DNA from: Helicobacter sp. MIT 99-5507
GTDB taxonomy: Bacteria; Campylobacterota; Campylobacteria; Campylobacterales; Helicobacteraceae
Length of the DNA stretch: 64,000 nucleotides
Direction: 5' to 3'
Assembly (NCBI RefSeq): GCF_003364295.1
Contig: NZ_NXLO01000001.1
Span: 1-64,000 of the forward strand
In this document: positions 1 to 64,000 of the stretch, piece by piece
Numbering within the stretch: position 1 is the first letter of the stretch
Layout of the letters: each line of letters starts with the position of its first letter
Translations under genes and position numbers: made by a program
Notes under the pieces: model-generated
The model's database searches: none
Told to the model about the DNA's origin: nothing
What the model saw: the letters and a program-made list of their open reading frames with translations, nothing else

Positions 1-482
1 GCCTTTGTATAGACTAAATTTGCAGGTGCTGCTGTCCCAAAAATATTATTTATTTCTTCTACGATTAAATCTTTTGGTTTTTCAGGTTTCTCTGGTTTAT
101 CAGGAGGTGTAACTCCAGTGCTTTTATAAAAGCAACCTGCCCAATTGTTGTTTGTATCACCCTGTCTTGTGCAGCTATTGTCCTTATAAGTTTTTAAATT
201 ATAAGCATTACCAATATTGTTGCCATTAGGTTGCCCTGTGCAAGTATAAAATCCTATTGTCTTACATGTTTCATCATTTATTTTATCTTGTTTAAATGAT
301 AATTGACTACCACTATTATCCATTACGGTGTTTATATCACCATGCCATATACAATTATAGTATGAAGTATCATTAGTTTTATATGTATCTATACATACCC
401 TAGTTTCATCTCTACCACCACCAGCAGCCCAGATATAGTTTATACAAACTAATAAAATACCAAATAAATTTAATAGTTTCAT
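1..482 (-). CDS. Secreted Cys-rich protein, 3' end outside the window
   Basis: Open reading frame starting at ATG 482-480 and running off the left edge, 160 codons visible. The start is preceded by GGAG (RBS). The N-terminus MKLLNLFGILLVCINYIWA reads as a signal peptide, so the product is exported. The mature part has regularly spaced cysteines and aromatic residues (for example YYNC, FYTC, AGCFYK), suggesting short disulfide-bonded repeats, followed by a Pro/Glu/Lys linker (PEKPEKPK). I do not recognise the family. The linker suggests a further domain to the left, perhaps a surface-anchored or autotransported protein, but that is inference. Confidence 0.6.
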   Translation of the reverse strand, partial: MKLLNLFGILLVCINYIWAAGGGRDETRVCIDTYKTNDTSYYNCIWHGDINTVMDNSGSQLSFKQDKINDETCKTIGFYTCTGQPNGNNIGNAYNLKTYKDNSCTRQGDTNNNWAGCFYKSTGVTPPDKPEKPEKPKDLIVEEINNIFGTAAPANLVYTK

Positions 483-595
483 TTGCACTCCTTATTAAAT
501 GGTTTAGTTTTATAAATGAAATATAACAAAATTTAACTTTAATATTTTTATTAATATCATTACTTTTGTTTATAAATACTTAAAGGAAATATTAT

Positions 596-1525
596 ATGGT
601 AGTAGTAAATCTTATGGGAGGACTTGGCAATCAACTATGCATGTATGCCTATGGCATGTATCTAAAACAAAAATATAATTATGAAGTAGTGCTAGATTCT
701 TCGTGGTTTGATAAATATGGCTTTGATTGTGATAATAAAGAAAAAAGAGAAATGCTATTAAATGAATTTAATATCAAGATTCCAATTATCTCTTTTTCTA
801 CCATTGACAAGATAAAGATTCTGCCATGTAATGCCAAACTTAGATATGTGTTTAATGCTATTGCATTTAGGACTTTTTATAAAGGTTTGAATTTGATTAA
901 AAATCAATATATGCCTATTGAAGATACCAAAAAAGCTTTTGATAAAAATATGCTAGATATTAAAGATAATTCATATATTAGTGGTTATTTTACAAGCTAT
1001 GAGTATTTTAAAGATGTATATTTAGATCTAAAATTTATTGGTAGTTTAGATTCTAAAAACTTACAAATATTAGAGATTATAAAAAATACTAAAGATTCTA
1101 TAGCTTTGCATATACGAAGAGGTGATTATATCAATATACATGGATATGTAAAGCTTGGTGGGACATATTATAATAGTGCGATTAATTTTATGAATAATAA
1201 GCTAAAAGATTGTCATTATTTTATTTTTAGTAATGACATAGATTTTATAAAAAATGATTTTATTAGATATTTAAATAGTGATATAAAATATAGTATCGTT
1301 GATATACAAGATAATAATCCAGCTTTTGAGATGTATCTTATGAGCTGTTGTAATCATCAAATAATTGCTAATTCTACTTTTTCATTTTGGGCAGCTTTGT
1401 TAAATACAAATAAAAATAAGATTGTAATTACTCCAGATAGATTTGCATATGATAGAAATAAAGATTTTTTTCCAAAAGATTGGATTATCATCAATCATTT
1501 ATGGGGGGGGGTGGAAAAGAAATAA
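596..1525 (+). CDS. Alpha-1,2-fucosyltransferase-like glycosyltransferase (GT11)
   Basis: 309 aa. The N-terminal GGLGNQ motif (residues 8-13) and the HIRRGDY motif near residue 172 are the signatures of the GT11 family, which transfers fucose (or a similar GDP-sugar) to surface glycans; in Helicobacter such enzymes build fucosylated LPS O-chains. AAAGGAAA upstream of ATG 596 is a good RBS. The GT11 fold seems complete at the PKDWIIIN region. The last codons run through a G9 tract, so slippage would change only the tail. Acceptor and donor cannot be read from sequence. The downstream side is closed by a strong hairpin shared with katA. Confidence 0.8.
   Translation: MVVVNLMGGLGNQLCMYAYGMYLKQKYNYEVVLDSSWFDKYGFDCDNKEKREMLLNEFNIKIPIISFSTIDKIKILPCNAKLRYVFNAIAFRTFYKGLNLIKNQYMPIEDTKKAFDKNMLDIKDNSYISGYFTSYEYFKDVYLDLKFIGSLDSKNLQILEIIKNTKDSIALHIRRGDYINIHGYVKLGGTYYNSAINFMNNKLKDCHYFIFSNDIDFIKNDFIRYLNSDIKYSIVDIQDNNPAFEMYLMSCCNHQIIANSTFSFWAALLNTNKNKIVITPDRFAYDRNKDFFPKDWIIINHLWGGVEKK
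1503..1511 (+). repeat. G9 homopolymer at the 3' end of the GT11 gene
   Basis: Nine consecutive G inside codons for the WGGV tail. Slipped-strand mispairing would move translation into either alternative frame, both open for a further stretch: about 16 more residues with G8, and a longer hydrophobic tail with G10. Confidence 0.85.
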
Positions 1526-1606
1526 TATTTTGCAGAATCTATGGAATCTTTATTATTTCAAATCTTAGAGTTTTATCTAAAATATTTGCATGTTTGCAAA
1601 TTGCTT

Positions 1607-1630
1607 AAAAAGGTGGGATTCCACCTTTTT
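1607..1630. terminator. Bidirectional intrinsic terminator between GT11 gene and katA
   Basis: Perfect 10-bp inverted repeat AAAAAGGTGG / CCACCTTTTT with a GATT loop. Flanking A and T runs make it a rho-independent terminator in both directions, placed exactly between the convergent stop codons. Confidence 0.85.
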
Positions 1631-1634
1631 AGCT

Positions 1635-3071
1635 TTATAATCCTAATAGTTCTGCTACTCTTTTGCCATAATTTTCATCAGCTTTTTTGAAATGCTCTAG
1701 TTGGCGTTTTTTTATTTCAACTGGCACACCTTCCATTGATTCTTTTATATTTTGGCAAAGTACTTCTTTTTGCTCTGCACTCATAAGACGATATAAATCT
1801 CCTGCTTGCACGAAATAATTATCTTCGTATTCTCTATGATTATATCTATCCATAGTATCACCATCTTTTATATGCAATGGTGGCTCAATAGCATTTGTAT
1901 CCTCTGTATAATCATCATAATAGCTTGGATTATAATTTCTCTCTCCGCCAAATTTACCCATTTGCATAAATCCATCTCTATGTGTATTACTTACAGGCGC
2001 TATGCTAGCATTTACAGGCAATAAAGAGTGATTTATGCCAAGTCTATATCTTTGTGTATCACCATAGCTAAATAGCCTTCCTTGAAGCATTTTATCAGGG
2101 CTATATCCAATACCTGGCACGATATTTGCTGGATTGAATGCTGCTTGTTCTACTTCTGCAAAATAATTTTCTGGATTTTTATTTAGTTCTAAGATTCCAA
2201 CTTCAATAAGTGGATAATCTTTGTGACTCCATATTTTTGTCAAATCAAATGGATTGAAGCGATAAGTTTCTGCGTCTTTTTCAGGCATAACTTGAATGCA
2301 GAATCTCCATTTTGGAAAATTACCTTTTTCTATATTGTCAAACAAATCTTTTTGATGAGATTCTCTATCTTTTGCGACAATCGCTTCAGCTTCTCTATTT
2401 GTTAGATTATGAATTCCTTGCATTGATTTGAAGTGGAATTTCACCCAGAATCTCTCGTTTTTTGCATTGATGAAGCTATAAGTATGACTTCCAAATCCAT
2501 GCATTTCTCTATAACTTCTTGGGATTCCTCTATCACTATGAAGAATTGTTACTTGATGAAGTGATTCAGGATGTAAGCTCCAAAAATCCCACGCAGCAGT
2601 AGCAGATCTTAAGTTTGTCTTTGGATCTCTTTTTTGAGTGTGGATAAAATCAGGGAATTTAACAGCATCTTTTATAAAAAATACTGGTGTATTATTACCA
2701 ACTAAATCCCAGTTTCCTTCATTTGTGTAAAATTTAAGTGCAAAGCCTCTTACATCTCTTTCTGCATCAGCTGCTCCTCTTTCACCTGCAACTGTTGAAA
2801 ACCTCAAAAATACTTTTGTTTTTTTGCCAACTTTATTAAAAATATCTGCTTTTGAATATTGTGTAATATCATTTGTAATTGTAAGTTCTCCATATGCACC
2901 GCTTCCTTTTGCATGTACAACGCGTTCTGGAATCCGTTCTCTATCAAAATGTGCTAATTTTTCTAAAAGCCAAGTATCTTGAATAAGTGTTGGTCCTCTT
3001 TTGCCTGCTGTAATTGAATTTTGATTATCACCTATTGGCGTGCCTGTTGCTGTAGTAAATTTTTTACTCAT
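1635..3071 (-). CDS. katA: Catalase (heme-dependent, KatA)
   Basis: 478 aa, normal for clade-3 small-subunit catalases. It disproportionates hydrogen peroxide to water and oxygen. The distal heme pocket segment [16 protein letters not shown] carries the catalytic His, the NADPH/heme core [24 protein letters not shown] is intact, and the proximal Tyr region is [18 protein letters not shown] precedes the ATG. Upstream, in the space shared with the divergent ankyrin gene, lies a PerR-box-like palindrome, consistent with peroxide-responsive control as known for Campylobacter katA. No sign of damage or frameshift. Confidence 0.97.
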
Positions 3072-3100
3072 TCATTCTCCTTTATTTTGTGATTATGAAG

Positions 3101-3115
3101 TTATAATTATTACAT
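3101..3115. promoter_or_regulatory. PerR/Fur-like box in the katA-ankyrin intergenic region
   Basis: TTATAATTATTACAT matches the 7-1-7 PerR consensus TTATAATNATTATAA at all but two defined positions. It lies about 30 bp upstream of the katA start. In Campylobacter katA is PerR-controlled, in H. pylori by Fur; which applies here is not visible. AT richness makes chance matches possible. Confidence 0.4.
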
Positions 3116-3219
3116 AATTTTCATAATAAATAAAAATTATTAACTAATAATTTCTATTTATTGAATAAAATTATTTTAGTATGTAGAATCTAAACAATAT
3201 AATAAATAAGGAATTGATT

Positions 3220-3699
3220 ATGAAAATTAATGCAGAAGAAGAGCAAAAATTAGAAGAATTATGCGCTCTTGCCTTTGATTTTGCAAGAGAAAATGATATT
3301 GCTTCAATAAGTACTTTGATTCAATATGGGTTAAATGTCGATCTAGCAAATCATAAAGGAAATACACTACTTATGCTTGCTGCTTATAATAACTCACTTG
3401 ATGTAGCAGAATTATTGCTAAAAAATGGTGCATCGGTTGATAAAAAAAATGACAAAGCACAAACTCCACTTGCTGGCGTGGTTTTTAAAGGATATATTGA
3501 TATGACAAAGTTGTTATTAAAATATGGTGCAAATCCAAATGAAGATAATGGTATGGGGCTTACACCGATAAATTGTGCAATTATGTTTAGACGAAAAGAA
3601 ATTTTAGATTTGTTACTAAAACACACAGATAAAAAATTATCATTTTTACAAAAAATTGGTTTTTTTATAATGCATAAATTTATCAAGCCTAAATCTTAA
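3220..3699 (+). CDS. Ankyrin-repeat protein next to catalase
   Basis: 159 aa from ATG 3220, which has AAGGAA at good spacing; an in-frame TTG at 3214 is too close to that RBS. Three to four ankyrin repeats are visible (for example NHKGNTLLMLAAYNNSLDVA and LLLKYGANPNEDNGMGLTPIN). No signal peptide, so probably cytoplasmic. Campylobacter jejuni also has an ankyrin protein beside katA (Cj1386), reported to help deliver heme to catalase, so a catalase-maturation role is plausible. Here the gene is divergent from katA, sharing one regulatory region. Function by neighbourhood only. Confidence 0.85.
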   Translation: MKINAEEEQKLEELCALAFDFARENDIASISTLIQYGLNVDLANHKGNTLLMLAAYNNSLDVAELLLKNGASVDKKNDKAQTPLAGVVFKGYIDMTKLLLKYGANPNEDNGMGLTPINCAIMFRRKEILDLLLKHTDKKLSFLQKIGFFIMHKFIKPKS

Positions 3700-3760
3700 T
3701 AATTTTTATAGCTTTGATTGCAAAATCTTTTATACAATTTTGCAATATAAAGGAATATTT

Positions 3761-4090
3761 ATGTTAAGAGATATTTTTATTTTTTTTGTAGCAGCATTTT
3801 TTGAGATTCTTGGTTGTTTTAGCTTTTGGCTTGTATTTAAAGCAAATAAAACATATCTATGGCTTATTCTTGGAATTATTTGTGTAATTATATTTGCTTA
3901 TCTTTTGACAAAAGTAGAGCTTGCATTTGCAGGGCGAGCCTATGCTATTTATGGTGGAATCTATATTGCTTCATCATTGTTATGGCTATATATCATAGAA
4001 AAACAAAGTTTAACTTATTATGATATATTGGGAAGTTTATGCGTATTTATTGGCGTATGTATTATTCTTTTTGGTGCAAAAAATATTTGA
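3761..4090 (+). CDS. YnfA/UPF0060-family small membrane protein
   Basis: 109 aa from ATG 3761, preceded by AAAGGA; an upstream in-frame TTG at 3740 lacks a site. Four hydrophobic segments fill the protein. The conserved FFVAAFFEILGCFSFW start and the GRAYAIYGGIYI motif match UPF0060, an SMR-like four-helix family of the inner membrane whose substrate is not established. It follows the ankyrin gene by about 60 bp on the same strand and may be co-transcribed. Confidence 0.8.
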   Translation: MLRDIFIFFVAAFFEILGCFSFWLVFKANKTYLWLILGIICVIIFAYLLTKVELAFAGRAYAIYGGIYIASSLLWLYIIEKQSLTYYDILGSLCVFIGVCIILFGAKNI

Positions 4091-4126
4091 ATATTTTAAT
4101 AATGTTTATTTAAAAGCTAAATTTCT

Positions 4127-5338
4127 TTATCTTTTAGAGCTATAAATTTTTGCTGCTTTGTAAAACTCATATACGCCTTTGTCATAAAGCATTCTTGCAA
4201 TAAGTAAGAATCTTATTTCATCATCTTGTGGTAGATTTTTTAAATATTCTTCTTGGGCTTTATTATTTGGTTTAAAATCTGTATTTTTTATAAAATCTAT
4301 CTTAAAATATTCTAAGTCTATGCCTTCGCTTGGTAGAATAAAAGCTTTGTGAGATTCTATGATATTTAGATTGATAAATTCATCTCTATCATCTTTATTT
4401 AAAAACCAAACTTCTTTTGTATCTTTTAGTGCGATTTTATATAGTTTTACTACAAATCTTTTAAATATAGATTTTATTATGCCTTTTGGGATAAATACAT
4501 ATCCAAGTCCAGTTGTGATTGCAATATTTGGAATTTTTAATCTATTTGTTATAAATGAGCTATAAATAATTGGCTTTATTGTGTAATTTATGACAATGCT
4601 TGGATTTATTTTTATGATATGATTTTTTAATTCTCTTATAAATCTTAATTCTTTTAGTGGATTTAAACTTTTTGGGTCAATAAAAATATCATAACATTTA
4701 AAATTATTATCAATTAGATATTTTGTCGTATTATCAAATGGTGCGATTATGTGGATATCAAATCCTAAATCTCGTATAAATTGCAGAGTTTTTAATCTAA
4801 AATTAAACATCCCAAAACATGAATTTGACACAAAAATAATATTTTTATTTTTTAAATTACATAGGTATTTATCTAAGATTCTGTTTTTATAAATCTCATT
4901 TATTATTTTTATATCATATTTTTTAGATTCTATTAAGGCATTTAAAGCAAGGGCATTTCTATCTAGAGTGCTAAATTTTATCATAGCTTTATATAATAAT
5001 CTTTCATCTTTTGGTTTGATTAAAATCCCATTACTACCGATGTTTATATCATCATTATCTATATTATTTATTTTTACTAATTCTTTACAGCCATTGTTTA
5101 TTGTTGTAATAATTGGTGTTTTTAGAGCTAAAGATTCTAATAACACCCTAGGAATCCCCTCTTTATAATAACTTGGAAGCACGATACAATCAGCATATTT
5201 TATAAATTCTCTTACATCGCTATTTTCACCTAAATATGTTATGATGCCTTCATTATGCCATTTTTGAATTTGCTGTTTTGGAATTGCACTTGGATTTTTA
5301 GAATCTATTTTACCAAGCAGATAGAATCTTAGCTTCAT
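4127..5338 (-). CDS. GT4-type glycosyltransferase ORF with its two halves in swapped order
   Basis: 403 aa. Residues 1-160 look like the C-terminal half of a GT4 enzyme (LRFYLLGKID, YLGENSDVREFIKYAD, VLPSYYKEGIPRVLLESLA, then a typical tail ending near KYDIKIINEIYK). Residues 165-403 look like the N-terminal half (NIIFVSNSCFGMFNFRLK, ITTGLGYVF) and stop just after RFLLIARMLYDKGVYEF, where an intact enzyme would continue with the residues found at the start of this ORF. This is a circular permutation, or the relic of a tandem GT4 pair that lost both outer halves. Activity is uncertain. The start ATG has only a weak RBS. It lies downstream of the GT2 gene, in the same direction. Confidence 0.6.
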   Translation of the reverse strand: MKLRFYLLGKIDSKNPSAIPKQQIQKWHNEGIITYLGENSDVREFIKYADCIVLPSYYKEGIPRVLLESLALKTPIITTINNGCKELVKINNIDNDDINIGSNGILIKPKDERLLYKAMIKFSTLDRNALALNALIESKKYDIKIINEIYKNRILDKYLCNLKNKNIIFVSNSCFGMFNFRLKTLQFIRDLGFDIHIIAPFDNTTKYLIDNNFKCYDIFIDPKSLNPLKELRFIRELKNHIIKINPSIVINYTIKPIIYSSFITNRLKIPNIAITTGLGYVFIPKGIIKSIFKRFVVKLYKIALKDTKEVWFLNKDDRDEFINLNIIESHKAFILPSEGIDLEYFKIDFIKNTDFKPNNKAQEEYLKNLPQDDEIRFLLIARMLYDKGVYEFYKAAKIYSSKR

Positions 5339-5422
5339 TGCCAGATTCCAAAATTTAAGGTTTTGAGAGGTTTTTGATTAGTTTTGTATAAGTAAAGATG
5401 GTTTAATAGGATTAGTAGATAA

Positions 5423-6253
5423 CTAGCTGCCCCCCCCCTCAGTTTTAGAAATCATATATTTTATATATTTTATAAAATTAATTTCTTTTATTTTTTTAAG
5501 TGGTTTAATGAAAATAAATAGCGGAGAAATGGCTAAATGATTTTCTTTCCAAGCCCTAAAACATTCTACATTTGCTTCATAGATATTTTTTAAGTTTTGA
5601 TTTGATACGCCACCTATTTTCATTTTTACAAAATTATCATTTATGTAAAGATTATTTATATTATGTTTTACAAGAAGTCTAAGCATTAGCTCATAATCCC
5701 CAGCTATTTTATATGATAAGTCAAATTTACCATATTTATTAAATATCTCTTTTCTTGCATAAAATGTTGGGTGTGCAGGATGGAATCCTTTTTTAAAATC
5801 TTTTTTACTAATATTTCGTCCTTGCAATTTTCTTATTATTTGATATCTAGAATCTATATATTCCAAATTAGCACTAATAGTTTCTACTTTTTTATTTCCA
5901 GGTTTGTTAAATGCCCAATTTATTATGCTTAAAATATTATTGTTTGAAAAAAAATCATCAGAATTTAGAAATCCTATCAAATCACCGCTAGATAGCTCAA
6001 TACCTCTATTAAATGCATCATATATTCCTAAATCTTTTTTGCTTGATATTATTAGTTTTATATTTTTTGCTTCATATATTGGTTTGTAAGATTCTATTAT
6101 TTTAAGAGTATTATCATTGCTTTTTCCATCTACTATAATATGCTCTATATTTAAATAGTTTTGACTAGAGACAGAATCTAGCGTCTGCTTAATTGTAGCT
6201 TGTGAATTAAATGTAGCAGTAATAACTGATATTTTATAATTAATAAAATCCAA
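5423..6253 (-). CDS. GT2-family glycosyltransferase
   Basis: 276 aa, TTG start preceded by G-rich sequence. The GT2 (GT-A fold) signatures are clear: ISVITATFNSQATIKQTLDSV at the N-terminus, HIIVDGKSNDNT, GIYDAFNRGIELSSGDLIGFLNSDD with the metal-binding acidic pair near residue 98, and the HPAHPTFYARKEIF acceptor segment. Similar enzymes act in LPS or O-antigen assembly at the cytoplasmic face. The ORF ends in a G9 tract coding EGGGS and a stop. It precedes the permuted GT4 ORF. Sugar specificity is unknown. Confidence 0.85.
   Translation of the reverse strand: MDFINYKISVITATFNSQATIKQTLDSVSSQNYLNIEHIIVDGKSNDNTLKIIESYKPIYEAKNIKLIISSKKDLGIYDAFNRGIELSSGDLIGFLNSDDFFSNNNILSIINWAFNKPGNKKVETISANLEYIDSRYQIIRKLQGRNISKKDFKKGFHPAHPTFYARKEIFNKYGKFDLSYKIAGDYELMLRLLVKHNINNLYINDNFVKMKIGGVSNQNLKNIYEANVECFRAWKENHLAISPLFIFIKPLKKIKEINFIKYIKYMISKTEGGGS
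5430..5438 (-). repeat. C9 (coding-strand G9) tract at the 3' end of the GT2 gene
   Basis: Nine C on the plus strand, just before the TAG stop. With G8 the GT2 ORF would extend about 33 codons and end in a TGA that overlaps the downstream ATG as ATGA; with G10 it stops within a few codons. Confidence 0.85.
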
Positions 6254-6386
6254 CCCCTAATACCCCAAAAAAACTAAAAATAGATTACAAATATTAGCAT
6301 AAATTTATATTTTATTTATCTTAATTAAGATACAATCTGCTCTTATCTTTCATATTTACAATGTTTACAATTCCCTAGGAGATTTA

Positions 6387-7700
6387 ATGTCAAAACAATT
6401 ATCATTAAAAGCTCTTGCTGTGCCAATTTTTTTAGAGATGTTTTTGCGATATCTCTCACTTATGGTAAATACCTACATGGTTTCTAAACATTCAGCTTAT
6501 TTAGTGGGTTCTATGGGTGCAGGTAACCAAATATTAGATTTGTTTATTACAATATTTAGTTTTCTTAGTGTTGGTTGTAGTGTGGTTATGGCTCAAGCTC
6601 TTGGTGCTAGGGATTATGTCTTAGTAAATAAAGCAATTCATCAAAGTTTATTTTTAAATGCGCTTCTTGGATTTGCATGCGCTTTGCTTATCGTGTTATT
6701 TGGAGATATTTTACTATCAGTATTAAATGTCCCAAAAGGACAATTTGAACAAGCTTCTATTTATTTGCATATGCTTGGAATCTGCTTATTTTTTGATTCT
6801 ATAGGTATAGTGCTTGCTGCTATTGTTAGGATTTATAATCTAGCCTATTTTGTAGCACTTACTTCACTTGTGATGAATTTCATATCAGTTGGACTAAATT
6901 ATTATACATTAAATCACACAGATTGGGAGCTTTGGGGAGTAGGACTTGCGACTATTATAGGTAGGATTGGTGCTATTTTTATTTTATTACTTGTGCTTTA
7001 TTTTAAATTGCATATAAAAATCATATTTAGCCAATTATTTAATCTTCAAAAGAGTGTTTTAAAAAAGATTCTAAATATCGGCTCATTTTCTGCAGGAGAG
7101 AATCTAATCTGGATTATTCAATATATGATAGCTTTGTCTTTTGTATATACTCTTGGTGAAGAAAATGCAAGTGTGCAAACAATTTACTTTCAAATCTCAA
7201 TGTTTATAATGCTTACAGGTCAAGCAATAAGTCTTGCAAATGAAATTATCATAGGAAAATTAGTTGGTGCTAAGTTTTCAAATGTTGCATATAAACATAC
7301 TTGGGTAGCTCTATATTTTAGCCTCATTGTTACTTTGTGTGTAGTATTGAGTGTGTTTTTTGGTAAAGAGTTTATTATGGATAGACTTGGAATAGAATCT
7401 ATTTTTAGAGAAATAATGCTTCCATTGTTTACTATTTCAATTATTTTAGAGTTAGGAAGGACATTTAATATTGTCATGGTAAATTCACTTCGTGCAAGTG
7501 GTGATGCAAAATTTCCTTTTATAACAGGTATAATTTTCATGCTTGGCGTTAGTCTTCCTGTTGGTTATATATTGTGTTTTAATTTTAATCTTGGAATTAT
7601 TGGTGTTTGGATAGGATTCTGTTCTGATGAGTGGCTTAGAGGACTATGCAATGCTTATAGATGGAAGTCTCGTAAATGGCAAAATAAAGCATTGGTATAG
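6387..7700 (+). CDS. MATE-family efflux transporter
   Basis: 437 aa with about twelve hydrophobic segments, typical of NorM/DinF-type MATE exporters that expel drugs or toxic cations using Na+ or H+ gradients. Family-like features: LALPIFLEM-type start (LAVPIFLEMFLRYLS), the VGSMGAGNQI loop, GCSVVMAQALGARD after helix 3, and a second-half repeat around GEENASVQTIYFQISMF. TAGGAG precedes ATG 6387. It is divergent from the GT2 gene; about 130 bp between them hold both promoters. Substrate unknown. Confidence 0.9.
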   Translation: MSKQLSLKALAVPIFLEMFLRYLSLMVNTYMVSKHSAYLVGSMGAGNQILDLFITIFSFLSVGCSVVMAQALGARDYVLVNKAIHQSLFLNALLGFACALLIVLFGDILLSVLNVPKGQFEQASIYLHMLGICLFFDSIGIVLAAIVRIYNLAYFVALTSLVMNFISVGLNYYTLNHTDWELWGVGLATIIGRIGAIFILLLVLYFKLHIKIIFSQLFNLQKSVLKKILNIGSFSAGENLIWIIQYMIALSFVYTLGEENASVQTIYFQISMFIMLTGQAISLANEIIIGKLVGAKFSNVAYKHTWVALYFSLIVTLCVVLSVFFGKEFIMDRLGIESIFREIMLPLFTISIILELGRTFNIVMVNSLRASGDAKFPFITGIIFMLGVSLPVGYILCFNFNLGIIGVWIGFCSDEWLRGLCNAYRWKSRKWQNKALV

Positions 7701-7746
7701 TGTAAAAATACTTAAATATTTATATATGGATTATGCTTTAATAAGC

Positions 7747-7752
7747 TATAAT
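7747..7752 (+). promoter_or_regulatory. Probable -10 element for the large ankyrin gene
   Basis: TATAAT in the context TAAGCTATAATCG, 35 bp before the TTG start at 7787. Sigma-70 promoters in this group depend mostly on the -10 box; no clear -35 is seen. Confidence 0.5.
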
Positions 7753-7786
7753 CGTTATGTAAATTCATTATTTTGGAGATGAAGAT

Positions 7787-9010
7787 TTGGGAGCTTTAGG
7801 GCAAGATTTCATTAAGGCTGTTAATGATGATAAACCATCTATTGTAAAATACCTTTTAGATGGTGGTATTAATGTTGATTGTTGTGATAATGATGGCTGC
7901 ACTGCATTGATGTGGGCTGCTAAGGGTGGCAATTTAAATATGGTCAATTTACTACTAGAAAATAATGCAGATATAAATTTTCTAGCAAATAATGGCTATT
8001 CTGTTTTAATGTTTGCTGCACTTGGTGGCAATATAGCTGTTGTAGAGAGATTGCTTGATTTCAATATAGATGTAAATAAACAAGATAAATATGGCTGGAG
8101 TGCATTAATGGGTGCTGCTAGTGAAGGGTATTTAGATATTGTTAAGTTACTTATTGAAAATGGTGCTGATGTAAATGCAAAAAGAGATGATGGCACTACT
8201 GCACTTATGCTTGCTAGTTCATTTAATCATCTTGCTATAGTAAAGTGTTTGCATAAAAATGGTGCTGATATAAATGCTGCTGATGAAAATTCTTGGAATT
8301 CACTCATGTGGGCTAGTTCGTTTAACCATATTGATATTATTAAATATTTAGTTAGTAGTGGGATTGATATAAATGCAACTAGAAATGATGGATATACTGC
8401 ATTAATGAGTGCTTCATTTAAAGGGCATTTAGATGTTGTAAAGTTTTTATTAGATTCTGGTGCTGATGTAAATGCAACTAAAAATGATGGATATACTGCA
8501 TTAATGAGTGCTTCATTTAAAGGGCATTTAGATGTTGTAAAGTTTTTATTAGATTCTGGTGCAAGCATCGTTCCGCGATTAAATGATGTTTGGAACGCAT
8601 TTATTTGGGCTGCTGAAAAAGGACATTTGGATATTGTTAAATTATTATTGCAGTATGGTGCTAATATTGATGATATTGATAATGATGGTTGTTCGGCACT
8701 TATGCTCGCAGCTGGTGAAGGGCATTTAGATGTTGTAAAGTTTCTAATTAAAAATAATGCTTTTGTTAATGCTAGGGATTATAACCATACAACAGTATTA
8801 ATGAAAGCTGTAAATAGCGGAAACATAGATGTTGTTTATTATCTTTTAGAGCATGGCGCTGATATTAATGCAGTTGATAGTCTTGGTAATAATGCACTAA
8901 GTGTAGCACTTTTAAATAATAATAAAGATATAGCACAATTTTTAAAGAGAGAGGCTCATAAATTAGAAGAATTAAATCGCAAAAAGATAGAAAGAGGAAA
9001 TTTTTATTGA
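7787..9010 (+). CDS. Large ankyrin-repeat protein
   Basis: 407 aa from TTG 7787 (GGAG nine bases upstream; the nearby ATG at 7779 reads into a stop). The protein is about eleven consecutive 33-residue ankyrin repeats of the form GxTALMxAAxxGHLDVVKLLLENGADVNA, with a short charged tail. No signal peptide or membrane segment. Ankyrin stacks mediate protein binding; the partner is unknown. Two repeats are nearly identical in DNA (a 94-nt match at 99-bp offset), pointing to recent duplication. pycB starts 21 bp downstream, suggesting one transcript. Confidence 0.88.
   Translation: MGALGQDFIKAVNDDKPSIVKYLLDGGINVDCCDNDGCTALMWAAKGGNLNMVNLLLENNADINFLANNGYSVLMFAALGGNIAVVERLLDFNIDVNKQDKYGWSALMGAASEGYLDIVKLLIENGADVNAKRDDGTTALMLASSFNHLAIVKCLHKNGADINAADENSWNSLMWASSFNHIDIIKYLVSSGIDINATRNDGYTALMSASFKGHLDVVKFLLDSGADVNATKNDGYTALMSASFKGHLDVVKFLLDSGASIVPRLNDVWNAFIWAAEKGHLDIVKLLLQYGANIDDIDNDGCSALMLAAGEGHLDVVKFLIKNNAFVNARDYNHTTVLMKAVNSGNIDVVYYLLEHGADINAVDSLGNNALSVALLNNNKDIAQFLKREAHKLEELNRKKIERGNFY
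8370..8567 (+). repeat. Near-perfect 99-bp tandem duplication within the ankyrin gene
   Basis: 8370-8463 and 8469-8562 are 94-nt segments differing at one base (G8382 versus A8481), offset by exactly 99 bp, one ankyrin repeat. Other repeats in the gene are much more diverged, so this pair is recent and a likely site of copy-number change. Confidence 0.9.
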
Positions 9011-9031
9011 TGGCTAAGATAGGAGAATAAA

Positions 9032-10813
9032 ATGATAAAAATAACAGAAAATTCACTGCGTGATGGACATCAATCTTTGCTTGCAACTAGAGTGAGGACA
9101 GAGGATTTAATAGAAGCTGCAAAGATATTTGAAGATATTGGTTTTTATAGTGTAGAAGTTTGGGGTGGGGCTACTTATGATACTTGCCTTAGGTTTTTAA
9201 AAGAAGATCCATTTGAGAGACTAAAGATTCTAAAAGGTATATTTAAAAAAACTCCACTTCAAATGCTTCTTCGTGGTCAAAATCTTGTTGGTTATAGGCA
9301 TTATGCAGATGATGTTGTAAAAGAATTTATCAAATTATCAAGCGATGGTGGAATAGATATTTTTAGAATCTTTGATGCATTAAATGATTCTAAAAATCTA
9401 AAAACAGCAATATATGAAGTAAAAAAGCAAGGCAAGATTGTTCAAGGTGCAATTAGCTATACGACCTCTCCTGTGCATACTATAAAAGGATTTGTAGAAT
9501 ATGCAAAAGAGCTAGTTAGCATGGGAAGTGATAGTATTGTTATAAAGGATATGGCAGGACTTATTACACCATTTAATGCTTATGAGCTTGTATCCGCACT
9601 AAAAGATTGTCTTGATGTTCCTATTGTATTTCATACTCATAGCACTGCTGGATTTGGATTTGCCTCACATTTAAAAGCTGTTGAGGCTGGAGCTGATATA
9701 TTAGATCTTAGCAATTCAGCACTTGCTAGCGGCACTTCTCATCCTTGTACTCAATCAATGGTAGCAACCCTAAAGGGGACAAAATGGGATACAAAGCTAG
9801 ATATAAAAAAGATGGAGCAAGCAGCAGAAGTATTAAGACGTGTTCGTAAAAAATATAAAAAATATGAATCTTCATATAGTTTGATTGATACTAGAGTGCT
9901 TGTAAATCAAATACCTGGTGGAATGATTTCAAATATGGCAAATCAGCTAAAAGAGCAAAATGCACTTTCACGAATGGATGAAGTGATGGAGGAGATTCCA
10001 AATGTTAGAGCAGATTTTGGGTATCCACCGCTTGTTACGCCAAGCTCACAGATTATTGGCACACAAGCTGTGTTAAATGTGCTTTCTGGCGAGCGATATA
10101 AATCTATAAGTAAAGAAGCAAAGAATCTAGCTAGAGGATTTTATGGAAAAACTCCAGCAAAAATTAGTAATGAAATAATTTCTAAGCTAAAAGAAATTGG
10201 CGAAGAATTTATAGAAGTGCGACCAGCAGATTTATTAAAAGATGAGTTAAAAATCGCAAGAGAGGAGAGTAAAGATTTTGCTTTTAGTCCAACAGATGTG
10301 ATTTCTTATGCGATGTTTGATAATGTAGCAAAAGAATTTTTAATAGAGCGAAATTCAAACAATCTTAAACCAGAGAGTATAGAGAGTTTTGAAAATATTA
10401 ATGAGAAATTAAATAAAGATTTCAATATCACTGTTAATGGCGAACAATATAATATTAAAATAGAAGGTAGCGGTATTACAAATAATGGAATTAAGCCATT
10501 TTTTGTTAGACTTGATGGTGAGTTAAAAGAAGTATTTGTTGAACAAAGTATTGATACTGCAATATCTAATACAACATCTAAAGCAAATATATCTTTGCAG
10601 TCAGGACATATAATCCCAAGTATGCCAGGTAGAATTATAAAAATAAATTATTCCATAGGTGATAAAGTAAAAAAAGGTGATGTAGTAGCGATAATAGAAG
10701 CTATGAAAATGGAAAATGAAGTAATATCAAATATCAATGGAGTAGTAAAAGAAATATATGTGGATATTAATTCACAAATATCAAATGATAAACCAATTAT
10801 GCTAATCCAATAA
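9032..10813 (+). CDS. pycB: Pyruvate carboxylase subunit B / oxaloacetate decarboxylase alpha-type biotin enzyme
   Basis: 593 aa. Residues 1-270 form the DRE-TIM carboxyltransferase domain (start ITENSLRDGHQSLLATR, metal-binding HTHS near residue 204). The middle is the PYC/OADA conserved region, and the C-terminus is a biotinyl domain with the EAMKMENEV attachment motif (biotin on the K of MKM). In Campylobacter PycB pairs with the biotin carboxylase PycA for anaplerotic oxaloacetate synthesis; pycA is not in this window. An oxaloacetate decarboxylase role cannot be excluded by sequence, but no beta/gamma membrane subunits are adjacent. AGGAGA precedes the ATG. Confidence 0.9.
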   Translation: MIKITENSLRDGHQSLLATRVRTEDLIEAAKIFEDIGFYSVEVWGGATYDTCLRFLKEDPFERLKILKGIFKKTPLQMLLRGQNLVGYRHYADDVVKEFIKLSSDGGIDIFRIFDALNDSKNLKTAIYEVKKQGKIVQGAISYTTSPVHTIKGFVEYAKELVSMGSDSIVIKDMAGLITPFNAYELVSALKDCLDVPIVFHTHSTAGFGFASHLKAVEAGADILDLSNSALASGTSHPCTQSMVATLKGTKWDTKLDIKKMEQAAEVLRRVRKKYKKYESSYSLIDTRVLVNQIPGGMISNMANQLKEQNALSRMDEVMEEIPNVRADFGYPPLVTPSSQIIGTQAVLNVLSGERYKSISKEAKNLARGFYGKTPAKISNEIISKLKEIGEEFIEVRPADLLKDELKIAREESKDFAFSPTDVISYAMFDNVAKEFLIERNSNNLKPESIESFENINEKLNKDFNITVNGEQYNIKIEGSGITNNGIKPFFVRLDGELKEVFVEQSIDTAISNTTSKANISLQSGHIIPSMPGRIIKINYSIGDKVKKGDVVAIIEAMKMENEVISNINGVVKEIYVDINSQISNDKPIMLIQ

Positions 10814-10820
10814 AGCTTTC

Positions 10821-10863
10821 TAAGATTTATTATTATCCCATTAAGCGAGATATATAAATCTTA
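10821..10863. terminator. Possible hairpin between convergent pycB and autotransporter gene
   Basis: Perfect 10-bp inverted repeat TAAGATTTAT / ATAAATCTTA with a 23-nt loop. It is AT-only apart from two pairs, so a weak candidate; the location between convergent genes is the main support. Confidence 0.25.
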
Positions 10864-10874
10864 TAAGAGCTAAA

Positions 10875-12802
10875 TTACCACATAACCTTTATATTAAACA
10901 TACCTGTGTTACTTATTGATTTATCGCCAAAGCTTCCTATATAATCCAAATTCAAACTAATAGTGTTATTTATATACCAATCTATTCCAAGTCTTAAATA
11001 TCCTAGAATCGTATCTGCGCCAATATCAAAAGTATCATATCCACCTATAATAATTTTTGCTTGTGGTTTTGTAAATAGATATTTTGTGCCAATTCCAGCA
11101 TTTACTCCAAATCTGCTAGCAAATATTTTATTATAAAAAAGATAGATATCACTATAAACTAACATGATAAAATTTTTCATATATATTTCATTTGTGAAAT
11201 TAATCTCATTATTTTGCAATCCTGTAGTATTTATACCAAGCTCCAAGTTTAGATTGCCTGCATTATCAAAATTAAAGGTTTTTCCAAGATATGCATTTGC
11301 ACCAAAACCAAGTGAATTTGGACTTTGTTCTTGATTGTTTAATGCAGCTTTATTTAATAAATAAAATACATCTCCAAATATCTTAAAATAAAGTCCATAT
11401 ACCATATCTAGCTTATAATGCAATCCTAGCAGTGTTGTTATTGTAGATATGTCTGTCTCAAATGCATCTTTTTTGCCACTTAAATTTCCATAGCTAAAGG
11501 CTGTATGGATTCCAAGTGTATTATTAGAATCTACACCAAAGTTCAATCCGCTTACAAATCCATAATTAAAACCACTTAGCCCAAATCCATTATTTTGTGT
11601 AAGTATATTGTGTGAAATAAATGGAGTAAAAAAGAAATTATTAGCTGTATTATTATTTTGGGTTCTAGCTCTACTATTTTGTCTTGTTTGTGATAGTTTT
11701 AATCTAAGATTCTCTCTTTCATTTTTATAATAGAATCTTTCATATTCTCTAAAATCTACTGCTAGATATGAATTATCTGCATTATTAGATGAAAGAGTGG
11801 ATTTACCTATACCCCCCCCCATCCACTTATAGAATTGCTTGTAAAAATAAATACAGATTGCAATAGATTATTTATAGATTGAATATTGCTTTTATAGATT
11901 GCATTTCCTACACTTGAGCTTGTATCAACTCCGATTCTAAAATAAGTTCCATTTCGTTCTAAATAATATATTGGGCTTTGAGTGCTAAGATGTGAAAACA
12001 AGTCTGACACACTGCCACCATCTTTGTATGTCAAATCATATTTATTACCATCTTGTTTTGTGATGAGTTTATCTATAGAATAATTATTGTTTAGATTAAA
12101 ACTGCTACCAACACTTAGGATAAATTTAGAATCTTTATTTATGGTTATATAATGATTGCTGCTTCCATTTGTATAAATTACTAAATGAGAAGTATCATTA
12201 CTCCAAGTAGAATAACCATTAAAGCTATTAAAAGTATTAGAATCTTGATTTATATGTAGATGATAATTTCCCAAAGTTGCTTTTATGCTATTGGCTCCAT
12301 TAGTACCACAAAAAGTTGCATAATTACCACTACCACTACCGCTACATTGCACTTGATTTACAAGATAAATATTACCGTAGTTATTTAGTAGTCCTATTTC
12401 TGAATTTCCACCGCTACTTTGTTTTATTCCTTGTATATTGCCATTATTTGTTAGTGTAGTTATTTTTGTGTTACTATCACTTAAGCTTATATATCCATTG
12501 ATATTGCCATTATTTATCAAGGTTGTAATAGTTACATTAGTTTTAATATCAAAAGCATCATATCCTGTGCTTGTTGTAGGATTTATTGTTGCATTATTTA
12601 TAATAGTTGTGTAGGATTTATTTATATCTATACCATCATTTACATCAGCATTTATTGTGCAAGTATCACCACTGCAATTTGGAAGTGTGCTAATATCTGT
12701 GCTATTATTTGCTGCTGCTAAAGGATTTAATGTAAAAGAAAGAGTTGTTATTTTTATCAAACTGCTGAAATTAAAGATACTATTTAGATTTGATATTTTC
12801 AT
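10875..12802 (-). pseudogene. Autotransporter-like outer membrane protein, split by frameshift at a G9 tract (phase OFF)
   Basis: Two abutting frames make one protein. The 5' frame (12802-11807) has a signal-peptide-like start, low-complexity passenger repeats of the NNGNI type (for example TTLTNNGNIQG) and stops just after the tract as SGWGGV. The 3' frame (from the tract to 10875) is a beta-barrel autotransporter domain with alternating strands and a terminal aromatic residue (MW). With one more G (10) the frames join into about 642 aa. Nine G gives a truncated, presumably unanchored passenger. I regard it as a phase-variable gene in the OFF state rather than a decayed one, because both frames are otherwise clean. 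Confidence 0.75.
11812..11820 (-). repeat. C9 (coding-strand G9) tract, switch of the autotransporter gene
   Basis: Nine C on the plus strand. In-frame joining of the two autotransporter frames needs 10 (or 7) residues. Confidence 0.85.
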
Positions 12803-12859
12803 AATATGCCTTGATAAGAATTTACCTTATATCCTTGATATTTGATATAAATTTTTTAT

Positions 12860-13972
12860 TTAATTTTGCTGAGCACATCCTACACGATTTCTACCATTTC
12901 TTTTTGCTATATATAATCCTTCATCAGCTTTTTTTAGTAGATCTATATAATTTTGCATTGTATCATCTCTTGCTGCTACGCCAATACTTACACTTGCGCT
13001 AAAACATTGTTTTGTAAAGGTTAATCTAATTTGTTCTACTTGTTTTCTTATGTGTTCTGCGAGTTTTAATGTATGTAATAGATTTGTGCTATGTGATAAT
13101 ATTACAAATTCATCACCACCTAATCTACATATAAAATCATCATTTCTAATTGCATTTTTTATAGTATTTGCAACTATCTGCAATATTTCATCTCCAGATT
13201 TATGCCCTTCTGTATCATTTATATGTTTAAAATTATCTGCATCTATCATAATACAAGTTATCGTGGTATTATTATCATGCACTTTTTTCCACTCATTTTT
13301 TAGATATGCCAAAGCAGCTCTTCTATTTCCTAACTTTGTTAAATTATCAGTTAGTGCCATAGTTTTTAATATATTATTTGATTGTTCTAATTCTTTTGTT
13401 CTTAATTTTACTCGTTCTTCTAGGGATTTATTTAGCATTATTAGTTTGTTATTCATATTTATTGTTCTCATAAATAGCTGATTTATAGCAAACAATAATG
13501 GACCTATGTCTTTTTCTGTATCATTATAAATAGTTTCATATGCTGTTTTTGGATCTTGACCTTCTTGTATTGCTTTGATTTGTCTTGCTAGGACTTTATC
13601 TGTTCCAAGAATATGAATAAAGAGCCAATTTGATAAAAAGTGAAATAATTCCTCATAGCTTATAAAATTATTTTGTATATTTTCAAATAGTTGTGTTCCC
13701 TCTTTTATAAACATCTCATGAGCTCTTTTATGATAATTTGCATGCCTTGGATCTACATTTGCTTTTTCCATCTCTTTTTCTTCATCTTTAAAATGCTCAT
13801 CAGCATATTTAGTGATTTTATTAAATATGTCGTTTAATTCTTCTTGAGATAACTTATTATTTTCCTGAATGCTTGTCCCAAAATCATTAATCAAATTCAC
13901 CAAATTCTTATGTTGGTTATCAATTAAATCTATATTAGTTTCATAGTTTTCATTCCATTGAAATATAAGCAC
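12860..13972 (-). CDS. Bacteriohemerythrin-GGDEF diguanylate cyclase
   Basis: 370 aa. Residues 1-130 are a hemerythrin domain with the di-iron ligand pattern in order: H21 (DNQHKNL), H60 and E64 (EHFKDEE), HxxxH (ANYHKRAH), then HxxxxD (HILGTD). A linker and coiled coil follow, then a GGDEF domain with intact GGDEF and an RxxD inhibitory site exactly five residues before it (RNDD-FICRL-GGDEF). The likely role is oxygen- or redox-controlled c-di-GMP synthesis in the cytoplasm. No EAL partner is adjacent. It lies 57 bp upstream of the autotransporter gene in the same direction. Confidence 0.92.
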   Translation of the reverse strand: MLIFQWNENYETNIDLIDNQHKNLVNLINDFGTSIQENNKLSQEELNDIFNKITKYADEHFKDEEKEMEKANVDPRHANYHKRAHEMFIKEGTQLFENIQNNFISYEELFHFLSNWLFIHILGTDKVLARQIKAIQEGQDPKTAYETIYNDTEKDIGPLLFAINQLFMRTINMNNKLIMLNKSLEERVKLRTKELEQSNNILKTMALTDNLTKLGNRRAALAYLKNEWKKVHDNNTTITCIMIDADNFKHINDTEGHKSGDEILQIVANTIKNAIRNDDFICRLGGDEFVILSHSTNLLHTLKLAEHIRKQVEQIRLTFTKQCFSASVSIGVAARDDTMQNYIDLLKKADEGLYIAKRNGRNRVGCAQQN

Positions 13973-14042
13973 CGCTTACCCTCCATACTAAAGCACAATA
14001 TCTTTAGTGTATAAACAATTTAAAAAATATATTATAACGCAA

Positions 14043-16574
14043 TCATAAAGTAAAATTGTCTATAAGATTAAAGTTTAGATATGAATAAATACTATTATTT
14101 TTTAATTTTTTATCAACAATATCCAAATATTCATCTTTCGTAGGTATTTTACCTAGTATTGCACATACTGCTGCTAGCTCAGCACTACCTAAATATACTT
14201 TTGCACCTTTACCCATTCTATTATCAAAATTTCTTGTGCTTGTAGAAAATACTGCTGCATTATCTTTTACTCTTGCTTGATTTCCCATACATAGGCTACA
14301 ACCCGGAGCCTCTATCCTAGCTCCTGCTGCACCAAATATCGCAAAATAACCTTCTTTTGTTAGTTGCTTTTCATCCATTTTTGTAGGTGGTGCTATCCAG
14401 ATTCTAGTAGGTAACTGCCCTTCATTGTTTATTATTTCACCAAATGCTCTAAATAATCCTATATTTGTCATGCAACTACCAAGAAATATTTCATCAATTT
14501 TCTTTATTCTCTCATTTGATGCTAGTATTTCGCTTAATGTTGCTACATCATCAGGATCATTTGGACAAGCAAGAATTGGCTCTGTTATTTCATTTAGATT
14601 TATTTCTATGATTTCTTCGTATTCTGCATCAGAATCTGGCTCTAATAAAATTGGATTATCAATCCATTCTTGCATCTTTTTTGCTCTTTTTCTTAATGTT
14701 GCTACATCTTTATATCCATCTTTTATCATCGCCTCAATTAATGCAATATTTGATTTTAAATATTCAATGATTGGCTCTTTGTTAAGTCTCACGCTACAAG
14801 CAGCAGCACTTCGCTCAGCACTAGCATCGCTTAATTCAAATGCTTGTTCTACTTTTAGATTTGGCAATCCTTCTATTTCTAAGATTTTGCCATTAAAAAT
14901 ATTTTTCTTATTTTTTTTCTCTACGCTCAATAATCCTTTTTTGATAGCAAAATATGGTATAGCATTTACTAAATCTCTTAATGTAATACCTTTGTTTATC
15001 TCTCCTTTGAATCTTATTAGGACTGATTTAGGCACATCAAGTGGCATTATTCCATTTACTGCTGCGAATGCTACCAATCCACTACCTGCTGGAAAACTAA
15101 TGCCTATTGGGAATCTAGTATGAGAATCTCCACCTGTGCCAAGTGTATCTGGTAATACAAATCTATTAAGCCAAGAGTGTATTACACCATCTTTTGGTCT
15201 AAGTGCCACTCCACCTCTATTTGTGATAAAATCAGGCAATGTAGCTTGAAGTGAAACATCTGCTGATTTTGGATATGCAGCAGTATGACAAAAACTTTGC
15301 ATAACAAATGGGCTTAAAAATTTTAATGCTGCCATTTCTTTTATTTCATCTCTTGTCATTGCTCCCGTTGTATCTTGTGAGCCAACTGTTGTTGTCATTG
15401 GTTCGCAGTATTCACCTGCTCTTACACCTTCTTTTCCACATGCACGACCAATAATTTTTTGTGCTAGAGTGTAACCTTTGTTTGATTCTTTTGGTGGAGT
15501 TGGTTTTTTAAATATTTCTTCAGGAGCTAATCCTAAAAATGCTCTAGCTTTTGCAGTTAGTTTTCTACCAATGATTAGATTTATCCTACCGCCTGCGCGC
15601 ATTTCATCAAATATTGTTACAGGCATTAGTGTAAATTTTGCAATCTCTTTGTTATCTTTTTTGATAATCCCATCATAAGGATATATTTCTATTGTATCAC
15701 CTTCTTGCATTTGTGATACATCAGTTATTATTGGCAAACAACCGCTATCTTGGGCAGTATTAAAAAATATTGGTGCTATAACATTTCCTATCACAACACC
15801 ACCGCTTTTTTTATTTGGAATAAATGGTATCTCATCGCCAAAATGCCACATTATAGAATTACAAGCAGATTTTCTTGAGCTTCCTGTGCCTACTACATCG
15901 CCTACATATGCAACTTTGCCTTTTTTCTTAATAGAATCTAATCTTTCTTTTGAATTTTGTATTCTATTTTTTAGCATGGCTTGTGCATGAAGTGGTATAT
16001 CACTTCTTGTAAAAGCATCACTAGCAGGGCTTAAATCATCTGTATTTGTTTCACCATCAATTTTTAAAACTGATACTTCTATTTTTTTATCTAGTGGTTT
16101 TTTACTCAAAAACCATTCTGCATTTGCCCAAGATTCTATGATTTCTTTTGCAAATTTATTACTTTTACTTAGTGTGGCTATCGTATCAAAATTATCATAC
16201 ACAAATATTAAATGTTTTAATACATTTGCAGAATCTTGTGCTAATTCATCATTTTTCAAAGCATAAATTAAAGGCTCTATATTGTATCCTCCAACCATAG
16301 TCCCTAGAATCTTTATTGCTTCTTTTTTACAAATAGATTCTACTTTTATTTTGTCTTTTATGATGTCTCCTAAAAATTCAGCTTTTATTTTTGCACTATC
16401 ATCAACACCTGGTGATACTCTATTTAAAAGCAAATCTTTTGCAAAATCTATATCTTGATTTTTCTTTAGTAATTCAATAACGCTTTTTGTATCTTCTACA
16501 TTAAGTGGCAATGGCGGGACATTGTCTTTTGCTCTTATTTCAATTTGTTTTGCATAATTGTTTTTAAAATCCAT
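14043..16574 (-). CDS. acnB: Aconitate hydratase B
   Basis: 843 aa, close to the usual 850-865 of AcnB. This TCA-cycle enzyme isomerises citrate to isocitrate through a 4Fe-4S cluster. The N-terminal HEAT-like domain is followed by the swivel domain ([16 protein letters not shown]) and the catalytic part with [26 protein letters not shown], the cluster cysteine region [11 protein letters not shown] and the [10 protein letters not shown] motif. GGAG is seen before the ATG. AcnB is the main aconitase of this phylum. Intact, with no oddities. Confidence 0.96.
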
Positions 16575-16668
16575 TTATTTCTCCTGCTTTTAACTTAATT
16601 GTAATCTCTGTTTTACTTGTTTATGTTACAATATAAACCTTTACAAAAAAATTTATTAAAGGATATAT

Positions 16669-17580
16669 ATGAAAATTTTTCAAAATGTAACTGAATTAAT
16701 AGGCAATACTCCGATTTTAAAAATCAACAATATAAATACACAAGCAAATATATATGTAAAATGTGAATTTATGAATCCAAGTGGTTCTATAAAAGATAGA
16801 ATAGCTTATGCTATGATAAAAGATGCATTAGATACAGGATTGATTACAAAAGATAGCACAATAATAGAACCAACAAGTGGAAATGCAGGTGTTGGACTAG
16901 CTAGTGTTTGTGCGACTTTAGGTATCAAGCTAATTATAACAATGCCAGAATCTATGAGTATAGAAAGAAGGAAAATTATTAGTATTTTTGGTGCGAAATT
17001 GGAGCTAACTCCAAAAGAAAAAGGAATGAAAGGTGCAATTGAAAGAGCAAATGAGCTAAAAAAAGAAATACCAAATAGTGTGATTTTGGATCAGTTTTCA
17101 AATAAAGCAAATCCAAAAATTCACAAAGAGACTACTGCAAAAGAGATAATAGAATCTTTTGGTGATACAAATATCGATATATTTGTCGCAGGAGTTGGCA
17201 CAGGTGGAAGTATTAGTGGTGTTGGTGAGGTATTAAAACAAAAATATCCAACTTTAGAGATTTTTGCAATAGAACCACAAGAAAGCCCTGTTTTAAGTGG
17301 TGGAAATCCTGGAGCGCATAAGATTCAAGGAATTGGAGCTGGATTTATCCCAAATACACTAAATACAAAAATATATAATGATGTAATAAAAGTAGATGTA
17401 AATAATGCTTATGATTGTGCTAGAGAATTGGCAGCAAAAGAGGGATTACTTGTTGGAATCTCATCTGGTGCGAATTTTTATGTAGCAAAACAATTAGCAA
17501 AAAAATATCCAAATAAAAATATTTTAACTATGCTAAATGATACAGGCGAGCGATATTTAAGCACAGAGCTATTTTTGTAA
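16669..17580 (+). CDS. cysK: Cysteine synthase (O-acetylserine sulfhydrylase family)
   Basis: 303 aa. PLP-dependent fold type II enzyme making cysteine from O-acetylserine and sulfide. Visible are the PLP lysine in NPSGSIKDRIA, the substrate loop PTSGNAGVGLA, the phosphate-binding GVGTGGSISGVGEVLK, and a C-terminal serine region GISSGANF. AAAGGA precedes the ATG. CysK and CysM subtypes cannot be separated firmly; H. pylori relatives take part in reverse transsulfuration. Followed by a long inverted repeat before hypB. Confidence 0.9.
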   Translation: MKIFQNVTELIGNTPILKINNINTQANIYVKCEFMNPSGSIKDRIAYAMIKDALDTGLITKDSTIIEPTSGNAGVGLASVCATLGIKLIITMPESMSIERRKIISIFGAKLELTPKEKGMKGAIERANELKKEIPNSVILDQFSNKANPKIHKETTAKEIIESFGDTNIDIFVAGVGTGGSISGVGEVLKQKYPTLEIFAIEPQESPVLSGGNPGAHKIQGIGAGFIPNTLNTKIYNDVIKVDVNNAYDCARELAAKEGLLVGISSGANFYVAKQLAKKYPNKNILTMLNDTGERYLSTELFL

Positions 17581-17622
17581 TATAATTTTTGTATAATCTA
17601 TATAGATTCTACAAAAATTATA
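17581..17622. repeat. Long inverted repeat between cysK and hypB
   Basis: Arms 17581-17593 (TATAATTTTTGTA) and 17610-17622 (TACAAAAATTATA) are perfect 13-bp complements; the 16-nt centre contains a second palindrome, ATCTATATAGAT. It starts right after the cysK stop and ends 44 bp before hypB. It could be an RNA hairpin (terminator or attenuator) or a dyad operator; no T-run follows it. Confidence 0.7.
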
Positions 17623-17666
17623 TACTCTATATAAAATATCTATTAAAATGTATTTGGAGTTTGTAT

Positions 17667-18353
17667 TTGGATAAAAAATTATATGAAGTATCACAAAAAA
17701 TTTTAAGTAAAAATGACATAAAAGCAAATGAATTACGAGAGATTTATAAAGAAAAGAATCTTTATGTAATAAATTTGATGAGTAGTCCAGGTAGTGGAAA
17801 AACTACATTGCTAGAGCAGTTTGCTATCAATAAATATTTTAGTTTTGCAGTCATTGAAGGTGACTTAGAGACAAATAGAGATAGTATGCGTTTGCAAAAA
17901 AGAGGTATTGAAGCATATCAAATTACAACAGGTGATGCTTGTCATTTAGAAGCAGCTATGATTGAGCGGGCTTATAGTGCTTTGGAATCTAGTAGAAAAT
18001 TAGAGAATATAGATTTTTTATTTATTGAAAATGTTGGGAATCTAGTCTGTCCTGCTAGCTATGATCTTGGTGCAAATATAAATATCGTGCTTTTATCTAC
18101 TCCTGAAGGCGATGATAAGATACTAAAATATCCTACTATGTTTATGATTGCAGATATTGTTTTAATAACAAAAAGTGATATTATGGAATATTTTGATTTT
18201 AGTATTGAAAATATCAAATCAAATATAAACAAAATCAATCCAAAATCAAAGCTATTTGTAGTAAGCAATAAAGATAAAGATTCTCTAAATAAAATAGCGG
18301 ATTATTTAATATATTGTAAAACTAATAATATCATTTCAAAACATCAATATTAA
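17667..18353 (+). CDS. hypB: Hydrogenase/urease nickel incorporation GTPase HypB
   Basis: 228 aa from TTG 17667 (GGAG seven bases upstream); a longer in-frame ORF back to 17589 has no site and an unlikely N-terminus. HypB supplies nickel to NiFe hydrogenase and, in Helicobacter, urease. P-loop SSPGSGKTTLLE, ETNRDSMR switch region, GDACHLEA with metal-binding Cys/His, IENVGNLVCP and the guanine motif TKSD are all present. There is no His-rich N-terminal stretch. hypC follows within 11 bp, so they form an operon. Confidence 0.95.
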   Translation: MDKKLYEVSQKILSKNDIKANELREIYKEKNLYVINLMSSPGSGKTTLLEQFAINKYFSFAVIEGDLETNRDSMRLQKRGIEAYQITTGDACHLEAAMIERAYSALESSRKLENIDFLFIENVGNLVCPASYDLGANINIVLLSTPEGDDKILKYPTMFMIADIVLITKSDIMEYFDFSIENIKSNINKINPKSKLFVVSNKDKDSLNKIADYLIYCKTNNIISKHQY

Positions 18354-18363
18354 AAGGAAAAAT

Positions 18364-18609
18364 ATGTGCCTTGCTATACCTTCAAAAGTAGTTGAAATAA
18401 ATAAAGAAACAAATATTGCCATTGTCGATACTATGGGTGTAAGAAGAGAAGCTAGCCTTGATTTGATGCAAGAGACTTTAGAGATTGGTGATTTTGTATT
18501 GCTTCATATTGGATATATTATGAGCAAGATTGATGAAGAAAGTGCTATTCAATCTTTAAAAATATATGATGAACTAATAAAAGATATGGAAGAAGATGAA
18601 GAGTATTGA
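18364..18609 (+). CDS. hypC: Hydrogenase maturation chaperone HypC
   Basis: 81 aa, normal for HypC/HupF. It starts with the invariant MCLAIPSKV, in which Cys2 binds the Fe(CN)2CO unit handed on with HypD to the hydrogenase large subunit. AAAGGA lies just upstream of ATG 18364. It follows hypB closely; hypD and the structural genes are not in the next positions, which hold a GT25 gene instead. Confidence 0.95.
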   Translation: MCLAIPSKVVEINKETNIAIVDTMGVRREASLDLMQETLEIGDFVLLHIGYIMSKIDEESAIQSLKIYDELIKDMEEDEEY

Positions 18610-18612
18610 TGT

Positions 18613-19425
18613 ATGCTAATTTTTATTATTAATATAAAATATTCCATTGATAGAAAAAAATCAATGGAACAAAAGATTAAGGATCTTGCAAAAAATACGA
18701 CTTATGAGGTATTTTTAGAATCTAATTTGCTAAATAAAAATATACAAGATTCTAAAGAATCTAAAAATAACAAAAGATTCTGCTTTTATTTTTTTGATGC
18801 AATTGATGCAAAAGATATAGAATCTAAAAAACTAATAATCAAAAATTATAATGCAACTTTGAGTAAATTTGTGCGAGGAAAAGAGCTTGGTTTTGGTGAG
18901 TTAGCTTGTTTTGCTTCACATTATGCTTTGTGGGAAAAATGCGTCTCTTTAGGTGAAAATATCATAATCTTAGAAGATGATATTAGCTTTGAAGATGATT
19001 TTTTAGATTCTATTATTAAAATAGAAAATTCAAAATTTGAATATGTGCGACTTTATTATTTATTTGATAGGAAAATTTGGCATTTAAGAGATGATTTTTA
19101 TATAAGCTATCAAAATTTATCTGGCACACAAGGCTATTTTGTCTCTCCACATGCAGCATTGAAGTTTATTTTACACTCTAAGATTTGGTTTCATTGTGTA
19201 GATAACTATATGGATATGTTTTTTATAAATAAAGTTCAAAATATTATTTATAAGCCATTTTGTATAAGTGAAGATGAGGTTTATACTAAAAATTCTACAA
19301 TCTTAGGAAGGAAAAAAATCCAAATAAAGTGGATATACAAGCTAACTCGCGAGATTTCTAGATTTTTTTTATTTAGTATTTATAAAAATTTGTATTTATT
19401 TTTTTACAAAATAAGAGGAGTTTAA
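18613..19425 (+). CDS. GT25-family glycosyltransferase
   Basis: 270 aa. Family features: start IFIININKYS-like segment followed by RKKSMEQKI, then FYFFDAIDA, GFGELACFASHYALWEKC, the acidic metal site ILEDDISFEDDF near residue 118, and the GTQGYFVSPHAALKF segment. GT25 enzymes (Lex2B/LgtB-like) add galactose or glucose to lipooligosaccharide cores. It begins four bases after hypC, so it is probably transcribed with the hyp genes despite having no functional link. Basic, hydrophobic C-terminus suggests membrane association. Substrate unknown. Confidence 0.85.
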   Translation: MLIFIINIKYSIDRKKSMEQKIKDLAKNTTYEVFLESNLLNKNIQDSKESKNNKRFCFYFFDAIDAKDIESKKLIIKNYNATLSKFVRGKELGFGELACFASHYALWEKCVSLGENIIILEDDISFEDDFLDSIIKIENSKFEYVRLYYLFDRKIWHLRDDFYISYQNLSGTQGYFVSPHAALKFILHSKIWFHCVDNYMDMFFINKVQNIIYKPFCISEDEVYTKNSTILGRKKIQIKWIYKLTREISRFFLFSIYKNLYLFFYKIRGV

Positions 19426-19427
19426 AT

Positions 19428-21086
19428 ATGTTGAAACGGATTTATGATTTTATAAAAAGTGTTGATATTTATTATAAAAATGCTTTTAGAGTGTATTTTC
19501 TTGGCACGATTTTATCTATCATTGGTGGGTTGTTTTTAAGTATTTATATTTTATTTTATGATGGTTATAAATGGGAGCTAGAGATTTTTAGATTTTTATT
19601 ATTAAATTTATTTCTTATTTTTATGGCTCTAAATTTAGAGAGTATTAATTTTTTAAAAGACAATAAACTACTTAGGTATTTGCTTATTTGTATTATTCTT
19701 ATTGCATCTGGAATCTTTGTATATGATATCATTCCTATTGATAATAGCTCTATGGATATAAAAACATTGCAATACATTGCGATTTTGCTTGCATCAATTG
19801 CATTATTTGTATCTTTTAATTTGAGATTTAATTTTTATAGTTTTTTTGATTTTGTAGGAAGTGCATTTTTTGCTTTTGGTATTTTTATACTTTTTTTGAT
19901 ACTTTTTGTTATATCTTGTATTAGTATAGATTTTTTATTTAGAGTTAGTTTTGATGAAATATATTATGTTTGTTGCGTGTGTGTTGCAACTATATTTTTT
20001 GTATTTTTTATTGGAAAAGTTTCATCATTAAATCATTATTTAGCAACAAATATAGAATCTATAAGCAAAATAACAGATAAAAGAATAAATAATCTATTTC
20101 TTATTTTTAGTATTTTTTCATATTTTTATGCTTCTATTTTGATTCTCTATTTTGCATTATTATTTTTTGGGATTCTATCTCCGCAATATAGTGCAATCCA
20201 TCTAATCATCTGGTTTAGTTTCTTTAGTATTACGCTTTTTTGGTTAAATCAATCTTTGGGCTCAAAATATCTAGGCAAACTTTTTGTAACATTGTTGTTT
20301 TTATTAAATATCATTGCTTTGTATTCGATTATAATTAGAATCTATGAATATGGATTTACTCCAAGTAGATATTTTGTCCTTATCTCTTGTATATTCTTGT
20401 TTGTAAGTATTATTTTGTCACTATTTGGACGCAATTATTTAAAGATAGTGTTTTATTTATTTGCCATATTATGTATTTTTTCTACATTTGGTAGTTTGAA
20501 TGCGATTAAAGTATCCATAGATTCCCAGCTTCGTGCATTAAAAAGTCTAGAAATGACAAAAGAGAATCATGATCGGATTTCAAGTATATATTCGTTTTTA
20601 ATTTATTATTTAGATGAAGATGAGCTTGCAGATTATAAGACTTTTTTAAATTCATATGATGATTTACATAATAAAGATAATAAAACATATCGATATTATT
20701 CTCGTATGCCACAAGTTATTAGTGTTTATGGATTTGATTTGTTTGTAGAAGGAGTTGAGCTAGATACAAAGACTTCTGTGCTAAAAGGTGGAAATATCAG
20801 CTTTGATCTAAAAAATGATAGCTTGATAATTAGTAGAAATGAAATATTTATAAAGATTGATAATTTTTATGATTTTATGAAAAAAGAAATGGATAAAATA
20901 CTTAATGAACCATGTAAGATTTGCCCACTTGTAGTAGAAGTCAAAAATGGCAATAAAAAATTAAAACTCTATATAGATTATATTATCTATGATGATGAAA
21001 AGAAAATAATTTATAAAATAGGTTTTAATGCCCTATTAAAGTTAGATTCTAAAGCAAATAATCCATCAACAACAAAAGCATTATAA
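19428..21086 (+). CDS. Polytopic membrane protein, possibly DUF4153
   Basis: 552 aa. The first 370 residues contain about eleven hydrophobic segments; the remainder is a soluble, Lys/Asp-rich domain. The overall plan resembles DUF4153 membrane proteins found in Helicobacter, but I see no motif that makes this sure and no function is known. AAGAGGAG before ATG is a strong RBS. It starts two bases after the GT25 gene and shares one base with the downstream ATPase gene (TAATG), indicating a tightly coupled operon. Confidence 0.75.
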   Translation: MLKRIYDFIKSVDIYYKNAFRVYFLGTILSIIGGLFLSIYILFYDGYKWELEIFRFLLLNLFLIFMALNLESINFLKDNKLLRYLLICIILIASGIFVYDIIPIDNSSMDIKTLQYIAILLASIALFVSFNLRFNFYSFFDFVGSAFFAFGIFILFLILFVISCISIDFLFRVSFDEIYYVCCVCVATIFFVFFIGKVSSLNHYLATNIESISKITDKRINNLFLIFSIFSYFYASILILYFALLFFGILSPQYSAIHLIIWFSFFSITLFWLNQSLGSKYLGKLFVTLLFLLNIIALYSIIIRIYEYGFTPSRYFVLISCIFLFVSIILSLFGRNYLKIVFYLFAILCIFSTFGSLNAIKVSIDSQLRALKSLEMTKENHDRISSIYSFLIYYLDEDELADYKTFLNSYDDLHNKDNKTYRYYSRMPQVISVYGFDLFVEGVELDTKTSVLKGGNISFDLKNDSLIISRNEIFIKIDNFYDFMKKEMDKILNEPCKICPLVVEVKNGNKKLKLYIDYIIYDDEKKIIYKIGFNALLKLDSKANNPSTTKAL

Positions 21087-22123
21087 TGCTTTTAGAATCT
21101 TCAAATATAAAAAAGCGACAATTCTTACATCTCTTCCCAAGGAGATTTGGGATAAAAGGAAGCAAGATTCATATTTATGGTCCGCCAAAAAGTGGTAAAA
21201 CTTGTATTGCACTTCATCATATAAAAGATATTAAAAATTCATTTTATATTGATTGTAATGATTTTAGAAATAAAGATGAGCTAATAAAAAGCTATTTGCT
21301 AAAAATTTCTATGGAAAAAAAGATTGATTGTCTAGTGCTTGATAATATGGATTTTGCAAAATTTTTTCTTCCAGCAATAGAAAATATCATCACTATTAAT
21401 GAATATAAAACTAAAAATTTGGATTTTGCAAATAAAGCTATTTTGCCACTTAGCTTTGAGGAATACATCAGTTTTGATACGCAGAATCTTGATATAAATC
21501 ATTTATTTGATAGTTTTTTAAATTATGGGAATCTACCTGTAACACTAAATATCAAGGATAATAATAAGCTTGATTTTAAACAGCAAATGCTCTTAGTGAT
21601 ATTTAAAAAATATATTCACATTTTTATACTTCTTTGTCAATTTCAAGGTATGCAAATGACGATAAATCAAATATATTCATTGCTAAAAAAAGACTTTAAA
21701 ATATCAAAAGATAAAATATATTTTTTGATGCAAGATTGGCAAGATAGGGGGCTAATATATTTTGTGCCACATTATCATAATGAAAAATTAGCAAAAAAAA
21801 TATTTTTATGGGATTTTAGTTTGAAATCTTTTGTAAGCTATGAACGAAATATTCTTTGCTGTGTTGAAAATATGATTTTTTTAGAATTATTAAAAACAGA
21901 ATCCAATATATACTATTCAAATAAAATAAACCTAATATGCAATAAAAAAGGATATATTATTTCACTTTTTAGCACACTTGAAAATATAAAAGAATATCTT
22001 TTAAATATAGATTTTATGGATTTAGATATTTTTGTTATTACACTTAATTTAGAAGGTGAAATAAATATAAAAAATAAAACTATAAAAATATTAAATTTTA
22101 TAAATTTTGCTCTTGGAGAATAA
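21086..22123 (+). CDS. P-loop ATPase (AAA_14/DUF4143-like)
   Basis: 345 aa. Walker A HIYGPPKSGKTCIA near residues 28-40, and a Walker B-like strand DCLVLDNMDF near residue 95. The segment ILPLSFEEYISFD followed by FDSFLNYGNLP is the pattern of AAA_14 ATPases that carry a DUF4143 winged-helix or nuclease-like C-terminus. Role unknown in this family. It overlaps the membrane protein gene by one base, so the two products may act together. A hairpin terminator closes the operon. Confidence 0.75.
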   Translation: MLLESSNIKKRQFLHLFPRRFGIKGSKIHIYGPPKSGKTCIALHHIKDIKNSFYIDCNDFRNKDELIKSYLLKISMEKKIDCLVLDNMDFAKFFLPAIENIITINEYKTKNLDFANKAILPLSFEEYISFDTQNLDINHLFDSFLNYGNLPVTLNIKDNNKLDFKQQMLLVIFKKYIHIFILLCQFQGMQMTINQIYSLLKKDFKISKDKIYFLMQDWQDRGLIYFVPHYHNEKLAKKIFLWDFSLKSFVSYERNILCCVENMIFLELLKTESNIYYSNKINLICNKKGYIISLFSTLENIKEYLLNIDFMDLDIFVITLNLEGEINIKNKTIKILNFINFALGE

Positions 22124-22133
22124 ACTTTGCATA

Positions 22134-22155
22134 GATTCTAAGGAATCTTAGAATC
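22134..22155. terminator. Hairpin between the convergent ATPase gene and sodB
   Basis: GATTCTAAG / CTTAGAATC, a perfect 9-bp stem with a GAAT loop, directly between two convergent stop codons and followed by TTTAT. The arms also carry the abundant AGAATCT heptamer. Confidence 0.65.
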
Positions 22156-22156
22156 T

Positions 22157-22798
22157 TTATATTTGCTCTTTGTGTATATCATCCATATAAAATTTTACAG
22201 AATTCATACCTTCTTTTAATGCCCATTCATAGGCTTGTGATACAAATTCCCAATTTATATGTTTATAGAATTCTTCTAAATATTTTGCTCTTAAATTTTT
22301 ATAATCAATATAATAAGCATGCTCCCATACATCAACAACAAGTATTGGAATCTTATTAGATTCAAGTGGAGTATTTGCATTTGAAGTTTGTAATATTTCT
22401 AGTTTTTTATCATGATTTAGCACGACCCAGCACCAACCAGAGCCAAATAATGTAGTTGCACTTTGGATAAAAGATTCTCTAAATTTTTCAATACTACCAA
22501 AATCTTTATTGATCGCAGATTCTAGCTCATTGCTGATTTTTGTGCTTTTTGGGGAGATACAATCAAAATAAAAATCATGATTATAAATTTGTGCTGCATT
22601 ATTATAGATTCCACCTTGTGAATTCATGACTATATCATATAGCGATTTTTTTTCAAATGGTGAATCTTTTATTAGATTGTTTAGATTATTTACATAAGTT
22701 TGATGATGTTTTAAATGATGATATTCTATTGTCTTATCGCTTATAAACTCTCCATTAAACGCATTTTTGTCATATGGTAAATTTCGTAAATTAAACAT
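22157..22798 (-). CDS. sodB: Superoxide dismutase (Fe)
   Basis: 213 aa, normal for SodB. It dismutates superoxide in the cytoplasm. Metal ligands are visible: His in EYHHLKHHQTYV, His in IYNHDFYF, and Asp/His in VVDVWEHAYYIDYKN. Fe rather than Mn type is supported by overall similarity to Helicobacter SodB and the WGSGW-like segment FGSGWCWVV. AAGGAG lies upstream of the ATG. Single gene, separated from lolA by about 40 bp. Confidence 0.95.
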   Translation of the reverse strand: MFNLRNLPYDKNAFNGEFISDKTIEYHHLKHHQTYVNNLNNLIKDSPFEKKSLYDIVMNSQGGIYNNAAQIYNHDFYFDCISPKSTKISNELESAINKDFGSIEKFRESFIQSATTLFGSGWCWVVLNHDKKLEILQTSNANTPLESNKIPILVVDVWEHAYYIDYKNLRAKYLEEFYKHINWEFVSQAYEWALKEGMNSVKFYMDDIHKEQI

Positions 22799-22836
22799 AA
22801 AAACTCCTTATAAAATTTATATTATACAACTTATTG

Positions 22837-23364
22837 CTAAAATGTATTGGATTTTGAGTAGATGATATCTGTTCCTTTTGGTGCATTAAACACAAAAATA
22901 CTATCATCAATATTTGTATTTATTTTTATATTGCTTAGTATTATTTCATTTTTGTTATCTAAAGTATCTGTATATTCTATTTTTTTTGGCATATCATTGG
23001 AATCTAAATATATAAAAAAAGTAATATTATTTGCATGGCTTATAATCTTATCTCCATCTTGTTTGGCATTGTTTAATATATCTACAAGTCCTATTCCACT
23101 TGTAAATATGATTGCTTGATTTAAGTTTGGCTCATATACTATGGTTTGTTTTTCATCTATAAATACTTCTTTTTCAAATGGTTTTGTATATTTATAATAT
23201 GATTTATAACCCTTCGTTGTGACTGAATTTCCACTATATTCTATTTTATTATTATCGCTAGTTGTTATTATTTGCACAAAATCTGCTTTGATATTATTTA
23301 TACTTTTTAAATCAAAAGAAAAACATATATTTATAATAAAAAACAAATAAACTAAGATTCTCAT
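22837..23364 (-). CDS. lolA: LolA-family outer membrane lipoprotein carrier
   Basis: 175 aa with a short signal peptide (MRILVYLFFIINICFSF) followed by NIKADFVQIIT, the typical LolA opening in which the protein binds lipid-modified outer-membrane lipoproteins in the periplasm. SVTTKGYKSYYKYTKPFEKEVF matches the fold's central sheet. The ORF is divergent from secA. A LolC/E-type permease lies just beyond secA, placing export functions together. Length is typical of Campylobacterota LolA, which is diverged from E. coli. Confidence 0.85.
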   Translation of the reverse strand: MRILVYLFFIINICFSFDLKSINNIKADFVQIITTSDNNKIEYSGNSVTTKGYKSYYKYTKPFEKEVFIDEKQTIVYEPNLNQAIIFTSGIGLVDILNNAKQDGDKIISHANNITFFIYLDSNDMPKKIEYTDTLDNKNEIILSNIKINTNIDDSIFVFNAPKGTDIIYSKSNTF

Positions 23365-23453
23365 AATCCACCTTTATTAGAGATTAAGTCTAGATTTTAG
23401 CATAAAATGATAGAATCCAACATCTATTAAATAAATACGATTCAAGGCTTTCA

Positions 23454-26030
23454 ATGATACAAAATATATTTAATAAACTTCTTGGCACTAGAAACCAAAG
23501 AATGCTAAATAAATACAAACAAAAACTAAATGCAATTAATAATCTAGAATCTAAATATCAAAATTTTAGTGATGATGAGCTAAAGGCTGCATTTAACACT
23601 TTAAAAGAAAATACTAAAAACAAATTTGATGAAATAGGACAAGGAGCGCTAGATTCTGTCTTGATAGAATCTTTTGCAATCACTAGAGAAGCATCAAAAA
23701 GAGTGCTAAATATGCGACATTTTGATGTGCAGCTTATTGGTGGTATGGTGCTACATGAAGGGAAAATTGCAGAGATGAAAACAGGTGAAGGTAAAACTCT
23801 TGTAGCAACTCTTGCAGTAATCCTAAATGCAATGATTGGTAAAAGCGTGCATGTAGTAACCGTAAATGACTATCTAGCAAGAAGAGATGCCACTGAAATG
23901 GGTGCATTGTATGAATTTTTAGGTTATAGTGTTGGTATCATTACAGGCGATGAACGAGATGAAGAAAGCAAACTAAAACAATATAGCTGTGATATTATCT
24001 ATGGCACAAATAATGAATTTGGATTTGACTATCTTAGGGATAATATGAAGTTTTCGTTATCAAATCAATTCCAAAAAGATCATTTTTTTGCAATCGTTGA
24101 TGAGGTGGATTCTATCCTTATTGATGAAGCTAGGACGCCACTTATTATATCTGGACCTGCAAATAGAAAGCTAGAAAATTATGGCTTAGCAAATAGCGTA
24201 GCTCAAAAAATGACAAAAGATATAGATTTTAGTATTGATGAAAAAAATCGAACCATATTGATAGCAGAATCTGGTATCAAAAAAGCTGAAGAAATATTTA
24301 AAGTAGATAATCTCTATAATATAGAAAATGCGTTTTTAGCTCATCATCTTGATCAAGCATTAAAAGCAAATTTCTTGTTTCAAAAAGACAAAGATTATAT
24401 CGTGCGGGATGGTGAAGTAATAATTGTAGATGAATTTACAGGAAGACTTAGCGAGGGTAGGAGATTTAGCGATGGATTGCACCAAGCAATAGAGGCTAAA
24501 GAATTGGTAGATATAAAAGAAGAAACCCAAACTCTAGCGGATATTACATTTCAAAATTATTTTAGAATGTATGAAAAATTATCAGGAATGACAGGAACAG
24601 CACAAACTGAAGCTAGCGAATTTTTACAAATTTATAAATTAGATGTTGTTAGTATTCCTACAAATGTGCCAAATATAAGAAAAGATTATAATGATTTGAT
24701 ATTTAAGAGTGAAGCAGAAAAGTTTGATGCAGTTTGTAAAAAAATAGTAGAACTTCATAAAAGTGGAATCCCAGTATTAATCGGGACAGCAAGTATAGAA
24801 AAAAGTGAAAAATTACATGAATTACTAAAAAAACAAAGAATCCCGCATACCGTTTTAAATGCAAAGCAGCATACAAAAGAAGCAGAAATTATCAAAGATG
24901 CAGGTAAAATTGGTGCTGTAACAATAGCTACAAACATGGCAGGTCGTGGTGTTGATATAAAAATAGATAAAGAAGTAGCAGATCTTGGTGGATTATTTAT
25001 CATTGGGACAGAGAGACATGAAAGTAGAAGAATAGATAATCAGCTAAGAGGTAGAAGTGGAAGACAAGGTGATCCTGGTGCTAGTCAGTTTTATTTAAGT
25101 CTTGAAGATAATCTACTTAGAATCTTTGGTAGTGATAAAATAAAAGGTATTATGGAAAAACTAGGATTAAAAGATGGCGAGCATATAGAATCTTCTTTTG
25201 TAACAAGATCTATTGAAAATGCACAAAAGAAAGTAGAATCTTTGCATTTTGAAACTAGAAAACATATATTAGAATATGATGATGTTGCAAATGAGCAAAG
25301 AAAAATAATATATCAATTTAGAAACAAACTTCTTGATGAAAATTATGATTTATCACAAAAAATAAAAGAAGATAGAGAATTTAGCATTCAAAATGTATTT
25401 TTAAATCTTGATTTTATGCAAGATAATAATATTGATAAAGTTGGTATTTCAAATAAGATTCTAGAAGATTTTGGAAGCAAGATTGTATTTGAAGATTCTA
25501 CAGATGATATTTCTTTATTGCAAGAACAAGCAAATATTGCACTTACAAATGATTATGAAGCAAAAATGAAACCTCTTACAGACACTCAAAGAAAAGATAT
25601 TGAAAGAATAGTATATTTGCAGGTATTAGATAATGCTTGGAGAGAGCATTTATACACTATGGATAATTTAAAAACTGGTATTGGACTAAGAGGATACAAT
25701 CAAAAAGATCCATTGATTGAATATAAAAAAGAGAGTTATAATTTATTTTTAGAGTTTAAAGATAATCTAAAAATTGAAAGCTCAAAAATGATCCATATGA
25801 TAAAGCTAAGAGAGCAGAGTAGAGATGATGAAGAGCAAGCAAAAGCGATGCTAAAACATCTCGAAGAAGAAAATAATGATGATATATCTTTCAATAAAGA
25901 TGGAAACAATGATGAGATAAAAAAAAGCACAAAAGTAGCTAGAAATGATCCTTGTCCTTGTGGAAGCGGCAAAAAATATAAATTATGCCATGGTAAAAGC
26001 GGACCTAAAAAAGGCATATTAGCTAATTAA
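23454..26030 (+). CDS. secA: Protein translocase ATPase SecA
   Basis: 858 aa. Motor of the Sec translocon. Motifs in order: [18 protein letters not shown] (Walker A), [15 protein letters not shown], the [18 protein letters not shown] box (Walker B), [29 protein letters not shown]-type motif [15 protein letters not shown], and the C-terminal zinc-binding tail [17 protein letters not shown] that binds SecB. Intact. The lipoprotein permease gene begins nine bases after it. Confidence 0.98.
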
Positions 26031-26039
26031 GGTGTATTA

Positions 26040-27233
26040 TTGTTACCTAGATTCTTAGTTTTTAAATATCTTCGTTTTGATAAAACTCAACCATTTATAT
26101 CAATAACAGCAATACTGGCTTTTCTTGGTGTTGGTATTGGTGTGATGGTGTTAATCGTGGCTATGGCGATTATGGAAGGTATGATAAAACATTTTGAAGA
26201 TAGATTATTTACTATGAATTATCCACTTACTATCTTTCAAAAAGGATATGGTGCAGTAAATAATACATTGCTTTTAAATCTTACAGAGCAATTTAAAAAT
26301 TTACAATTTAGCCCATATATAAAATCTCAAGGTGCTATTAAAATTGGTGATACACTAAATGCTGGTATTATATATGGTATAGATTTTAATAAAGAAATGA
26401 GTATAAATAAAATCTTAAGAGAATCTTATCATAATGAAAATTTTAATAGTGATAGTATAATCATAGGTAAAAGGCTGCTTGATGAAACTTCTATCGATAT
26501 AAATACTAGGGTTACATTGATTTTTACTCAAATGCAAGCAGGCGGAATGGGGCTAATACCTAGTATGAAAAGATTTAATATAGATGGATATTTTAATTCT
26601 GGGCTTCATGCATATGATAATAGCTATATGTATATTAATATTAAAACATTACAAACTATCAAAAACTATCCACTAGATATATATGATGGAATCCATATAT
26701 ATTCAAATAATCCAATGAAAGATATTATAAAACTAAGAGAATATTTACCTCATGATGTAGGTATCGTTGGTTGGTGGGAGCAAAATGGTAATTTTTTTAG
26801 TGCAATAGCGATGGAAAAAAGAGCTTTATTTATAGTATTAATGTTAATTATTATAATGGCTTCATTAAATATTATTAGTTCTCTTATGATGGTTATTATG
26901 ACAAGAAGAAGAGAGATAGCTCTTTTGTTATCACTTGGTATGGGAAAAAAAGATATACAAAAAACATTTTTTTATTTAGGAAATGTTATAGGAATTAGTG
27001 GTGTGTTTTTTGGCGTTTTATTAGCATTTATTTTGCTTTATTTATTGCAAGTATTTCCTATCATATCTCTCCCTGCTGATGTTTATGGTAGCTCAAAATT
27101 ACCATTGCATATATCATTTATAGATATTTCTTTAACGATAGTTGGTGCTATTATAGTTGTCCTTTTGTCATCATATTATCCATCCATAAAAGCATCAAAA
27201 ATCAATCCTTTATCCACATTAAGAAGTGAGTAG
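26040..27233 (+). CDS. Lipoprotein-releasing ABC permease (LolC/LolE/LolF type)
   Basis: 397 aa from TTG 26040, with AAGGTG five bases upstream. One N-terminal membrane helix (ITAILAFLGVGIGVMVLIVAMA), a large periplasmic domain, and three C-terminal helices with the FtsX signature around TRRREIALLLSLGMGKKDI. The family extracts lipoproteins from the inner membrane for LolA, whose gene is 2.7 kb away. A single permease gene fits the LolF arrangement; the LolD ATPase is not in the window. Confidence 0.88.
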   Translation: MLPRFLVFKYLRFDKTQPFISITAILAFLGVGIGVMVLIVAMAIMEGMIKHFEDRLFTMNYPLTIFQKGYGAVNNTLLLNLTEQFKNLQFSPYIKSQGAIKIGDTLNAGIIYGIDFNKEMSINKILRESYHNENFNSDSIIIGKRLLDETSIDINTRVTLIFTQMQAGGMGLIPSMKRFNIDGYFNSGLHAYDNSYMYINIKTLQTIKNYPLDIYDGIHIYSNNPMKDIIKLREYLPHDVGIVGWWEQNGNFFSAIAMEKRALFIVLMLIIIMASLNIISSLMMVIMTRRREIALLLSLGMGKKDIQKTFFYLGNVIGISGVFFGVLLAFILLYLLQVFPIISLPADVYGSSKLPLHISFIDISLTIVGAIIVVLLSSYYPSIKASKINPLSTLRSE

Positions 27234-27266
27234 CTTATAATTAATATGGATATTTTTATATTATCA

Positions 27267-27294
27267 TTGTATTTCTACTTTTTTTCGCTATAAT
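27267..27294 (+). promoter_or_regulatory. Promoter of the tRNA operon
   Basis: TTGTAT (27267-27272), 16-bp spacer, TATAAT (27289-27294), 32 bp before the first tRNA base. The best -35/-10 pair I noticed in this window. Confidence 0.7.
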
Positions 27295-27326
27295 TCATAC
27301 TTTATTTCTTGTCTTTATACTTTTAT

Positions 27327-27401
27327 GCGGGAATAGCTCAGTGGTAGAGCACAACCTTGCCAAGGTTGGGGCCGCGGGTTCGATCCCCGTTTCCCGCTCC
27401 A
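27327..27401 (+). tRNA. tRNA-Gly (anticodon GCC)
   Basis: Acceptor GCGGGAA pairs with TTCCCGC; the D-loop has AGCTCAGTGGTAGAGC, the anticodon loop is CTTGCCAAG, the T arm GCGGGTTCGATCCCCGT. CCA is encoded. First gene of a four-tRNA operon. Confidence 0.97.
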
Positions 27402-27417
27402 AATATAAAATAATGTT

Positions 27418-27505
27418 GCCCGGGTGGTGGAATTGGTAGACACAAGGGACTTAAAATCCCTCGGATATTGCTTCCGTGCCGGTTCAAGTCCGGCCTCGGG
27501 CACCA
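27418..27505 (+). tRNA. tRNA-Leu (anticodon TAA)
   Basis: Acceptor GCCCGGG / CTCGGGC, long variable arm as in class II tRNAs, anticodon loop ACTTAAAAT reading TTA/TTG leucine codons, T arm GGTTCAAGTCC, encoded CCA. Confidence 0.97.
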
Positions 27506-27512
27506 TATTTAT

Positions 27513-27587
27513 GGCGACATAGCCAAGTGGTAAGGCATGGGCCTGCAAAGCCTTGATTCCCCAGTTCGAATCTGGGTGTCGCCTCCA
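27513..27587 (+). tRNA. tRNA-Cys (anticodon GCA)
   Basis: Acceptor GGCGACA / TGTCGCC, anticodon loop CCTGCAAAG, T arm CCAGTTCGAATCTGG, encoded CCA after discriminator T. Confidence 0.97.
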
Positions 27588-27605
27588 AAATAATAGAATC
27601 TTACT

Positions 27606-27693
27606 CGGGAGATGGCTGAGTGGTTGAAAGCGGCGGTCTTGAAAACCGTTGAGGGTAACACCTCCGGGGGTTCGAATCCCTCTCTCCCGGCCA
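27606..27693 (+). tRNA. tRNA-Ser (anticodon TGA)
   Basis: Acceptor CGGGAGA / TCTCCCG, anticodon loop TCTTGAAAA, extended variable arm (class II), T arm GGGGTTCGAATCCC, encoded CCA. Last gene of the tRNA operon. Confidence 0.97.
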
Positions 27694-27848
27694 CTCTTTT
27701 TTACTTCAAATATTTATAATAGTTTTTAAAAGATTTTTAATTATTTATAGATTCTCATATAAAATAAAATTTTTAGCGGGTGTTAGATTAAAATAGTCAA
27801 AAATCCTATTTGAAATAATAAAAAGCAATGCAATGCTAAAAGATTTAT

Positions 27849-27863
27849 AAGGCAGTCTGCCTT
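27849..27863. terminator. Short GC-containing hairpin in the tRNA-cysQ gap
   Basis: AAGGCAG-T-CTGCCTT, a perfect 7-bp dyad, lies between the plus-strand tRNA operon and the end of the minus-strand island; it is followed by a T-rich stretch on the plus strand. The rest of 27694-27961 is AT-rich with no gene that I can see. Confidence 0.4.
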
Positions 27864-27961
27864 GTATTTTAGTTTTTTGATATAAAAATGAGTGAGTTTA
27901 AATAAATTACAATCTTGCTTTAAGAAAGATATAGCTTTTTTATCTTCTTTCTAAATGAAAC

Positions 27962-28777
27962 CTACAATCTTTCTAATATAATTTTATCTTCCATAAAATC
28001 ATTATAAATTTCTTTATTTATTTGTGATTTAGAAAACGCAATGAAGTAATTATTTTTTACATCTTGTTTATTGTATAAAAGTTGTTTTTTTGTATTAAAA
28101 TCAAGTATTATTCCGCCACTTTCTCTTAAAATAATATCACTTGCTGCGATATCCCACTCTTTTGTCCCATTAAATCGTGGATAAATATCGGCTTTTCCTT
28201 CTGCAATAGAACATATTTTTAGTGATGAACCAAGTGTTTGTTTTATTAATTTATATTTTTTTATAAAATTATCTACATTTTTTGTGCTATGGAATCTACT
28301 ATCAAGTGCTATTATAGCTGTTGTATCTTTTTGACTATAAATCCTTATTGCATTATCAATGATATTAGAATCTTCTAATACATAAGCTCCATTTTTTTCC
28401 AATGCAAAATACATTTTTTTTAATGCTGGTGCATATACTACACCAAGTATTGGTATATTGTGCTTTAATAAAGCTATATTGATTGTCCATTCATTATTTT
28501 TTGATATAAAATCTTTTGTCCCATCTAGCGGGTCTATAAGCCATAAATATTCTTCATTTTTTCTTTTACTATAATCTAATATATCTTCTTCAGAATTAAT
28601 TTTAAAAGAACTAATAGCTTGCAAATTATGAGTAATTATTCTATTAGATTCTATATCAGCTTTTGTTAATGGAGAATCATCATCTTTTTTTATAAAACTT
28701 GTATCGCCATAGTATTTTAATACTATTTCTCCTGCCCTAAAGGCTATATTGATTACATTATTTAGCAAATCTTTCAT
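27962..28777 (-). CDS. cysQ: CysQ-type 3'(2'),5'-bisphosphate nucleotidase at the end of the phosphoramidate island
   Basis: 271 aa. Inositol-monophosphatase fold with the CysQ pattern: DDDSPLTKADIESNR, metal-binding EED, IDPLDGTKDFISKNNEWTIN, then GSSLKICSIAEGKADIYPRF and EWDIAASD. CysQ normally removes the 3'-phosphate of PAP left by sulfotransferases. Here it overlaps the nucleotidyltransferase by four bases (ATGA) and is the last gene of the operon. I infer that it clears the 3'-phosphorylated cytidine nucleotide released by the phosphoramidate transferases. I know of no such gene in the C. jejuni MeOPN locus. Family assignment is firm; substrate is inference. Confidence 0.9.
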   Translation of the reverse strand: MKDLLNNVINIAFRAGEIVLKYYGDTSFIKKDDDSPLTKADIESNRIITHNLQAISSFKINSEEDILDYSKRKNEEYLWLIDPLDGTKDFISKNNEWTINIALLKHNIPILGVVYAPALKKMYFALEKNGAYVLEDSNIIDNAIRIYSQKDTTAIIALDSRFHSTKNVDNFIKKYKLIKQTLGSSLKICSIAEGKADIYPRFNGTKEWDIAASDIILRESGGIILDFNTKKQLLYNKQDVKNNYFIAFSKSQINKEIYNDFMEDKIILERL

Positions 28778-29520
28778 AGTTTTGTTTCCAAATCCGCAAT
28801 AGAATCTATCTCTATCCAGCCTCTATTGATAAAAACTGGCTCTATATTATTAAATGTATTTATTATTTCTTGCAAAAAACTAGTCATATACATATTATAA
28901 AAATCCTTTCCATCATAGATTCTGCTTTTATCCAAACTATCATAAAAATCAATCATTGTTGTTATGAAATTATGTGATATTTTAAATAACCCTATATATT
29001 GTCCTTCTATTTCATCAATAGAATCTACTTTTTTGCCTATTTCTATGATTTTATTATTTTTGATTTTTAAACTTTCTGCATCACTTAATACATCTTCAAA
29101 TCTATCATTCCACAACTCTTTCCAATTTTTATCAACAATAACACCAAAATCACCATCATAGTTTTTTAATTTTTTTATAATTTCACTTTTGTATATAATA
29201 TCTGCATATGTGATTATTAAATCTTGTTTATCTTTTGCACAAGATTCTAGAAATTCTCTTGCACAAAACATAGTCCATACCATATTTGTATTTTCAAATC
29301 TATCATTGATATAAAATTTATTAATATTTATATATTGCTTTAAAACATTAGATAAATATCCGCCAATAATACCTATATCAGTGATATTATTTTCTTTTAA
29401 TGCCTCTAGCTCATAATCAATAATTGATTTATTATTATATTTCACCATACATTTTGGAATATCATTTGTTAGTGGTGCAAGTCTCGTGCCTTTTCCTGCT
29501 GCTAATATTAAAGCTCTCAT
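28774..29520 (-). CDS. Nucleotidyltransferase, Cj1416-like (CTP:phosphoglutamine cytidylyltransferase)
   Basis: 248 aa. Starts with the nucleotidyltransferase signature MRALILAAGKGTRLAPLTNDIPKCMVKYNNKSIIDYEL and has the metal-binding YADI motif (residue ~90). On sequence alone it could be a LicC-like phosphocholine cytidylyltransferase or sugar-1-phosphate enzyme. Its place between the amidotransferase-like hydrolase and the island's other MeOPN-type genes matches Cj1416 of C. jejuni, which makes a CDP adduct from phosphoglutamine. An AAAGGAT RBS overlaps the previous stop. Specificity is inferred from context. Confidence 0.85.
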   Translation of the reverse strand: MRALILAAGKGTRLAPLTNDIPKCMVKYNNKSIIDYELEALKENNITDIGIIGGYLSNVLKQYININKFYINDRFENTNMVWTMFCAREFLESCAKDKQDLIITYADIIYKSEIIKKLKNYDGDFGVIVDKNWKELWNDRFEDVLSDAESLKIKNNKIIEIGKKVDSIDEIEGQYIGLFKISHNFITTMIDFYDSLDKSRIYDGKDFYNMYMTSFLQEIINTFNNIEPVFINRGWIEIDSIADLETKL

Positions 29521-29522
29521 TT

Positions 29523-30110
29523 CTATCCTTTTATATTTTGTAAAAAAGATTCTAAAATATCTCTACTTGGAATACTTAATATTTTTTCTCGCTCGATATG
29601 CCACATCATTCCAAAAATAGGAAATTTTTTATGTTTAAAAGATTCTATTGTATCATCATCTGCTTTTGCTGTGATTTCCAAAGTATTTCCTAATTTTGTA
29701 ATACAATAATTATGAAACGAATTGACTTTGTATGTTTGATTTTTAAATTTTATTGTATGTTGTTTATTTACATGGTTTGGCATTTTTTGTAATGTAGATT
29801 TAAAATAATACGCCAGAATCTGAGCACCTCTACATACACCAAGTATCGGGATATTAGATTTTATGCAATATTTAATGATATTTTTTTCATATTTATCTCT
29901 TAATATGCTTAGATTATTTGGATTTAGATGTGATAAGTCATTTCCACCACTAAATATAACACCATTGATATTATATTTTTCTATAGGTTTTGTATAACTA
30001 AGCGGTATAAAATCAGTATCACTTAATAATTCTCCCCACTCTAGGCTCAAAGCTTCCCTAATTTCATAATAAGTGCTATTTTGTTCTAATCTTTGAGTGA
30101 TACCTATCAT
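29523..30110 (-). CDS. Class I amidotransferase-fold hydrolase, Cj1417-like (gamma-glutamyl-CDP-amidate hydrolase)
   Basis: 195 aa, glutamine-amidotransferase class I fold. Nucleophile elbow GVCRGAQ around residue 95; catalytic His and Glu in MMWHIERE near residue 178; NGVIFSGGNDLSHL is the oxyanion strand region. In the MeOPN pathway this enzyme removes glutamate from the CDP-glutamyl adduct, leaving cytidine diphosphoramidate. A generic gamma-glutamyl-GABA hydrolase is the alternative, but the neighbours on both sides argue for the MeOPN role. ATG overlaps the kinase stop by four bases. Confidence 0.85.
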   Translation of the reverse strand: MIGITQRLEQNSTYYEIREALSLEWGELLSDTDFIPLSYTKPIEKYNINGVIFSGGNDLSHLNPNNLSILRDKYEKNIIKYCIKSNIPILGVCRGAQILAYYFKSTLQKMPNHVNKQHTIKFKNQTYKVNSFHNYCITKLGNTLEITAKADDDTIESFKHKKFPIFGMMWHIEREKILSIPSRDILESFLQNIKG

Positions 30111-32428
30111 AATATAAATACTTGATTATTAAGTGAATCTATTGTTAGTTTATTTGCATTTTTGTATGTTTTAAATCTATCTTCACCTACACCAATTACT
30201 GCTGGCAGCGATAATTCAGAACATCGTATCGCCATATGTGAATTTGCTCCACCATAGCATGTTATTAGACCTGCAATATTTTTGGTAAATAGATAATCAT
30301 ATCCTGGGTCTGCAGAATCTATCAAAACAATTTTATTTTCTAACTCTACATCACTTTCTAATGCAATTTTTGCTGTAATGATTTTTTGTGTAATAAAATT
30401 TGGTTGTGATTGCAGACTACTAAAATACAATATATCATTGCTATTTATTATCAATGGAGGCAGCTTTATTGCTTGTGTGACTTTATATTCTTCTTTATGT
30501 CTTTGTATTTCATTTCTAAATTTTTTGCTAGGAGGATCTTTGTATATTGTTGATTGCAAAGATAATATATTATTAATATCAAGGTGTGATAAATCCTCTT
30601 TGCTGATATTTAGCTCTTTCCCAAAAAGAGCGATAAAATCAAGTGTGCTTGATAGTAATTTTGTAAATTTAAATTTTGCTAACTCTCTTCCTTCTATTAC
30701 GATTCTAAAAAAATCAAATAATTCTTTTGCACTTATTTGGATTCCATTTTGCATAAGGATTGTGTCTAATTCACTTTCTTTTTGCTTACTTAGCCTAAAA
30801 ATATTATCTTGTTTTATAGTAGTATTATTTGTTGTGTTTGAGAAATAAATATCAAATGCCTCTTTATAACAAGGAGAAAGAATATTATAGCTTCCAGCAC
30901 GTAAATGTCCATATTTGTCTAAAAATTCTTCTTTTTTGATACTATTATTTTGCATTTTCATCATATCAATTGATAATTCTTTATTAATTGTTTTTAGAGA
31001 TAATAAAAATTGATTTTTTTCTAATACACTAAAAAACCCAATATCAACTAATGAATTTATCATTTGCATTGCTACAAATGCAGCCCTTGCGATTCCTGCA
31101 AATGGAAGTGTCCCAAATCTCTTGCAATCTTCAATAAGCCAATATATTTTATCTATAATATTTAGATTAGATTGCATTATAGAATCAAATCTACTCTCAA
31201 GCAATGCTATTTTGTTTAGATCTTTTAAATATAGACCACTTTTGGAATCTAAAATATTATTTGTAAGCGTTAATAAGCTAAATTCGATTCGCTTTAGCTC
31301 ATTTTGATTAAAGCCATGTTTTTTTAATATCTGCAATTTATTTGGTAGATTAAAATCATAACATGAAAAAACTATATCAAATTCAATTTTATCATGTAAG
31401 TGTGGCTTGGATTCTAATGCTTTTAGATAATAATTCACTAGCTTATTTGCTATTGTTTCATCTAGTTTTTTTGGTATAAACGAATTAAATGATAATCTTA
31501 CATCAATGTAGGGCACGCCCAAAAATGAATACATCAATGGGTGAGATCTTAGATTTCTATATCCATAATTATCCCTTTGATACGCCCAAATATTATCAGT
31601 CACTAATTCTTTATATAAAGATAAAGCAAGTCTTTTTGGTTTTAGTCCTATTATCTCTGCTGGATTCCAATCTGGCATAACACCAAAAATCGTTTTATCA
31701 CCTAATATATGCGGATGTCGTAATGATAGATTATCTATTTGTGTTTGCAATCGCTTTAAGATTCCACTATTTATTGCATTAAAATAGTTATTTTTATTTT
31801 TCATTACAAGTGGGCGGACTTGTAAAATATATAAATCACCATTTTTTGTAAATGCAAATTCTACATCTAGGGCATTATTATCAAAAATAGATTCTAATTC
31901 TAATAGTGTTTTAATAATTTTATTTATTTTCTTATTTTTTGATTTATGTTCTCTAAAAACTATGATATTTGTTAGATTTGAAGTTTGACCACTTGTTACA
32001 CTATCGCTACTACCGCTTTCATCATAGCTTATACAAAAATATGGTGCATAATTATCTTTATCTACACTAAATGCAACGCCGCATATATCGATAGATTCTA
32101 ACATCGGCTGCACTAAAATGTAATTATCTTTACAACCCCACCCCATGGAGGATTTTACTTTTCTTAGTGCATCTTTTAGTGCTTTTGTATCATTTGTATT
32201 GATATTTGGTATGCTCAAAAATGCCCCAGCATTAGAGGTAGAATCTGTATCTTCATTGCTTGCAGAGCTTCTTAATATTACCTTATTGCCTAATTTTTGT
32301 ATATTACTAATTATATTTTTATTATCAATATCATCTACCATTACCAAAGGGAGAATCTTTGCATTTTTAATAATTGTAGATAGATTTTTTAGATTCTCTC
32401 CTTTGTTTATAAATGATAATTTTTTCAA
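30107..32428 (-). CDS. PEP-synthase/PPDK-like kinase, Cj1418-like (L-glutamine kinase)
   Basis: 773 aa, close to the size I recall for the C. jejuni enzyme. The N-terminal ATP-grasp domain of the PPDK family shows KVILRSSASNEDTDSTSNAGAFLSI and VEFAFTKNGDLYILQVRPLV (residues 50-215). A long unfamiliar middle follows, and the C-terminus is the phosphohistidine domain TCYGGANSHMAIRCSELSLPAVIGVG with the swivelling His. Cj1418 phosphorylates the amide of glutamine, forming the P-N bond and committing to phosphoramidate. Start is TTG 32428 after AAAGGGGA. Not ordinary PEP synthase, whose C-terminal TIM-barrel domain is missing. Confidence 0.88.
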   Translation of the reverse strand: MKKLSFINKGENLKNLSTIIKNAKILPLVMVDDIDNKNIISNIQKLGNKVILRSSASNEDTDSTSNAGAFLSIPNINTNDTKALKDALRKVKSSMGWGCKDNYILVQPMLESIDICGVAFSVDKDNYAPYFCISYDESGSSDSVTSGQTSNLTNIIVFREHKSKNKKINKIIKTLLELESIFDNNALDVEFAFTKNGDLYILQVRPLVMKNKNNYFNAINSGILKRLQTQIDNLSLRHPHILGDKTIFGVMPDWNPAEIIGLKPKRLALSLYKELVTDNIWAYQRDNYGYRNLRSHPLMYSFLGVPYIDVRLSFNSFIPKKLDETIANKLVNYYLKALESKPHLHDKIEFDIVFSCYDFNLPNKLQILKKHGFNQNELKRIEFSLLTLTNNILDSKSGLYLKDLNKIALLESRFDSIMQSNLNIIDKIYWLIEDCKRFGTLPFAGIARAAFVAMQMINSLVDIGFFSVLEKNQFLLSLKTINKELSIDMMKMQNNSIKKEEFLDKYGHLRAGSYNILSPCYKEAFDIYFSNTTNNTTIKQDNIFRLSKQKESELDTILMQNGIQISAKELFDFFRIVIEGRELAKFKFTKLLSSTLDFIALFGKELNISKEDLSHLDINNILSLQSTIYKDPPSKKFRNEIQRHKEEYKVTQAIKLPPLIINSNDILYFSSLQSQPNFITQKIITAKIALESDVELENKIVLIDSADPGYDYLFTKNIAGLITCYGGANSHMAIRCSELSLPAVIGVGEDRFKTYKNANKLTIDSLNNQVFIL

Positions 32429-32438
32429 AAAATCCCCT

Positions 32439-33218
32439 TTAATTTACTTTTTTTGCACTCCAGCATCTAGTAGTGTATTTTATATTAAAGCTACTTGGAA
32501 GCCTATGTTTCATCTGGTATGCAATTTTTTCAAATAATTCATTTCCACTTTTTTGCTCTAAATCCCAATATGGGTTTTTCACGCTTTTCCATGCATTGAT
32601 ATAGTTTTCAACACTTTGATGAAAATAAAAATCTTGCTCTATATATATTATATTATCAAATAGATCTTTTCTGCTTTCAATTATTGGACGTTGGTCTTCT
32701 CTACGGACACCTCTAGTGTAGTTTGGCACTAAATCCATTATAATTTCTTCTGCGATTTCTTGAATAGGATCATTTAAATCTCTATGATTCCACATGCAAG
32801 AAAAATATCCATCATCTTTTAGGATTCTATGTGTTTCTTGCAATGCCAAATCTCTATCCATAACATTAAAACTACTTCCAAAAGTAACCCAATCAAAAGC
32901 TTTATTTTCTAATGTGCTTTCAATACCAATTGCTCTTACCCATTTTATATTTTGATTCTTTGTTCGTTCAATTCCAATTTCTCTCATCGCATCATTTGGC
33001 TCTACCGATGTAACTTCACAGCCCCGCTCTAATAGCATTATGCTTAAATTACCAGTTCCAGCACCAATATCTGCTACTTTTATTTTAGAATTCCCCCCCC
33101 CCATTTTGCTAACAAGATATGCAAGCATATCAATACAACTAGGTGCATAATTTGGTCTATATTCATAAAATTTAGCGTGTTTTGTGTAATCCCAATTTTG
33201 TTCTACTATTTTTTTCAT
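32439..33218 (-). CDS. SAM-dependent methyltransferase, phase-variable (Cj1419/Cj1420-like)
   Basis: 259 aa class I methyltransferase. Motif I is VADIGAGTGNLSIML, followed by SVEPNDAMR and the post-II strand FDWVTFGSSF. Its paralogue is the next gene upstream. A G10 tract encodes MGGG just before motif I and is in frame as sequenced, so the gene is ON; slippage would truncate it before the SAM site. In C. jejuni the equivalent methyltransferases are associated with O-methylation of the phosphoramidate. Acceptor here is inferred. Confidence 0.85.
   Translation of the reverse strand: MKKIVEQNWDYTKHAKFYEYRPNYAPSCIDMLAYLVSKMGGGNSKIKVADIGAGTGNLSIMLLERGCEVTSVEPNDAMREIGIERTKNQNIKWVRAIGIESTLENKAFDWVTFGSSFNVMDRDLALQETHRILKDDGYFSCMWNHRDLNDPIQEIAEEIIMDLVPNYTRGVRREDQRPIIESRKDLFDNIIYIEQDFYFHQSVENYINAWKSVKNPYWDLEQKSGNELFEKIAYQMKHRLPSSFNIKYTTRCWSAKKVN
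33093..33102 (-). repeat. C10 (coding-strand G10) tract in the methyltransferase gene
   Basis: Ten C on the plus strand. Reads in frame as M-G-G-G-N ahead of the SAM-binding motif. Confidence 0.88.
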
Positions 33219-33238
33219 ATTTTTATTTCCTTTCTTTT

Positions 33239-34012
33239 TTAATTATTAACCTTTTTGGCACTCCAAGCTCGAATCTTATATGGTATCTCAATAATATCTA
33301 GATTCTGTATTTTATCTTTTATCATAGCCATTATTTTATTCCATCTTTCTTCCCCTGCTTGTGCTTGTATATCATTTACTGATTGCCATGCCCCTAAATA
33401 TCTTTCTTTACTCATCATCTCAATATAATCACATTCCATAAAGAAACAATCTATAAAATCATTTGTTGATACTAGAATCTCCTCCCATTTTTTTGTATTT
33501 TGTGAGCCAGAACTAACTCTATTTAATTCTGGAATAATATTTTTTATCTCCTCTTCTATTTGATAAAATATAGAATCTTTTATTATATTTCTAGGATTCC
33601 ATATCGCTGTGAAATATCCTCCATTTTTTAAGATTCTTCTAAATTCTGGCAATGATTTTGTATGGTCAGTCCAATGAAATGATGATGCCATTATCACCCA
33701 ATCAAATTCATTTGCTTTCATTGTTGTATTTTCACCATCACCTTTAAACCATTTTATATTTGTATTTTTTGTATATTCTATGCCTTCATTTCTCATCGCA
33801 TCATTTGGTTCTACTGCACTGACATTAAAACCAAAATTTGATAGCATTTTTGTAAGCTTTCCTGTTCCTGCGCCAACTTCGCATATTTTGAAATCTTTTA
33901 TATCTTTGTTAAATGTATTTACACATAAAAATAACTTTTCTAATAACATGGCACTATATGCAGGTCTATTGATATAATATTTTGCTACTTGTGTGAAATC
34001 ACCTTGTTTCAT
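33239..34012 (-). CDS. SAM-dependent methyltransferase (second paralogue, no G tract)
   Basis: 257 aa. Motif I is ICEVGAGTGKLTKML, then SAVEPNDAMRNEG, FDWVIMASSFHWTDH and a C-terminus ending RAWSAKKVNN, nearly the same ending as the neighbouring paralogue (RCWSAKKVN). The two share the whole domain order and so arose by duplication. This copy lacks a homopolymer, giving one constant and one switchable methyltransferase. Probably methylates phosphoramidate or a sugar of the decorated glycan. RBS GGAG precedes the ATG. Confidence 0.85.
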   Translation of the reverse strand: MKQGDFTQVAKYYINRPAYSAMLLEKLFLCVNTFNKDIKDFKICEVGAGTGKLTKMLSNFGFNVSAVEPNDAMRNEGIEYTKNTNIKWFKGDGENTTMKANEFDWVIMASSFHWTDHTKSLPEFRRILKNGGYFTAIWNPRNIIKDSIFYQIEEEIKNIIPELNRVSSGSQNTKKWEEILVSTNDFIDCFFMECDYIEMMSKERYLGAWQSVNDIQAQAGEERWNKIMAMIKDKIQNLDIIEIPYKIRAWSAKKVNN

Positions 34013-34019
34013 GTTTTCT

Positions 34020-35192
34020 TTATTCTCCTTTGAAATGATTTAAAAATCTTTTTGTATATGTAAAGCTATCAAATATCATCGGGGCTTCTTTTTTGATATA
34101 AAAAAGTTCATCATCAATATCTTTTGCTAATTGTTTTGAGAATGCAAGCAAATCATTTTTATCATCCAATAAAAAATCAATAATTTCATCTTCATTAAAC
34201 ATAAGATTATTGTGTTTTTCTATCATCAAGAGAGCATAATCTATATATTTATAAGCTTCTATGAGAGCTTTAGAAACTAATTCTTCTTTTGTATCTTTTG
34301 TGAATGATACTAAACAAAGAGGATAATCTTGGTAATTATCAATAATTATGTCATCTTTTAAAATATAATAATCTTTATTTATACAATCTTGTTTTTTTGC
34401 TACATTGCCATTCATATCTATTTCTTTTAAACTTTTATTAGTTAGTCTTGATACAGTTGATATTGCAAATTCCCCCCCCCCATCTATGCTAAAAATATGA
34501 GGAAAACATCTAGGAAAAATAGAGCCTTTTATTACACTCTCACTGCTGCAAATTTCTTTTGTGTTATTGTAAGGGAGTTTAAATCGCTTTATAAAATTAT
34601 TTAGTGTAGTTGGCATTTCACTTTCTCCTATATCTTTCATTGTTAGATATGTAATATCTAGTTTTAAATGATCTATTAGTTTTCTTTGTGAGCTAAAATA
34701 AAACATTAAATGTGAAATACCTTTTATAATTTCAATTAATTTATCTTGTGCATCTTTTTTATTATTTATCTTTGAAATACTATGAAACATAGTGACATTT
34801 ATATTGCTTTTTATGACAGAAATAGGATCTCGAACTATTTGATATACAGGGACTTTTTTGGTGCATGTTTGTAGAATCTTGTGGCTTTGATTATTTAGTG
34901 GGGCTTTATCTAAAACCATACCGCTAAAATTTCTATAAAATATAAATGGTCTTACTATTTCATAACTCCATATTTCTTCTGGTCTTGCTCCTATCTTTTT
35001 TAGATAATGAAACATCGCAGTCATTCCTAGTCCATGTCCGCCAAGGAGAATATAGTCATAATTTTGTGGATGAGGCAATAGATTGCAAGAGCTAATAACT
35101 TGCTTTGCAAACGGCAATCTATCAAAAAAAGCGTGGATTCTACCGCCTTTTAGCAATTTGAAAGCTGATTTTATTTTTCTTATTATTATCAA
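34020..35192 (-). CDS. Phosphoramidate transferase-like protein E (sulfotransferase-like, G10 tract)
   Basis: 390 aa from TTG 35192, which overlaps the upstream stop as TTGA and has GGAG upstream; the longer frame to 35228 would overlap 40 bp. Core motifs shared by the five paralogues: GGHGLG (residues 51-56, a P-loop-like 5'-phosphate site) and VRDPIS (120-125, like the sulfotransferase 3'-phosphate site). A G10 tract encodes GGG in SIDGGGEF and is in frame. C. jejuni Cj1421/Cj1422 MeOPN transferases are the expected relatives. Soluble cytoplasmic enzyme; acceptor sugar unknown. Confidence 0.8.
   Translation of the reverse strand: MIIIRKIKSAFKLLKGGRIHAFFDRLPFAKQVISSCNLLPHPQNYDYILLGGHGLGMTAMFHYLKKIGARPEEIWSYEIVRPFIFYRNFSGMVLDKAPLNNQSHKILQTCTKKVPVYQIVRDPISVIKSNINVTMFHSISKINNKKDAQDKLIEIIKGISHLMFYFSSQRKLIDHLKLDITYLTMKDIGESEMPTTLNNFIKRFKLPYNNTKEICSSESVIKGSIFPRCFPHIFSIDGGGEFAISTVSRLTNKSLKEIDMNGNVAKKQDCINKDYYILKDDIIIDNYQDYPLCLVSFTKDTKEELVSKALIEAYKYIDYALLMIEKHNNLMFNEDEIIDFLLDDKNDLLAFSKQLAKDIDDELFYIKKEAPMIFDSFTYTKRFLNHFKGE
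34472..34481 (-). repeat. C10 (coding-strand G10) tract in transferase E
   Basis: Ten C on the plus strand; encodes the GGG of IDGGGEF. Same protein position as the tract in transferase B. Confidence 0.88.
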
Positions 35193-36367
35193 GATTCTAT
35201 CTCCAAAAATTTCTTGTATTCTAACCAATTTTGAAATATATGTGAAGATTTTTCTTTTATTATGCTTGTTTCATGCTCTAGGAATGACTTGATTTTTTTA
35301 TATACATTTGGGTTATGTTTGAAGTATCTAAATAATATTTCTATATCTATTTTATATTTATTGTAGATATTTTCAATTTTTATAACTTCATAAAGATATT
35401 GTTCTACTTTTTTGTTTATCTCATTTAACAAATTATCATTAATTTGTATTTTTTCTTTGCTTGAGATATTTAACTTCCTATTTTTGAATTTTTTTGATAT
35501 ATAATTTTTGGTTATATAGAATCTAGAATCAAGTTTATTATATATATTTTTTTGTATATCAAATACACTAAAATCATCATCAAATGGCGATACCATAAAC
35601 TCTATACCATCAATATAAAATAAATGCGGGAATGATCTTGTAAATATATCATTAACATTGATATAAACTGCATTATCATCTGATGCCTTAATATTAATGT
35701 GTTTTGCTATATCATGCATTGTTGATTTTGCAATTTCTCCTTTTAGCATAGCTGTATCTATGAATTTTATATCCGTGATTTTATCTTTTATCATATTTAC
35801 ATTGCTAGTAAAGCCAATTACTGAAAACATGAATCTATCATCATTTATGATATTAATACAATCTTTTAAATCATTAATTTTATTTTTTGTTATATTTGTA
35901 TAGATTGTATGATTTATCGCAGATACTATTGCTAATATAGGATCTCTTACTAGGCAAATAGCTGGAGCTTGTTTTTTAAAATGTCTATTTAAATACTCTT
36001 GTATATCTTTATTATAACCATCTAGTGTAACTCCCCAAGCTCCATATCCATATCCTCTAAATAGCTCCCAATATATTCTTAGTGCTCTTTTATTATCAAG
36101 ATATTCTTTATGCAGGGCTATAAGTGTTAGTGGTAAGATATTGTTATGTTTCTTGATGTATGGGGGGGTAGTGCATTTAGATATATAATACAATAAAGAA
36201 TGATAGCCAACTCCATGCGTCCCAACTAGAAAGAAGCTATAACTCTGTGGTATTGGTAATATATCATCTAGTGATGCTGGAATTATTCTTAATAATATAG
36301 ATCTTATTATTAATTTGTATTCATTATTTTTTATACGATTGATTAGTGTATTTATTTTATTCATCAT
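35189..36367 (-). CDS. Phosphoramidate transferase-like protein D (no long tract)
   Basis: 392 aa. Motifs GTHGVG (49-54) and VRDPIL (140-145), then FIDTAMLKG and a C-terminal helix ending in the family pattern NWLEYKKFL. It is the most diverged of the five paralogues and the only one without a G8-G10 tract; it has just a C7 run coding TTPP near residue 67. It overlaps both neighbours (11 bp with C, 4 bp with E), so translation is coupled. May be the constitutively expressed member. Function inferred from the family. Confidence 0.78.
   Translation of the reverse strand: MMNKINTLINRIKNNEYKLIIRSILLRIIPASLDDILPIPQSYSFFLVGTHGVGYHSLLYYISKCTTPPYIKKHNNILPLTLIALHKEYLDNKRALRIYWELFRGYGYGAWGVTLDGYNKDIQEYLNRHFKKQAPAICLVRDPILAIVSAINHTIYTNITKNKINDLKDCINIINDDRFMFSVIGFTSNVNMIKDKITDIKFIDTAMLKGEIAKSTMHDIAKHINIKASDDNAVYINVNDIFTRSFPHLFYIDGIEFMVSPFDDDFSVFDIQKNIYNKLDSRFYITKNYISKKFKNRKLNISSKEKIQINDNLLNEINKKVEQYLYEVIKIENIYNKYKIDIEILFRYFKHNPNVYKKIKSFLEHETSIIKEKSSHIFQNWLEYKKFLEIES
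36162..36168 (+). repeat. G7 run (coding-strand C7) in transferase D
   Basis: Seven G on the plus strand, encoding the two prolines of CTTPPY. Opposite strand bias to the other tracts, and shorter, so switching should be rare. Confidence 0.6.
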
Positions 36368-37487
36368 TCACCTTTAAGAATTTTGTATAGTAAGTCCAAG
36401 ATTCTACAATATTTGGTGCATATTTTTTTACATTAGATATTTCATAATCTAGTAATTTTCTAAATTTTTTATATAGTATTTGATCGTTTTTAAAATATTC
36501 CAATACATCATTTTCATCAATCTTTGATTGGTCATAGATTTTAAATTTATCACTTAAATCTTTTAGATACTTAATTGCATATGAATTAATAGAATCTTTT
36601 ATTTCTTTGTTTATATGTTTTATTTTTATATTTTTTCCAATTAGACATATTGCAATTTTACGTTTTAAATTTATATCATCAATGATATTAATGATTTGGA
36701 ATCTCTTATGCAATGTATTTTCAAATGGAAGTATTTTTATATTAAAGATTTTGCCATTTATATCTATATCAAAATCTTTTTCTATATTTAATGCCAAAGA
36801 ATCTGCTATTTTTCTAGTGAAAAATTCTTTATCTATATCTATTTTATTAATGCCAATTTTGCTGCAGCATTTTTTAATCGTATTATAAGCATTTTGTTTT
36901 GATAGATCATTCATATCAATATATATTAGCTCTTTTGTGATATGTTTAAATTGATTTGGAGATGTTGTAAAGATGAAGTGATGAGGCATATCATCATAAG
37001 CTTTTAGATATGATAATAATGTATTTTTTATTAATACCTCATTCCCCCCCCCCATACCATTTACAATATTATCTGCTAACATCATATTTATTCCACCTCT
37101 AATGATACTAATAGGATCCCTAACCAAGCAAAATACAGGAACTTTTTTGTTTAGTTTTGAAATAAAATATAATCCACCATTGCAGTGATTTATATCTCTA
37201 TCACATACAATCCCATAAATCTTTCTATAGCTAAAAAAGCAAGTCCTATCAATTGCAGCAATATCAAATTTTCTCATTGGATATGCATTTACGATATTCA
37301 TAAAATGCCAAAATGCATTTCTTCCAGTTCCATGTGATGCTAGCATTATGTATCTATATCTTTGTGGTTTTAGTGTATTGCTCCAAAGTGATATTTTTTT
37401 CCCTAAGAATCCTGCAATAATCTTATCCCACCAACCATACTCAATGCATATTCTAATAGTATTTATTTTCTTTTTTATGATATTCAT
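36357..37487 (-). CDS. Phosphoramidate transferase-like protein C (G10 tract)
   Basis: 376 aa. Motifs ASHGTG (50-55) and VRDPIS (122-127), LIYIDMNDLSKQNAYNT, and the C-terminal YAPNIVESWTYYTKFL. A G10 tract encodes GGG at residues 146-148 (NGMGGGNE), in frame as sequenced. It is closest to protein B: 53-bp blocks at 36880-36932 and 37989-38041 differ at two bases. The ATG overlaps the upstream stop (TAATG). Role as in C. jejuni MeOPN transferases is inferred from motifs and locus. Confidence 0.8.
   Translation of the reverse strand: MNIIKKKINTIRICIEYGWWDKIIAGFLGKKISLWSNTLKPQRYRYIMLASHGTGRNAFWHFMNIVNAYPMRKFDIAAIDRTCFFSYRKIYGIVCDRDINHCNGGLYFISKLNKKVPVFCLVRDPISIIRGGINMMLADNIVNGMGGGNEVLIKNTLLSYLKAYDDMPHHFIFTTSPNQFKHITKELIYIDMNDLSKQNAYNTIKKCCSKIGINKIDIDKEFFTRKIADSLALNIEKDFDIDINGKIFNIKILPFENTLHKRFQIINIIDDINLKRKIAICLIGKNIKIKHINKEIKDSINSYAIKYLKDLSDKFKIYDQSKIDENDVLEYFKNDQILYKKFRKLLDYEISNVKKYAPNIVESWTYYTKFLKVNDE
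37044..37053 (-). repeat. C10 (coding-strand G10) tract in transferase C
   Basis: Ten C on the plus strand, about 20 codons after the VRDPIS motif. Same region of the protein as the tract in transferase A. Confidence 0.88.
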
Positions 37488-38719
37488 TACATTGCCTTAA
37501 ATTTTTTATAATAAATCCAAGATTCTACAATATTTGGCGCATAATCTTTTACTATAGATATTTCATCTCTAAATACTGCTTTATATTGTTTTTTTAGCTC
37601 TTGATTATTGTTTAGATAATCTATTATTTGCTCTTCATTGATTAGGTTGTTTTTCATATCTTTTATTATTTGAAGTATTGTGTTGTAATATGAATTTAGA
37701 TGAAATGTTATTAAATCTATTAAATTTTTATCATAATTTTTCACATCATTATTGCTATATACTTGCAATCCATACAAAAGCTTTTCTTTGAAAAATATAT
37801 CACTTACATTAATCATATTTTTTTCTTTTAAAAATACTTGTTGTGTGGTTGAAAATATGAGATTCCCCCCCCCATCAATATTAATTGTAAGTGGGATTAA
37901 TGTATTTACATCACCATATAATTTATGGGTAAAAAAATCTTTATTTGTTGGGTTTTTGAAGTTTAGCTTTTTAGATAATTTTTGCATTGTATTATAAGCA
38001 TTTTGGTTTGATAGATCATTCATATCAATAAATATTAGCTCACTAATTTTATTTTTTAAGATTCTATACAATGATGAAAACAGCACGATTTCTTTTATTT
38101 TATTGTCATTTTTATAGCTTGTGGTGGATATCAAATAAGCCAATAAATCTAAGCTAGGCTTTTTAGATTCTACTATTTCTCCATTTTTAAAATCTCTATA
38201 GCAGATTCTGTGATTTATAGAATCTAGAGCATTTTTGGTTATTTTATAAGCATTATTTTTTCTTATTATTTTTGTGTGCAATTCTAATGTGCTATTTTTA
38301 CTTATTGTTCTTAAATTTATATGGGATTTTAAAATACTAATAGGATCTCTTACTAAGATGATGGCTGGAATCTTTTGAGTGATTTTTTCTATTATTTTAT
38401 TTTCGCCCTCTACATTGAGTTCAGCAAAAGTTATACCACATATTTGCTTTTTTGGTTTGAATAATAAATGCGTCAAATACATATAACATCGTTTATAATA
38501 GCCTTCAAATGCATAATACCAATTTACCCTAACATTGCAATATTGTAAAAATAATAAAAACGCATTTCTTCCTAATCCATGCGAACCAATGATAATAAAG
38601 TCAGCTTTTTTTGGAAACTTGATATGGAAAATATCCATCACTTTTATAATAACTTTATAAAAATACTTATCAATGCATTTTTTAAATGGCTTTAAAATAA
38701 ATTTTAAGATTCCTCTCAT
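37487..38719 (-). CDS. Phosphoramidate transferase-like protein B (G9 tract)
   Basis: 410 aa, longest of the five. Motifs GSHGLG (45-50) and VRDPIS (123-128), LIFIDMNDLSNQNAYNT, and YAPNIVESWIYYKKF near the end. A G9 tract encodes IDGGGN and is in frame. AAAGGGGAT precedes ATG 38719. There is a 50-bp gap to protein A, the only sizable gap in the island's transferase run. Sulfotransferase-like fold is inferred from the two phosphate-binding signatures; the acceptor is unknown. Confidence 0.8.
   Translation of the reverse strand: MRGILKFILKPFKKCIDKYFYKVIIKVMDIFHIKFPKKADFIIIGSHGLGRNAFLLFLQYCNVRVNWYYAFEGYYKRCYMYLTHLLFKPKKQICGITFAELNVEGENKIIEKITQKIPAIILVRDPISILKSHINLRTISKNSTLELHTKIIRKNNAYKITKNALDSINHRICYRDFKNGEIVESKKPSLDLLAYLISTTSYKNDNKIKEIVLFSSLYRILKNKISELIFIDMNDLSNQNAYNTMQKLSKKLNFKNPTNKDFFTHKLYGDVNTLIPLTINIDGGGNLIFSTTQQVFLKEKNMINVSDIFFKEKLLYGLQVYSNNDVKNYDKNLIDLITFHLNSYYNTILQIIKDMKNNLINEEQIIDYLNNNQELKKQYKAVFRDEISIVKDYAPNIVESWIYYKKFKAM
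37865..37873 (-). repeat. C9 (coding-strand G9) tract in transferase B
   Basis: Nine C on the plus strand, encoding the GGG of IDGGGN. Confidence 0.88.
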
Positions 38720-38769
38720 ATATCCCCTTTTTTTGAGTAAAAGGTAAATTCTACACTTTTTTAAACAAA

Positions 38770-39843
38770 TTAAAAAGATTCTAAAAAATTATTATAATAT
38801 TTCCATGATTGTATGATTTTTGGTGTATTTTCTTTTATCGTTGTTAATTCATAATCTAAATATTTTTTTATATATTTTTTCATTTCTATATTATTATTAA
38901 AATATTCAAGTATGATTTTTTCAAATCCTCCATTATCGCAAAAATCTTTTAGTATATAAAATTTATTTTCATTATCTTTAGAATCTATATAAAAATGCTT
39001 GTGAATATTCATAGAGGAATAGTTTGCATCAAAATCATTTATTTTATTATTAAAATTTATATCAAGAATATTTGCTATATTTTTCATTGTATCAAATGAT
39101 TTTAGTGGTGTGCTTATATCGTTTGTATCTATGAAATACAGACTTTTTGTTGCATTTGTTAATTGTAAATTTAGTGAAGTAAAACAAAAAAATGGAATGA
39201 TTTTGCTTTTTGTGATTGTTTGGGTTAGGAAAGTGATTATTTCATTGATAGTGTTATATATTTCATTTTTTAATACATTATCAAGATATGTGATCTCTTG
39301 CTGCCCCCCCCTATTTAGTGCGATAGTATTTGTTTTTATTCCATATACTAATTTTGGCATTAAAGCATTATGAGTATGTGTCCTAAAAATACTAATAGGA
39401 TCTCTAACTAGGCATAATATTGGCACTTTATGATTTAATTTTGATAATATATTTTTTCTTGTATTATCAATATATGCTTTTTCTATACTAAGTCCATAAA
39501 ATTTGCCTTTGTAATTTTGCGCTTGTTTTCTTGCGAGTAATACATAATCACTTCTAGCAAACATATTATCCAAAGTCATAGGATTTGCCCCTAGATTCTG
39601 CATATATTTGATAAACGCTACAAACCCAACTCCATGGCTACCAGCAATGATATAAGAATAATCTTGTGGCATACTAAAGAATCTCGTCCAATGGCTAGAT
39701 ACAAAAATATTATATTTAAATTGATGATTATTATAGAATCCACCTTGTATATGTGGTAAAAACCATGTCAAGATTCTTTTAAAAATATATTTAAATTCTT
39801 TATTTTTAATATGTTGAAATAATCTTTTTATCTTTGTATTCAT
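38770..39843 (-). CDS. Phosphoramidate transferase-like protein A (G8 tract)
   Basis: 357 aa. Motifs GSHGVG (68-73) and VRDPIS (146-151), LYFIDTNDIS, and the C-terminal NTPKIIQSWKYYNNFL. A G8 tract encodes NRGGQ (residues 178-180), in frame as sequenced. The ATG directly follows the cysC-like stop (TAAATG), so the donor-activating kinase and first transferase are translated together. Length and motif spacing agree with the other four paralogues. Transfer of MeOPN (or another group from a 3'-phosphonucleotide donor) is inferred. Confidence 0.8.
   Translation of the reverse strand: MNTKIKRLFQHIKNKEFKYIFKRILTWFLPHIQGGFYNNHQFKYNIFVSSHWTRFFSMPQDYSYIIAGSHGVGFVAFIKYMQNLGANPMTLDNMFARSDYVLLARKQAQNYKGKFYGLSIEKAYIDNTRKNILSKLNHKVPILCLVRDPISIFRTHTHNALMPKLVYGIKTNTIALNRGGQQEITYLDNVLKNEIYNTINEIITFLTQTITKSKIIPFFCFTSLNLQLTNATKSLYFIDTNDISTPLKSFDTMKNIANILDINFNNKINDFDANYSSMNIHKHFYIDSKDNENKFYILKDFCDNGGFEKIILEYFNNNIEMKKYIKKYLDYELTTIKENTPKIIQSWKYYNNFLESF
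39304..39311 (-). repeat. C8 (coding-strand G8) tract in transferase A
   Basis: Eight C on the plus strand, encoding R-G-G about 27 codons after VRDPIS. Confidence 0.85.
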
Positions 39844-40371
39844 TTATTTTACCCATTGTATTTTTTGAGTTTTAATATATTTTAATATTTGCTTTGCTTT
39901 TAAATCCGCATTATTTTGCACATTATTATCTATAGTGATATTTGGTGTTGGAATATCGTATTTTATATCAATACCAATTACATCTTTTACCCTGCCTTCT
40001 ATTGCACCAGTATATAATCCTTTTTGATCTCTTTTTATCAATTCTTCCATATTGCATTCAATATATACTTCAAGATAATTTTTAAATATATTTCTATTGT
40101 TTTTATATACTTCATTAAATAATGAAATTGTTGATGCAATCACTACAATATCTTGTTGTGATAATAAACTACAAAGCCTAGCTCTATTAAAAGCTACCTC
40201 TATCCTAGAATCTTTATCAAATTTATTATTACTAAAAATTTCTCTAAATCCATCACCATCTAAATATACTATATTTGGTATTTCTTGTTTTATGATATTG
40301 TATAGTTCTTTTGATATGGTGCTTTTACCGCTTCCAGATAGTCCATTTATCCATATAACAAGTCCGCTCAT
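39844..40371 (-). CDS. cysC: APS-kinase-fold protein, Cj1415-like (cytidine diphosphoramidate kinase)
   Basis: 175 aa. Walker A is INGLSGSGKSTISKEL and the substrate motif is LDGDGFREIF, where canonical APS kinases have DGDNxR. Databases name such genes cysC, but C. jejuni Cj1415 phosphorylates the 3'-OH of cytidine diphosphoramidate instead of APS. No ATP sulfurylase genes (cysD/cysN) are in the window, and all other MeOPN enzymes are, so I favour the Cj1415 role. The product, a 3'-phosphonucleotide donor, explains why the transferases look like sulfotransferases. ATGA overlap with the flippase gene. Confidence 0.87.
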   Translation of the reverse strand: MSGLVIWINGLSGSGKSTISKELYNIIKQEIPNIVYLDGDGFREIFSNNKFDKDSRIEVAFNRARLCSLLSQQDIVVIASTISLFNEVYKNNRNIFKNYLEVYIECNMEELIKRDQKGLYTGAIEGRVKDVIGIDIKYDIPTPNITIDNNVQNNADLKAKQILKYIKTQKIQWVK

Positions 40372-42074
40372 TTTACCTCTATTTTAATTGGGCATCGCTC
40401 AATTGTGCTTAATCTATGTGCTATGATAAGCAATGTTTTATCTTTTGATACATCATATATTTCATCCATTATTTGAGATTCTGTATCATTATCCAATGCA
40501 CTTGTTGCCTCATCAAGCACTAATATTTCTGGATTATTATACAAAGCTCTAGCTATTGCAATCCTTTGCTTTTGCCCACCACTTAGTTTTATTCCACCAT
40601 CACCTACAATGGTATTTATTCCTTGATTTTTTTCTAAAAAATCCCAAATTCTTGCTTTTTTACATACTTCAATAATCTTATCTTTATCTATTTTGTCATT
40701 TAATACAATATTTTCTGCAACACTCCCATCAAATAAAAATACACTTTGTGGAATATAGCCAATTTTTTTTCTCCAAGACCTAAGATTTGAATTATCAAGT
40801 AATTTACCATCAATCCTCATCTCACCACTTTTTGGTTTATATATCCCAATGATTAAATCAACCAATGTGCTTTTTCCTGCTCCACTTTTGCCAATAAATG
40901 CTATTTTATCGCCTTTATTTATCACTAGATTAAAATCTTTTATAATAGGTTTATTTGTTAGATATTCAAATGTTATATTTTTTAATTCTACTTTTTCATT
41001 AAATTCTATTTTTTCATTATCTTCAGCTTCTGTATGATATATCATATCTTCATATACAATATCTAAGCCTCTTTTGTGGAATCTAGACATATTATAACTT
41101 GCTAGAATCTTATTTACAGAAGGCAAGATTCTATATAATGCTAGTGCATACATTGATATTATTGGTATTACAGCTGCTGCGTCATTATATTTTATTAGTA
41201 TATATACAACAGATGCTGTTAATACGCAAAATCCTATTGTCTCAAGTATAAATTTTGGAAGTGGCAGTAAGGTTTGGGTGATAATTTCTGTGCTTACTTT
41301 TTCTAAAGAGGCTTTGTTGAATGCTTCAAGGACATTTCCTTGCTCTCCTTTTAGTTTTATAATCTTAAAATTTCCAAGCGTTTTTGTGATGATTTTTAAA
41401 AATTGCTCGCTTAGTTCTGCTTGCATCTCGCCTTTTTTTCGTATTGTTTTTGATATAGTTTTTGTAATAAGCAAGACATTTATCCCAAGTATAAATGTAA
41501 GCACAATAGTCATTTTCCAGCTAATTATCAATAGCAGTGAATACATAAGTGTTATTGTGATGATTTCTGAAGCCATTAATAAAATTTGTTGTATAAATTG
41601 CGATGCTTGCATGGCTTCAGTCGTGATATTTCGCCTAATTGTATCTGCATTTTTATTTGTAAAATCCAAATAGCTAAGCTCTGTTGTTTTACAAAATAAT
41701 CTATATGCAAAAAAATGATATTTTTTGAATGCAAATCTATTTAGTGCGTAGGAATAAGCGATATTTGCAATTGCTCTAAAAACATAAAATACAATCATTG
41801 TAAAGCCAAACCATACAATGAATTCTGTTGTATTGCTAGCATTTAAAAAATCATATAAATATTTAGATACTTTATTTTCAAAAATCATATTTGGATTTGA
41901 TGCAAATGTGATAAATGGCATAATGATACTAATCCCGATTGTTTCAATGATTGAGATACTAAGTGTAGCAAAAAGTAAAAATATCAATATGACTTTATCA
42001 CGCCTTGACATCAAATATCGAATTTTTGTTAAATCGCTTATATTTGAATATGATTTTATTTTATTTTTTTTCAT
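40368..42074 (-). CDS. PglK/WlaB-like ABC flippase (fused membrane and ATPase domains)
   Basis: 568 aa. Residues 25-320 hold six membrane helices; the C-terminal ATPase has Walker A IGKSGAGKST, Q-loop IGYIPQSVFLFDGS, signature LSGGQKQRIA, Walker B ILVLDEATSALD and H-loop IAHRLST. Helix regions (SIIETIGISIIMPFI, FYVFRAIANIAYSYALNRF) resemble Campylobacter PglK, which flips lipid-linked heptasaccharide. The C-terminus ends about 15 residues after the H-loop, shorter than PglK. As first gene of the island, it suggests the decorated glycan is built on a lipid carrier. MsbA-like lipid export is the alternative. Confidence 0.85.
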   Translation of the reverse strand: MKKNKIKSYSNISDLTKIRYLMSRRDKVILIFLLFATLSISIIETIGISIIMPFITFASNPNMIFENKVSKYLYDFLNASNTTEFIVWFGFTMIVFYVFRAIANIAYSYALNRFAFKKYHFFAYRLFCKTTELSYLDFTNKNADTIRRNITTEAMQASQFIQQILLMASEIITITLMYSLLLIISWKMTIVLTFILGINVLLITKTISKTIRKKGEMQAELSEQFLKIITKTLGNFKIIKLKGEQGNVLEAFNKASLEKVSTEIITQTLLPLPKFILETIGFCVLTASVVYILIKYNDAAAVIPIISMYALALYRILPSVNKILASYNMSRFHKRGLDIVYEDMIYHTEAEDNEKIEFNEKVELKNITFEYLTNKPIIKDFNLVINKGDKIAFIGKSGAGKSTLVDLIIGIYKPKSGEMRIDGKLLDNSNLRSWRKKIGYIPQSVFLFDGSVAENIVLNDKIDKDKIIEVCKKARIWDFLEKNQGINTIVGDGGIKLSGGQKQRIAIARALYNNPEILVLDEATSALDNDTESQIMDEIYDVSKDKTLLIIAHRLSTIERCPIKIEVK

Positions 42075-42168
42075 TATTTATTTTGGATTACCTTCTGTAA
42101 AATAAGTTTAAGATTCTACTTTAAATTTATAAATCTTTTATTAGAATCTAGAGCAAAAGGAGATTACC

Positions 42169-42678
42169 ATGTTGCATGATTTTGAAGCATTAGATTATGA
42201 GATAAAAGAATTTAGAGATTCTTGTAAAACAATTAATATTGCAAGCCTTAGCCCAAATGGTGAAGTTGTAATTAGCTATGCACCTTATATAGAATCTAGT
42301 GGTAAATATTATATTTATATAAGCGAGATTACACCACATTTTGGTAGCATAAAAGCAAATCCAAATAATATAGAAATTATGTTTATTCAAGATGAAAGTA
42401 AAGCAAATAATATTTTTGCAAGAGTGCGACTAATTTATAGAGCAAAAGCATCATTTATAAAAAGAGATAGCAAGCAGTTTGATTTGATTTTTGATGAATT
42501 CCAAAAGAAAAATAATAATATTAGTGAAATAGAAATTCTTCGCAATATGAGTGATTTTCATCTAATTAGATTTGAGTTTAGCAAAGGTAGATTTATAAAA
42601 GGTTTTGGTAAAGCTTATGAAATAGATAGAAAAATAATTAGCCATATAAATCCAAAAAATCCACATAAATTTAAATAG
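42169..42678 (+). CDS. HugZ-like heme oxygenase, short form
   Basis: 169 aa. It aligns by eye with the C-terminal two thirds of H. pylori HugZ: SLSPNGEVVISYAPYIESSGKYYIYISEI, SKANNIFARVRL, MSDFHLIRFEFSKGRFIKGFGKAYEI and a C-terminal NPH motif. HugZ proteins degrade heme for iron using a split-barrel fold. The N-terminal region of about 80 residues with its own His motif is missing, and there is no room upstream for it. Possibly still a split-barrel flavin or heme protein. AAAAGGAG precedes the ATG. Divergent from the flippase gene. Confidence 0.75.
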   Translation: MLHDFEALDYEIKEFRDSCKTINIASLSPNGEVVISYAPYIESSGKYYIYISEITPHFGSIKANPNNIEIMFIQDESKANNIFARVRLIYRAKASFIKRDSKQFDLIFDEFQKKNNNISEIEILRNMSDFHLIRFEFSKGRFIKGFGKAYEIDRKIISHINPKNPHKFK

Positions 42679-42679
42679 C

Positions 42680-43417
42680 TTATAGCCATTTTTTTGCAAT
42701 ATCTTCTATAAATTTTTTATTAGATGAAGCAAAATATTTGATTTTTGGAATATTAGATTGTGCTTTTATATCATGCTTTTTTATTAGATATTGCACTATT
42801 GCATCCCCAGAATGGATTAATAGCGGTTTGTTATCAAAATATCTTTTTATTTCATCTTGAATGAGAGGAAAATGTGTGCAACCAAGTATGATCGCATCTG
42901 GTATTTGCTGTTCTTTAAAATAAAATCTAATTATAGAATCTAGCACCTCCCCACTTGTAATTCCTTCTTCTATAGCAGATACAAAAAGTCCTGTTTGGAG
43001 GCTTTGTATATTTTTATATCCTAGTTTTAAAAGTTTTGTTTCATATGCTTTACTTTTTATTGTAGCTTTTGTAGCAATGATTAATATATTTTTATTTTTA
43101 TCTTGCACATTATTGCTTAGTGCTAAGATTCCAGGTTCAACTACACCAATAACAGGAATCTTAGATATTTTTTGCATATCTTTTAGCGCATAAGCACTTG
43201 CTGTGTTGCAAGCAACTATTAATATATCAATATTGTGTTTATTAAAAAAATCTAGAGCTTCAAGTGAGAATCTAATAATTGTATCTTTATCTTTTGTGCC
43301 ATAAGGCACTCTAGCAGTATCACCATAATAAATAATTTCATTAAATAATCTTGCATCAACTATGCTTTTTAATACACTAAGCCCACCAATGCCACTATCA
43401 AAAACACCAGCTTTCAT
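42680..43417 (-). CDS. murI: Glutamate racemase
   Basis: 245 aa. Makes D-glutamate for peptidoglycan. The paired catalytic cysteines are seen in IVACNTASAYAL (residue ~72) and ILGCTHFPLI (~183), with the N-terminal GVFDSGIGGLSVLKSI motif and the YGDTARVPYG loop. It ends back to back with hugZ (one base between stops) and follows rho by eight bases, so it is probably transcribed with rho. Length is normal for the family. Confidence 0.96.
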   Translation of the reverse strand: MKAGVFDSGIGGLSVLKSIVDARLFNEIIYYGDTARVPYGTKDKDTIIRFSLEALDFFNKHNIDILIVACNTASAYALKDMQKISKIPVIGVVEPGILALSNNVQDKNKNILIIATKATIKSKAYETKLLKLGYKNIQSLQTGLFVSAIEEGITSGEVLDSIIRFYFKEQQIPDAIILGCTHFPLIQDEIKRYFDNKPLLIHSGDAIVQYLIKKHDIKAQSNIPKIKYFASSNKKFIEDIAKKWL

Positions 43418-43425
43418 TTTTAAAA

Positions 43426-44742
43426 CTATTCTTGCTCATTCATTTTATTTAAAAATTCATCATTACTTTTGCTATCTTTCATTTTTGAATATATTAGATT
43501 TAGGGCTTCAATATCACCTAATTGTTGCATAAAGTTTCGCAAAATCCATACTTTTTGTAGTTTTTCACTACCAAGGAGTAATTCATCTTTTCTAGTGCCA
43601 GATTTTAAAATATCAAATGCAGGATAGATTCTCCTATCAGCAATAGCTCTAGCAAGCACAATCTCGCTATTTCCTGTGCCTTTGAATTCTTCAAAAATAA
43701 CTTCATCCATTCTTGAGCCTGTATCGATTAAAGCTGTTGCAATAATCGTTAGACTTCCACCTTGCTCGATATTTCTAGCACTTCCAAAAAATCTTTTTGG
43801 CTTTTGCAATGCATTTGCATCAACGCCGCCGCTTAATACCTTTCCACTTGATGGAGTTACTGTGTTATAAGCTCTTGCAAGTCTTGTAATAGAATCTAGT
43901 AATATAACTACATCTTTTCCAAGCTCAACGCGTCTTTTTGCTTTTTCTATCACAAGTTCAGCGACTTTTACATGATTTGAAGCTGGCAAGTCAAAAGTAG
44001 AGCTATAAACCTCACCTTTTACGCTTCTTTGCATGTCAGTAACTTCTTCAGGTCTCTCATCAACTAGCAAAACCATTAGTTCAACTTCTTTGTGATTTTC
44101 TGAAATCCCATGTGCTAATTCTTTCATCAATTCTGTTTTACCAGTCCTTGGTGGTGCAACAATCAATGCTCTTTGTCCCTTACCAATAGGTGAAAATAAA
44201 TCTAGGATTCTGCCTGTGACTTTTGTGCTATTATATTCGAGTTTTATTTGTTCGCTTGGAAATAATGGTGTTAGATTGTCAAATAAGGGGCGATTTTTTG
44301 CTTCTTCAGGTGAGAGATGATTGATTGCTTCTATTTTTAATAATGCATAATATCGCTCTTGATCTTTTGGAGGACGAACTTGTCCTGTTACTAAGTCACC
44401 ATTTCTAAGAGCAAATTTTCTAATTTGAGTAAGCGATACATAGGTGTCATTTTGTGAATCTGAAAAGTTGTCATCAATACCACGAAGAAATCCATAATTT
44501 TCATTTGTTATGTCTAAGATTCCAGAAAAGAGTATATATCCTGCTTGACTAACTTGAGTTTTTAGTATTTCAAACATCAAATCTTGTCGCCTATATTCTT
44601 GTGGATTCTCAACCCCTAGTTTTTTTGCTATATCTATTAATTTTGTTAAAGTCATAGCTTTTAATTCTTCGATTTTGTAGGCATTTGCAGGTGTATGAGT
44701 TTTTTTATGATTTTCTTTTTGTAAATCTTTTTCACTTGCCAT
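43426..44742 (-). CDS. rho: Transcription termination factor Rho
   Basis: 438 aa. RNA-dependent helicase ending transcription. N-terminal helix-extended-loop domain ([30 protein letters not shown]), the OSP RNA-binding domain ([21 protein letters not shown]), then Walker [25 protein letters not shown], Walker [17 protein letters not shown] and the R-loop [21 protein letters not shown]. An ordinary, complete Rho. Confidence 0.98.
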
Positions 44743-44817
44743 TTTTATTCCTTAAGATTTTTATAGATTTTTATTTTGCTTTTAAATATTTTTGTGTGAT
44801 TTGCAAACTCATTTTTT

Positions 44818-44843
44818 TGCAGTTAAATTTTGCAGTTAAATTT
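44818..44843. repeat. 13-nt tandem repeat upstream of rho
   Basis: TGCAGTTAAATTT occurs twice in direct succession in the 132-bp rho-dxr gap. No function evident; the rest of the gap is AT-rich. Confidence 0.6.
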
Positions 44844-44874
44844 TTGTTATTCTAGCTAAGAGGATTTCTAAAAG

Positions 44875-45966
44875 TCAATTAAAGCTATAAAAATCTATTA
44901 CTTCTTTATTTATATAAAAAACATCTTCTATATTTTTTATATATTTTATTTGTCCTTCAAACTTTTCTATTGCTTTGTATATATTTGTGTTTATATCACC
45001 AAATCTTATTTTATTTGCTAAAAACTTATATACTAAAATCTCATTTACTGCATTTAGAATAATACCTAGCTTTGGATTTTTTAAAAGTGTATCTTTTAGA
45101 TTCCATAAAGGATATCTATTTGTATCAATTTTTGTTAGATTAAAAGTAAAATTGCTTAAGTCTATTTCTTTTATAGATTCTATATTTTTTGCCCTCTTGC
45201 CAAGCATTGCATAAGATATAGGTAGCTTCATATCGCTATATCCTAAATGCGCAAATATCGCATTGTCATTTGTTTGGATTAATGCGTGGATAATTGAATT
45301 TCGTTCTATTAAAGCATCTATATTATCTGTATGAAATAAATATTTTGCCTCTAGTATTTCAAATAATTTATTTACCATTGTTGCACTATCTATTGTGATT
45401 TTTTTTCCCATATTCCAATTTGGGTGATTTAGTGCATTTTGTGGTGTTTGGGTAGATATAGTATTTATATCTACATCTCTTAATGCCCCACCACTTGCAG
45501 TTATAATCATTTTTTTAATATTTTGTTTGTCTTTTATAAGCTCTTGTAATGCAAAATGTTCGCTATCAAGCGGTATAATATTTGTAGTATCGATAAATTC
45601 TCCACCAACAACAAGACTTTCTTTGTTTGCTAGGGCTAGAATCTTATCTTTTTTTATCACTTCTAGGCTTGGTTTCAGCCCGCTAAATCCAACTATAGCA
45701 TTTATGACTATATCGCTTTTTGTTTCATTTATGGCTTCTAAGATTCCATCTTCACCAAAATATACTTTTTGATTTTTATCTATAGCTAGTTTGTCTTTTT
45801 GTGATAAATCTCTTAGGGCTACGATTTTTGGATTGAATTGTTTTATTTGTTTATTTAAAAGATCTACATTGCTTCCAGCAGCAAGCATTTCTATTTTTAT
45901 ATCATTATCTTTAGCGATTTTAAGCGCATTTGTTCCTATACTGCCTGTTGAACCTAGAATTACCAT
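44875..45966 (-). CDS. dxr: 1-deoxy-D-xylulose 5-phosphate reductoisomerase
   Basis: 363 aa. Second step of the MEP isoprenoid pathway. NADPH-binding start VILGSTGSIGTNALKI, then ALANKESLVVGGE, PLDSEHFAL with metal ligands, TASGGALRD and NHPNWNMGKKITIDSATMVNK. The ATG follows the cdsA stop directly (TAGATG), as is usual for the cdsA-dxr pair in this group. Complete. Confidence 0.97.
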   Translation of the reverse strand: MVILGSTGSIGTNALKIAKDNDIKIEMLAAGSNVDLLNKQIKQFNPKIVALRDLSQKDKLAIDKNQKVYFGEDGILEAINETKSDIVINAIVGFSGLKPSLEVIKKDKILALANKESLVVGGEFIDTTNIIPLDSEHFALQELIKDKQNIKKMIITASGGALRDVDINTISTQTPQNALNHPNWNMGKKITIDSATMVNKLFEILEAKYLFHTDNIDALIERNSIIHALIQTNDNAIFAHLGYSDMKLPISYAMLGKRAKNIESIKEIDLSNFTFNLTKIDTNRYPLWNLKDTLLKNPKLGIILNAVNEILVYKFLANKIRFGDINTNIYKAIEKFEGQIKYIKNIEDVFYINKEVIDFYSFN

Positions 45967-46746
45967 CTAAATCCAATCAAGTAAAAATAACATCACTACA
46001 CTACTAAATAACAATCCATCAACTCTATCTAGCATACCACCATGACCAGGAAGTATATTTCCGCTATCTTTTACATTTGCATTTCTTTTTAACATACTCT
46101 CATATAAGTCACCAAAAATCGATATTGCTGCAATACATAATGTAATAAAAAATGCTGATATAAAATCTTTTATCATCATACCAACTACACAACCAACTAA
46201 TGTTGCAACGATAAATCCAATCAATGCGCCTTCTAGCGTTTTCTTTGGTGATAATGGTGATAATGGTGATTTTCCAAATATTTTACCACCAAAATATGCC
46301 CCAGTATCAGCAATAGCAACTGTTACAATAAGCCAAATGATTGTTTTTACTCCAAAACTAGTATAAATATCAAAAAAGCAAAGAAATGGAATTGTAGGAT
46401 AGATTATTACCAAATAATCTTTTGATTTTGTATTTTGTTTAAATGTATTATAAGATACCATAATAACTATTGCTACAAGTGCTGCAGTGATTGGATTGTT
46501 ATGAAAATATGCAATGATCCAAAGTATAGTTGCAATTACATATAGATTTGTTCTATTTTCTAAACCATATAATTTTATTGCTTCATAAAATGCTATATAA
46601 AAGCAGAATCCAATAGTAAGCCACGCTAGAAATTTAATATTTAATATAAAAATTAATACAATTATTCCTATAATCACTATACCTGTATAATATCTAGATA
46701 TATTTGAATTATTATTTGGAATTAGTTTTGAAAAAAAGCTCTGCAT
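45967..46746 (-). CDS. cdsA: Phosphatidate cytidylyltransferase
   Basis: 259 aa from ATG 46746, preceded by TTGGAG; a longer frame to 46776 starts inside that RBS region. Makes CDP-diacylglycerol for phospholipids. Seven or more hydrophobic segments, and the C-terminal signature SPKKTLEGALIGFI plus DLYESMLKRNANVKDSGNILPGHGGMLDRVDGLLF split as in CdsA. Inner membrane enzyme. Translationally tied to dxr. Confidence 0.95.
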   Translation of the reverse strand: MQSFFSKLIPNNNSNISRYYTGIVIIGIIVLIFILNIKFLAWLTIGFCFYIAFYEAIKLYGLENRTNLYVIATILWIIAYFHNNPITAALVAIVIMVSYNTFKQNTKSKDYLVIIYPTIPFLCFFDIYTSFGVKTIIWLIVTVAIADTGAYFGGKIFGKSPLSPLSPKKTLEGALIGFIVATLVGCVVGMMIKDFISAFFITLCIAAISIFGDLYESMLKRNANVKDSGNILPGHGGMLDRVDGLLFSSVVMLFLLDWI

Positions 46747-46880
46747 AAAATCTCCAAGTTTAAGCTTAAGGTGCAATATATGCTAAAAAATATAGAATTA
46801 ATGTTTGCAAATTTAGCAAAATTATCTTTAAAGAAATTAATATTCATTTAAAAGCAGTTTATTTACTAAAGGTTTATTAT

Positions 46881-48746
46881 TTGGAAAATATTGATGTATT
46901 AGTAGTTGGTGGCGGTCATGCAGGTATTGAAGCAAGTTATGCTGCAGCAAAAATGGGACTTAGAGTTCATTTGCTTACGATTTTGGTAGAAAATATTGGT
47001 CTTGCAAGTTGCAATCCAGCAATAGGAGGGCTAGCTAAAGGGCATTTAGTCAAAGAAATCGATGCACTTGGTGGATTGATGGGAATAATCACAGATAATT
47101 GTGGGATTCAATATAGAATCTTAAATGCCTCAAAAGGCTATGCTGTGCGTGGAAGTAGAGCTCAAATTGATATGGATAGTTATAGAATCTATGCAAGAAA
47201 TGCTTTATTTAAAATAGAAAATTTGAGTATATCGCAAGAATTAGTAGAAGAATTGCTAATAGAATCTAATCAAATTTATGGCATAAAAACTAATATTGGT
47301 AAAATTTATAAAGCAAAGAAAGTGATTCTTACAACAGGAACTTTTTTAAATGGTGTTGTTCATATCGGCAAATCAATATCTAAAAATGGCAGGATAGGCG
47401 AGAGTAGTGCAATCAAATTAGGAGAGAATCTATCAAAACTTGGATTTGAAGTAGGTAGATTAAAAACAGGCACTTGCCCTAGAATAGATGGGAAAAGCAT
47501 TGATTTTTCAAATTTAGAGATTCATAATGGTGATTTTCCACCGCCAAATTTTAGTTTTAGGACATCAAAAGATTCTTTTAATCCTACACAATATCCTTGT
47601 TATATTACTTATACAAATAAACAAACACATAAAATAATAAGTGATAATTTTCATTTAGCACCACTTTTTAGTGGGCAAATAAGCGGTATTGGACCTAGAT
47701 ATTGTCCTAGTATTGAAGATAAAGTTTATAGATTTAGTTCAAAAGATAGGCATCAATTATTTTTAGAGCCACAAACAAAAGAATGTAGCGAATATTATGT
47801 AAATGGACTATCAACATCACTACCATTTGATATTCAAGAAAAAGTAATACACTCTATTAGTGGATTAGAAAATGCAAGGATTACAAGATATGGCTACGCA
47901 ATAGAATATGATTATGTAATGCCAACAGAGCTAAAACATACATTAGAGACTAAAAAGATTGCAAATCTATATTTTGCGGGACAAATAAATGGAACTACAG
48001 GATATGAAGAAGCAGCAGCACAAGGAATTATGGCAGGTATTAATGCGGCTTTGAGTATAAAAGGTGAGAGCGAATTTATCTTAAAACGAAGTGAAGGATA
48101 TATCGGTGTAATGATAGATGATTTGGTCACAAAAGGGACAGATGAACCATATAGAGTATTTACATCTAGGGCAGAATATAGACTTTTATTAAGAGAAGAT
48201 AATGCAACTTTTAGGCTTTCAAAATATGGATATAAATTTGGGTTATTAGATGATATTTCTAGTATTTTAAAAGATGAGAGTAATATAAAAAATGGTATTT
48301 TATTTTTAGAAAATAAAAATTATACACCAACAAAAGAATTTTTAAAATTTCTAGATAGTATAGATGAAATAAAAATTAATGATATAACAAATGGAATCCA
48401 GCTTGTAGCAAGAGATAGTTTTGATATAGAAAAATTAAAAAAGTTAGATTCTATGTTTTGTGATATGAGTGATATTGCACTAGAACAAATAAAAATAGAA
48501 TGCAAATATTATCACTACATAAAAAAGCAAAGTGCTGAAATCTCAAAACTAGATTCTACTCTTGATATAAAAATACCAGCTAATTTTATATTTGATGATA
48601 TTCCAGGGCTAAGCCTTGAGGTGGTTGAAAAACTAAACAAATTTAGACCAAATTCACTTAGAGAAGCTTCTCTTATTAGTGGTATTACGCCAGCTAGTAT
48701 AGATGTATTGCATTTGTATATTTATTTAAGAAGTCAAGGTAAATAA
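46881..48746 (+). CDS. mnmG: tRNA uridine 5-carboxymethylaminomethyl modification enzyme MnmG
   Basis: 621 aa from TTG 46881 with AAAGG eight bases upstream. With MnmE it modifies U34 of several tRNAs. FAD-binding [21 protein letters not shown], the [20 protein letters not shown] motif, the [12 protein letters not shown] segment and the [21 protein letters not shown] motif are all present. The C-terminal helical domain ends normally. An amino-acid permease gene starts four bases after it. Confidence 0.97.
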
Positions 48747-48749
48747 ATA

Positions 48750-49400
48750 ATGGATTTTAATTTTATATATAGCAATATACATGTTTATTATGAAGCATTA
48801 TTATTAACATTAAAAATTTCATTTTTTGGAATCTTATTTTCAAGTATTATTGGGCTTTCTTTGGCGTTTATTTTGTATTTTAATATTAAAATTTTTAAAA
48901 CTATAGTTAATATTTATATTGAAATATCTAGGAATACGCCGCTGCTCATTCAGCTTGTATTTTTGTATTATGGATTGCCAAAGATTCTAGATTTTAAGCT
49001 TGAAGCAGATACTACAGCAATAATTGGGCTTACATTTCTTGGTGCTAGTTATATGTGTGAGACTTTTAGAAGTTCATTGCAAAGTATTGAAAAAATTCAA
49101 ATAGAATCTGCTCTAAGTCTTGGGCTAAATAAGATTGAGATAATGAAATATATTTTATTGCCACTTGCTTTTAGCATATCAATTCCTTCATTTAGCGCAA
49201 ATATTATATTTTTGATAAAAGAGACAAGTGTAGTAACAGTCATCGCATTGGCTGATTTGATGTATGTAACAAATAATATTATAGGGAATTATTATAAGAC
49301 TAATGAAGCATTATTTTTATTGGTTAGTGCGTATTTGGTAGTTTTACTTCCTATATCATTGTTTTTTTCATATTTAGAAAAAAGGCTTAGATATGTTTGA
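48750..49400 (+). CDS. Amino-acid ABC transporter permease 1 (HisM/GlnP family)
   Basis: 216 aa with five hydrophobic segments. The family stretch EISRNTPLLIQLVFLYYGLP and the EAA loop ESALSLGLNKIEIMKYILLPLAF that contacts the ATPase are clear. It imports a polar amino acid across the inner membrane together with the next two genes. It overlaps permease 2 by eight bases. No periplasmic binding protein gene is present nearby, so the substrate cannot be read; the asparaginase gene that follows hints at Asn/Asp/Gln. Confidence 0.9.
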   Translation: MDFNFIYSNIHVYYEALLLTLKISFFGILFSSIIGLSLAFILYFNIKIFKTIVNIYIEISRNTPLLIQLVFLYYGLPKILDFKLEADTTAIIGLTFLGASYMCETFRSSLQSIEKIQIESALSLGLNKIEIMKYILLPLAFSISIPSFSANIIFLIKETSVVTVIALADLMYVTNNIIGNYYKTNEALFLLVSAYLVVLLPISLFFSYLEKRLRYV

Positions 49401-50058
49401 GATTTTAAATGATGGAGCTAATCTAAGTAGAATCCTAACAGGATTAGGCATAACGATAAAAATCGCATTTATCTCTATCTTTTTTTCTATGATTTTTGGA
49501 ATTATTTTTGGCGTGCTTATGGTATCAAAAAATATCATTCTTTCTTTGTTTTTTAGATTCTATCTTGAGTTTATTAGGATTATGCCACCAATTGTTTTAT
49601 TGTTTTTAGTTTTCTTTGGTTTGCCACAAATTAGTAGTATTAGCTTAGATTCTACTACAAGTGCTATTATAGTTTTTGTTCTTTGGGGTAGCATTGAGAT
49701 GGCAGATTTGGTGCGTGGGGCGATACTCTCTCTCCCAAAACATCAAGTAGAATCTTCACTTGCACTTGGTATGAGTCCATTGATGATAAGCAGATATATA
49801 ATCCTTCCTCAAGTTTTTATAAGATTATTGCCACTTGCTATAAATCTATCAAGTAGAATTATAAAGACTACTTCTATAGCTCCATTAATTGGTGTTGTAG
49901 AGGTATTAAAAACAGGGCAGCAAATAATAGAATATTCCATACTAAAGATTCCAGATGCACCATTTTGGATTTATGGGCTTATTTTTATTTTGTATTTTAT
50001 TATTTGTTATCCATTATCATGGCTTAGCTCGTATTTAGAGAAAAAATATCAATATTAG
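49393..50058 (+). CDS. Amino-acid ABC transporter permease 2
   Basis: 221 aa, paralogous to permease 1. EFIRIMPPIVLLFLVFFGLP and the EAA loop ESSLALGMSPLMISRYIILPQVF mark the family, with five hydrophobic segments. The pair likely forms a heterodimeric channel. Starts within the end of permease 1 and ends 12 bases before the ATPase gene, so it is one operon. Confidence 0.9.
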   Translation: MFEILNDGANLSRILTGLGITIKIAFISIFFSMIFGIIFGVLMVSKNIILSLFFRFYLEFIRIMPPIVLLFLVFFGLPQISSISLDSTTSAIIVFVLWGSIEMADLVRGAILSLPKHQVESSLALGMSPLMISRYIILPQVFIRLLPLAINLSSRIIKTTSIAPLIGVVEVLKTGQQIIEYSILKIPDAPFWIYGLIFILYFIICYPLSWLSSYLEKKYQY

Positions 50059-50070
50059 TTTGGAGTTGCA

Positions 50071-50802
50071 ATGAGTTTATTGGAAATTAAAAATTTAGTA
50101 AAAAAATATGATGATCACTTAGTTTTAAATAATATAAGTTTTAATGTAAATAAAAGTGATGTGATTGTAATTTTAGGCGCTAGTGGCTGTGGTAAAAGCA
50201 CGCTTCTTAGATGTATAAATGGATTAGAATCTACAAATAGTGGCGAGATAATCTTTAATGGAAAGATTATAAATAATCAAACAACAAATTGGACTTTTGT
50301 GCGACAAAAAATCGGCATGGTTTTTCAAAGCTATGAGTTATTCCCACATATGAGTGTGATTGATAATATCACCTTAGCACCGCTAAAAGTCCAAAAAAGA
50401 CAAAAAGATGAAGTGCTAGATAAAGCATTTAGTTTATTAAAACGATTTAATTTAATAGATAAAAAAGATTCTATGCCAAAATCTCTTAGCGGTGGGCAAA
50501 AACAAAGAGTTGCAATCATTCGTGCATTGTGTATGAATCCAGAAATATTACTATTTGATGAGGTTACTGCATCACTTGATCCAGAGATGGCGTATGAGGT
50601 ATCAAGCGTTATTTTGGAGCTTGCAAAAGACGGAATGACTATGATTATAGTTACACATGAAATGAAATTTGCTAGAAAAATTGCAAGTGAGATTATATTT
50701 TTTGATAATGGAATTATTGCAGAAAAATCAAATCCAAATGATTTTTTTAATAATCCAAAAACAACTCGTGCAAAGAAATTTTTAAGTATTTTTAATATGT
50801 AG
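50071..50802 (+). CDS. Amino-acid ABC transporter ATPase (GlnQ/PEB1C family)
   Basis: 243 aa. Walker A LGASGCGKSTLLR, Q-loop IGMVFQSYELFPHMSV, signature LSGGQKQRVAIIRAL, Walker B ILLFDEVTASLDPE and H-loop VTHEMKFA. This is the typical polar amino-acid uptake ATPase; it energises the two permeases just upstream. TTGGAG precedes ATG 50071. Intact. Confidence 0.93.
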   Translation: MSLLEIKNLVKKYDDHLVLNNISFNVNKSDVIVILGASGCGKSTLLRCINGLESTNSGEIIFNGKIINNQTTNWTFVRQKIGMVFQSYELFPHMSVIDNITLAPLKVQKRQKDEVLDKAFSLLKRFNLIDKKDSMPKSLSGGQKQRVAIIRALCMNPEILLFDEVTASLDPEMAYEVSSVILELAKDGMTMIIVTHEMKFARKIASEIIFFDNGIIAEKSNPNDFFNNPKTTRAKKFLSIFNM

Positions 50803-50867
50803 CAAAATTTTATATTTTGTTACAATACATACATTTTGCCATGCAATTTTTTATATAAGGTTTGTTT

Positions 50868-51842
50868 TTGTTTAGGATATTAATAATTAGCCTTGGTGGA
50901 ACTATAGGTATGAATAGGGATAATGTATTCAAAGCTGGAATCCCGCATAATGATGCAGATACATTTATCACTAGATTAAATGAGCTAAATCATATAGATT
51001 TAAATATCAAACTAGAATCTAAGAGTTTTTGTAATTTGCCAAGTGGAAGTTTGGATTTTAAGATTCTAAGTGAAGTGTTAGAATATGCAAAAAATAGCAT
51101 TGATAATGGAGTAAACTCCATCATCATTACGCAAGGAACAGATACGATAGAAGAGAGCAGTTTCTTTTTTAATCTTTTTTGGGATAGAAAAGAGAGTGTG
51201 ATTTTTTGTGGTGCTATGCGAATGGATGGAGAATTTGCATATGATGGATTGTGGAATCTAAACTCAAGCATTCTACTTGCTTGCAATCCAAATAGTATAA
51301 ATAGAGGGGTTTTAGTCGTATCTGGGGATAGAATCTTTTCTGCAAATTGGATAAAAAAGGTTTATTCTACTTTTATTGATGCATTTGATGGATTACATTT
51401 AGAGGGAGTTGTATTGGAAAATAAACCTATGTTTTTTGCAAATCCACTAAAAAGAATCACATATAAATTACCAAAAAATGATAAGAAAATTTTATTTTTA
51501 GAGCAGAATCTAAGTGAAAATAATGAGATTTTAAATATGTGGGAAAATTTTGATGGTATTGTGATAAATGGCTTTGGCTCTGGGCATGTTAGTGCAAAAA
51601 GCATGGATTTGATAAGAAAAGTAAAGATTCCAATCATAGTCACTTCAAGAGTTGTTTTTGGATTTTGCACAAAAGAAACATATGGATACAATGGAAGTGA
51701 GATTGATTTGCAAAATAGCGGAGTGATAATAAATAGAATCTTAGATTCTAAAAAAGCTAGAATCTTATTTTGGTGTATTTTAGGAAATAACTTAGATTTG
51801 AGCGAATTTGAAAGATTTGAAAATAGCCTTATTTTAAGCTAA
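50868..51842 (+). CDS. L-asparaginase family protein
   Basis: 324 aa from TTG 50868, which has AAGG seven bases upstream; an in-frame TTG at 50862 is too close to it. Two active-site threonine regions are seen: LIISLGGTIGM at the start and IITQGTDTIEESSFFF near residue 88, plus AMRMDGEFAYDGLWNL. It hydrolyses asparagine (perhaps glutamine) to acid and ammonia. No signal peptide, so probably cytoplasmic. It follows the amino-acid importer operon, which suggests catabolism of an imported amide. Confidence 0.87.
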   Translation: MFRILIISLGGTIGMNRDNVFKAGIPHNDADTFITRLNELNHIDLNIKLESKSFCNLPSGSLDFKILSEVLEYAKNSIDNGVNSIIITQGTDTIEESSFFFNLFWDRKESVIFCGAMRMDGEFAYDGLWNLNSSILLACNPNSINRGVLVVSGDRIFSANWIKKVYSTFIDAFDGLHLEGVVLENKPMFFANPLKRITYKLPKNDKKILFLEQNLSENNEILNMWENFDGIVINGFGSGHVSAKSMDLIRKVKIPIIVTSRVVFGFCTKETYGYNGSEIDLQNSGVIINRILDSKKARILFWCILGNNLDLSEFERFENSLILS

Positions 51843-51900
51843 TGTTTGTTTTTGGATAGAATCTAAAAATATTTAAAAGATTTAATTTGTAGGAGAAATA

Positions 51901-52932
51901 ATGATTTTTATTGATGCATGTAAAAGAAAAGAGACACCATATACTCCAATTTGGCTTATGAGGCAAGCTGGACGATATCTAAGCGAATATAAAGAAGTGC
52001 GTGCAAAAGTCGGTGATTTTTTAGATTTGTGTAGAAATGTAGAATTTGCAAGCAAAGTAACGCTTCAGCCTATTGATATTTTGGATTGCGATGCAGCAAT
52101 TTTATTTAGTGATATTTTAGTTGTTCCACTTGAAATGGGCTTAGGGCTTGATTTTGTAAAAAATGAAGGTCCAAAATTTAGACAATGTATAAGAAATGAA
52201 AATGATATGAAAATATTACAAAATGAGGCATATAAAAAGCTTTCATATGTATATGATACGATTTCTTTAACTAGGTCAAAATTATCTAAAGATAAGGCAC
52301 TTATTGGATTTTGTGGTGCACCTTGGACGCTTGCTACATATATGATTGAAGGTCAAGGTAGCAAAACTTATACACATTCTAAAAAAATGCTATATTCAAA
52401 TCCAAATCTATTACATAAAATCTTACAATCCCTAAGTGATGAATTAAAATTATATTTAGAATCTCAAATCAAAGCTGGTGTAAATGCTGTGATGATATTT
52501 GATTCATGGGCTGGAGCATTAGAGAGGGATGCATATTTTGCTTTTGGTTTTAAATATATAAATGATATTGCAAAATATATAAAATCAAAATATCCACAGA
52601 TTCCAATTATTGTATTTCCAAAGGGTGTTGGTGGATTTTTAGGTGCATTTAAAAATATAGAAACTAATTTTGATGTATTTGGTATTGATTGGGGTATTGA
52701 TTTAGAATATGCTAAAAATATTTTAGGACAAAATTTTGTATTACAAGGGAATCTAGAGCCTTGTAGAATCTATGATTTTGATGCGATGGAGTGTGGGGTA
52801 GATAATATAATAAAAATTATGGGCAAACAAAGCGGACATATTTTTAATCTTGGGCATGGAATGCTTCCTGATTTACCAAGAGAAAATGCTATAAAATTAA
52901 TTCAAATGGTAAGAGAAAAATCAAAACGATAA
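51901..52932 (+). CDS. hemE: Uroporphyrinogen decarboxylase
   Basis: 343 aa. Heme pathway enzyme converting uroporphyrinogen III to coproporphyrinogen III. The invariant [19 protein letters not shown] start, the [13 protein letters not shown] strand, [15 protein letters not shown] and FDSWAGAL motifs and the C-terminal [10 protein letters not shown] are all in place. TAGGAG precedes the ATG. Complete and ordinary. Confidence 0.98.
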
Positions 52933-52981
52933 ATGGAATGTATTTTGCTTTGCTAAATTAAAGTCCAAAAATAGGATTAAT

Positions 52982-53269
52982 ATGCAAATAAATACAGCAA
53001 TCTATGATAAACCTGTGCAAAATATCAATTCAAATTCTGATGATATAAAGCTAAGAGAACAAACAGATTCATTTGAAGCATTGATATTAAAAATAGTGCT
53101 TGATACATCACTAAATATGGAAAATCATCTATATCCAAAAGAAGCAGGAAATGAAATATATCAATCAATGTATAAAGATAGCATTTCACAAAGTTTAAGC
53201 GGCTCTTTTGGGTATAGTGATTTATTGTTTAATTATTTAAAAGAATTGCAAGAAAATCAAAAAGACTAA
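52982..53269 (+). CDS. FlgJ N-terminal-type rod protein
   Basis: 95 aa. The segment [45 protein letters not shown] matches the rod-binding domain of FlgJ (Pfam rod-binding) without the muramidase half, as is usual in Campylobacterota. It likely caps or assembles the flagellar rod in the periplasm. The FlgS kinase gene starts seven bases later. AGGATTAATATG provides the start context. Confidence 0.82.
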
Positions 53270-53275
53270 AATATT

Positions 53276-54298
53276 ATGGATAGCTTTGAAGATATTTTTA
53301 AATCTATTTCATCAAATATACATACAAAAGACCAAAAAGAACATATACTAAGTATTTTAGATGAATTTATCAATCAAACTTACAAAGCAGAAAAAGAATT
53401 TAATGATCTAAAAGAAGTCTTTAGCTTAGTATTAGAATCTATTCCAAATCCAATATGGGTGATAAATGAAGATAACAGCTATTTTTACTATAACTCATAT
53501 GCAAAAAAAATTGATGATATATTAAAAAAATATCCACAAGAATTAAATGAATGTGAGATTCTATTTGAAAAAGAATATTATCTCATGCAAAGAAGCAAAA
53601 AACACAACAAAACACTAATCACAGCTACAAATATAACAAATGAAAAAAGAAAAGAGCGACTTGCTTCAATGGGGCAAATATCAGCTCATCTTGCGCATGA
53701 GATTAGAAATCCAATAGGTGCTATTGCTTTGATGCTCTCAAGTTTATCTAAAAATATAGATTCTAAACATAGTATATATATTTTAGAGATGAAAAAAGCA
53801 CTATGGAGGGTAGAGCGGCTTATAAATACTACATTATTATTTTGTAAAGGTGTAAAAGCTATAAGTCAAAAATATGATAGCTCTCTTATAAAATCTAATA
53901 TTGAAGATTCTGTAGTTTATTTTGAATATAGCAAAAATATCGATTTTATCTATGATATAAGAGTAGATAGTATTTGGTGTGATTTGGAACTATTAGAATT
54001 ATTATTGCAGAATCTAATATCAAATGCGATTGAAGCGATAGAAGAATGCGATGAAATAGAAAATGGCATCATAAAAATAGAATTTTTCATAAAAGATAAT
54101 AAACAGATTCTAAAAGTATATGACAATGGAGTATTAGCAAGCGATATTGATAATCTCTTTGAGGCATTTAAAACTACAAAGATTAAAGGAAATGGCTTAG
54201 GTTTGGCATTTTGTAAGCAAATTGCGGAAGCCCACAATGGAATTATTACCTATAATGATAAAGGTAAAAAGTATTTTTTAGTTTCACTAGGTTTATAG
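53276..54298 (+). CDS. flgS: Flagellar sensor kinase FlgS
   Basis: 340 aa, cytoplasmic (no membrane segment). A helical N-terminus and a PAS-like region (SIPNPIWVINEDNSYFYYN, residues ~57-75) precede the HisKA H-box SAHLAHEIRNPIGAI (His near 140) and the HATPase with NLISNAIEAIEE and GNGLGLAFCKQIAEAHNG. FlgS phosphorylates FlgR to turn on sigma-54 rod/hook genes. Its partner flgR lies 3 kb downstream and is frameshifted in this sequence. Confidence 0.92.
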   Translation: MDSFEDIFKSISSNIHTKDQKEHILSILDEFINQTYKAEKEFNDLKEVFSLVLESIPNPIWVINEDNSYFYYNSYAKKIDDILKKYPQELNECEILFEKEYYLMQRSKKHNKTLITATNITNEKRKERLASMGQISAHLAHEIRNPIGAIALMLSSLSKNIDSKHSIYILEMKKALWRVERLINTTLLFCKGVKAISQKYDSSLIKSNIEDSVVYFEYSKNIDFIYDIRVDSIWCDLELLELLLQNLISNAIEAIEECDEIENGIIKIEFFIKDNKQILKVYDNGVLASDIDNLFEAFKTTKIKGNGLGLAFCKQIAEAHNGIITYNDKGKKYFLVSLGL

Positions 54299-54368
54299 TT
54301 TTGCTTATTTTTAGATTTTTTAAAGTAGAATCTTAGCCTTAAAATTAGAAGATTTATAGAGGAAATTA

Positions 54369-56846
54369 ATGGATGATTTGATAAGTAATACTGATATTAT
54401 TGATGTTAGTATTGAGGATTCTATAACTGAGAGTTATCTTGATTATTCAATGAGTGTTATTGTAGGGCGAGCATTACCAGATGCAAAAGATGGATTAAAA
54501 CCCGTTCATCGTAGAATCTTATATGCAATGCACGAACTTGGAGTTACTTCAAATACCGCATACAAAAAATCCGCAAGAATTGTTGGTGATGTAATAGGTA
54601 AATATCACCCGCATGGTGATATAGCTGTTTATGATGCATTAGTTAGAATGGCTCAAGATTTTTCTATGAGATTAGAATTAGTCGATGGTCAAGGAAACTT
54701 TGGTAGCATTGATGGTGATAGTGCTGCTGCTATGAGATATACAGAAGCTAGAATGACTAAAGCTAGTGAAGAAATAATGAGGGATATAGAAAAAGATACG
54801 GTTGATTTTGTCCCAAATTATGATGATACTCTCAAAGAACCAGATGTTATGCCAACTAGAATCCCAAACTTGCTTATCAATGGCTCAAGTGGTATTGCTG
54901 TTGGTATGGCTACAAATATTCCACCTCATAGGATTGATGAAGTAATTGATGCTTTGATTTATCTAATAGATAATAATAAAGCAGAACTTAGCAAAATAAT
55001 GGATTTTATAAAAGGTCCAGATTTTCCAACAGGTGGAATTATATTTGGCAAAAGTGGCATTATTGAAGCTTATAGTAATGGAAAAGGAAAGATTAGGATT
55101 CGTGCAAAAACACATGTCGAAAAAACAAAGCAAAGAGATGTGATTGTCATTGATGAAGTGCCATATCAAGTAAATAAAGCAAAATTAGTAGAGCAAATAA
55201 GCCAACTTGCAAAAGGCAAGATAGTTGATGGAATCTATGAAGTAAGAGATGAGAGCGATAGAGATGGTATTAGGGTCGTAATAGAGTTAAAAAAAGATGC
55301 TATGAGCGAGATTGTATTAAATCATCTTTTCAAAACAACTACGATGGAAGTTACTTTTGGAATAATCCTGCTTGCTATAAACAATAAAGAGCCAAAAATA
55401 TTTACATTGCTTGAATTGTTGCATTTATTTTTAAATCATAGAAGAACAATTGTAATTAGACGAAGTTTGTTTGAGCTTGAAAAGGCAAGAGCAAGAGCAC
55501 ATATTTTAGAGGGTTTAAAAATCGCACTTGATAATATTGATGAAGTAATTAGTTTAATTAGAAATTCAAAAGATACACAAGTTGCAAAAGATGAATTAAT
55601 AGAGCGATTTTCTTTAAGTGAGATTCAAGCAAAAGCGATCTTAGAGATGAGATTGCAAAGACTAACAGGTTTAGAGAGAGATAAAATCGATGAAGAATAT
55701 AAACAATTATTAGAAGAAATAGAAAGGCTTAGTGCTATATTAAAAAGCCAAGATAAATTAAATGAAATAATAAAAGAAGAATTAATTGCTATAAAAGATA
55801 AATTTAGCAGCCAAAGAAGAACACAAATAGAAGATGATTATGACTCTATTGACGCAGAAGATCTAATCCCAAATGAGAGTGTAGTAGTAACAATGAGTCA
55901 TAGAGGTTATGTAAAAAGAGTGCAACTAAAAACATATGAAAAACAAAATAGAGGTGGAAAAGGAAAGATTAGCGGAAATACTCATGATGATGATTTCATA
56001 GAATCTTTCTTTGTTGCTGATACACACGATACGATAATGTTTATTACAAATAATGGACAGCTATATTGGCTAAAAGTTTATAAGATTCCAGAGGCAAGCA
56101 GAACAGCTATAGGAAAAGCAGTAGTAAATCTAATCAATAAAGAGCAAAATGAAAAAATTATGGCAACCATCACTACTAAAGATTTTAATGATGATAAATC
56201 TTTGGTATTTTTTACAAAAAAAGGTATTGTAAAAAGAACAAAACTAAGTGAATACAAAAATATTAGACAAAATGGTATTCGTGCAATCAACCTTGATGAT
56301 GGTGATGAGTTAATAAGTGTGCATATTGCTACACCAAGCACACAAAGTGTATTGATTGCTACATATAATGGAATTGCAATAAGATTCCCTCTTAGTGATT
56401 TAAGAGAGATAGGAAGAGTAAGTAGAGGTGTTACAGGTATCAAATTTAAAATCAAAAATGATTTTGTAGTCGGTGCTGTGATGATTGAAGATGATGAAGA
56501 TAAGTTATTTAGCTTAAGTGAGCTTGGTGTAGGCAAGCAAACTCTAGCTAAAGAATATAGACTTCAAAGTCGTGGCGGAAAAGGTATCATTGCTATGAAG
56601 CTTACATCAAAAACAGGAAATATGGTAAATGTATTGAATTTTAATAATGCAGGACTTGATTTGATGGTTTTAACTGGAAGTGGAAAAATGATAAGAGTAG
56701 ATACTGATAAGATTCGTGATACAAGTAGAAATACAAGTGGTGTGAAGTTTATTACTCTAAATGATAAAGATAAAGTTGTGCATTTATCGCAATGTCCAAA
56801 AGAAGAAAAGGATTTGCAAGATTTAGCAGATGAGAATAATATTTAA
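54369..56846 (+). CDS. gyrA: DNA gyrase subunit A
   Basis: 825 aa. Breakage-reunion domain with the quinolone-resistance region: [33 protein letters not shown], catalytic Tyr in [12 protein letters not shown], and the C-terminal beta-pinwheel with the GyrA box region [15 protein letters not shown] residues read G-D-I-A-V-Y-D, with Ile where E. coli has Ser83; in this phylum a non-Ser residue at that position (Thr in C. jejuni, Asn in H. pylori) is common. The downstream small gene overlaps its end by 17 bases. Confidence 0.98.
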
Positions 56847-57234
56847 GCTATTGTTATTAGTAGCAATAGCACAAAGTAATGATGAGTTTATCGTATCATA
56901 TAAAGCAATTATAAAAAATCAAATATTATTTGGAGAAGAATACAATGTAGTAAAATCACTTACAATAAGTGATAAATATACCATTGTTGGTAGATGTGAT
57001 TTTATCCCAGATGAAATAGAAGCAGAATCTAATTTAATAGAGATTCTAAGAAATAATAAGGAAATGGTGCTTGATTGCTTGCATAAAAATATTAGTGCAA
57101 AAATAAGTGATAATGTAAAATTTATCGATAATGCAATAAATTTTAAAACAAAATTTGAGTTTAAACCTCATAGAATCTTAGCTTTTTTTGATGGAAACAA
57201 AGTAGATATAAAATTTATAGAGAAATTAAAATGA
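56830..57234 (+). CDS. Small secreted protein between gyrA and flgR (HP0702-like position)
   Basis: 134 aa with a signal peptide ([16 protein letters not shown]). The rest is a basic/acidic beta-rich domain with two cysteines (GRCDF and LDCLH). I recognise no family motif. A small gene also sits between gyrA and flgR in H. pylori (HP0702), and C. jejuni has flgP/flgQ motility genes at this spot, so a periplasmic motility role is possible but unproven. It overlaps gyrA by 17 bases and flgR by four. Confidence 0.75.
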
Positions 57235-58519
57235 ATGTAGTAATTGTTGATGATGATATAAATATACGGAAATCGCTTGAATTATCACTTGGTAATTATG
57301 ATGAATTTAATATTAAATCTTATAAAAATGCCAAAGACGCATTAAAAAGTATAAATGAAGATAATTGCGACATAATCATTACTGATATTAATATGCCAAA
57401 TATAAACGGTATTGAATTTTTAAAAAAATTAGATGGTAAATTTGAGGCGATAATCATTACAGGATATGCATCACTTGGAGTTGCACTAGAGGCAATTAGA
57501 CTTGGAGTAAAAGATTTTTTTATCAAAACCGAACTTGATATTGATTTATTGGTGCAGGCAATAAAACGCACACAAAAAGAACAAAAAATAAAATCAAAAA
57601 TCAAACCAACTAAAATAAAAAATGAAATTAATCTTTGTGGCAAGAATCTAGATTCTATAAAAAATATAGCACTAAAGAGTGCTAAAAGTGATATAAATGT
57701 ATTGCTATTAGGTGAGAGTGGGGTAGGCAAGGAAGTATTTGCAAAATTTATTCATAATAATTCAAATAGAAGTAGCGAGCCTTTTGTAGCTATAAATATG
57801 GCTGCTTTACCAGAGAATCTATTAGAATCTGAATTGTTTGGATATGAAAAAGGTGCATTTACTGATGCTTCAACTTCTAAAATGGGACTATTTGAGATTG
57901 CAAATAAAGGTAGTTTTTTTTAGATGAAATAGGCGATATGCCGCTACCATTGCAGGCAAAATTGCTTCGGGCAATTCAAGAAAAAGAGATAACAAGACTT
58001 GGTGGCACAAAAAGCATTAAAATCGATGTTAGATTTATATCTGCTACAAATACAAATATTTATGAAAAAATCCAAAATCATAGTTTTAGAGAAGATCTAT
58101 TTTATAGATTACAAACAATTATACTTGAGATTCCACCACTAAGAGAAAGGCAAGATGAGATTATAAGCATTGCAAATTCTCATTTAAATGAGGTTGCAAA
58201 AACTTATCAATGTGGTAATAAAAAACTATCCCCCGAAGCAATTTCTTCTTTGTTATCTTATAGATGGCCTGGAAATATTAGAGAATTATTAAGTATTATT
58301 GAAAGAGCTACGATATTAAGCGATGGTGAATATATCACAAAAGATGATTTATTTTTAGAATCTAGAAATAAAAAAGTATCAAAATTTGATGATTTAGAGA
58401 GGCAATATTTAAAAGAAGCATATATTGCAAATAATAATAATATAGAGCAAACAGCAGAAATGCTTGGTATGAATATAAATATTTTGAAATATAAAATTTC
58501 AAAATTAAATATTTTATAG
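57231..58519 (+). pseudogene. flgR: Flagellar sigma-54 response regulator FlgR, frameshifted at T8 (phase OFF)
   Basis: Two frames make one NtrC-type activator of about 429 aa. 57231-57923 holds the receiver domain (DDD start, [13 protein letters not shown] phospho-site, K in IKTE) and the first half of the AAA+ domain ([25 protein letters not shown]), then stops as NKGSFF. The second frame resumes with DEIGDMPLPLQAKLLRAIQ, DVRFISATN, EDLFYRLQTI and a Fis-type C-terminus. One extra T in the T8 run (57914-57921) restores [10 protein letters not shown]. jejuni flgR is known to phase-vary through A/T tracts. As sequenced, sigma-54 flagellar genes should be off. ATGA overlap with the upstream gene. 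Confidence 0.88.
57914..57921 (+). repeat. T8 tract, putative flgR switch
   Basis: Eight T after GGTAG; nine would keep the Walker B region (FFLDEIGD) in frame. Confidence 0.85.
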
Positions 58520-58553
58520 TATTATCTAACTAAAAAATATACGGATATAAATA

Positions 58554-58874
58554 ATGGACACAAAAGCAATAAAGCCAAAAGATTTAAAAAATAAAATTGA
58601 TGAATTTTTAGTAATTGATGTTAGAGGTGAAGGCTATTATTTGATAGATCATGTAAAAAATGCTATAAATGTAGAATCTGTAAAGCGAATTAGCTATATA
58701 GCAAAAGAACATAGTGATAAGAAAATATTATTATATTGTCATCATGGTATAACAGCAAAATACATGAGTGATGAGCTAAAAACAATGGGATTTGATAATA
58801 TCTATTATATAGATGGTTCATTTTCAGAATTAGTAAAACAAGGCATAGAAATAGTATATTATAGTAAAGAGTAA
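58554..58874 (+). CDS. Single-domain rhodanese-like protein
   Basis: 106 aa. Rhodanese fold with VIDVRGEGYYLIDHVKNAINV and the active-site loop YCHHGITAKYMSDELKTMGF (catalytic Cys near residue 62, six-residue loop). Single-domain rhodaneses move sulfane sulfur between persulfides. No signal peptide. It sits between flgR and the TolC operon; the TolC-like gene starts three bases after its stop, so they are probably co-transcribed. Confidence 0.9.
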   Translation: MDTKAIKPKDLKNKIDEFLVIDVRGEGYYLIDHVKNAINVESVKRISYIAKEHSDKKILLYCHHGITAKYMSDELKTMGFDNIYYIDGSFSELVKQGIEIVYYSKE

Positions 58875-58877
58875 AAA

Positions 58878-60233
58878 ATGGCTAAAATTATTTACTTATT
58901 ATCATTTATAATTTCTTTAAATGCATATGATTTGAGCTTAAAAGAATCTTTTGATAATGTTTTACGTAATAATGATGGTTTAAAAGCAAGTGAATTAAAT
59001 ATAGACAAAGCAAGAAAATTAAAAACAGCTACAAATATGCTATATCTACCAAATATAGATATTATAGGCAATTATACATATATTAGTGATCCTATGAAAT
59101 TCGATCTATCCATCCCTTTAAATATTGCAAATATTGGCAATATAAATCATTCCCTTCGTATTAGCACTAATAATCTTGCATATGGTGTTATAAGTATAAT
59201 GTATCCATTATTTACAGGTGGCAAAAGAATTGCTGCATCAAATATATCTGATTTAAATATAGATGATTCAAATTTTTTATTTCAATTAAAGAAAATTAAT
59301 CTATTTGAGACATTGGTAAAAAATTATTATGGTTTGATACTAAATATAGAGATTCTAAAAACTTTAATTGATGTAGAAAATGGACATAAGATACATCTTG
59401 ATAATGCAATAGAATTAGAAAAAAATGGACAAATTGCAAAGCTTGAGCGGCTAAATGCGCAAGTTGCATATGACAAAGCAAGAAATAAGACGCTTGAAGC
59501 AAAAGATTCTCTTCAAATTGCACTTTTATCATTTAAGACAATATTGCAAAATGAAAATATCACAAACAATGTGGAAGTAGGCGATGATGGTATTACAAAT
59601 CTAAATTTGACCTCATCTTTGCAAATTAGCCAAAAAGAATTAAATGATATTTCTTATTATAAAAAAAGAGTGCTAGATTCTTATCCTATGCTAAAATCAA
59701 TAGAAATAAAAAAACTACAAGCAAAAGAATTAAGTAATATTGAATTTGCAAGTTTTTTGCCTACAATTGCACTATATGGTGGATATGTTTTAAAAGATAA
59801 TAATATTTTATTAAATAAGATGATTTCAAATTGGAATGTTGGTGTTATGGCAAAATTCTCAATTTTAAGTAATACAGGCAGAATCTTTAGATATCAGGCA
59901 AGTAAAATCGCACAAAATGAGGCAAATTATCTACATTCCCAAGCAAAGCAAGATATATTGCTATTGACAGAAAAAACTTATAAAGAAGTTTTATTTGCAA
60001 AAGAAAGCTATCAAAACCTAGCCTCAAGCCTAGAGCTTGCAAAAGAGAATCTAAAATTGCAAGAAGAAGCATTTAAAAATGGTATGAATGATAGCACAAA
60101 AGTTAGCGATGCAAGAAATGCGATCTCTGGTGTTACAATCGAGCTAAAAAATGCAGAATATAGATATATTACCGCACTTGCAAAACTCTTAGCTTTAAGT
60201 AATGACATTGATTCATTTTATACATTTTATTAA
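58878..60233 (+). CDS. TolC-family outer membrane efflux protein
   Basis: 451 aa with a short signal peptide (MAKIIYLLSFIISLNAYDLSL). Two OEP repeats with long Gln/Lys/Asn-rich coiled coils around residues 160-250 and 360-440 fit the TolC trimer tunnel. It heads a four-gene export system: TolC, HlyD adaptor, two ABC-2 permeases, the same layout as the H. pylori HP1489-HP1486 region. No drug specificity is visible. Confidence 0.88.
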   Translation: MAKIIYLLSFIISLNAYDLSLKESFDNVLRNNDGLKASELNIDKARKLKTATNMLYLPNIDIIGNYTYISDPMKFDLSIPLNIANIGNINHSLRISTNNLAYGVISIMYPLFTGGKRIAASNISDLNIDDSNFLFQLKKINLFETLVKNYYGLILNIEILKTLIDVENGHKIHLDNAIELEKNGQIAKLERLNAQVAYDKARNKTLEAKDSLQIALLSFKTILQNENITNNVEVGDDGITNLNLTSSLQISQKELNDISYYKKRVLDSYPMLKSIEIKKLQAKELSNIEFASFLPTIALYGGYVLKDNNILLNKMISNWNVGVMAKFSILSNTGRIFRYQASKIAQNEANYLHSQAKQDILLLTEKTYKEVLFAKESYQNLASSLELAKENLKLQEEAFKNGMNDSTKVSDARNAISGVTIELKNAEYRYITALAKLLALSNDIDSFYTFY

Positions 60234-60258
60234 GGCAAATTTCTTATGATAGAGGTTT

Positions 60259-61257
60259 ATGATGATAAATAGGAAAGCTCTTGATTTATTTAAAGTTATA
60301 AGTATTGGTATTATTATCGCAATCATTGCAATTTGGCTTGTTTTTAGCTTTTATTTGGCACATAAGCCAAAATCATCTTTTTTGCAAGGACAAATAGAAG
60401 CTACTCAATATAGTATTTCATCAAAAGTGGCAGGAAGAGTTGGTGAAATATTTGTTAAAAAAGGTGATTTTATAAAAGAAGGTGAGTTAGCTTATAGTAT
60501 TTTTAGTCCTGAATTAGATGCAAAAATAAAACAAGCACAAGCTGGATATAAAGCAGCACAAGCATTAAGCGAGGAGACAAATAAGGGTGTTAGGGTAGAG
60601 AATGTAGAATCTGCAAAAGATTTATATGAAGCAGCAAAGGCTATGGCAGAACTTGCAGAAAAAACATATCTTAGAATCCAAAATCTCTATGATAGTGGTG
60701 TTGTAAGCTTACAAAAAAGAGATGAAGCAGAGACTAATTATAAAAGTGCTAAGTCTAATGAAGATGTGGCTTATCAGCAATATAAAATAGCACTTGATGG
60801 AGCTACAAAAGAGACAAAAGAGGCATTAAGACAAAAAGAATTAGCCGCACTTGGCACACTTGATGAGGTAGAATCTTATGCAAAAGATACGCAAGCATTT
60901 TCTCCAATTAGTGGTGAAGTAAGCAATGTATTATTACATACAAATGAATTAGCCCCAAGTGGCTTTCCTGTCGTTCTGGTAGTAGATATTAATAATGCAT
61001 ATTTGAGATTTAGTGTAAGAGAGGATAAATTAGAAAGATTTAAGATTGGAAGTGAGTTTGAAGGATTTATCCCAGCTTTGAATAAAAATGTAAAGTTTAA
61101 AGTTAGATATATTTCATTGCTTGGAGAATTTGCTGTATGGAAAGCGGCAAATAAAGATAAAAGCTATGATATGAAATCATATGAAGTCGAAGCTTCTTTT
61201 GTAGAAAAGATTGATGGTTTTAGAGTTGGTATGAGTGTATTAATACCGCAAGATTGA
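60259..61257 (+). CDS. HlyD-family periplasmic adaptor (membrane fusion protein)
   Basis: 332 aa. Tandem ATGs; the second (60262) is better spaced from AGAGG. One N-terminal membrane helix (ISIGIIIAIIAIWLVFSFYLA), then the lipoyl half YSISSKVAGRVGEIFVKKGDFIKEGE, a coiled-coil hairpin of about 110 residues and the second lipoyl half FSPISGEVSNVLLHTNELAPSGFPV. It links the ABC-2 permeases to the TolC-like protein. Confidence 0.92.
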   Translation: MMINRKALDLFKVISIGIIIAIIAIWLVFSFYLAHKPKSSFLQGQIEATQYSISSKVAGRVGEIFVKKGDFIKEGELAYSIFSPELDAKIKQAQAGYKAAQALSEETNKGVRVENVESAKDLYEAAKAMAELAEKTYLRIQNLYDSGVVSLQKRDEAETNYKSAKSNEDVAYQQYKIALDGATKETKEALRQKELAALGTLDEVESYAKDTQAFSPISGEVSNVLLHTNELAPSGFPVVLVVDINNAYLRFSVREDKLERFKIGSEFEGFIPALNKNVKFKVRYISLLGEFAVWKAANKDKSYDMKSYEVEASFVEKIDGFRVGMSVLIPQD

Positions 61258-61278
61258 TATTTCTTAAGGTTAAATGCA

Positions 61279-62409
61279 TTGCTAAAGATATTAAATTTAG
61301 AAATAAAGAAAATATTGCAAGATAGATTCTTGTTATTTATGTATTTTATTATGCCTTTATTTGTAGGTTTTTTTGTATATAGCACGATTTCTAAAGCTTT
61401 GATTGAAGATATGCCAATTGGTATTATTGATTTGGATAATTCATCGGCATCTAGAAGTTTGATATTTGATGTAGATTCTTCAAGCACTATTAAAATAACA
61501 AAACAATATAGTAGCATAAAAGAGGCAAAAGATGATATAAGCACAAAAGAAATATATGCCTTGCTTGTGATACCAAAAGATTTTGAAAGCGATATTAAAA
61601 AGTATATTACTCCTAGTGTTGCTATCTATTATAATACGCAATTAGTTTTTATTGCAAAAAATATACAAGCTGCTTTGGCTTTGGTATTTAAAAATAAAGA
61701 TATTACATTAAATTTTGCAAGAAATATTGTAGATTCTAAAAACACCACTTTGGCACTTGGAAAAAGCATAGAATTCATACCAAAAATCATCTCTTTATAT
61801 AATCCAAGTAGTAATTTTTCACAATTTTTATTAACAGCAATTCTGCCTTGCTCGTGGCAGCTTTTTATTATTCTTTGTATGATTTCATTAATTGCATATG
61901 ATAGAAAAGATATTGGTTTTATAAAAGGTAAAGTCTATAAAATAAATGCTATATATAGTCATTTAGGTGTAAAATTTTTAATAAATACTATTATATTTTT
62001 TATTTGGTGGCTTATTATGAGCTATACATTCCTTTCACTAGATTATCAAAACGGAAGTTTTTGGATTCTATTAATTAATGCAATAATAACAATACTTGCA
62101 TACAATAGTATAGGATTATTTATTTATTCTTTGATTGGAACGCATGTTAGGGCAATTAGTATCGCTGCTTTTTATGCTGCACCAAGCCTCGCATTTTTAG
62201 GTATTACTTATCCTTTAAATAGTATGGATTTATTTCCAACTTTTTGGGGCTCAATACTTCCTATAATGAGATATATGCAAGTCTATATACAACAAGCAAA
62301 TTATTCCATAGAGCCACTTTGTAGCTTAAGATTAATAATGCAGAATCTTCCATTTTTGTTATTTGGAATCTTAGGTGCAATGGTATATAAAAAGAAGAAT
62401 CTATCATGA
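61279..62409 (+). CDS. ABC-2 type export permease 1 (YhhJ/YbhR-like)
   Basis: 376 aa from TTG 61279 with AAGG nine bases upstream (a nearby ATG reads into a stop). N-terminal helix, a large extracytoplasmic domain (MPIGIIDLDNSSASRSL), then five C-terminal helices, the ABC-2 permease plan. No ATPase gene lies between the components here; it may follow elsewhere or the pair may use a separate ATPase. Overlaps the second permease by four bases (ATGA). Confidence 0.88.
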   Translation: MLKILNLEIKKILQDRFLLFMYFIMPLFVGFFVYSTISKALIEDMPIGIIDLDNSSASRSLIFDVDSSSTIKITKQYSSIKEAKDDISTKEIYALLVIPKDFESDIKKYITPSVAIYYNTQLVFIAKNIQAALALVFKNKDITLNFARNIVDSKNTTLALGKSIEFIPKIISLYNPSSNFSQFLLTAILPCSWQLFIILCMISLIAYDRKDIGFIKGKVYKINAIYSHLGVKFLINTIIFFIWWLIMSYTFLSLDYQNGSFWILLINAIITILAYNSIGLFIYSLIGTHVRAISIAAFYAAPSLAFLGITYPLNSMDLFPTFWGSILPIMRYMQVYIQQANYSIEPLCSLRLIMQNLPFLLFGILGAMVYKKKNLS

Positions 62410-63545
62410 TAAAGCTATTTGATACTATAAAATCAGAATTAAAGGTGATTCTAACGAGCTTTTCAATACTTACTATAATAATTGGTGGAAATATTATATA
62501 TGCATTTTTTTATCCAAGTCCGTATCTAAATGATATTGTAGTAAAACAAAAAATTGCAGTAGTAGATGATGATAGGACAAATTTAAGTAGAGATTTTATA
62601 TTTGCTGCAAATGCTTCACCAAAAATAAATATCACATATAATACCACGATGCAAGATGCAATGAATTTGATAACAAAACAAGAAATACATGGAATCTTAT
62701 ACATCCCAAGCGGATTTGAAAAAGATTCTATTACTCTATCGGTGCCAAGTGTGTATTATATCGCGGATAATTCATATTTTTTCATTCATAGCACTATTAT
62801 AGAAGGATTAAATAATGCTTCTAGTAAGCTTGAATTAGATATCAAACTCATGCAATCCTTATATGACAATCACATTAATATAGAAGGTAAAAAAATAATA
62901 GATTGGCAATTTATACCATTATTTAATGAGAGTGTTGGATATTTAAATTATGTAATTGCAGCGATACTAATTTTTATACTTCATCAAACATTAATTATGT
63001 CATGTGGAATCTTATGTGGAATCCAAAATCAACAATTTTCTCAAGGTAAAAGAGATTATTTTTGTAAAGTAAGTCCATTTTTTTTAATCAATGCTAGAGT
63101 GATTGTATTTTGTATCATCTATGCACCTTTATTTTTGTTTTATTTCGGATTTATCTATGATTTATATAATATTACAACTCTTGCAGACTATTTGCAATTA
63201 ATTTTATTTGGTTTGACTTTTATATCTACAACAAGTGCATTTGGTATATTTCTTGGTAGTATTTTTAATAGAATGGAATATGTTCCACAAATTGCACTTG
63301 TGATGAGTATGCCATTATTATTTGCACTTGGTTTTGTGTGGCCTGTAGAGATGATACCACAATGGATTAAGTTTTTTATGTGGTTTGTGCCTATTACACC
63401 TAGTATTGATGGATTTTTGAAGCTAAATCAAATGGGTGCAGATTTTCATCTTTTGCAATTTGATTTTTATCATTTAATATTTTTAGGTGTTTTGTATATG
63501 TTTTTAGCTTATTTTATTATTCATTTTAGATTCCATAGGAATTGA
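62406..63545 (+). CDS. ABC-2 type export permease 2
   Basis: 379 aa, paralogue of permease 1: N-terminal helix, external domain (KIAVVDDDRTNLSRDFI, residues ~48-65), five C-terminal helices with FALGFVWPVEMIPQWIKFFMWFVP near the end. The two likely form a heterodimer with the HlyD and TolC partners to export a hydrophobic compound. Ends five bases before the AzlC gene. Confidence 0.88.
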   Translation: MIKLFDTIKSELKVILTSFSILTIIIGGNIIYAFFYPSPYLNDIVVKQKIAVVDDDRTNLSRDFIFAANASPKINITYNTTMQDAMNLITKQEIHGILYIPSGFEKDSITLSVPSVYYIADNSYFFIHSTIIEGLNNASSKLELDIKLMQSLYDNHINIEGKKIIDWQFIPLFNESVGYLNYVIAAILIFILHQTLIMSCGILCGIQNQQFSQGKRDYFCKVSPFFLINARVIVFCIIYAPLFLFYFGFIYDLYNITTLADYLQLILFGLTFISTTSAFGIFLGSIFNRMEYVPQIALVMSMPLLFALGFVWPVEMIPQWIKFFMWFVPITPSIDGFLKLNQMGADFHLLQFDFYHLIFLGVLYMFLAYFIIHFRFHRN

Positions 63546-63549
63546 GATT

Positions 63550-64000
63550 ATGATAGATTCTAAGACACTAAAAGATGCTTTTTTAAAAGATGTAGAAATT
63601 ATTATTGGATATATTTCTATGGGAATGATTTTTGGCATATTATTAAAAGCAAGTGGTTTTGGTGGATTGTGGGCTTTGTTTATTAGTGTATTTGTGTATT
63701 CAGGTGTTATGCAATTTTTAGCAATTAGCTTTTTTGGTGGCTCTTTTGGGTTATTAAATATTTTTATTACAACTTTGATGTTAAATTCTAGACAGAGTAT
63801 TTATACGCTAATAATGCTTCCAAAATATAAAAAGATGGGATTTAAAGGAATTTTAAATACATTTTGGCTTACAGATGAGACATTTGCAATAATACAAACA
63901 AAATCACCAAACAAAGATTCTAATCCAGATTTATTTGTATTTTTTATATCATTGTTTAATTATCTTGCATGGATTTTTGGTTGTGTTTTTGGGACATTTA
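63550..64000 (+). CDS. AzlC-family branched-chain amino-acid exporter, 3' end outside the window
   Basis: 150 codons visible from ATG 63550, open to the edge. VEIIIGYISMGMIFGILLKASGFGG, VYSGVMQFLAISFF and TLMLNSRQSIYTL with several membrane helices fit AzlC (LIV-E family), which works with the small AzlD protein to export branched-chain amino acids. It follows the ABC-2 genes by five bases and could be in the same transcript. Confidence 0.85.
   Translation, partial: MIDSKTLKDAFLKDVEIIIGYISMGMIFGILLKASGFGGLWALFISVFVYSGVMQFLAISFFGGSFGLLNIFITTLMLNSRQSIYTLIMLPKYKKMGFKGILNTFWLTDETFAIIQTKSPNKDSNPDLFVFFISLFNYLAWIFGCVFGTF

Follow-up and report, generated by a model that had tools for sequence, protein, structure and literature searches.

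In this work we describe a 13-gene operon on the minus strand of Helicobacter sp. MIT 99-5507 (positions 27962 to 42074 of the window, the 64,000-nucleotide stretch of DNA analysed here), which probably encodes a complete system for decorating a glycan with phosphoramidate. The core chemistry of O-methyl-phosphoramidate (MeOPN) is already known; new here are the kps-free setting, the compact array of transferases of modelled sulfotransferase fold, and the linkage to CysQ- and PglK-type genes. It is about an even call whether, in this kps-free lineage, phosphoramidate is placed on a lipid-linked glycan exported by a PglK/Wzk-type flippase (O-antigen or protein N-glycan) through a counterpart of the PAPS pathway that handles phosphoramidate and comprises a CysC-type donor kinase, sulfotransferase-fold transferases, CysQ-type recycling and combinatorial phase variation via several transferases and a methyltransferase.

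Gene content of the operon

Neighbouring genes overlap or are separated by -40 to +50 bp. From first to last they are as follows (where two bit scores are given, the second is the curated cut-off of the model).

40368-42074, minus strand: PglK/Wzk-type ABC flippase, first gene (NF050066 PglK, 564.8 bits, full length)
39844-40371, minus strand: CysC-like kinase, Cj1415 counterpart (NF004041, 226.6 versus 127 bits; 48% identity to the Campylobacter cluster protein)
38770-39843, minus strand: T5, candidate phosphoramidate transferase (DUF2972, 40.2 bits; NF058596, E 1.4e-24; C8 tract at 39304)
37487-38719, minus strand: T4, candidate phosphoramidate transferase (DUF2972, 83.6 bits; NF058596, 169.5 bits; C9 tract at 37865)
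36357-37487, minus strand: T3, candidate phosphoramidate transferase (DUF2972, 70.3 bits; C10 tract at 37044; modelled)
35189-36367, minus strand: T2, candidate phosphoramidate transferase (DUF2972, 33.5 bits; NF058596, 72.8 bits; G7 tract at 36162)
34020-35228, minus strand: T1, candidate phosphoramidate transferase (NF058596, E 8.3e-22; C10 tract at 34472)
33239-34012, minus strand: MT2, SAM methyltransferase of Cj1419/1420 type (PF08241; 65% identity to the Campylobacter cluster protein)
32439-33218, minus strand: MT1, SAM methyltransferase of Cj1419/1420 type (PF08241; 76% identity to the Campylobacter cluster; C10 tract at 33093, codon 42)
30107-32428, minus strand: glutamine kinase, Cj1418 counterpart (NF004508, 1008 versus 501 bits; 55% identity to the Campylobacter cluster)
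29523-30110, minus strand: gamma-glutamyl-CDP-amidate hydrolase, Cj1417 counterpart (NF045546, 251.1 versus 250 bits; CRGAQ and HxE catalytic motifs)
28774-29520, minus strand: cytidylyltransferase, Cj1416 counterpart (PF00483; 53% identity to the Campylobacter cluster)
27962-28777, minus strand: CysQ-like 3'-phosphonucleotidase, last gene (TIGR01331, 222.5 versus 228.8 bits, narrowly under the cut-off)

All of the MeOPN-step genes that the original prediction had claimed are present on this strand. The glutamine kinase, the hydrolase and the CysC-like kinase pass their own NCBIfam cut-offs, the hydrolase by only 1 bit and with its catalytic motifs retained, while the nucleotidyltransferase and both methyltransferases are confirmed by Pfam and by their identity to a kps-linked Campylobacter cluster; the six proteins are 48 to 76% identical to the products of this cluster, which adjoins kpsC. 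The top PDB match of the cytidylyltransferase is CTP:phosphocholine cytidylyltransferase. The CysC-like kinase carries SLF where APS kinases have SPY and is predicted to 3'-phosphorylate cytidine diphosphoramidate. Curated models, identities and gene order thus support the assignment to the MeOPN pathway. It is of note that gene presence does not prove the product, since C. fetus, C. lari RM2100 and C. sputorum have the MeOPN genes and no MeOPN signal was seen in them (PMC3907429).

The CysQ-like and PglK-like genes at the two ends, which the first description did not name, are also members of the operon. The genome has no other match to the CysQ-like protein's family, and this protein could recycle the spent 3'-phosphocytidine nucleotide. 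Among Helicobacteraceae, a CysQ match of at least 190 bits was found in 23 of 24 carriers of the pathway versus 6 of 24 non-carriers.

The tandem transferases and their predicted fold

Two transferases had been counted previously; there are in fact five DUF2972-type transferases in tandem. T2 to T5 lie above the DUF2972 (PF11186) gathering cut-off of 22.2 bits, and T1, whose start is uncertain (a TTG codon, placing 40 bp of the gene in overlap with T2), has no Pfam match and yet aligns with the other four. Against NF058596, the model for CJJ1420-type MeOPN transferases, T1 to T5 reach 73 to 170 bits, far short of the curated cut-off of 600, whereas a Campylobacter protein used as a control scored 750 bits. 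They cover only the C-terminal 60% of the Campylobacter transferase family, the N-terminal part being absent, and are 23 to 29% identical to the Campylobacter enzymes. Their description as Cj1421/1422 homologues therefore stands only in a distant sense. DUF2972 tracks the hydrolase from genome to genome, the co-occurrence counts across 397 genomes being 56, 15, 11 and 315; in plasmid-borne clusters of other Proteobacteria, the DUF2972 transferase profile has no match.

Since a PDB sequence search with T4 gave nothing useful, the structure of T3 was modelled. The AlphaFold model (pLDDT 88.3) has a sulfotransferase fold: in structure comparisons all 50 of 50 rows were sulfotransferases, with a VIA-align Z score of 12.9 over 213 residues at an rmsd of 4.3, and Foldseek E-values were modest (best 3.7e-3). 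An RDPxxxxxS spacing recurs among the 46 aligned proteins, with the Arg in 45 and a Ser or Thr in 32; we take this Arg and the Ser eight residues on to be the contacts for the 3'-phosphate of the donor. No Pfam Sulfotransfer_1/2 match above the cut-off was obtained for T1 to T5, and a sixth DUF2972 protein of the genome scores 21.5 against a cut-off of 22 for the Pfam sulfotransferase. Among the papers searched, none brought MeOPN and sulfotransferase together, and the one paper met in a wider search deals with sialyltransferase inhibitors.

Poly-C tracts lie within MT1 and four of the transferases (T1, T3, T4 and T5), the T2 tract being a G7 in the opposite orientation. In two sister species the reading frame of MT1 is interrupted at its tract, and the decoration is therefore probably phase-variable.

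Proposed pathway and related systems

The sequence and the model show the gene content, the family matches, the fold, the tracts and the absence of KpsC/S, CysD/CysH and ATP sulfurylase; we infer the substrates used here, the order of the reactions, the acceptor and the export route. The cytidylyltransferase would form CDP-glutamine, the hydrolase would free cytidine diphosphoramidate, and the CysC-like kinase would then put on a 3'-phosphate. MT1 and MT2 would methylate the phosphoramidate group, in either order, and the five sulfotransferase-fold transferases would transfer it from the 3'-phosphonucleotide onto different glycan hydroxyls, with CysQ stripping the 3'-phosphate off the spent nucleotide. 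The flippase may then export the decorated lipid-linked glycan for delivery to LPS (by a WaaL-like protein) or to protein (by PglB), and poly-C slippage could turn each of MT1, T1, T3, T4 and T5 on or off without affecting the others. A sulfotransferase fold would offer MeOPN transferases a concrete mechanism with a 3'-phosphonucleotide donor, and would account for both the requirement for a 3'-kinase and the accompanying CysQ-like gene.

The C. jejuni MeOPN module (Cj1415-Cj1422), which modifies the capsule, has in common with this operon the kinase, cytidylyltransferase, hydrolase, 3'-kinase, two methyltransferases and phase-variable transferases. It differs in that here there is no kpsC/S in the genome, the five transferases are compact and lack the N-terminal part, and CysQ-like and PglK-like genes lie inside the operon. 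A second parallel is with PAPS-dependent glycan sulfotransferases, such as the heparan sulfate 3-O-sulfotransferases, and the CysC/CysQ cycle, where the transferase fold, the spacing that binds the 3'-phosphate, the CysC-type donor kinase and the CysQ-type phosphatase are all alike. In contrast to that system, sulfate-activation genes were not found in this genome, the predicted donor is 3'-phospho-cytidine diphosphoramidate, and T1 to T5 have no Pfam sulfotransferase hit that passes the cut-off.

Acceptor and genomic setting

The flippase resembles PglK, the N-glycan flippase of C. jejuni, and Wzk, the O-antigen flippase of H. pylori, in being a full-length ABC flippase homologue present as a single close copy (the next full-length homologue in the genome is 29% identical), with PglB and WaaL-like proteins encoded elsewhere in the genome. 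It scores below the NF050066 cut-off of 1000 bits and is thus called PglK/Wzk-like only, and, unlike C. jejuni pglK, its gene heads the phosphoramidate operon and is not part of a pgl locus. We infer that the acceptor is O-antigen or N-glycan. A competing reading, to which we give somewhat less than an even chance, is that phosphoramidate is made and attached but PglK is a mere transcriptional neighbour, the acceptor being another molecule, for instance the core of LPS, a glycan on flagellin or a polysaccharide of non-Kps type. The linkage is confined to this genus and missing from other Helicobacteraceae clusters, and the location of the PglB and WaaL-like genes outside the operon would also fit; against this, the gene overlaps cysC by 4 bp, has stayed next to it in each of the three species of the genus that carry the operon, and encodes the only close PglK homologue of the genome.

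That no kps genes lie in the window had been noted before, and the absence extends to the whole genome (99.97% complete), which has no match to KpsC/KpsS (PF05159), backing a setting outside the classical capsule; a Kps capsule was rejected on this ground. It is highly unlikely that an overlooked Kps-type capsule is the acceptor after all. PF05159 was the sole profile searched, which leaves room for other capsule types, and KpsC/KpsS occurs in 23 of 23 carriers of Campylobacter genus g22; however, PF05159 is absent from all three carrier species of the present genus and from 29 of 42 Helicobacteraceae carriers, and where Helicobacteraceae have strong matches to both pathway and KpsC/S, the two are linked within 20 kb in none of nine cases. 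Across Campylobacterota, 34 of 71 pathway-positive genomes lack KpsC/KpsS. A 2019 review had MeOPN identified in Campylobacter only (PMC6429109). The pathway genes are widespread in Helicobacteraceae, often without kpsC/S, and hence the chemistry is not bound to the Kps capsule type. MeOPN is a phage receptor in C. jejuni (PMC5808241), and questions of this kind can therefore now be put to the test on other glycans.

The least probable reading, true glycan sulfation with separate glutamine-kinase genes, has the classical parts in CysC, CysQ and a sulfotransferase fold, but the genome search found no ATP sulfurylase, CysD or CysH (PAPS reductase) and therefore no route to APS, contradicting the sulfate-activation alternative named in the original prediction, which we rejected; the kinase also departs from APS kinases at the SPY motif, and DUF2972 follows the hydrolase across genomes.

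The earlier label of an island is misleading. In related species the operon is flanked by the same four tRNA genes on one side and murI/rho on the other, which makes it a stable chromosomal locus, and its composition is close to that of the rest of the window; a mobile island was rejected on both grounds. A scan of viral contigs gave no relative, and a scan of genome contigs with a single query protein led to one sister genome.

The operon and its biosynthetic core

Thirteen minus-strand genes form one tight run, and four tRNA genes lie about 270 bp from its end. Neighbouring genes are spaced by -40 to +50 bp, several of them overlapping at ATGA. T1 to T5 denote five tandem candidate phosphoramidate transferases, and MT1 and MT2 two SAM methyltransferases.

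Gene order of the operon (42074 down to 27962, minus strand)
pglK-like, cysC-like, T5, T4, T3, T2, T1, MT2, MT1, glutamine kinase, hydrolase, nucleotidyltransferase, cysQ-like

The original prediction that this run encodes homologues of the C. jejuni O-methyl-phosphoramidate (MeOPN) pathway was borne out as to the genes. The glutamine kinase (1008 bits; NF004508, 501 bits), the hydrolase (251.1 bits; NF045546, "gamma-glutamyl-CDP-amidate hydrolase," 250 bits), and the CysC-like kinase (226.6 bits; NF004041, 127 bits) all exceeded the cut-offs of their models, and the hydrolase retains the CRGAQ nucleophile motif and the His-x-Glu of the triad. Identity to the counterparts in a Campylobacter cluster (L110), in which the cysC end lies about 100 bp ahead of kpsC, was 55% for the glutamine kinase, 53% for the nucleotidyltransferase, 50% for the hydrolase, 48% for CysC, 76% for MT1, and 65% for MT2. 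The gene content of a phosphoramidate operon is confirmed, and the pathway assignment is well supported; the phosphoramidate product and its glycan acceptor are inferred. The pathway steps follow the published enzymology of C. jejuni, summarised in part in PMC6429109. The chemistry is known, and its form here is a new variant. The host genome (1.53 Mb, 7 contigs) is 99.97% complete, and its closest named relative is the uncultured Helicobacteraceae bacterium CALUUD010000002.1, with 80% identity between the two glutamine kinases.

The CysC-CysQ pair and the transferases

That CysC and CysQ of the operon serve sulfate is unlikely: a sulfate-activation role is contradicted by the genome, which has no member of the PAPS reductase/CysD family (found in 14 of 14 control genomes) and no ATP sulfurylase. 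Where SPY stands in four structurally characterised APS kinases, the CysC-like proteins of such clusters have SLF, SMF, or similar. The genome contains no second match to the family of the CysQ-like protein. In Helicobacteraceae, 23 of 24 tested carriers of the pathway genes have a CysQ match of 190 bits or more, compared with 6 of 24 noncarriers; 21 Helicobacteraceae carriers have a CysQ in the 190- to 226-bit class, mostly within or near the cluster. In Campylobacter, a weaker copy lies away from the cluster in carriers and noncarriers alike. By analogy with CysQ acting on PAP, the CysQ-like protein would dephosphorylate the cytidine 3',5'-bisphosphate released on transfer. Four Helicobacteraceae genomes (G005, G014, G022, and G033) carry a cluster-type CysQ-like gene (195 to 208 bits) with no strong hydrolase match, possibly as remnants of a lost cluster.

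Two transferases akin to Cj1421 and Cj1422 had been proposed; the likeness stands as a distant C-terminal one, but their number is five. Matches of T1 to T5 to the Campylobacter MeOPN transferase model (NF058596; cut-off, 600 bits) are confined to about positions 232 to 594 of 596 and score far below the cut-off, and unlike the Campylobacter proteins, they lack the N-terminal part. The C. jejuni transferases share residues 1 to 244 at the N terminus and vary in the C-terminal part (PMC5808241). DUF2972 is matched by T2 to T5 and co-occurs strongly with the hydrolase among 397 Campylobacterota genomes (both in 56, hydrolase only in 15, DUF2972 only in 11, and neither in 315). T3 is 23 to 31% identical to the remaining T proteins, a divergence of long standing, and the five probably modify different positions.

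A confident AlphaFold model of T3 (pLDDT, 88.3; pTM, 0.85; 46 sequences used) returned sulfotransferases as the top seven Foldseek matches, led by heparan sulfate 3-O-sulfotransferases; the E-values are modest (best, 3.7e-3). With VIA-align, each of the 50 listed rows was a sulfotransferase (Z, 12.9; 213 residues; rmsd, 4.3). Sulfotransferases bind the 3'-phosphate through an Arg followed eight residues later by a Ser, a spacing found in the transferase consensus PxxxLVRDPISxLKS. Among 46 aligned proteins, the Arg is conserved in 45 and Ser/Thr in 32, with Gly at the Ser position in T3. The predicted donor, a 3'-phosphonucleotide made by CysC, fits fold, motif, and gene content.

A sixth DUF2972 gene of this genome (C1:463 kb; L058 8445-9657) is solitary, near a contig end, and flanked by two pilin-like genes. 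A frame break close to its C9 tract (L058 9389) means that the gene may be off in this genome; Sulfotransfer_1 of Pfam matches its product at an E-value of 1.7e-4, half a bit below the cut-off.

Homopolymeric tracts and probable phase variation

The window holds eight G/C tracts of at least 8, versus 0.025 expected under a dinucleotide model. Five lie within MT1, T1, T3, T4, and T5, every one in frame in this genome; the genes for the core enzymes and for CysC, CysQ, and PglK have none. The MT1 frame is broken at its tract in two sister species, one of which also has T2 and T4 frames that break at a tract or close to one. The same kind of switching is known for C. jejuni MeOPN transferases (PMC5808241). 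Three further tracts of 9 (1503-1511, 5430-5438, and 11812-11820) occur in one fucosyltransferase-like gene and where a glycosyltransferase-like and an outer-membrane-like gene begin, and judging from these tracts, other surface features may also be phase variable.

Acceptor, capsule, and distant relatives

The absence of kps genes noted for the window extends, for the KpsC/KpsS family (PF05159), to the whole genome, in a search covering that family among capsule types. Among 71 carriers with a strong hydrolase match (roughly at least 150 bits), the family is absent in 34, namely, 0 of 23 Campylobacter (g22), 29 of 42 Helicobacteraceae, and 5 of 6 others, genus being assigned from family grouping and C. 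jejuni-type gene content. Within 20 kb of the cluster, kps was found in 0 of 9 Helicobacteraceae with strong kps matches versus 8 of 23 Campylobacter, a comparison limited by contig breaks. The genome has no other close homologue of the PglK-like gene (29% identity for the next full-length one), and in each of the three carrier species of the genus, the gene lies directly ahead of cysC. The genome also has one STT3/PglB gene (C2:378.6 kb), next to which no further pgl gene was recognised, as well as two WaaL/Wzy-like genes (about C4:122.8-125.6 kb). In H. pylori, the PglK relative Wzk flips O-antigen (PMC2841628). Taken together, these points make an undecaprenyl-linked glycan the most likely acceptor, bound for either LPS or protein.

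The trio of glutamine kinase, hydrolase, and nucleotidyltransferase is also plasmid-borne in other Proteobacteria, with hydrolase scores below the cut-off.

Plasmid records with the trio (Azospirillum, Vibrio alfacsensis, Rhodobacterales, and a deltaproteobacterium)
L111, L112, L113, L115, L117, L118, L121

Where a CysC-type kinase and a methyltransferase are nearby, annotated sulfotransferase-domain genes lie within about 7 kb on two of three Azospirillum plasmids examined. Where CysC is lacking, the neighbour is weakly like CDP-glycerol glycerophosphotransferase in Vibrio and Rhodobacterales and is a CDP-alcohol phosphatidyltransferase on an Agrobacterium vitis plasmid. On this small set of cases, the type of transferase seems to track the donor, according to the presence or absence of the kinase. 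On the A. vitis plasmid (L116 7914-13003), a LysE-type exporter and the phosphatidyltransferase come after the trio, and such a set might lead to a small phosphoramidate for secretion or to a modified lipid. A glutamine-kinase homologue is also encoded on MT837632.1 (L114 652-3687), an unverified human faecal scaffold labelled "bacteriophage," with a weak match resembling the hydrolase in that reading frame; the scaffold may be bacterial DNA.

Follow-up and report, generated by a model that had tools for sequence, protein, structure and literature searches.

Here, we identify a CysQ-family 3'(2'),5'-bisphosphate nucleotidase as the product of the last gene of an operon for O-methyl phosphoramidate biosynthesis in Helicobacter sp. 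MIT 99-5507, located in a window of 64,000 nucleotides, i.e., the whole stretch of DNA that was analysed. By analogy with the clearance of PAP in sulfation, the most likely substrate of this protein is cytidine 3',5'-bisphosphate, the by-product of the phosphoramidate donor, a reading that we consider probable. We infer the base of the substrate from the surrounding pathway and from the genome, which has no source of APS or PAPS. A limited literature search returned no paper on CysQ acting on cytidine 3',5'-bisphosphate (pCp) and none that treats CysQ, Campylobacter and phosphoramidate together, and the literature on capsule and cysQ (PMC2147049, PMC9612045) does not deal with the by-product step. 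The operon places a known enzyme family in a role for which no description was found in that search.

The cysQ reading frame starts with ATG and encodes 271 amino acids. TIGR01331 (bisphos_cysQ) is the top family for the protein, with a margin of more than 40 bits, and its score of 222.5 bits (E 6.5e-66) narrowly misses the curated cut-off of 228.8, by about 6 bits; HisN and IMPase/SuhB models match more weakly (99.7 and 61.6 bits, respectively), and PF00459 scores 170 bits. The AlphaFold2 model has a mean pLDDT of 93.5, and the closest structure in the PDB is CysQ of Bacteroides thetaiotaomicron (3b8b; Z 33.8, 250 residues aligned, 2.5 Å), followed by the yeast PAP phosphatase Hal2p (Z 31.2), with IMPase structures also near (Z about 29-30). 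The metal site of the FIG/IMPase fold is present (D41, E64, DPLDGT and WD). The metal and ligand motifs, i.e., EE63-64, DPLDGT82-87, H163, GSSLK183-187, YPR199-201 and WD208-209, are conserved, those of the metal site across both the phosphoramidate and the sulfate groups of CysQ in the alignment. Moreover, the protein has all three nucleotide-binding motifs that IMPases lack, SxxH (S160-H163), GSSLK and YPR, and these align with 3b8b and with Escherichia coli CysQ. The gene overlaps the upstream nucleotidyltransferase gene by exactly four bases (28774-28777), and downstream of it lie only four plus-strand tRNA genes (27327-27693). Thus, the family model, the predicted structure and the coordinates bear out the sequence-only reading of this gene as a CysQ-like last gene with a four-base overlap. 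It is the only Inositol_P (PF00459) gene in the 1.53-Mb genome, which is 99.97% complete. A scan of viral contigs with CysQ found no relatives, and a promoter and terminator scan gave the same counts as shuffled sequence.

From 5' to 3' on the minus strand, the operon encodes an ABC transporter, a CysC-type kinase, five transferase-like proteins, two methyltransferases, a glutamine kinase, an amidate hydrolase, a nucleotidyltransferase and CysQ (Table 1). In Campylobacter jejuni, Cj1415-Cj1418 convert glutamine, ATP and CTP into CDP-phosphoramidate 3'-phosphate (PMC11800397). The donor-making set is thus complete here by homology: the glutamine kinase and the hydrolase both score over their cut-offs, and the cytidylyltransferase and the CysC-type kinase match PF00483 and PF01583, respectively. 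The operon has the kinase, cytidylyltransferase, amidohydrolase, glutamine kinase and transferase-like proteins in common with the C. jejuni pathway (Cj1415-Cj1418, Cj1421/Cj1422); however, it encodes five transferase-like paralogues and ends with cysQ, whereas the C. jejuni locus lacks cysQ.

Table 1. Genes of the operon that ends with cysQ, with positions in the window
Gene product	Position	Strand	Basis
CysQ-family 3'(2'),5'-bisphosphate nucleotidase (cysQ); proposed cytidine 3',5'-bisphosphate 3'-phosphatase	27962..28777	-	TIGR01331, PF00459, motifs, model
Nucleotidyltransferase, Cj1416-like (phosphoglutamine cytidylyltransferase)	28774..29520	-	PF00483 53 bits; operon position; homologues beside GlnK/GATase in other loci
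Gamma-glutamyl-CDP-amidate hydrolase (Cj1417-like)	29523..30110	-	NF045546 251.1 bits, cut-off 250
L-glutamine kinase (Cj1418-like)	30107..32428	-	NF004508 1008 bits, cut-off 501; PEP-utilizer and PPDK_N domains
SAM methyltransferase, candidate for phosphoramidate O-methylation	32439..33218	-	PF08241
SAM methyltransferase	33239..34012	-	PF08241
O-methyl phosphoramidate transferase-like protein 5	34020..35228	-	NF058596 77.9 bits, partial, cut-off 600; VRDPI; predicted PAPS-sulfotransferase fold
O-methyl phosphoramidate transferase-like protein 4	35189..36367	-	NF058596 72.8 bits; DUF2972; VRDPI
O-methyl phosphoramidate transferase-like protein 3	36357..37487	-	DUF2972 70.3 bits; VRDPI
O-methyl phosphoramidate transferase-like protein 2	37487..38719	-	DUF2972 83.6 bits; VRDPI
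O-methyl phosphoramidate transferase-like protein 1	38770..39843	-	NF058596 87.1 bits; DUF2972; VRDPI
CysC-type kinase (Cj1415-like, cytidine diphosphoramidate 3'-kinase)	39844..40371	-	PF01583 104 bits; TIGR00455 apsK 106 bits, cut-off 138.7
ABC transporter, head of the gene run, 4-bp overlap with kinase	40368..42074	-	ORF; Walker A and LSGGQ motifs visible; homologue heads the same run in L030

An alignment of all five transferase-like proteins (TRANSFERASES; 34020-39843) shows an invariant VRDPI motif and a common HGxG loop. Against the CJJ1420 family (NF058596), the transferase-like proteins score 72.8-87.1 bits, below the cut-off of 600, and the match is confined to roughly the final 60% of the model; judged by sequence, they are related to this family but diverged, and their acceptor and the exact transfer are putative. 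The VRDPI motif of DUF2972/CJJ1420-family relatives resembles the 3'-phosphate-binding motif of sulfotransferases. For the structure model of the protein encoded at 34020-35228 (m5c0af0a754c0; pLDDT 74.9), the best 50 matches found with VIA-align are all sulfotransferases (Z 9.0-12.1), many of them solved with bound PAP. Foldseek alone returned nothing significant for this model (best E 3.7e-3), and the sulfotransferase assignment comes from the VIA-align Z values together with the VRDPI motif. As modeled, the transferases fit enzymes that would recognize a nucleotide donor by its 3'-phosphate and leave behind a nucleoside 3',5'-bisphosphate.

We suggest that the operon supports a donor cycle, the first part of which follows the biochemistry of C. 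jejuni. The glutamine kinase, the cytidylyltransferase and the amidohydrolase would generate CDP-phosphoramidate, to which the CysC-type kinase would add a 3'-phosphate. Subsequently, the sulfotransferase-fold transferases would hand the phosphoramidate to a glycan, releasing cytidine 3',5'-bisphosphate, and CysQ would strip the 3'-phosphate from this by-product, yielding CMP and returning the nucleotide. PAP inhibits sulfotransferases and is removed by CysQ (PMC10638397); by analogy, CysQ may relieve product inhibition in the phosphoramidate pathway. This scheme is similar to that of CysQ, Hal2p and BPNT1 in PAPS pathways in the fold, the metal site, the GSSLK and YPR motifs, and the pairing with sulfotransferase-fold transferases and a kinase of the CysC family. 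It differs in that the gene lies in a cytidylyl-phosphoramidate operon, in a genome that lacks APS and PAPS synthesis, and in that the expected substrate is cytidine 3',5'-bisphosphate. The C. jejuni pathway has been characterised up to the 3'-phosphorylated donor, and the fate of the leaving nucleotide was not found in the literature searched. If CysQ clears the by-product, then the odd 3'-phosphate makes sense: the whole PAPS logic of kinase, sulfotransferase-fold transferase and bisphosphate phosphatase would be reused with a cytidine carrier, and transfer in vitro is predicted to need CysQ against product inhibition.

The distribution of cysQ among related genomes supports an association with this type of pathway. 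In the sample of 397 genomes from the class, the glutamine kinase scored over the cut-off in 75. Within the window's own family, CysQ was present in 41/45 genomes with the glutamine kinase versus 6/55 without it. Among 80 family genomes, 41 had glutamine kinase and CysQ, four glutamine kinase only, six CysQ only and 29 neither, which provides the survey of cysQ against Cj1418 homologues called for by the sequence-only reading. The association with the CysC-type kinase was tighter: in the same 80 genomes, 47 had both genes, four the kinase only, none CysQ only and 29 lacked both (Fisher 8e-18). Of 12 independent contrasts on the supported branches of a GyrA tree, CysQ changed in the same direction in about 10.3 and in the opposite direction in 0 (p about 0.002). 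Joint gain or loss of two genes could arise from physical linkage alone. All six CysQ-containing genomes without the glutamine kinase have a CysC-family kinase, which overlaps CysQ in four loci. CysQ, then, is tied more closely to the kinase that adds the 3'-phosphate than to the glutamine kinase. The proposal that CysQ matches the phosphoramidate pathway therefore holds as far as co-inheritance is concerned; however, the closer partner of CysQ is the kinase rather than the glutamine kinase, and the pair also occurs in apparent phosphonate operons. The kinase is present and CysQ absent in four genomes, i.e., G171, G343 and G321, in which the kinase is fused to the glutamine kinase, and G167. 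The last encodes a 317-amino acid NrnA-like DHH phosphoesterase (L236:5051-6004), for which no counterpart was found in the rest of the 45 family genomes checked; because NrnA enzymes hydrolyse pAp (PMC8268124), this protein may replace CysQ. Because three genomes with the glutamine kinase (G001, G159 and G254) have only a sulfate-type CysQ, the base specificity of CysQ may be loose.

Of the 41 family genomes that carry both genes, 28 have CysQ within 10 kb of the glutamine kinase; in three further family genomes, the contig is split and CysQ adjoins the cytidylyltransferase. Moreover, the hydrolase and the cytidylyltransferase have CysQ immediately between them in Sulfuricurvum (L086), in one MAG each of Campylobacterales (L098), Spirochaetaceae (L088) and Holosporaceae (L117), and in G176 (L048). 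These loci have independent gene orders and together span Campylobacterota, Spirochaetota and Pseudomonadota, and in a Patescibacteria MAG (L125) CysQ directly follows the glutamine kinase; several of the clusters outside the family are metagenome bins, for which host assignment may err. Outside Helicobacter and Campylobacter, 5/45 glutamine-kinase loci have CysQ in the cluster, as do 0/9 Campylobacter loci. One genome (G087) has two CysQs, one per pathway, in a sulfate locus (L026) and a phosphoramidate locus (L037). Clusters of glutamine kinase, amidohydrolase and cytidylyltransferase also occur in Lachnospiraceae, Pelagibacteraceae, Pseudomonas viridiflava, Planctomycetes, Bdellovibrionales, Fusibacter and others (L082-L129); given this reach well past Campylobacter, modification with phosphoramidate may be widespread.

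The same type of CysQ is also found in four genomes without the glutamine kinase (G005, G014, G022 and G033), where it lies inside PEP-mutase operons (L010, L011, L012:4700-8427 and L013) that also encode a CysC-type kinase and a thiamine-diphosphate enzyme like phosphonopyruvate decarboxylase. In L012 the PEP mutase is fused to a cytidylyltransferase-like domain, in L011 and L012 the kinase frame overlaps CysQ, and L013 encodes a PntC-like nucleotidyltransferase-aminotransferase fusion. The kinases of these operons group in the kinase tree among the phosphoramidate kinases and not the sulfate kinases, and the five genomes with PEP-mutase frames of fused length and no kinase (G103, G161, G166, G190 and G197) all lack CysQ. 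The occurrence of kinase and CysQ in PEP-mutase operons suggests 3'-phosphorylated cytidylyl-phosphonate donors. Because all four genomes have a Sat-type ATP sulfurylase elsewhere, a sulfate role is possible for their CysQ. In PntC-dependent and PEP-mutase-dependent phosphonate tailoring, the phosphorus group is likewise activated by cytidylyl transfer (CMP-AEP; PMC6697681), and the four PEP-mutase operons share the CysC-type kinase and CysQ families with the window; by contrast, the window operon lacks PEP mutase. The words "kinase" and "CysC" do not appear in PMC6697681. We tentatively propose a general 3'-phosphocytidine donor cycle, in which a kinase would mark CDP-phosphoramidate or a cytidylyl-phosphonate, sulfotransferase-fold enzymes would use the donor and a dedicated CysQ would clear cytidine 3',5'-bisphosphate. 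Such a cassette, spread across several phyla, would serve both N-P and C-P surface modifications; the generalization is possible rather than probable. If CysQ clears the by-product, then the donor of those phosphonate operons that carry this kinase/CysQ pair is predicted to be a CMP-phosphonate with a 3'-phosphate.

The same CysC and CysQ pairing is known from sulfation, and a reading in which CysQ serves PAPS sulfation and the operon kinase is a true APS kinase has to be weighed. The pair recurs in sulfate loci (L025-L028 and L130) and adjoins ATP sulfurylase in G122, and the capsule locus of Campylobacter coli carries cysDN, cysC and cysQ (PMC2147049). The C. coli loci resemble the window operon in pairing CysC with CysQ for modification of a surface glycan; however, CysDN activates sulfate there, while the window operon activates phosphoramidate via CTP and carries the full phosphoramidate set. 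Family profile searches of the 99.97% complete genome found no match to PF01507 (CysD, CysH) or PF01747 (Sat), so it has no recognised route to APS or PAPS; the sequence-only reading had named a full sulfate-activation pathway elsewhere as what would speak against it, and none is present. Sulfate activation was rejected as the reason for cysQ in this genome, which lacks both ATP sulfurylase families (CysDN and Sat). The single PF01583 gene of the genome is the operon kinase, which scores below the apsK cut-off of TIGR00455, and in the kinase tree the APS kinases of sulfate loci fall together on a single branch with support 99, separate from the kinases of glutamine-kinase clusters. Seven more genomes with kinase and CysQ (G072, G128, G095, G308, G227, G235 and G071) likewise had no match to PF01507 or PF01747. 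Thus, the APS-kinase reading is already largely refuted and highly improbable. Similarly remote is the idea that the protein, as a member of the IMPase superfamily, dephosphorylates inositol or sugar phosphates to supply a glycan precursor: it accounts for the common PF00459 fold and the nearness of IMPase structures, but not for a TIGR01331 score far above that of the IMPase model, the CysQ-type GSSLK and YPR motifs or the tracking of a 3'-nucleotide kinase.

The chief rival to by-product recycling is trimming of the donor, i.e., CysQ would strip 3'-phospho-CDP-phosphoramidate back to CDP-phosphoramidate and in that way act as a brake on the donor level. Gene linkage and context cannot separate the two roles, and CysQ is reported to convert PAPS to APS and so to act on PAPS as well as PAP (PMC2147049); however, yeast-type CysQ discriminated PAP from PAPS (PMC10638397), and keeping a futile cycle next to its own kinase across many lineages would seem more wasteful than recycling. 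We regard the donor brake as unlikely. Less plausible still is a general PAP phosphatase for adenosine 3',5'-bisphosphate from acyl-carrier-protein activation or RNA turnover, with an accidental place in the operon. Membership in the CysQ family agrees with such a housekeeping function, as do the formation of pAp in coenzyme A metabolism (PMC8268124) and the presence throughout Campylobacter of a diverged CysQ-like gene irrespective of the glutamine kinase. Against it, all 29 kinase-negative relatives lack CysQ despite the same need for acyl carrier protein, G087 keeps the CysQ of its phosphoramidate cluster besides the copy in its sulfate locus, and CysQ recurs within clusters in several phyla. 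Housekeeping PAP clearance is unlikely because relatives do without CysQ.

A candidate cytidine signature was considered in CysQ itself. In most relatives of the window CysQ, four residues near the ligand histidine and arginine differ from those of sulfate-locus CysQs. CysQs of phosphoramidate and phosphonate loci share D159, N203, G204 and, at position 162, F or in some cases H; these positions lie next to the conserved H163 and R201, which we take, by the annotation of Hal2p, to be nucleotide-contacting residues. With position 162 scored as F or H and some near-duplicates among the 52 rows from such loci, all four residues are present in 39/52 rows and at least two in 52/52, and none is present in ten rows from sulfate loci or in E. 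coli CysQ. A profile of the signature type separated 298 genomes into two score groups, at about 313 bits and more versus 272 and less. The sole high scorer without a known cluster, G122, was taken as a blind test. Its CysQ has the full signature and in the tree lies next to phosphoramidate CysQs from outside Helicobacter; however, the gene stands beside ATP sulfurylase and CysC, in a genome without the glutamine kinase. As the mark of a cytidine-specific subclass of CysQ, the signature failed in G122. The signature thus marks a lineage and is no proof of cytidine specificity. The G122 locus (L234:6578-9855) also encodes a pyruvate-kinase-like protein and a TauE-type permease and is surface-polysaccharide-like; the second CysQ of G122 is of the sulfate type.

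A diverged CysQ-like gene that scores about 145-174 bits is present in all Campylobacter genomes searched (genus g22), with or without the glutamine kinase and not beside it, and in C. jejuni 11168 cysQ is annotated as Cj1681c (PMC9612045). The claim that the C. jejuni locus has no such gene is correct for the capsule locus; however, the genome has Cj1681c elsewhere, so that this part of the MeOPN chemistry is not simply missing in C. jejuni. If CysQ clears the leaving nucleotide, then Cj1681c is a candidate for the same step in C. jejuni.

Fusions of the CysC-type kinase were also observed. In L013 (4784-5773), the kinase is fused to a GNAT acetyltransferase domain, and L010 has a frame of equal length (11898-12872). 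The fused kinase adjoins the PntC-like nucleotidyltransferase-aminotransferase and a formyltransferase-like protein, and its target may be the amino group in aminoethylphosphonate. In three loci from genomes without CysQ (L015:7341-10211, L016:7557-10421 and L017:8246-11227), the kinase forms an N-terminal fusion with a diverged glutamine kinase. These loci have two uncharacterised ORFs between the amidohydrolase and the cytidylyltransferase, one of them weakly formyltransferase-like, and the L015 cluster also encodes PEP mutase and a thiamine-diphosphate enzyme.
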